Virus record (IMG/VR): IMGVR_UViG_3300049057_000126
Span: 1-20,201 of that record
Direction: 5' to 3' (one strand)
Origin: a virus
DNA length: 20,201 nt
A model generated the notes under the pieces. That model saw only the letters and a list, made by a program, of their open reading frames with translations. It had not been told where the DNA came from and searched no databases. A program made the translations under genes and the position numbers. Positions 1 through 20,201 of the stretch are shown here, piece by piece. Position 1 is the stretch's first letter. The number at the start of each line of letters is the position of its first letter.

Positions 1-3000
1 ATTATACCCACTTGGGCTTGAGTCGTTTCCGTTTGCTTCCAATCGGTAATAGGACTTTAGCGAACCGTCTGTTAGAAAACTGGAATTGAATATTTCTCTA
101 CCCGTACAAGCCCCGGAGCTTGGAGAAGCTGACGCCGATGGGCTTAAGCTCGCACTTGGGCTTAGAGAACTACTAACCGAAGAACTAGAAGACACCGAAG
201 CAGACGGAGAAACACTAGCCGAGGGAGATAAAGACCTACTGGCAGAACTGGAAGGAGACAGACTTGCCGATGGTGAGATAGAAGGAGACACCGACGCTGA
301 AGGAGATGCACTTGACGACGGACTTAAAGATCTGGATGCAGAGGCGCTTGGTGACAGAGAAGCCGAAGGGCTAAGTGATGGACTGGGGCTAACACTCGGG
401 GAAACGCTAGTGGACGGGCTTACTGATGCACTAGGAGAAACAGACGCCGAAGCCGAGGCACTAGGGGATACACTAGCGCTTGGGCTTAATGAAGCCGAAG
501 GGCTCAATGAAGGACTTACGCTAGTAGAAGGAGACTGACTTGCACTAGGAGACAAACTAGCGCTAGCCGAGCTGGACGGACTAGTTGAAGGTTGGCTCGA
601 CAAAATGCACAACTGCGGCTTATTAGTTCCATCAGCAAATTGAGCAAATACTTGTGCCGATTGACCGGAAACCCATGTCGGAGGAGAGTTGGTTCTATCA
701 CTTTCTAATCTAATGCCCAACTTTGTGATACCATTTTTGACTATAGCATTACGTCCTGCCGTATTTAGTGTAATTTCGTTATATTGACCAGTAACCAAAC
801 TGGATATTGATATAGGATCACTAAGTGCGGTAGTACCAAGCTGCGAGTAATCGGAGTTGGCCAGAGCAGTATTACTTGCTGGTGTTGCACCTACAACAAC
901 AATAGATTGTCCCGTTATACCCTCGGATTTACTGGTGACATAAATACTAACCTTTGCTACATCGATGTTGGCAGTATCGCTTAAAGCCGAGGTATCAAAG
1001 AGAAATACAGACCGGACTAGGAAATCCCAAAGATTTGTTGTAGTTCCAGCTCTTAGACAAGCTATTCTATCTGAAGCACCGCTATCTGACGCCCCGTTAC
1101 CTGCCCCACCTTGGATAGAACTCCAACTTTCCTCAGTAACAAATCTATATGCTACACCGTCAACACTAGTGCTTTCTGGGTTGGCGTCGGGGTTAAAACA
1201 TTCAAATCCTGCGGATGGACTAGCTGACGCTGATGGTGATAAGGATGCACTAGGACTCAAGGAAGCAGAAGACGAAGCGGAAGGACTCACGCTAGCCGAC
1301 GGACTGACACTGGCACTGGGACTTGCAGATCCAGAGGGGGACAAACTTGCCGAACTACTAGCAGAAGGGCTTATCGAGGCCGAAGGACTTTGCGATCTAC
1401 TAGCAGATGCGGACGGGGAAACACTAGCCGAGGGGCTAAGTGATGCCGACGGGCTTACCGAAGGACTAACTGAAGCAGAAGGCGATACTGAGGCGCTCGG
1501 GCTAAGAGATGCTGAGGCACTCGACGAAGGACTCAAAGAAGCCGAGGGAGAAACAGATGCCGAAGGGGATACCGAAGCAGAAACCGAGGAGCTAGGGGAC
1601 AAAGAGGCAGAAGGACTTACACTTGGAGATACACTGGACGATGGAGATGCCGATGCCGAAGGGCTCAAAGATCTACTTACTGAACTAGAAGGAGAGACAC
1701 TAGCCGAGGGGCTAAGTGACCCAGAAGGTGAAATAGACGGGCTAAACGAGGCCGACGGAGACTGGCTAGCACTTGGAGATAGAGATCTCGAAGCACTGGA
1801 AGAGGGGCTCGATGAAGCCGATGGCGAGATGCTAGCAGACGGCGACACGCTAGCAGAAGGTGACACTGACGCCGAACTTGAAGCACTCGGAGACACCGAA
1901 GCACTAGCAGATGAAGACGGGCTCACAGAAGCACTTGGACTTACACTTCCTGAAGGACTTAGGGATGCAGAAGGAGACAAGGACCGTGAAGCACTAGAAG
2001 ATGGACTAACAGAAGCGGATGCACTGGCCGAGGGAGACACACTAGCAGAAGGAGATAACGATCTGGAGGCTGAGGCAGATACCGAAGAACTAGGCGAAGC
2101 TGATGCGGAGGGACTCAAACTAGCACTAGGAGACAGTGAAGGAGAGACCGAAGAACTGGGACAAATTACAGCTTGGTAGTAAGTATCCAGGGTAGAAGTA
2201 GCACTTCTGGCTGTCCACGTACCTCCGGAATAGTCGAATAATCTAGATTTAGGGGCGTTATCAGTTGCACCAAATTGCCAGAGTGTTACATACTTTATAT
2301 TTGTTACCAGTCTGTCGATCGAGTCTATTATCCTGTGCAGAGCATCCGCCTGATTATATTGAGTTAATTGAATATATACACTAGGTCCAAAAGTTATTGA
2401 TTTTGGTCTGGTACTATGTGCTGTATTTATCCAGGTAGATATTTCGGTCTCAAACGAGGCTTGCATCTGAGCCGGAGTCGTGTCACCCGAACTTGGGTAA
2501 TTGTCCGTACCTAATATGTTTAAAAATGACGCAGTGGTGGTGGTGAGAACATCCTTTACCATCGACGGGCTACCGTGGACTATCCTAGTCTCAACACCTG
2601 TCACACTGTGATTAGAAAAAGCAGTTTCTACAACGGCAATCGAATCTGTAATGAAAGTGTTGAAAGCAGTTTTTCCAGCTCCAGATCCTATTGTTCCATA
2701 TGTAGCATCCCACATGGTATTGTTTTCTGCCTCATCTGGGATACATTCAAAAAAGTCTCCGGATTGAAATATTCCGTAGTTTGCTTCAATCCACGTAGTT
2801 AACTGATCTATGTGGTTCTGGGCAAAGTCCGATCCGGTGTACTGTGCTACTGAGTTCCTTCCCTGCCAATCATTAAACCCTGCCGATCTTACCTCCATCT
2901 TGTATCCAGCGTTGTGAATTGCAGTAGCCCATTTGGAGAACTGGTCGTTAGCTGACCCCGATCCATAATCAAAATACGGAGCTACAGCTATATGAGTGAT

Positions 3001-5295
3001 GTTGGGTACAGCGTTTACTAGCGCTGTAACAATAGCATTTATTTCTCCCTGAGTATTCGTGTGTGAATCAAGAGACTGACTTCCAATGTGTACGGCTCTG
3101 TATTCAATACAATTAGGAGGTGTAGAAGGACTAATAGAAGGAGAAACAGATGATGAAGGACTAACACTTGCGGATGGGGATAACGAAGCCGAAGGACTCA
3201 AAGAGCTAGAAGGACTTGTGGAAGCTGATGGACTTAAAGATCTGCTACCCGATGCAGAAGGGGAAGCGCTAGCTGATGGACTAAGCGATGAAGACGGAGA
3301 TAAGCTCGACGAAGGAGAAGTAGATGGGGATCCAAGGTCCAAAGTTGAAGAAGAATTATCTGTACTACCGTCCCAAGCACCTCCTGTGAAACTACCATCA
3401 AAAAAGCTCTTAACAGTGGAACCCAGTTCCCATAAAACCCCGTCTGCATAACAAGTTACTACACTCACACTAGCCAAACGTAGTCCCGCAAACATATTGC
3501 TGCCGCCAGAGTTGGTAACAGTAATACTGTATCTAGTCCAACTAGACGTCAAAGTAATAGTACTACTATATTGATCTACAGAACCGTCATAACACCAAAG
3601 TTTAAGGTCTCCAGAACCTTTTAAGTAAACGGAGAAGGTATATTGTTGACTGGCGATAGGTAAAGACCCCCAGTCCTGAAAGTTTAAGTATATCCTGTCA
3701 TCTGTAGCCGCTGCCGTAAATTTCAAAGATTTTGTTCTATACAAAAATTCTGTAGCATCTTGTGCTTTAGCTGCTGTAGCACCACCGGTAGCCCAATACA
3801 AATCGTTAGTCTCCATACTCGGATTCATAGCAAAGTTTCTTCTAATAATATTATCTGAAGAAGGGCTTGAAGATGGCGACAAAGAGGCAGAAGGGCTTGC
3901 GGAAGCAGAAGAGCTGGCCGAAGGAGATAAGGAACGAGATGCACTGGCAGATGGACTAAGCGAAGCTGAAGGAGACAGAGAGGCACTGGGGCTAAGACTT
4001 GCTGACCCTGCGGCAGCGGGATCAAATATAGCCCATGCCAAAGCTCCGTTTTCCCCATCCACCGACCCGGTACATGTGATAGTTACGGTTCCCGCTGTCG
4101 ATCTTGTTGCTGAAGTAAAACGAAAAACACCTGCATCCTCATCAACATTTTCAGTAGCATTAGCCCACGTTTTTGTTTCCGGATCACTTTGACAAGAAAC
4201 TATACCTATAAATCCACCTCCTGAAGGTATAGTTATCGATCCGGTTGTCACTGGGTCGGTGGCATCCATATCCGTAGACGTATCTGTGCCTGCGGATGAG
4301 AAAGTTAGACCCGTTGCCCTGTACACAGCTATATGGTTTTGTGTGGCAAGTGGGTTTGTAGAGCCAAATGTAACCTTCACGGTAGCAGTTGTCCCAGTTG
4401 GAACATTCAGATAATACAACCTCGAATAATTATTCGGGAATGAAGCAGCGGCTGAAGCTGCGGTCATAGCGGTATCGCCGGACCCGTAATCTATGGTACA
4501 TGCGGTCGGTGCGGAGTCTAGTAGCTCTGTACCAATAGCAACTATGATGGTGCGATCACTCGCTGCGGTTCCAATAGCTACATTTGAGTAGGTTGCGATA
4601 TTAGAAGAGGCGGCTACTCCTGCGGGACTCACCATTAAATCTATTGGTGGGGTTGTAGGGGTGCCTGGATCAAAGATAACCCATGACATAGCGCCGTCTT
4701 CTGTGTTAGTACCCCCCGTACAAGTTCTTGTTGCTGTCCCTGCTGTAGTACTAAGAGCTGTTGTGAACTTAAAAGCTCCCGCATCGGCATCTATATCCTC
4801 AGTTAGGTTTGCCCAAGTTTTATCAACTGTGTCATTCTGACAAGATGCAACTGCCAACATTGCGCCGTCTGTAGGGATGGTTGTCGATCCAGTGGTTAGA
4901 GGCTGGGAGGCATCCATATCCGTGGATCCGTTCGAGCCTTGCGAGTTTAAAACGTCTGATGCTCCTGTTACTTTATAAACCGCTATGTGGTTTTGTAAAT
5001 CAGTTGGACTAACTGCACCAAATGTAACCTTTATCTCGGCTGTGGTTCCTGTGGGGTAGTATCTATAAAATATTTGGACGGATTGATCCCCAAAAGTAAG
5101 CGCTGACCCCCCATACATAGTAAAACCATCTATAGTACATGCAGTCGGAACACCTGAAGCTAACTCAACACCAACAGCAACAACAACAATTCTATCTGAC
5201 GCTGCTGTACCAATGGAAACACTTGAATATGTTGCTACTGTTGAAGAAGCGGAAACTCCTGCGGGATTTGCTGTTTGGGAAATTGCTACAGCCAT
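1..5295 (-). CDS. Giant modular tail-fibre/adhesin-like protein, 3' end outside window
   Basis: One reading frame runs from ATG 5295 to base 1 with no stop, giving at least 1765 residues; an in-frame TAG lies directly before the ATG. Modules by residue: two tandem homologous beta-rich repeats (about 9-209 and 223-425; shared [24 protein letters not shown] and IFDP motifs and three conserved Cys positions); SPS linker 430-480; CBM4/9-like jelly roll 481-655 ending in a FDG..GGAWDG..NSSS motif; linker 656-725; TIM-barrel hydrolase-like domain 726-1045; linker 1046-1362; DNRLRE/CBM96-like beta domain about 1363-1565 ([14 protein letters not shown]); linker 1566-1727; then the start of a LamG/ConA-like domain ([11 protein letters not shown]). 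No signal peptide or membrane segment is seen. The carbohydrate-binding modules and phage context suggest receptor binding and perhaps glycan cleavage at the virion tip; domain names rest on pattern recognition only. A secreted or surface-anchored protein is the alternative. Confidence 0.85.
115..600 (-). repeat. SPSAS linker 4 of the giant protein
   Basis: Residues 1566-1727 continue the Ser-Pro-Ala pattern ([21 protein letters not shown]) between the second beta domain and the LamG-like domain that starts at the window edge. Serine codons are again mixed. Confidence 0.9.
1210..2160 (-). repeat. SPSAS linker 3 of the giant protein, about 317 residues
   Basis: Residues 1046-1362 are built from six-residue units of the type SPSAS plus V, L, A or S (18 bp per unit), with repeated SRSLSPSAS punctuation that puts an Arg in an otherwise uncharged stretch. 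Ser is encoded by all six codons in mixed order, so the DNA is not a clean tandem repeat although the protein is highly regular. This is the longest linker visible in the window. Confidence 0.92.
3121..3330 (-). repeat. SPSAS linker 2 of the giant protein
   Basis: Residues 656-725 form a Ser/Pro/Ala-rich linker with alternating Ser, Leu and Val at the variable position, one [10 protein letters not shown] interruption and the ending [10 protein letters not shown]. It separates the jelly-roll domain from the TIM-barrel-like domain. Confidence 0.9.
3856..4008 (-). repeat. SPSAS linker 1 of the giant protein
   Basis: Residues 430-480 of the giant protein are almost only Ser, Pro, Ala and Leu, with Ser at every second position ([12 protein letters not shown] units) and one SRSLSPSAS interruption. 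It joins the second beta repeat to the jelly-roll domain. Such stretches are expected to be extended and disordered, and resemble O-glycosylated linkers. Confidence 0.9.
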
Positions 5296-5383
5296 CTAGC
5301 AACTACTTTCCCAGATGTTTTTGTTATACTGTTTGCAAATTCCATAATAAGGGGATTATACCCTTTATCCAAAAAAAGTAATA
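5296..5383 (-). promoter_or_regulatory. Intergenic spacer before the giant gene with weak promoter-like signals
   Basis: These 88 bases separate the sugar kinase stop from the giant gene start. On the minus strand they hold a T7 run, a perfect TATAAT (5355-5360) inside a small 5-bp stem (5349-5353 with 5361-5365), and a TATAAC further downstream. Neither -10-like box has a good -35 box at the right distance, and no strong Shine-Dalgarno sequence precedes ATG 5295. The giant gene may have its own promoter here or may be read through from the sugar cassette. Confidence 0.3.
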
Positions 5384-6310
5384 TTAAACTATTCTACAGT
5401 CTAAGCCCTGCCAATCAATACTAAAGTCGATCCATTTTATTCCGCTATCAGACATTATATTTTTAAAAGCTGGCTGTTTTCTAGGAGGAACTAAAAACAT
5501 GATGTGTCCTCCACCTCCAGCTCCTAGCACTTTACCTGCAATCGCACCGTTTTTGTACCCAAGTTCGTATATCGCATCTATGGTGTCATTAGTAACACCC
5601 TTTGCAGTTTTCTTTTTTACTTCCCAGCTCTCTCTAAGTAATTTTCCAACCTGAGCTATGTTTCCTCTTTTGATAGGTTCCAGAGATTCTAATGCTATGA
5701 ATTTCAATCTATTCATGGATTCCACCCTTTCCATAGTGAGATTGTCATACTCTTTTAATATCTTAGAGGCAACCCGGCTTGTACCTAAATAGAATAATTG
5801 TATATAAGGTAGCAGCGTAGAAATGAATTCTCTCTCTAATGGAAAAACGAATGTTTTATCAGAAAATGCCATGTAGTTTACCCCACCGTGTACTGCACAA
5901 TATTGGTCTTGTCTGCCACACAAAAGGCCGACTTTTTCTATTTCCAATTGTCTTGCCCGTTCTGCAATCTCTGCAAGTGTCATATTAAGTCCACAATAAT
6001 GATTTACAGCACCGACTAAAGCTACTGCTAAAGCTGCACTGGTTGAAATGCCTGATCCTATCGCACCATTGAACTCATGCTTTACGCCAAAATTGTTGCC
6101 AGGGCACATATTATCCAATATTGCATGGAAAAAATCGGGATTATCTTGAGGTAATAACTCCCATTGGTTATCATCATTAAGCAAGATTCTTTGCTTGATA
6201 TTTATGGCCATGTTGATACAAATACCTCCGTGTTGTGTCGAGTAGGGGGGTACATCGGTAGAACCACCAAATAGGGAGATTCTACAAGGGGCCTCAGCTA
6301 ATACCTTCAT
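5384..6310 (-). CDS. GHMP-family sugar kinase, HddA-like (heptose-phosphate kinase type)
   Basis: Predicted to phosphorylate a sugar or sugar phosphate with ATP in the cytoplasm; the closest recognised type is D-glycero-alpha-D-manno-heptose 7-phosphate kinase. The 308-aa protein has the N-terminal APCRISLFGGSTD substrate motif (residues 7-19), the GHMP phosphate-binding loop GAIGSGISTSAA (82-93), GRQDQYCAVHGG with the likely catalytic Asp135, and a C-terminal GAGGGG loop (263-268). I chose ATG 6310 because its A overlaps the preceding stop as ATGA and the family motif begins seven residues later; the longer in-frame start at 6367 would add 19 unconserved residues inside the upstream gene. 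Last gene of the sugar cassette. Exact substrate is inferred; a fucose or galactose kinase-like role is possible. Confidence 0.85.
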   Translation of the reverse strand: MKVLAEAPCRISLFGGSTDVPPYSTQHGGICINMAINIKQRILLNDDNQWELLPQDNPDFFHAILDNMCPGNNFGVKHEFNGAIGSGISTSAALAVALVGAVNHYCGLNMTLAEIAERARQLEIEKVGLLCGRQDQYCAVHGGVNYMAFSDKTFVFPLEREFISTLLPYIQLFYLGTSRVASKILKEYDNLTMERVESMNRLKFIALESLEPIKRGNIAQVGKLLRESWEVKKKTAKGVTNDTIDAIYELGYKNGAIAGKVLGAGGGGHIMFLVPPRKQPAFKNIMSDSGIKWIDFSIDWQGLDCRIV

Positions 6311-7926
6311 ATAATCGCCTGTAAATCGTTCCAGCCTTCTATATTGTAACCTTCTGTTTCTATCCAATTCCTTGTATATTTTTTGTTTCTGAATTCCTCT
6401 TTAGTCCATCTCTGACCAGTACCGTTCTTGCCGTGTTTTACATCCACATTCGGGTAGTCTGATTTCCATGTAGCCATTGGCCAAGTTTTCTTGTAATGTA
6501 TTCTCCCATGAGTCATTGGCTCAAAACCCATATCCCTACTAAACCCATCTCTTTGAATAATCTCGAGTCTTTCTCTGAAATGTTCGAGGGCTATATCCCT
6601 ATAAACACACAGTCCGGATACCTGATTAACATCATAGTGAAGAGCATGACCATCAGATGCTCTTAGCATCCAAACATTGTCGTTATAATAGAAAGTATCC
6701 CGTTTTGGAGGTGTGAACAGGAAATGAGAGGGGTGGTATAAAACATCGTGCTCACAGAAAAATACAACGTCGGTTGTACTATTTTCTAGTGCCGCAATAA
6801 TCTGCTTAGTATAGGTTTCCCAACCCCTTTTAAGAGAGGGGAAATGAATATTCTTGTCTCCAAAATCCATCTTTTTCAACGAAGCACTCACAATCGGAAG
6901 TCCCGAGGCTTTTATCAGATCTTGAACAGTTTTCATGAGTTTGAGGTCTAGTTCGTTGTCTGTGTAATAAATAATTCCTTTGGTGGGTTCTTTTTCTCCA
7001 GACTCGCTTCTTTTTAATCTTTCCAGATCCTCATCAGTCCATCCTTTAACTGGCCAGAAATGTTCTACTAACCATGATAAGGGCTTTTTAGCTTTAGGCC
7101 ATTTGTTATTAAAAAACAAATCTTTAGCATGAGCTTTGGCTCTAGCCACCTGATTTCCAGACATTTTATAAGGAAAGCTGAAATCCCCACCTTGAGTTCT
7201 GAACAAGTGTGCATACCAGGTCTTATGATTAACCATTACTTTTCCACCTGATAGCCATGTCTTGCAAGCCACCTCTATACCTTGTGACCCCCAAGAGCCA
7301 AAGGATTCATCAGATAAACCCAACTCCCAATATTTGTCTCTAGTACACATAAAACATGACCCCTGAAGAGACATAGTTTCGGTAACTTCCCCCTGTCCTT
7401 CAGGTCTTTTATTCCATTCTCCGAAATACTGAAAATGTGGCGTAGAATCGAAACAGTAAGAGACACTATTGGGGCTTTTTTTGGCTATCCAAACAACATC
7501 CTTGGTAGTGGGTTTTCCACATTCTGTACATGGACCACTGGGACCTTGATATCTCCTGTGTCCATCAGGACATACCCAATCAAAAGCGTGTAGATTTTTC
7601 ATTAATGGGGCCATAGTCCAATCGTCATGCATTTCCGCCATCATTTTGGAATCAAATCCCTTATCAAAAGCACAATGGGCATCCACTTTCATTATGTATT
7701 TAGCCTCACTCATCTCAACAGCTCTATTGGTTGCAGCACGTTGCCCGATACTCTCCTCAAAAGCTAATACTCGTACCCTTTTATCTTGTGGTAAGGGGTA
7801 CATCGAGTCCGCTCCATCTAAAACAACAATGACCTCGGTTTCTCCTTCTATGGTGCGCAATATGTCCTGAACAGTGCGTGCTAGAAATTCCTCGTTTCTA
7901 CTTGGTATAACTATACTTAGATCCAT
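6307..7926 (-). CDS. Two-domain glycosyltransferase: GT2 domain plus a second GT-A-like domain
   Basis: Predicted to transfer sugar from a nucleotide sugar. The N-terminal GT2 domain (about 1-290) starts SIVIPSRNE, carries the DxD-equivalent DAH at 82-84 (KVDAHCAFDKGFD) and a WGSQGIEVACKTW motif at 212-224, resembling the acceptor region of polypeptide GalNAc transferases (family W-G-x-E-x-x-E type). An insertion at 117-138 has Cys119, His123, Cys133 and Cys136 and may bind zinc. The C-terminal part (about 316-539) begins GIIYYTDNELD and contains VVFFCEHDVLYHPSHF, with EHD at 392-394 as a possible metal site; I recognise this type from phage and metagenomic proteins but cannot name its activity. 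It is paralogous to the GT2 genes at 11531 and 12824. It sits 54 bp after the methyltransferase gene and overlaps the kinase start. The acceptor is unknown. Confidence 0.85.
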   Translation of the reverse strand: MDLSIVIPSRNEEFLARTVQDILRTIEGETEVIVVLDGADSMYPLPQDKRVRVLAFEESIGQRAATNRAVEMSEAKYIMKVDAHCAFDKGFDSKMMAEMHDDWTMAPLMKNLHAFDWVCPDGHRRYQGPSGPCTECGKPTTKDVVWIAKKSPNSVSYCFDSTPHFQYFGEWNKRPEGQGEVTETMSLQGSCFMCTRDKYWELGLSDESFGSWGSQGIEVACKTWLSGGKVMVNHKTWYAHLFRTQGGDFSFPYKMSGNQVARAKAHAKDLFFNNKWPKAKKPLSWLVEHFWPVKGWTDEDLERLKRSESGEKEPTKGIIYYTDNELDLKLMKTVQDLIKASGLPIVSASLKKMDFGDKNIHFPSLKRGWETYTKQIIAALENSTTDVVFFCEHDVLYHPSHFLFTPPKRDTFYYNDNVWMLRASDGHALHYDVNQVSGLCVYRDIALEHFRERLEIIQRDGFSRDMGFEPMTHGRIHYKKTWPMATWKSDYPNVDVKHGKNGTGQRWTKEEFRNKKYTRNWIETEGYNIEGWNDLQAII

Positions 7927-7980
7927 TTTGGTTCTTTTCTTTTAAACGGGAAATAACTAAATCGACTCCAATTCTTTTTC

Positions 7981-8535
7981 TCATATCTTATGCTTAATTG
8001 CAGTTATAGTATTGTATCTACTAAGACCACCGTTATCCACGAATTTAATATCGAACCCATAATCTTTTAAGTCAAAAGTAACCACTTTGTTTGTGAGTGT
8101 TCCGTCCGACTTGGCGTTCCAGAAGTGTCTATATCCTGTGTCTAACTGATTCAAAGAGCAGTGTATATATACCCAACCCCCTGGTTTACATATACGAATC
8201 ATTTCCTTGACTGCTTTTTCTGCGTTTCTGGTGTGATCTAGTGCGTTCAAACAATGTACAATATCAAAGTAATTATCTTGATAGGTTAAATTTTCCATGT
8301 CTTGCTGCTCAACCGAAATAACAGAAGTCATCTCACGTTTCTCCCAAAATTCACGGAAGTCCTGTCTATCACAATAAGTCATCTCTACCTTTACGTCAGG
8401 TAAATAAGATCCGATAACGGAATACGGGCCAGACCCTATATCTGCTATCTTGACTTCCTTTTTTTCTCCAATCAAGGGTCTGAAGTACTCTCTTAAAGGC
8501 AGGGGTTTATTAAACTTTATATAATCTCTAACCAT
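7981..8535 (-). CDS. Class I SAM-dependent methyltransferase (Methyltransf_11 type)
   Basis: The 184-aa protein has motif I KIADIGSGPYS (29-39), an acidic post-I region ending in YCDRQD, NYFDIVHCLNALDHT (88-102) as the motif IV area, and KPGGWVYIH (117-125) after motif V. This is the core of small-molecule and sugar methyltransferases. The substrate cannot be told, but the position between a sugar epimerase (8-bp overlap) and glycosyltransferases suggests methylation of a sugar or glycan, such as a cap that ends chain growth. The length is short for the family, with an N-terminal extension of about 28 residues before motif I. It is not closely similar to the other two methyltransferases of the cassette. 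Confidence 0.85.
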   Translation of the reverse strand: MVRDYIKFNKPLPLREYFRPLIGEKKEVKIADIGSGPYSVIGSYLPDVKVEMTYCDRQDFREFWEKREMTSVISVEQQDMENLTYQDNYFDIVHCLNALDHTRNAEKAVKEMIRICKPGGWVYIHCSLNQLDTGYRHFWNAKSDGTLTNKVVTFDLKDYGFDIKFVDNGGLSRYNTITAIKHKI

Positions 8536-9514
8536 GACTAACCCCTATGGTTGCCTCGATAGTCCTTTTTAAACCTTCATCAAGTCCTATGTTTGGTACA
8601 AAATTAAGTAGTTGTTTTACCTTATTCATATCAGCAAGCGTGTAAGAGGGTTCAAAAACCGGTGGAATATACATAGGTAAGATCTCTTTATTCATTTGTT
8701 TACAGATCATTTTAAATAAATTATTTATTGAGATATTGTCCCCAGATCCAGCGTTGAATACCTCCCCATACGTGTCACATGTGGACGCTAGATACATAAT
8801 CTCCACTGTGTCATCTACGTATATAAAATCTCTTTGTTGTTCTCCGTCTCCAGTAATGATGGGTTGCATACCTTTACTTATTAGATCAATGAACTTAGGC
8901 ACAGCTCCAGCATACACGCCGTTTGGGTTCATCCTGCTACCGTAGACATTAAATGGTCTTATGGAATTAACTTGTAAGTCGTGAAGTTTTTCAAATAATT
9001 TAGCATGTAGTTCCCCCTCAAACTTGTTTAAAGCGTAAGGGCACATAGGGTTTGGGGTATCTTCTTCTCTTGCAGCTCTACCTTCATCCTGTTGCCCATA
9101 GACTGAAGAACTAGATATGAATACCACTCTTTTTACCTTATTATCTTTGCAATGATTAAAGACGTTAATTGTACCCTCTACATTAGTTCTACAAGCTTCT
9201 GCAGGGTATAAAATAGACCATTGGGGACGAGTTAATGCTGCTAAATGGAACACTACATCTATGTCTCTAAAATACTTACTAATTGATGGGTCCATTATCG
9301 AAGCTTCGTATACAGTAAGTCTAGGATCTTGAGGTAAATTAGCCCATTTACCCTCGGAGAAATCATCAATGATTATTATTTTGTCTTCACTGACTTTAGC
9401 GGTTTTTCCACTATTAGACTCCAATACAGTTACTTTATTGTCAGATTCTCTTAGCAGCCTTTCGATTAAATGCGACCCTATAAAGCCTGCGCCGCCTGTT
9501 ATTAAATAATTCAT
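8528..9514 (-). CDS. NAD-dependent sugar epimerase/dehydratase (extended SDR family)
   Basis: Predicted to act on a nucleotide-activated sugar in the cytoplasm. The 328-aa protein has the NAD-binding TGGAGFIGSHL (6-16), the conserved VVFHLAAL segment (87-94), SSSSVYG (134-140) with the catalytic Ser/Thr, and the active-site Tyr160-x-x-x-Lys164 in PYALNKFEGE. The segment around 190-200 (RPFNVYGSRM) and GDGEQQRDFIYVDD are typical of UDP-glucose 4-epimerase and dTDP-glucose dehydratase-like enzymes. Length is normal for the family. Whether it epimerises, dehydrates or decarboxylates cannot be decided. It starts just downstream of a methyltransferase (one base between stop and start region) and overlaps the next methyltransferase by 8 bp. 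Probably supplies a nucleotide sugar to the neighbouring glycosyltransferases. Confidence 0.9.
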   Translation of the reverse strand: MNYLITGGAGFIGSHLIERLLRESDNKVTVLESNSGKTAKVSEDKIIIIDDFSEGKWANLPQDPRLTVYEASIMDPSISKYFRDIDVVFHLAALTRPQWSILYPAEACRTNVEGTINVFNHCKDNKVKRVVFISSSSVYGQQDEGRAAREEDTPNPMCPYALNKFEGELHAKLFEKLHDLQVNSIRPFNVYGSRMNPNGVYAGAVPKFIDLISKGMQPIITGDGEQQRDFIYVDDTVEIMYLASTCDTYGEVFNAGSGDNISINNLFKMICKQMNKEILPMYIPPVFEPSYTLADMNKVKQLLNFVPNIGLDEGLKRTIEATIGVSHG

Positions 9515-9515
9515 A

Positions 9516-10046
9516 TTATGAATTCCATTTCTTATTAAAAAACCAACTAATACCTTCCTGCGGTTCCCTGGTCACCTGAAGGGTAAGAGAGTGTTCCTTT
9601 ATGTATCCGTCTACTGCCGTTATAACGGCAACATTACGATTCACATAATCATGGCCCGCCACAATACCGCCCTTTCTTACTTTCCTAGTCCAGAATATTA
9701 TGTCTAGCATAGCATCATCAAAGTCATGCCCAGCATCTATATAAACAAAATCCAATGAATTATTTGCAAATCCCTTAACGGCGTCCATACTATAATTCTT
9801 TATAATCTGCGTGTTATAACCGGAAAGCCTGTCTTTAGCTTTCTCCATCCACTCTATTTTCATGTTTCTACTCTCGCCAGCCCCCAAATCCCAAATATCT
9901 ATACAGTAAAGCTTTAAATCTTTTATCTGTTCGCACAGGACTACAGAGTAATTTCCGTAAGCTACGCCTATTTCAGCGCCTACTTTATAGCCTCGGTCAT
10001 TAAATGACCTCGCTAATTCTGTTCTATCATATATTTTAATATTCAT
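9516..10046 (-). CDS. Class I SAM methyltransferase, Methyltransf_24-like (copy B)
   Basis: The 176-aa protein carries GAEIGVAYGNYS (23-34) as motif I, LYCIDIWD (46-53) as the acidic strand-2 end, SLDFVYIDAGHDFDDAM (97-113) and GGIVAGHDY (126-134). This arrangement is seen in sugar O-methyltransferases of the Methyltransf_24/macrocin type, where the D-x-G-H and G-H-D-Y histidines and acids bind metal; this supports a metal-dependent O-methyltransferase acting on a sugar hydroxyl, although the substrate is inferred. ATG 10046 lies 11 bp inside the upstream gene and is preceded by AAGGA. It is a paralogue of the gene directly upstream (shared GAEIGV, SLDFVYID, GGIV.GHDY, AVDGY), so the pair probably arose by tandem duplication and divergence. 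Confidence 0.85.
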   Translation of the reverse strand: MNIKIYDRTELARSFNDRGYKVGAEIGVAYGNYSVVLCEQIKDLKLYCIDIWDLGAGESRNMKIEWMEKAKDRLSGYNTQIIKNYSMDAVKGFANNSLDFVYIDAGHDFDDAMLDIIFWTRKVRKGGIVAGHDYVNRNVAVITAVDGYIKEHSLTLQVTREPQEGISWFFNKKWNS

Positions 10047-10653
10047 TATCTTCCTTTATATAAAACCAACTAGACCCCCCATTACCGTTTGCCAAGAATA
10101 AGTTCTTTATGCCATTATCTTTGCAATACCCATCTACAGCGTTACTAACGTCTGCTCTTCGTTTCCCGTGTGATTTCCAGTTATAATCGTGTCCACTTAC
10201 TATTCCCCCAGTCCTAACTTTCCGGGACCATTCCCTGATGTCCTCTAACACATAATCGTGTTCGTGGTTACCATCTATGTACACAAAATCCAAGCTATTA
10301 TCCTCGAAATCTTTAACAACACCCATACTAGACCTTTTTATTATTTGACAATTATAAGGCGCTAGTCGTCTGGTAGTAATCTTATAATTCACGTCCAAAT
10401 AATGCTGCTCTTTCATATCAGGATATGCGGAATACACCTTCCATGGATCTATACAGTATAACTTAACTCCGGGATTGGCCATACACATATCCAGGGAAAA
10501 ATAGCCTTTATCTACCCCAATTTCTGCCCCGGTTTTAAATCCCAACTCTTTAAACAAATTAGCTAATTCTTTTCTGTTTATCCCGAGTCTTATTGGGTAT
10601 TTATCCCCGTCAAACGTGTATTTCTGTGATATGTATTTATGTGTATCAATCAT
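10036..10653 (-). CDS. Class I SAM methyltransferase, Methyltransf_24-like (copy A)
   Basis: The 205-aa protein has GAEIGVDKGYFS (42-53), LYCIDPWKVY (65-74), SLDFVYIDGNHEHDYV (120-135) and GGIVSGHDY (149-157): the same fold and probable metal-dependent O-methyltransferase activity as its downstream paralogue, with an N-terminal extension of about 20 residues and a longer middle segment. I chose ATG 10653 because it overlaps the upstream stop as ATGA and has a strong Shine-Dalgarno sequence (GGAGG, embedded in the last codons of the upstream gene). The in-frame ATG at 10680 would add nine residues fully inside the upstream gene. The second copy with altered substrate region suggests methylation of two positions or two sugars. 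Confidence 0.85.
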   Translation of the reverse strand: MIDTHKYISQKYTFDGDKYPIRLGINRKELANLFKELGFKTGAEIGVDKGYFSLDMCMANPGVKLYCIDPWKVYSAYPDMKEQHYLDVNYKITTRRLAPYNCQIIKRSSMGVVKDFEDNSLDFVYIDGNHEHDYVLEDIREWSRKVRTGGIVSGHDYNWKSHGKRRADVSNAVDGYCKDNGIKNLFLANGNGGSSWFYIKEDNEY

Positions 10654-11531
10654 AGATATTTCCTCCAGTCTTCCGGCCAAGTTGGCATAGGCATGAATTT
10701 ATCAATGAACCACTCAAAATCATGTTTTCTTTGTTCCCATTTATTATTTACCCAGTAATCAGCTGCTATGTGGTAGGAATACTCGTTTTGATCATTAGTA
10801 AATCTATACCCCCTGTCGTGTTGTTTACCTTTATGCATGTGGGCGTAGTTACAATCTTTATTAACCATGACCTTACCTCCCCCAAGCCACGCCTTAAGGC
10901 CAATATTTGCTGGCTCTTGGGCGTGTCCCAACGGGTCTACCTCAGGAAATCCGCCTATATCATTTAGGAAATACTCTTTACTTACAAACCAACCAGAACC
11001 ATGAAACTGAGGTGTTTCGTCAACATGGGGATGACTTTCTAGTCGTTCTTTAGTCAATTCCGGCCAGTGACCACCAGCTTTAAATCTAAACCCCCTAGGG
11101 TCGGTGAAGGGGCAAGACAAATAGAAATAATCATAGAATCTGTCGTCCTGCCATTTCCACGTCTTCTCGTTTAAAACGTAGAATCTAGGCATAACTACCC
11201 AATTATCCTCCATGTTCATCTGTAACACTTCGTCTATTCCTTGACTAAACATACAATGTCCGTCAGATTTGAATATGTACTTACCCGAGGCTTTAGTGGC
11301 TAACTCGTTTATCATAGACTTTATGCCACCGGGTGTGTCTCTTTTTATTGTACTTACTCTACTGTCATTTGGAAGTTCCTGAAAAGGCTGGCCGTCGAAA
11401 CCCACAATTACCTCGATGTCTCCGGTGCATTTTTCTAGAATATCCTGTACAGTTCTCTGCAACACCGTGACGCCCGGAGATACCTCAGATTGTTCAAATC
11501 TACTTGGAATAATAAAAGATACTTTACTCAT
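10650..11531 (-). CDS. GT2 family glycosyltransferase
   Basis: A 293-aa single-domain GT-A enzyme. It begins VSFIIPSRFE, continues through ILEKCTGDIEVIVGFDG (31-47), and has the DxD-equivalent SDGHCMFSQGID at 89-100. The acceptor-side region contains the GSGWFVSKEYF strand, the AQEPANIGLKAWLGGGKV segment and NYAHMHKGK, matching motifs of the other two GT2 genes. No membrane segment is present, so it is cytoplasmic or peripheral. The start ATG overlaps the stop of the SIS gene as ATGA, and the end overlaps the methyltransferase start, implying translational coupling. Its sugar donor and acceptor are not known. The A-Q-E-P-x-x-I-G-x-K-x-W segment is the equivalent of the G-x-E-x-x-E acceptor loop of polypeptide GalNAc transferases. 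Confidence 0.88.
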   Translation of the reverse strand: MSKVSFIIPSRFEQSEVSPGVTVLQRTVQDILEKCTGDIEVIVGFDGQPFQELPNDSRVSTIKRDTPGGIKSMINELATKASGKYIFKSDGHCMFSQGIDEVLQMNMEDNWVVMPRFYVLNEKTWKWQDDRFYDYFYLSCPFTDPRGFRFKAGGHWPELTKERLESHPHVDETPQFHGSGWFVSKEYFLNDIGGFPEVDPLGHAQEPANIGLKAWLGGGKVMVNKDCNYAHMHKGKQHDRGYRFTNDQNEYSYHIAADYWVNNKWEQRKHDFEWFIDKFMPMPTWPEDWRKYL

Positions 11532-11941
11532 AAGCTTTTAGGTCCTAGTAATTTTACAGTTTCATGTAATACGTCCAAATGCTGGGTTTCCATATCCTCA
11601 TAAGTTCCTTTTCCACCAAACAAAGAAAATATATTAATGTGATGTTTCATTACTTCTAAAATGTTAGGGGACGTTCCACTACAGGAGATGAGTACAACCA
11701 AATCATAGGGAGAACAAAGCACGTCTAATTGCTTACTAAAAATGTATCTGTATCCATAATCGTTGGCGATCATAGTAATTACAGATACATTGCTATTAAG
11801 GCAAATTGCTTTAATTCTTCTGGATAAGAGATCGTTAGTGAAGTGCTCAGCTGTTGCTGCACTACCACCGTTACCACCAACAAACACAGTCCCGCCAATA
11901 GCGTGTGTCTTTCTTATTGCTTTAGCTAATTCTTTATCCAT
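11528..11941 (-). CDS. Short SIS-domain sugar isomerase, GmhA-like
   Basis: Resembles sedoheptulose 7-phosphate isomerase (first step of heptose synthesis). Visible family motifs are GGNGGSAATAEHF (22-34), TMIANDYGYRYIFSKQL (56-72), ISCSGTSPNI (85-94) and a C-terminal H-x-x-x-L-H helix (121-125), matching the GmhA active-site helix. The protein is 137 aa, against about 190 for Escherichia coli GmhA: the N-terminal helical region is absent and the loop before the last helix is shortened. The E-E-L of GmhA appears as N-D-L (36-38), so a catalytic Glu may be replaced. It may still be active as an oligomer or may have a changed role. It lies between two GT2 genes with 8-bp and 4-bp overlaps. Together with the HddA-like kinase it points to a heptose pathway. 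Confidence 0.8.
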   Translation of the reverse strand: MDKELAKAIRKTHAIGGTVFVGGNGGSAATAEHFTNDLLSRRIKAICLNSNVSVITMIANDYGYRYIFSKQLDVLCSPYDLVVLISCSGTSPNILEVMKHHINIFSLFGGKGTYEDMETQHLDVLHETVKLLGPKSL

Positions 11942-12824
11942 GTATTACCCCCATACTAACTAGTTTCTCCTTCCAATCCGGTGTCCATGTAGGCATACCG
12001 GGGAATTTATCTTCAACAAACCACTGTATACCGTGAATGATTCCGGGTTCTTCGTCACTCATCCAGTGTTTAGCAGACCAGTTATGACTAGATACTGTAT
12101 TAACATCCTGTTTGTACATACGACCATATCTTTTACCCTTGTGTAAATGAGCGTAGTAAGTCTTCTTGTTTACTTTAACTGCTCCGCCCTTTAGCCAGTA
12201 CTTCATACCTATCTCCTGGGGTTCCTGGGCGAACGTAGAGTAGGTTTCTACTCGGTCGTCCATATATCCTACCTTTTCCATGAAATAATCTTTATTTGCA
12301 AACCAGCAAGACCCTTGGAAACTGGGAGTATCGTCAATATCAAATTCGGGTTTTCCCATACGTTCTCGAGTTCTTTGAGGCCACTCAACCCCGTGCATCC
12401 CCCCATCGTGGTCTTTATCGGGATAGGGACAGCATAGATAATGATAATCTCTTGGACCTTTGGGATTATTCTCAACGGACCAATTCTCAGCGTCCAATGA
12501 ATATCTTCTTGGTATAACAAGCCAATCTCTTTGGGTGTTTTCCTTTAGTATCCTATCAAATCCCTGAGCAAATAAACAATGATCATCAGTCTTCATTATG
12601 TATTCACCCTTAGCAATAGATAAACACGCATTAATACCCGCTCGCATACCGACTGGTTTTTCTGGGAATAAATAAGTTACTCTTTTATCTTCTAATATTT
12701 CGTTGGGTTTATTTTCGTCTACGTTTACTAAAACCTCTATATCTTCTACTGAGTTATTTAGTAGATCTTGAATAGTTTTGGTTAAAAAAGGCGAATTCCT
12801 ATTTGGGATGATTACACTAAGCAT
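11934..12824 (-). CDS. GT2 family glycosyltransferase
   Basis: A 296-aa GT-A enzyme starting LSVIIPNRNSPFL, with the DxD-equivalent YIMKTDDHCLFAQGFD (75-90; Asp80, Asp81), a GSCWFANKDYF strand (171-181), AQEPQEIGMKYWLKGGAV (199-216) and YYAHLHKGKRYGR (223-235). These blocks align with the GT2 gene at 11531 and with the first half of the gene at 7926, so the three are paralogues. The start is supported by a strong Shine-Dalgarno sequence (GGAGG, 6 nt before ATG) lying inside the end of the HNH gene, with which it overlaps by 8 bp. Donor and acceptor are unknown. The resemblance of the E-P-Q-E-I region to polypeptide GalNAc transferases is suggestive only. Confidence 0.88.
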   Translation of the reverse strand: MLSVIIPNRNSPFLTKTIQDLLNNSVEDIEVLVNVDENKPNEILEDKRVTYLFPEKPVGMRAGINACLSIAKGEYIMKTDDHCLFAQGFDRILKENTQRDWLVIPRRYSLDAENWSVENNPKGPRDYHYLCCPYPDKDHDGGMHGVEWPQRTRERMGKPEFDIDDTPSFQGSCWFANKDYFMEKVGYMDDRVETYSTFAQEPQEIGMKYWLKGGAVKVNKKTYYAHLHKGKRYGRMYKQDVNTVSSHNWSAKHWMSDEEPGIIHGIQWFVEDKFPGMPTWTPDWKEKLVSMGVIHG

Positions 12825-13305
12825 CTTTTTCCTCCAAATAGTCGGCCATACGCCTCAATAGTTCTGGAGAATCGAAAGCAAAACCTAGGGCGCAATTGCA
12901 GTCGCTACATAGCAGGCCTCTTATCTTCCCCGTCCTGTGGCTATGATCCACATTAGGATTGTTATTAAAGGCCTTATTACACACTAAACACTTGTTGCCC
13001 TGTTTTTTACTAATAGTGCGAAAAGTCTCACCATCTATACCGTATTTCCTAAGTCTTATCCTGTCTAATATAGACTCACGATTCTTGTGATAACTTCTTC
13101 TGGCTCTTTTTCTCTTTACTTCAGGGTTTATTTGTTGTTCTTTTTCGTAATACCCCTTGACCTTATCTTTATTCTTGGCAACCCACGCCTTTTTATACAG
13201 GTACAACCTTTCTCTGTTCTTTTCTCTATATTTCTTTGAATATTCCTTACTATTTCTGGATTTTAGTGGGACTTGGTTGGGAATTATGACAGTAAGTAAC
13301 GACAT
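12817..13305 (-). CDS. HNH endonuclease, endonuclease VII-like
   Basis: The 162-aa protein has a C-terminal recombination-endonuclease-VII type HNH fold: zinc ligands Cys106 and Cys109 (CLVC), then VDHSHRTGKIRGLLC (119-133) with the Asp-His catalytic pair, and CSDCNCALG (133-141) giving the second Cys pair and the conserved Asn137. The preceding region (about 18-90) is very basic and helical, as usual in this family. The first 12 residues (MSLLTVIIPNQV) do not fit an HNH protein and instead match the start of the GT2 gene that follows (MLSVIIPNRN). Small HNH genes of this type are common free-standing mobile genes in phages. A role in Holliday-junction processing at packaging is possible, but the position inside a sugar cassette favours a homing-type element. 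Confidence 0.88.
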   Translation of the reverse strand: MSLLTVIIPNQVPLKSRNSKEYSKKYREKNRERLYLYKKAWVAKNKDKVKGYYEKEQQINPEVKRKRARRSYHKNRESILDRIRLRKYGIDGETFRTISKKQGNKCLVCNKAFNNNPNVDHSHRTGKIRGLLCSDCNCALGFAFDSPELLRRMADYLEEKDA

Positions 13306-13313
13306 ATTTCATG

Positions 13314-13341
13314 ATTATACGTCTATTTGGTCGTTTTTCAA
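13314..13341 (-). promoter_or_regulatory. Sigma70-like promoter for the sugar cassette
   Basis: On the minus strand a -35 box TTGAAA (13336-13341) and a perfect -10 box TATAAT (13314-13319) are separated by 16 bp. The ATG at 13305 is only 8 nt after the -10 box, so the predicted transcript would start at or within a few bases of the start codon. It lies in the only larger gap (93 bp) between the virion genes and the cassette. Confidence 0.6.
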
Positions 13342-13398
13342 TGCTTTGAGGGATTACGCTGTTATTATATCCAGATACGTGTCCCGGCTACCTGTCTG

Positions 13399-13653
13399 TT
13401 AGTCGCCGTATTGCGAGGTTTCATAACTGTATCTGCCTTCGGTTTTCATTACATCGTTGGTTAAATCCTCGCCCGCTATGGTTGTTGCCATTGTTACTTT
13501 TTTATTTCCGTGAATGTCTGCTTGGTCTATGGTGGGATCCCCATCCGCATAGGTTAAAGGGGTCGCTCTATACTCGCTTGCTGTTGGAACTGCCTCATCA
13601 TCTTGATCTCTATTAACTATTGGGATGCTATTAACTGCTCGTTCTCTAGCCAT
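13399..13653 (-). CDS. Small phage structural-region protein, function unknown
   Basis: An 84-aa acidic protein. Its core ATPLTYADGD (30-39), DIHGNKKVTM and AGEDLTNDVMKTEGRYSY near the C-terminus follow a pattern that I recognise from many small proteins coded near capsid or tail genes in phages, where a D-G-x-x-x-L-K-V strand is followed by I-A-G-E-D-x-x-N-D-V. No enzyme motif, signal peptide or membrane segment is visible. It starts 6 bp after the Ser-rich protein and has no clear Shine-Dalgarno sequence. It is the last gene before the sugar cassette. A minor virion or baseplate-associated role is an inference from context only. Confidence 0.75.
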   Translation of the reverse strand: MARERAVNSIPIVNRDQDDEAVPTASEYRATPLTYADGDPTIDQADIHGNKKVTMATTIAGEDLTNDVMKTEGRYSYETSQYGD

Positions 13654-13659
13654 ATACTA

Positions 13660-14445
13660 TTAGAAACTTGGTGACGCTGAAGGCGACAATGAAGCTGAAG
13701 CTGAAGGGCTCGGTGAAGCTGATCTAGATGCTGATCCCGATGGGCTTCGTGAAGCACTACTGGAAGCCGATGCCGACGCTGAAGGCGATAGTGAGCGACT
13801 GGCTGAAGCTGAAGGCGACGCCGATCCCGAAGGTGATGCTGAAGCTGAAGGACTGATAGACGTTGATGCTGAAGGACTAATAGATGTAGAAGCCGACGGC
13901 GATGTAGACGGAGACTCCGATAGACTTCTGGATACTGATGCCGAAGGAGATGCGCTACTAGACGGTGATACCGATCTACTTGTTGATCCAGATGGTGAAC
14001 CAGAGGCCGATGGTGAAACACTGACTGAACCTGAAGCACTTGCCGATTTACTCACCGAACTCGACGGGCTGGCTGATGCAGATGGAGACACTGAAGTAGA
14101 TGGCGACTGAGATGCGGAAGGAGATTGGCTTGCTACTACAGTAGACCATGTAGCTGAATTCTCATTTCCATTATTGTAGTATCTTCCCGAATTAGTTGCA
14201 TTCTTTTTAATAAATAGAGCACCCTTTTTAAATCCAGAATCACCGTTAGGTACAGTATTTCCAGCACCTATAACAATTCTATTGTGATCATCTCTTAGAA
14301 TGACCTCGTTCCAAAGATATGGATCGAGAGCAGTCAAAAAGTCTGTCTCTGATTGTTTTCTTAGATTGGCTGGAATAGCGAGTATTCTGTCCATTTCGGC
14401 CTGTGTCTGTCCAGATAGTTGTGATTTTAGTTTAAATAATGCCAT
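13660..14445 (-). CDS. Small virion-like protein with long C-terminal SPSAS tail
   Basis: A 261-aa protein in two parts. Residues 1-105 form a compact domain: a helical segment (about 10-40), then a beta-rich part with [22 protein letters not shown] and [17 protein letters not shown], a pattern like the short glycine- and aromatic-rich beta modules of phage head-decoration and tail-associated proteins. Residues 106-261 are a Ser-Pro-Ala repeat of the same style as the linkers of the giant protein, ending at a plain Phe stop with no domain after it. The ATG follows the capsid gene by 54 bp containing a strong hairpin. Position next to the capsid gene suggests a capsid-associated protein with a disordered, possibly glycosylated surface tail. 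No close function can be named. Confidence 0.8.
13663..14130 (-). repeat. C-terminal SPSAS repeat tail of the head-adjacent protein
   Basis: Residues 106-261 alternate Ser with Pro, Ala, Val, Thr, Leu or Gly ([26 protein letters not shown]). The composition and six-residue rhythm are the same as in the giant protein's linkers, but this copy ends the protein instead of joining two domains. Confidence 0.92.
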
Positions 14446-14460
14446 TTATTTCTTTTCAAC

Positions 14461-14487
14461 CCTAGCGGGGTTTGTGGCCCCGCTAGG
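14461..14487 (-). terminator. Perfect 10-bp hairpin after the capsid gene
   Basis: Bases 14461-14470 pair perfectly with 14478-14487 around a 7-base loop (stem CCTAGCGGGG). It starts 13 bp after the capsid stop codon. No U-tract follows on the minus strand, so it is either a partial terminator that tunes expression of the next genes or a structure that protects the capsid mRNA 3' end. Confidence 0.5.
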
Positions 14488-14499
14488 TATTAATCAAGC

Positions 14500-15597
14500 T
14501 TAAAGCTTTCCGTATAATTCTACGAGAGCTTTGCGTCTTTCATCAGGTACTTTAGCACCATACACGAACAAAGATTTGTATGCCTTGCCAAAGTTACCAA
14601 TTAGATCTTCTGTACCATTCTCGGTCAGACCCATTGCAAAACAAATTGCAGATTTGTGTCCACCCAAGATGTGATAACCATTAACACTGTCACCGGCAAT
14701 TCTTGCGTCCGATACTTCAAAGATATCGAAACCCACGAATTGTTTAGACAACATTCCGTTTAGTACACTATCACGTCCTGATTCAGAACCAATAGCTACG
14801 TATTCAGGGGCTTGTCTTATTAAAGCAGCAATATTGGAAGGAACAACTAACCATCGATTGTCTTCTGGGATTTCCTGATTGGTCAATTGTGCAGCCATTT
14901 GACTGACATACTGGAAGACATTGCTCTTAGTAATCTGTACTGCGGTATTTGCTTGGATAACATATGTTGCTCCAGCTCCAATAGCACCACCAGTGTATGC
15001 TGAAGTCAAATCATCACTGTCATCTTCAATTACGATAGATGTAGTTGAGTTGAAGGTCTTAATTCTGTACCAGGTAGTATGACCGGAAGCCTTAAAAGAC
15101 TTACCAACCATTCCTGAAGTGAATGTAGTACCTGAACCAGTTACAACACCTGTGGTTACATCAACTGTAACTGTACCTGTGGTGTAGTCAGTACCGATAT
15201 GATTTCCTGCGCCAACTTCAGTCCAGAAACCCAAGACATACTGATCAACGACTTTTTTAAGTTCGTTGGCCACTTGGTCTAAAATGGTTCCTTCTGGGGA
15301 CTTAATGTAAGAGCGGAATGTATCCCAAGATTTAATTCTAAAGTAGAAGTACTTGGCCTGATCAGTAACCAACTGTGCATTGCTTTCCGTCAAATCATCG
15401 ACGGTCATATTAGCACCAGTGTAGTTGTGAGATAGGATTGCTCCGAAAGTTAATACGTTTAATACAGAGGTTTTGTCTCTGATTTCGCCTTCATAATCAT
15501 TATTAGTGATCATAGGTGCGACGGCCTTTCGATAGAATATTTTTATAGTGGAAGCTGCGAAGGCTTCTGCTAACTTAGTTGGATAGGCGTTTGCCAT
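14500..15597 (-). CDS. Major capsid protein, HK97-fold type with beta-rich insertion
   Basis: The 365-aa protein forms the icosahedral shell. It sits directly after the scaffold-like gene and has its own strong promoter and a good ribosome site (AAGGA, 4 nt before ATG). The order of elements fits an HK97 fold: an N-terminal arm and strand (about 1-60), the long helix region EGTILDQVANELKKVVDQYVLGF (102-124), and late P- and A-domain segments RWLVVPSNIAALIRQ (248-262), GFDIFEVSDA (289-298) and GGHKSAICFAMGL (312-324). Residues about 138-215 (GTVTVDV, VTGSGTTFTSGMVGKSFK, WYRIK, GAGATYVI) look like an inserted beta-sandwich module of the G-x-G-T-x-F-x-x-x-x-V-G-K type seen in various phage virion proteins. 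The identification rests on context and sequence style rather than on a named family. Confidence 0.85.
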   Translation of the reverse strand: MANAYPTKLAEAFAASTIKIFYRKAVAPMITNNDYEGEIRDKTSVLNVLTFGAILSHNYTGANMTVDDLTESNAQLVTDQAKYFYFRIKSWDTFRSYIKSPEGTILDQVANELKKVVDQYVLGFWTEVGAGNHIGTDYTTGTVTVDVTTGVVTGSGTTFTSGMVGKSFKASGHTTWYRIKTFNSTTSIVIEDDSDDLTSAYTGGAIGAGATYVIQANTAVQITKSNVFQYVSQMAAQLTNQEIPEDNRWLVVPSNIAALIRQAPEYVAIGSESGRDSVLNGMLSKQFVGFDIFEVSDARIAGDSVNGYHILGGHKSAICFAMGLTENGTEDLIGNFGKAYKSLFVYGAKVPDERRKALVELYGKL

Positions 15598-15632
15598 AAA
15601 TTCCTTTATTTAATCAATTAAACTCTAAGTCG

Positions 15633-15654
15633 CAGACGGCCTTTGGCCGGTTAG
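15633..15654 (-). promoter_or_regulatory. Conserved leader hairpin before the capsid gene
   Basis: Minus-strand 22-mer CTAACC...CTG with a 5-bp stem (CGGCC with GGCCG) and an AAA loop, in the capsid leader 36 bp before the ATG and downstream of the promoter. The same 22-base motif with paired base changes occurs before the scaffold gene. Confidence 0.5.
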
Positions 15655-15666
15655 CATTATGGATGG

Positions 15667-15696
15667 AGTATATAGTCAATATTTATGTATTGTCAA
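15667..15696 (-). promoter_or_regulatory. Strong sigma70-like promoter for the capsid gene
   Basis: Perfect -35 box TTGACA (15691-15696) and -10 box TATACT (15667-15672, five of six matches) with an 18-bp spacer; an overlapping TATATA would give 16 bp. The predicted start is near 15660, giving a leader of about 60 nt that contains the conserved hairpin and the ribosome site. A dedicated promoter for the capsid gene fits its need for high copy number. Confidence 0.75.
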
Positions 15697-15703
15697 GGGA
15701 GTG

Positions 15704-16471
15704 TTAAACGTCAATAACGATCTTACCTTCTCTTACGAGCCTGTTGTACTCTTTTGGGCTTCTTGCTCTTATACGTGCAGCGTCATTCTCATCTAATTGG
15801 TTGGGTTTTTCTGGGGTTAACGATCCGTTACCTCTCGAATTTAATAGCGATCCCTTATTTTTCTGGACTACAGATTTATTATTATATAAAAACGAAGCCA
15901 AAAGATCGTTAAAATCCATTCCTCGACGTGTTTCCTTCATAGCAAATCTTCTAAAGGCGTCTTTATTGTCTTCAAGGGTTGGGAAAGTAGCGATATTTCT
16001 TTCATCATCGATAAATGAATCTACTTTATTGGCCCATTCGTCTACTCTTTTTGCATCTTGTTGGGATTGGTGAATTAGTTCGAATTTTCTTTCGTTTCTG
16101 AGAGTGGTTCTAAGTAAGGTACGCTCAAATTCAGAGAGATCGTCGTAATTAGCACCCTGTTTTAGTGCGTAGATTTTGATCTCTTCTTCAGTCGGGTCAG
16201 CCATATTTGCAGCTTGTTCTATAGTTTCTGAGATTTTTTTGTTCTTGAAATAGAGAGTCTGTGATTCACGGGTTGAACCAGCTAGTTTTTCTTTGAGGTC
16301 TTCGACTTCTTTATTGTCGACAGTGTTGTTAGGTAATTCCCTCTCTTCTTCTTGAGTTTCGGGAGGGGTTTCTTCCACAACCTCTGTATTTTCTGGAACG
16401 TCTTCTGTAATAGGTTCATCTATATTTTCTATGACTGCATTTAATTCGTCTGTGCTTATTCTTGTATCCAT
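15704..16471 (-). CDS. Scaffold-like head protein
   Basis: Placed directly before the capsid gene, where phage scaffolding proteins are usual. The protein (255 aa from ATG 16471) is very acidic at the N-terminus (EDVPENTEVVEETPPETQEEEREL), then a charged helical or coiled-coil middle (about 50-170) and a basic C-terminal part (residues after NQLDENDAARIRARSPKEYNRL), a layout shared by scaffolds that bind coat protein through a basic C-terminal segment. No protease motif is seen. An in-frame TTG at 16483 would add four residues, but it directly follows the leader hairpin, which would hide its only AAGG ribosome-site candidate, so I prefer the ATG. Function is inferred from position and composition. 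Confidence 0.78.
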   Translation of the reverse strand: MDTRISTDELNAVIENIDEPITEDVPENTEVVEETPPETQEEERELPNNTVDNKEVEDLKEKLAGSTRESQTLYFKNKKISETIEQAANMADPTEEEIKIYALKQGANYDDLSEFERTLLRTTLRNERKFELIHQSQQDAKRVDEWANKVDSFIDDERNIATFPTLEDNKDAFRRFAMKETRRGMDFNDLLASFLYNNKSVVQKNKGSLLNSRGNGSLTPEKPNQLDENDAARIRARSPKEYNRLVREGKIVIDV

Positions 16472-16483
16472 ATAAACTTTCAA

Positions 16484-16505
16484 CAGTCCGCCTTAAGCGG
16501 GTTAG
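16484..16505 (-). promoter_or_regulatory. Conserved leader hairpin before the scaffold gene
   Basis: Minus-strand 22-mer with the same CTAACC start and CTG end as the capsid leader motif. Its stem is CCGCT with GGCGG (one U-G pair) around a UAA loop. It begins 3 bp after the stop of the 64-aa gene and ends 12 bp before the scaffold ATG. Confidence 0.5.
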
Positions 16506-16508
16506 TAG

Positions 16509-16703
16509 TTATTTTTTGTCTTCTACTTTTTTAGCTTCTGACTTTGCTTCTTGAGGAAGGATGTCTTTATAGATCTCTTTTTGAACTGGGTTCATGTACG
16601 CACGTCTTGCCACCAAGAAATCTTTATCTTCTTTACTCAACTCTTTTAAGTCTTTGTTCATTAACTCGTCAAACTGTTTTTGGGATGATGCGTTCATAGT
16701 CAT
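16509..16703 (-). CDS. Small charged protein, function unknown
   Basis: A 64-aa highly charged protein (Lys, Glu and Asp through most of its length) predicted to be helical, with KDLKELSKEDKDFLVARR in the middle and a Lys/Glu tail. No domain is recognised. It lies between portal and scaffold, in a promoter-bearing gap of 31 bp. A second ATG two codons later (16697) is an equally possible start. Position suggests a minor head-assembly or accessory protein, but no function can be assigned. Confidence 0.65.
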   Translation of the reverse strand: MTMNASSQKQFDELMNKDLKELSKEDKDFLVARRAYMNPVQKEIYKDILPQEAKSEAKKVEDKK

Positions 16704-16709
16704 ACTGAC

Positions 16710-16738
16710 ATATTATGCTAACACCAGATCAATGTCAA
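16710..16738 (-). promoter_or_regulatory. Sigma70-like promoter before the 64-aa gene
   Basis: A perfect -35 TTGACA (16733-16738), overlapping the stop codon of the upstream gene, is followed after 17 bp by TAATAT (16710-16715); the overlapping CATAAT at 16712-16717 matches the consensus better but at only 15 bp. The ATG at 16703 is 6 nt after the -10 box, so any transcript from here would be leaderless or nearly so. Confidence 0.5.
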
Positions 16739-17055
16739 ATTGACGGTTTGGCTTTGATGTCTACTTTAGCCAAAGCTTTCTCTAAGGCTTCTCTGGCCTG
16801 TTTAGGGGTATTGAGTACCTTTTCCAGTAGTATGTAATTCTTAAGTCTTGCTTTCAGCACGTAGTTTCGTTCATCTTTTGATGGTAAATCTGCCAGTTCT
16901 TCGGCTACACCATTTTTCATCTTAGTGATACCTTCTCTGAAATCCTCCAAGGACATCTGTCTAACCTCTAAGTTCTTCATCCATTGCTCATAGGTTTCTT
17001 TTTCTGCATAATTTAGATCTTCTATTTTTATGTCTTTGAATTCGTTTATTCTCAT
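16735..17055 (-). CDS. Small helical protein after the portal gene, function unknown
   Basis: A 106-aa charged, mostly helical protein: EQWMKNLEVRQMSLEDFREGITKMKN in the first half and LKARLKNYILLEKVLNTPKQAREALEKAL in the second, with heptad-like leucines that could form a coiled coil. Its ATG overlaps the portal stop codon as ATGA, so it is probably translated by coupling with the portal. No domain family is recognised. A portal-associated or head-assembly role is possible only by position. Confidence 0.75.
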   Translation of the reverse strand: MRINEFKDIKIEDLNYAEKETYEQWMKNLEVRQMSLEDFREGITKMKNGVAEELADLPSKDERNYVLKARLKNYILLEKVLNTPKQAREALEKALAKVDIKAKPSI

Positions 17056-18812
17056 TGCATTGCCCCCTGCATAGGCATTTGTGGCTGCATACCGGCTCCC
17101 ATTGGTTGTGTACCTTGAACAGGTGCTCCTGGCCCTAATTGTTGTAATGGGTTGGAAAGCATCTGATCTCTTAACTGCTTCTGAAATTCTATTACCCTAC
17201 TTTGGTCGTCTGAATTAAGACCTGCAAATTCTACTGATTTCTTTTCAACAATCTCGGTAAGAGGGATATTTTCAGGCATTAAAGTCTTTGCATAGTTAAG
17301 CTTTTGAAGCATATCCGTGTCTTCTGCTCCTTTGTTAGCTTTGGTACGTACTTCAACTACATAACCCATCGGTGTCTTCCAGTCAGATTCCTTGATGGTT
17401 TTGGTATACATCTTTTTACCCAAACGTCCACGCCTTGAAATAGTCATATCGTTCAACAAATCTGATCTGCCTTCTAATAGCTTTATGTATTTAATCCCGA
17501 AGTCTTCCCAAGAATCCTGTATCAATGGGTCTAGTCCCTTTACACGTTCTTGAGCATTAGATAAAGCTAACTGTACTTCTCCCAGAGTTACGTTGTTCAT
17601 TGTATCTCCGGTTTGGGTAGCGGTAGCTGCAATAGCCTTCTCACCGATTGCGATCAAGAATTGCATCTCGTCCAATGATTCTGACAAATCAGCCACTTGA
17701 ACGCTTTGTAACACGTCCTGTGGTTTACCAGGTAGTGGATACCATCCCCAGGGTTCAGGAGTGAAGGTTTGAGGTACAAAACTAGATTCACTAGAATCAT
17801 AGTAATTCATATTAAAATTGCGTAGAGTTCTGTTTTCTACCAACTGACCAGTCCAAGTATTTAGGACCTTATTTATTTGTCTTAGTACATCTCCTGCACC
17901 ATCGCTCCAAAAGTCTGTTCTTTCGGGATCTCCCGCACATGCAGAGAATGGGAAATGATAGTACCAAAAATCATCTCTAGTTTCCCCAAATATCTTGCAA
18001 AATTCTTTTTTCTGTAGTTTGATTAGAGTTCCTGATATATCTGCTACCGTGTATAGAAATATTACTTCTTCTTTTAGCTCTTCACTGTATTCGAAACGAT
18101 ATATTTCATTTAATTCGATGTATGTCTCCCCTACTACTGGGGACAAAGTGTCATCAACTCCTAAGTCTTGCAATCTTTGGCCTTTTCTTACCATATCGGA
18201 TTGAGTTTCTTCCTGAGCTACTGTTGGGCTTTCGGATACATAAGACCTTAGTTTAGATTTACCAGAATCTAAATAATCGTCGTTATCTAGGATATTAGTC
18301 AAAGTTCTATATATTCCGGTTTGAATGACACATCTAGCACTTTCGAGATTTGATGGATCTACATATCTTTGAACCAGGATGTCTTCAGGAGAAATAATTT
18401 CAAATGTTACTTTGCCATCTTCTATGTTTAACTTCTTAAAACTTCGGCCAAATAACAAAATCTGTTTTTTATCTACTAGGTCTTTAACTACCAACTTTTC
18501 TCTGCGTGCTGTTTCTTTCCAAAGCTCGTTGTAGTAAATCTCAGCTTGCTGGTCATTGTCTAGGTTCCTAAAGGTGAGTACTGGGACGTCGTCTATATCC
18601 TTTAAATTAGTGGCAATACCATACTTCATTAGAGGGACGTTTATTGATTGGCGTTGGGTAAATCTATTTGAAATAACATTGTCCCTATAAAGTTGGTAGG
18701 TTTCATTCCAGGGAATTATTCTTCTATTCTTGTAGTTACGAGCTGATTTCTTCTCAAGTTCGAGAATTCCCATCTCGTCTTCTGCCGATAGTTTTTTCCT
18801 GTTAGATACCAT
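17052..18812 (-). CDS. Portal protein
   Basis: The portal forms the dodecameric ring at one capsid vertex through which DNA is packaged. This 586-aa protein lies directly between the large terminase and the scaffold/capsid genes. Portal-like features are the stretch ILLFGRSFKKLNIEDGKVTFEIISPEDILVQRYVD (about 118-152), where a V/I-x-P-x-x-I/V turn is typical, the long central region with aromatic WYYHFPFSAC and DFWSDGAGDVLRQINKVLNTW, and a helical part before the end. The last 30 residues are Gln, Met, Pro and Gly-rich, common in portal C-termini. The start codon lacks a good Shine-Dalgarno sequence and sits 8 nt after a perfect TATAAT. I could not assign a specific portal subfamily. Confidence 0.88.
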   Translation of the reverse strand: MVSNRKKLSAEDEMGILELEKKSARNYKNRRIIPWNETYQLYRDNVISNRFTQRQSINVPLMKYGIATNLKDIDDVPVLTFRNLDNDQQAEIYYNELWKETARREKLVVKDLVDKKQILLFGRSFKKLNIEDGKVTFEIISPEDILVQRYVDPSNLESARCVIQTGIYRTLTNILDNDDYLDSGKSKLRSYVSESPTVAQEETQSDMVRKGQRLQDLGVDDTLSPVVGETYIELNEIYRFEYSEELKEEVIFLYTVADISGTLIKLQKKEFCKIFGETRDDFWYYHFPFSACAGDPERTDFWSDGAGDVLRQINKVLNTWTGQLVENRTLRNFNMNYYDSSESSFVPQTFTPEPWGWYPLPGKPQDVLQSVQVADLSESLDEMQFLIAIGEKAIAATATQTGDTMNNVTLGEVQLALSNAQERVKGLDPLIQDSWEDFGIKYIKLLEGRSDLLNDMTISRRGRLGKKMYTKTIKESDWKTPMGYVVEVRTKANKGAEDTDMLQKLNYAKTLMPENIPLTEIVEKKSVEFAGLNSDDQSRVIEFQKQLRDQMLSNPLQQLGPGAPVQGTQPMGAGMQPQMPMQGAMQ

Positions 18813-18820
18813 GTGTGTAT

Positions 18821-18826
18821 ATTATA
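18821..18826 (-). promoter_or_regulatory. TATAAT box just before the portal start
   Basis: A perfect -10 hexamer on the minus strand, 8 nt before ATG 18812, in the 35-bp gap after the terminase. No convincing -35 box is found at 15-19 bp, so this is a weak call. AAGGA upstream is too far from the ATG to act as a normal ribosome site. Confidence 0.35.
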
Positions 18827-18847
18827 TCCTTTTTATGCAAAAGCAAA

Positions 18848-20047
18848 CTACCAACCTACTCCACCAAATTGAGACATTACAGGTCTATCCTTAAATCTTT
18901 TAGGATCAACAGGTGTGTATCCTGCTGGCTTGTAGTCAATGAATTTACTACCCATGCCATACCTTAGTGCATCCATCATATGGTTAAACATTGGAGATGG
19001 TTCGTTTATGATTTTACCCTCTTTGTCTGTCATCCAGAAATAATTACGGTATTCTTTGATCATATTGACACTACGCTTGGTCATGGATATTTGTTGACTT
19101 CTTAGGTACTGAATACCCTGATTAACACTCCCCGTGCCTTTTGTAGAGCCTGTAATAGTTATTCCGTACTGATGTAACTCGTCTATACTCTTAGGGTCTG
19201 CCGAATCCGCTATAACCAGAGCTTTAGGTTGGGATAAGAGGAAATCAGCGATTTGTTTGTTACTTAGACCCTTCTGATACAAAATTTCGTCAAAAATGTA
19301 TCCTCCGTTATACTCATAAATGGCTGCACAGGCTGTTGGATCGTTTGAGTATCCAAAGTCTAATCCGTAACTTACAAGTTTTGCCTCAAAAGGTATTGAT
19401 TCGATAATTTGCCAACCTGTATATATCTGGCCTTCTACCTCACCTAGTAATCCTTCACCGTATACTCTCCACCAAGCGGTATTTCTTTTATGACTTTCTA
19501 GAGCTTCTATTTCTTGTTTGGATAGTGCTTCATTGTCTTTATAGGTGAGTATCAGGAAATCGTGCTGTGTATAGGGAGCGACATCTGTATACCACCAAAA
19601 CTCTTTGGTTGGGTTCCAATCCAGCCAAATTATTTTCCTAGTACGTATTTCTAATTGGGTAAATGTCTCATAAGGTACATTATTTGCTTCGTTGATGAAT
19701 AATAGATCACGTCTAGGACCTTTAACTTTCTCGTACTGGTCAACTGAAAAGAACTCAAGTCTTGTACCTGTCTCGAATGTATATATAAAGTCTGATCTAT
19801 TCCACCTATCGTCATTGTAGTATCCCTGTGTCTCCATAATAGAGAGAAAGTCTCTCATAGCACCACGTTTGAGGTGTGGGAGAGACTCTGACACCACGGA
19901 TATTATTTCCGATTTGTGTGTTTGAGCATAAGCAATTAACCATATCAATATAGATATAGTTTTTGATGCAGAAGCTCCACCCGATACAGCTCTAATTCTG
20001 CTATATAGATTCTTTATTTTCCTCGTGCTTGTCGTCTCGTAGAACAT
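18848..20047 (-). CDS. terL: Terminase large subunit (PBSX/Terminase_3 type)
   Basis: This ATPase-nuclease motor cuts concatemeric phage DNA and pumps it into the prohead. The 399-aa protein has a Walker A-like loop GGASASKT (23-30), which lacks the usual Gly before Lys, a Walker B LLFINEAN (115-122) in which Asn-Glu replaces Asp-Glu as in the PBSX family, and a coupling region around WLDWNPTKEFWWY. The RNase H-like nuclease domain shows GLDFGYSNDPTA (Asp230), VIADSADPKSIDEL (Asp281) and FNHMMDALRYG (Asp359), giving the three metal-binding acids. Length is slightly short but normal for this type. The start overlaps the end of the preceding small terminase-like gene by 47 bp. The family call is strong on the nuclease and N-E motifs. 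Confidence 0.95.
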   Translation of the reverse strand: MFYETTSTRKIKNLYSRIRAVSGGASASKTISILIWLIAYAQTHKSEIISVVSESLPHLKRGAMRDFLSIMETQGYYNDDRWNRSDFIYTFETGTRLEFFSVDQYEKVKGPRRDLLFINEANNVPYETFTQLEIRTRKIIWLDWNPTKEFWWYTDVAPYTQHDFLILTYKDNEALSKQEIEALESHKRNTAWWRVYGEGLLGEVEGQIYTGWQIIESIPFEAKLVSYGLDFGYSNDPTACAAIYEYNGGYIFDEILYQKGLSNKQIADFLLSQPKALVIADSADPKSIDELHQYGITITGSTKGTGSVNQGIQYLRSQQISMTKRSVNMIKEYRNYFWMTDKEGKIINEPSPMFNHMMDALRYGMGSKFIDYKPAGYTPVDPKRFKDRPVMSQFGGVGW

Positions 20048-20201
20048 CGTTAGTTAAACTGATTATTGGGGTGGGAAGGGCTTTACCTCCACTTGTTAAA
20101 TCAGTTTCATGTTTATCTTTAAAACCGTGATTGTTCTTGAGCAAAAATATTCCACCAGCCACATTTCCAGTGTTATTGTATATACCTAATTGTAGTATAT
20201 C
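20001..20201 (-). CDS. C-terminal end of terminase small subunit-like protein (5' part outside window)
   Basis: An open frame enters from the right edge and ends at a TAG at 20001, giving the last 66 residues. It contains GGIFLLKNNHGFKDKHE followed by TSGGKAL, which resembles the C-terminal core of small terminase or DNA-packaging proteins (family pattern F-x-L-K-N-x-x-G-W/F-x-D-K), where the strand and Lys/Asp-rich turn contact DNA or the large subunit. It lies directly before terL and overlaps its start by 47 bp, as is usual for terS-terL pairs. Its N-terminal DNA-binding domain is outside the window, so the call depends on this motif and position. Confidence 0.75.
   Translation of the reverse strand, partial: DILQLGIYNNTGNVAGGIFLLKNNHGFKDKHETDLTSGGKALPTPIISLTNDVLRDDKHEENKESI

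Follow-up and report, generated by a model that had tools for sequence, protein, structure and literature searches.

Gene content of the locus

The DNA analysed here, which we call the window, is 20,201 nt long and comprises a complete IMG/VR virus record; its left end is open, and the record stops at position 1. All genes of the record lie on the minus strand (Table 1). The order at the head end is TerL, portal, a small protein, scaffold, MCP, a head-adjacent protein with a serine- and proline-rich (SPS) tail and an HNH/EndoVII-like nuclease. A sugar cassette follows, with GT_c, a SIS isomerase, GT_b, two methyltransferases, an epimerase, a further methyltransferase, GT_a and a GHMP kinase, and then the giant fibre gene. 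Upstream of the fibre, the cassette therefore combines three glycosyltransferases of GT2 with methyltransferases and genes for a heptose-type sugar. A similar order, with head genes, an SPS head protein, the cassette, SPS fibres and genes of structural size, is seen in three relatives (G001, G003, G016), and in two loci GT_a directly adjoins the first SPS fibre (L100 and L102, with gaps of 18 and 37 nt).

The GmhA-like and HddA-like genes, which score below curated cut-offs, suggest that the sugar is heptose-like. No HddC-like nucleotidyltransferase was seen in the window, where the set of donor genes is incomplete. None of the window's cassette proteins has a membrane helix (maximum 19-aa hydropathy below 1.8), and neither carrier-lipid or flippase genes nor another membrane partner were seen among its genes.

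Table 1. Features of the window and of the giant fibre. Borders between fibre modules and linkers were set by our own threshold, and residues are those of the 1765-aa frame.
Feature	Position	Strand	Fibre residues	Remarks
Giant multi-module SPS fibre	1..5295	-		at least 1765 aa, without a stop inside the record
R1, N-terminal all-beta module	4660..5295	-	1-212	found at the N-terminus of fibre-like proteins in L083-L086 too
R2, second R copy	4012..4659	-	213-428	52% identical to R1
SPS linker 1	3841..4011	-	429-485	
All-beta module	3355..3840	-	486-647	CBM-like by eye only
SPS linker 2	3106..3354	-	648-730	
Alpha/beta module, TIM-barrel-like	2173..3105	-	731-1041	weak DUF4874 register match, E 0.13
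SPS linker 3	1207..2172	-	1042-1363	322 aa
Beta module, DNR type	613..1206	-	1364-1561	related to parts of phage fibre-like proteins of L035, L037, L087, L122
SPS linker 4	106..612	-	1562-1730	
Start of probable LamG/concanavalin-like lectin module	1..105	-	1731-1765	cut by the record end
GHMP sugar kinase, HddA-like	5384..6310	-		below NCBIfam cut-off
GT_a, GT27-like glycosyltransferase	6307..7926	-		GT-A domain and conserved C-terminal domain
SAM methyltransferase	7981..8535	-		
NAD-dependent sugar epimerase/dehydratase	8528..9514	-		
Two methyltransferases, Methyltransf_24	9516-10046, 10036-10680	-		
GT_b, GT27-like glycosyltransferase	10650..11531	-		
SIS isomerase, GmhA-like	11528..11941	-		below cut-off
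GT_c, GT27-like glycosyltransferase	11934..12824	-		
Head-adjacent protein	13660..14445	-		100-aa conserved domain and bare SPS tail to the C-terminus
Major capsid protein (MCP)	14500..15597	-		used here as lineage marker
Portal	17052-18812	-		assigned from synteny and conservation, without a PHROG match
TerL	18848-20047	-		

A giant fibre-type protein with serine-alternating linkers

The initial annotation had proposed a single uninterrupted frame of at least 1765 codons, and this was borne out. The frame begins with an ATG at 5295 and runs off the left end without a stop, its G+C content by codon position is coding-like in a single phase over its whole length, and the other five frames of the stretch contain 41 to 145 stops. 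An opposite-strand ORF of 404 aa (965-2179) overlies linker DNA, whose composition most likely gave rise to it. We also looked for the assembly join within 1-5295 that the initial annotation had named as counting against its reading. A chimera joined through the fibre repeats is unlikely and was rejected: the longest exact DNA repeat within the 5.3-kb gene is 23 nt and no two SPSxSx units share the same DNA.

Alternate positions in the four fibre linkers are Ser in 86-98% of cases. For the longest linker the figure is 98%, compared with 55% in shuffled versions (maximum 64%). All 84 overlapping SPSxSx units are spelled differently in DNA, yet together they encode only 22 peptides, and their Ser codons are an intermixture of the TCN and AGY classes. 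Because the linker DNA is varied, the peptides few and the repeats at most 23 nt, recent slippage is not the origin of the linkers, nor is an assembly join likely. The peptide pattern of the linkers has most likely been kept by selection.

The two beta repeats described earlier are confirmed by the identity between R1 and R2. Fibre-like proteins of other viruses also contain modules of the R, LamG and DNR types, and the last module, cut by the record end, weakly resembles the start of SPS fibres that begin with LamG (the first SPS fibres of L100 and L102, where Pfam identifies an N-terminal LamG domain). The whole fibre protein had no match in Pfam or PHROG. An AlphaFold model of residues 1-1041 has a mean pLDDT of 45.7 and was used for secondary-structure classes only. 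A hydrolase role for the TIM-like module, as previously proposed, is at most a candidate one: this model is of low confidence, and no Pfam, PDB, PHROG, viral or phage relative was found for the module beyond the sub-threshold DUF4874 match. A search for relatives of residues 486-647 found none, and a CBM is likewise no more than a candidate reading of them. Independent movement of the binding heads, also suggested earlier, is a possibility of the same kind.

The giant protein is probably of phage fibre or adhesin type, as the initial annotation had it. This is supported by the place of its gene, which follows those for TerL, portal, scaffold, MCP and head protein, by modules that recur in viral fibre-like proteins and by the lectin modules that its relatives carry. 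The proposed linkers are in the right places, with their lengths revised from 51, 70, 317 and 162 to about 57, 83, 322 and 169 residues. The multi-module layout that had been called unusual is real, but it has counterparts elsewhere: in 17 of 62 loci, the SPS protein that comes first after GT_a has at least 1000 aa. What the initial annotation missed at this locus is the main point, namely the mucin-transferase-like glycosyltransferases beside the fibre.

Similarity of the glycosyltransferases to GT27

GT27 enzymes move GalNAc from UDP-GalNAc to Ser/Thr of peptides and usually carry a C-terminal ricin-type lectin domain. We searched the PDB by hmmsearch with profiles A1, built from the GT_a alignment, and A2, from the alignment of GT_b and GT_c. 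For both, the best matches are eukaryotic polypeptide GalNAc-transferases of GT27 (E 6.5e-13 and 2.4e-12), with general GT2 enzymes ranking behind them. The AlphaFold model of GT_a (pLDDT 82.7) gives a consistent result in Foldseek: the best 50 matches are all GalNAc-transferases of GT27, at modest whole-model TM-scores of 0.35-0.41. The fold match concerns mainly the GT-A half, because about 290-340 of the 539 residues align. The second domain of GT_a, beyond the GT-A half, is itself conserved.

The metal-site residues are kept. In A1, the invariant D82-x-H84, W212-G213 and H240 align with the DxH, WG and HxFR sites of GT27. On its GT-A fold, GT_a thus keeps the residues that bind the metal in GT27, DxH together with a distal His. 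Among the best 80 viral GT_a relatives, KxDAH is kept in all 80 and HxFR in 79. The phage enzymes thus match GT27 best by sequence and, for the modelled GT_a, by fold, and have a Ser/Pro-rich candidate acceptor nearby. They differ from the mucin-glycosylating enzymes in being phage-encoded, in their identity of about 20% and in the ricin-type domain, which was absent in a Pfam scan of the three window glycosyltransferases.

Co-occurrence of SPS proteins and glycosyltransferases

Relatives of GT_a are encoded by 514 viral contigs. When we started from GT_a alone, an SPS-linker protein was present in 72 of the best 80 loci, often as the next gene; these loci come from one search and include near-duplicates (e.g., L257-L259). 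The corresponding counts in controls were 0/52 for chance loci and 0/20 for MCP relatives without GT2. Among the 68 loci with at least 1.5 kb of downstream sequence, the start of an SPS gene lies at most 150 nt downstream of GT_a in 32, compared with 63/878 for other genes. A window-type MCP was found within the fetched stretch in only 15 of the best 80 loci. A glycosyltransferase gene beside a Ser-repeat gene, an arrangement like that of the Sdg and SRR systems, is found across lineages.

In the forward direction, a DNA pattern for SPS yielded 27 records with real linkers and 50 chance-match controls. GT2 scored above the cut-off in 15 of the former and 4 of the latter. For records of at least 20 kb, picked as MCP-unrelated in the fetched loci, the counts were 9/12 and 4/23 (Fisher 0.002), although three of these nine later matched the window-type MCP (G083 strongly, G079 clearly, G071 weakly). 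One control, G093 (the same as L302), encodes a 1295-aa SPS protein right after GT_a and was reclassified as SPS-positive. At least seven records without a detectable window-type MCP have both SPS and GT2 (G064, G066, G067, G075, G076, G082, G093).

Relatives of the MCP allow a comparison within one lineage. Here, what follows one and the same head-protein domain varies with GT2: it is an SPS tail in loci that have GT2 and a different C-terminus in those that lack it. We compared the 52 rows with enough downstream sequence, the window and 51 relatives; in 50 of them, the SPS tail and GT2 are either both present or both absent (Fisher 1.6e-12). The Ser/Pro mask used here was looser than that of the SPS-pattern and GT_a-loci counts, but in this set the two masks divide loci with GT2 from those without it identically. 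However, the Fisher value overstates the evidence because the MCP tree needs only about three switches. Two of these are well supported, and both agree (sign test p 0.5). The two traits also differ between close relatives (L004-L009 vs L011-L019). Of the disagreeing rows, one contig (L050) ends with extra genes before the cassette is reached, and the other (L030) is a 4.5-kb partial contig having GT2 without SPS, with a different GT2-methyltransferase fusion. L084/L104, a partial record of 16 kb, has SPS linkers but lacks GT2 within that fragment.

Possible hosts

A genome scan with the MCP gave nine loci, several of them in Patescibacteria bins, and the bins are mixed (including Acidobacteriota, Woesebacteria and Paceibacterota). 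The Woesebacteria contig L235 has an SPS head protein and the cassette, and in L320 GT_a is followed by an SPS gene. GT_a relatives occur in 6/380 genomes of the phylum of the Woesebacteria MAG, a count that includes the starting genome, and in 0/396 of a comparison phylum (p 0.014). Three of five other contigs of that phylum have GT_a with an SPS protein (L331, L332, L333). The GT_a-bearing contigs in Patescibacteria genomes may be phage contigs binned with their hosts. As a lead, the hosts of these phages are probably Patescibacteria.

A proposed O-glycosylation system and its alternatives

From the GT27 similarity with its retained metal-site residues, the gene order and the repeated co-occurrence, all directly observed, we propose that O-glycosylation of a mucin-like kind is encoded by the phage itself and would put sugars on the SPS linkers of its fibre and head proteins. 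The linkers, constant as peptides but scrambled in their DNA, and the lack of membrane helices and carrier-lipid genes in the window's cassette also speak for it. Against it weigh the incomplete donor genes, the missing ricin-type domain, the few independent switches on the MCP tree, the near-duplicates among the GT_a loci and the partial records in which SPS and GT2 disagree. We assign this reading a probability of roughly 0.6. The acceptors would be the giant fibre and the head-adjacent protein, whose linkers have Ser at nearly every second position, and the GT27-like enzymes of the same gene cluster, acting in the cytoplasm, would attach sugars directly to the SPS serines. The donor would probably be an activated heptose-type or related sugar, made via the SIS isomerase, GHMP kinase and epimerase, and the added sugar might afterwards be methylated by the cassette methyltransferases. 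Linkers coated in this way could act as stiff, protease-resistant stalks, or as a shield, spacing out the lectin modules and the other binding modules on the surface of the virion.

It might instead be that the cassette alters the host surface, to block superinfection or to aid host adhesion, and that SPS proteins co-occur with it through shared hosts, probably Patescibacteria. Phages are known to use glycosyltransferases on the host surface, the O-antigen sugar genes that Patescibacteriota phages carry, like their ConA-like lectins, have been taken as host-helping (PMC12911398), and the uneven distribution of GT_a relatives between the two phyla makes host a possible confounder. Nevertheless, we consider this unlikely: the SPS gene adjoins GT_a far more often than other genes do, GT27 enzymes act on protein Ser/Thr, the window lacks a visible membrane partner or flippase, and SPS and GT2 vary between close MCP relatives. 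It is somewhat less probable again that the SPS linkers are plain, unmodified disordered spacers, with the cassette hitch-hiking with fibre genes in a variable region. This would fit the few independent changes in the MCP-tree contrast, and also L103, which has TSTSTS linkers with the same R module and no GT2 in a 16-kb fragment. It does not fit the separately placed head-adjacent protein, which gains or loses its SPS tail along with GT2, or the recurrence of the association in records without a detectable window-type MCP.

Virus-encoded glycosyltransferases that hypermodify DNA are also known, according to a passage in PMC12619734, and the enzymes might therefore glycosylate phage DNA. We rejected this idea as very improbable, given that a thymidylate-synthase/hydroxymethylase gene (PF00303) was found in none of 41 records (31 SPS-bearing, many partial) and that it leaves the association with SPS linkers unexplained.

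Relation to known systems and implications

The proposed O-glycosylation of SPS linkers has bacterial parallels. In serine-rich repeat glycoproteins of the Fap1/GspB type, Ser alternates through long repeats, and genes for dedicated glycosyltransferases lie close by. The phage locus shares both features, whereas those proteins are exported bacterial adhesins. The phage layout is also analogous to that of SdgA and SdgB, which are encoded next to staphylococcal Ser-Asp repeat adhesins and whose glycosylation guards against proteolysis (PMC3794999, which also names Fap1). Common to both are a serine repeat beside a binding domain and adjoining, dedicated glycosyltransferase genes; however, the staphylococcal proteins are bacterial cell-wall adhesins with SD repeats and no multi-module mosaic, while the phage has SPS.

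Glycosylation of virions by phages is already known. Mycobacteriophage virions are glycosylated (Freeman et al. 2023, cited in PMC12619734 and PMC10955285), with sugars at the C-termini of capsid and tail tube subunits, as cited in PMC12619734. Phage glycosyltransferases and sugars on virion proteins would be common to both; the citing passages mention neither long SPS linkers nor GT27-like enzymes. A literature search of incomplete coverage returned no paper on phage GT27-like enzymes or SPS linkers, nor on the two in combination. The 50,697 named phage records contained no GT_a relative, and named records likewise gave none for GT_b or for the SPS head protein (E 1e-5).

Our results suggest that sugar coating of a phage's own fibres is widespread among uncultured phages. 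We consider it an even bet that hundreds of them, as represented by the 514 contigs, encode everything needed for mucin-type O-glycosylation and use it on SPS bristles of their heads and giant fibres; Patescibacteria are probably the hosts of many. The locus supplies prokaryotic GT27-like enzymes together with natural Ser-Pro candidate acceptors. If the proposal is true, the sugar-metabolism and lectin genes of Patescibacteria phages that have been called host-helping (PMC12911398) would be virion-glycan genes, and mucin-type sugar stalks would have evolved in, or been acquired by, phages of bacteria.

Head proteins, linkers and glycosyltransferases

In loci that lack GT2, the glycosyltransferase family scored here, relatives of the head-adjacent protein carry different C-termini. 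Among relatives of the major capsid protein (MCP), our lineage marker, only one locus (L030) is positive for GT2 and yet negative for the Ser-Pro (SPS) linker type. The window's own head-adjacent protein has no C-terminal domain: a bare SPS tail forms its end. In L030, where SPS linkers are not visible, a GT2-methyltransferase fusion is encoded (L030:3264-4412).

The second conserved domain of GT_a, the window's GT27-like glycosyltransferase, is absent from some relatives or is encoded there by a separate gene; in the window it contains a EHDVLYHPSHFDF-like motif. The sugar cassette upstream of the fibre is separated from the head genes by an HNH/endonuclease VII-like gene, and in a close relative it includes a radical SAM/SPASM gene (L102:13533-14324, -).

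Features of the window
Feature	Position	Strand	Remark
GT_a second domain	6307-7926, residues about 315-540	-	conserved
HNH/endonuclease VII-like gene	12817-13305	-	
Head-adjacent protein	13660-14445	-	SPS tail
MCP	14500-15597	-	internal segment, residues about 138-239
TerL	18848-20047	-	compared with named phages

Similarities to other phages and contigs

Neither the MCP nor the fibre has a close relative among named phages, whereas the best named-phage match of TerL is to Flavobacterium psychrophilum phages (45.5% identity). Tail-fibre PHROGs match the internal MCP segment weakly, and no other part of the MCP; this segment also matches portions of proteins on Patescibacteria contigs (L238, L239).

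The R module, the N-terminal all-beta module of the fibre, recurs in two records without GT2, where it is followed by TSTSTS linkers (L103:379-1851) or by other domains (L108:7287-8885). The latter fibre and that at L104:734-2800 come from different phages and have similar C-terminal peptides (VKDVIGVGIIPFKR, VKDLIGMGFIPFAR).
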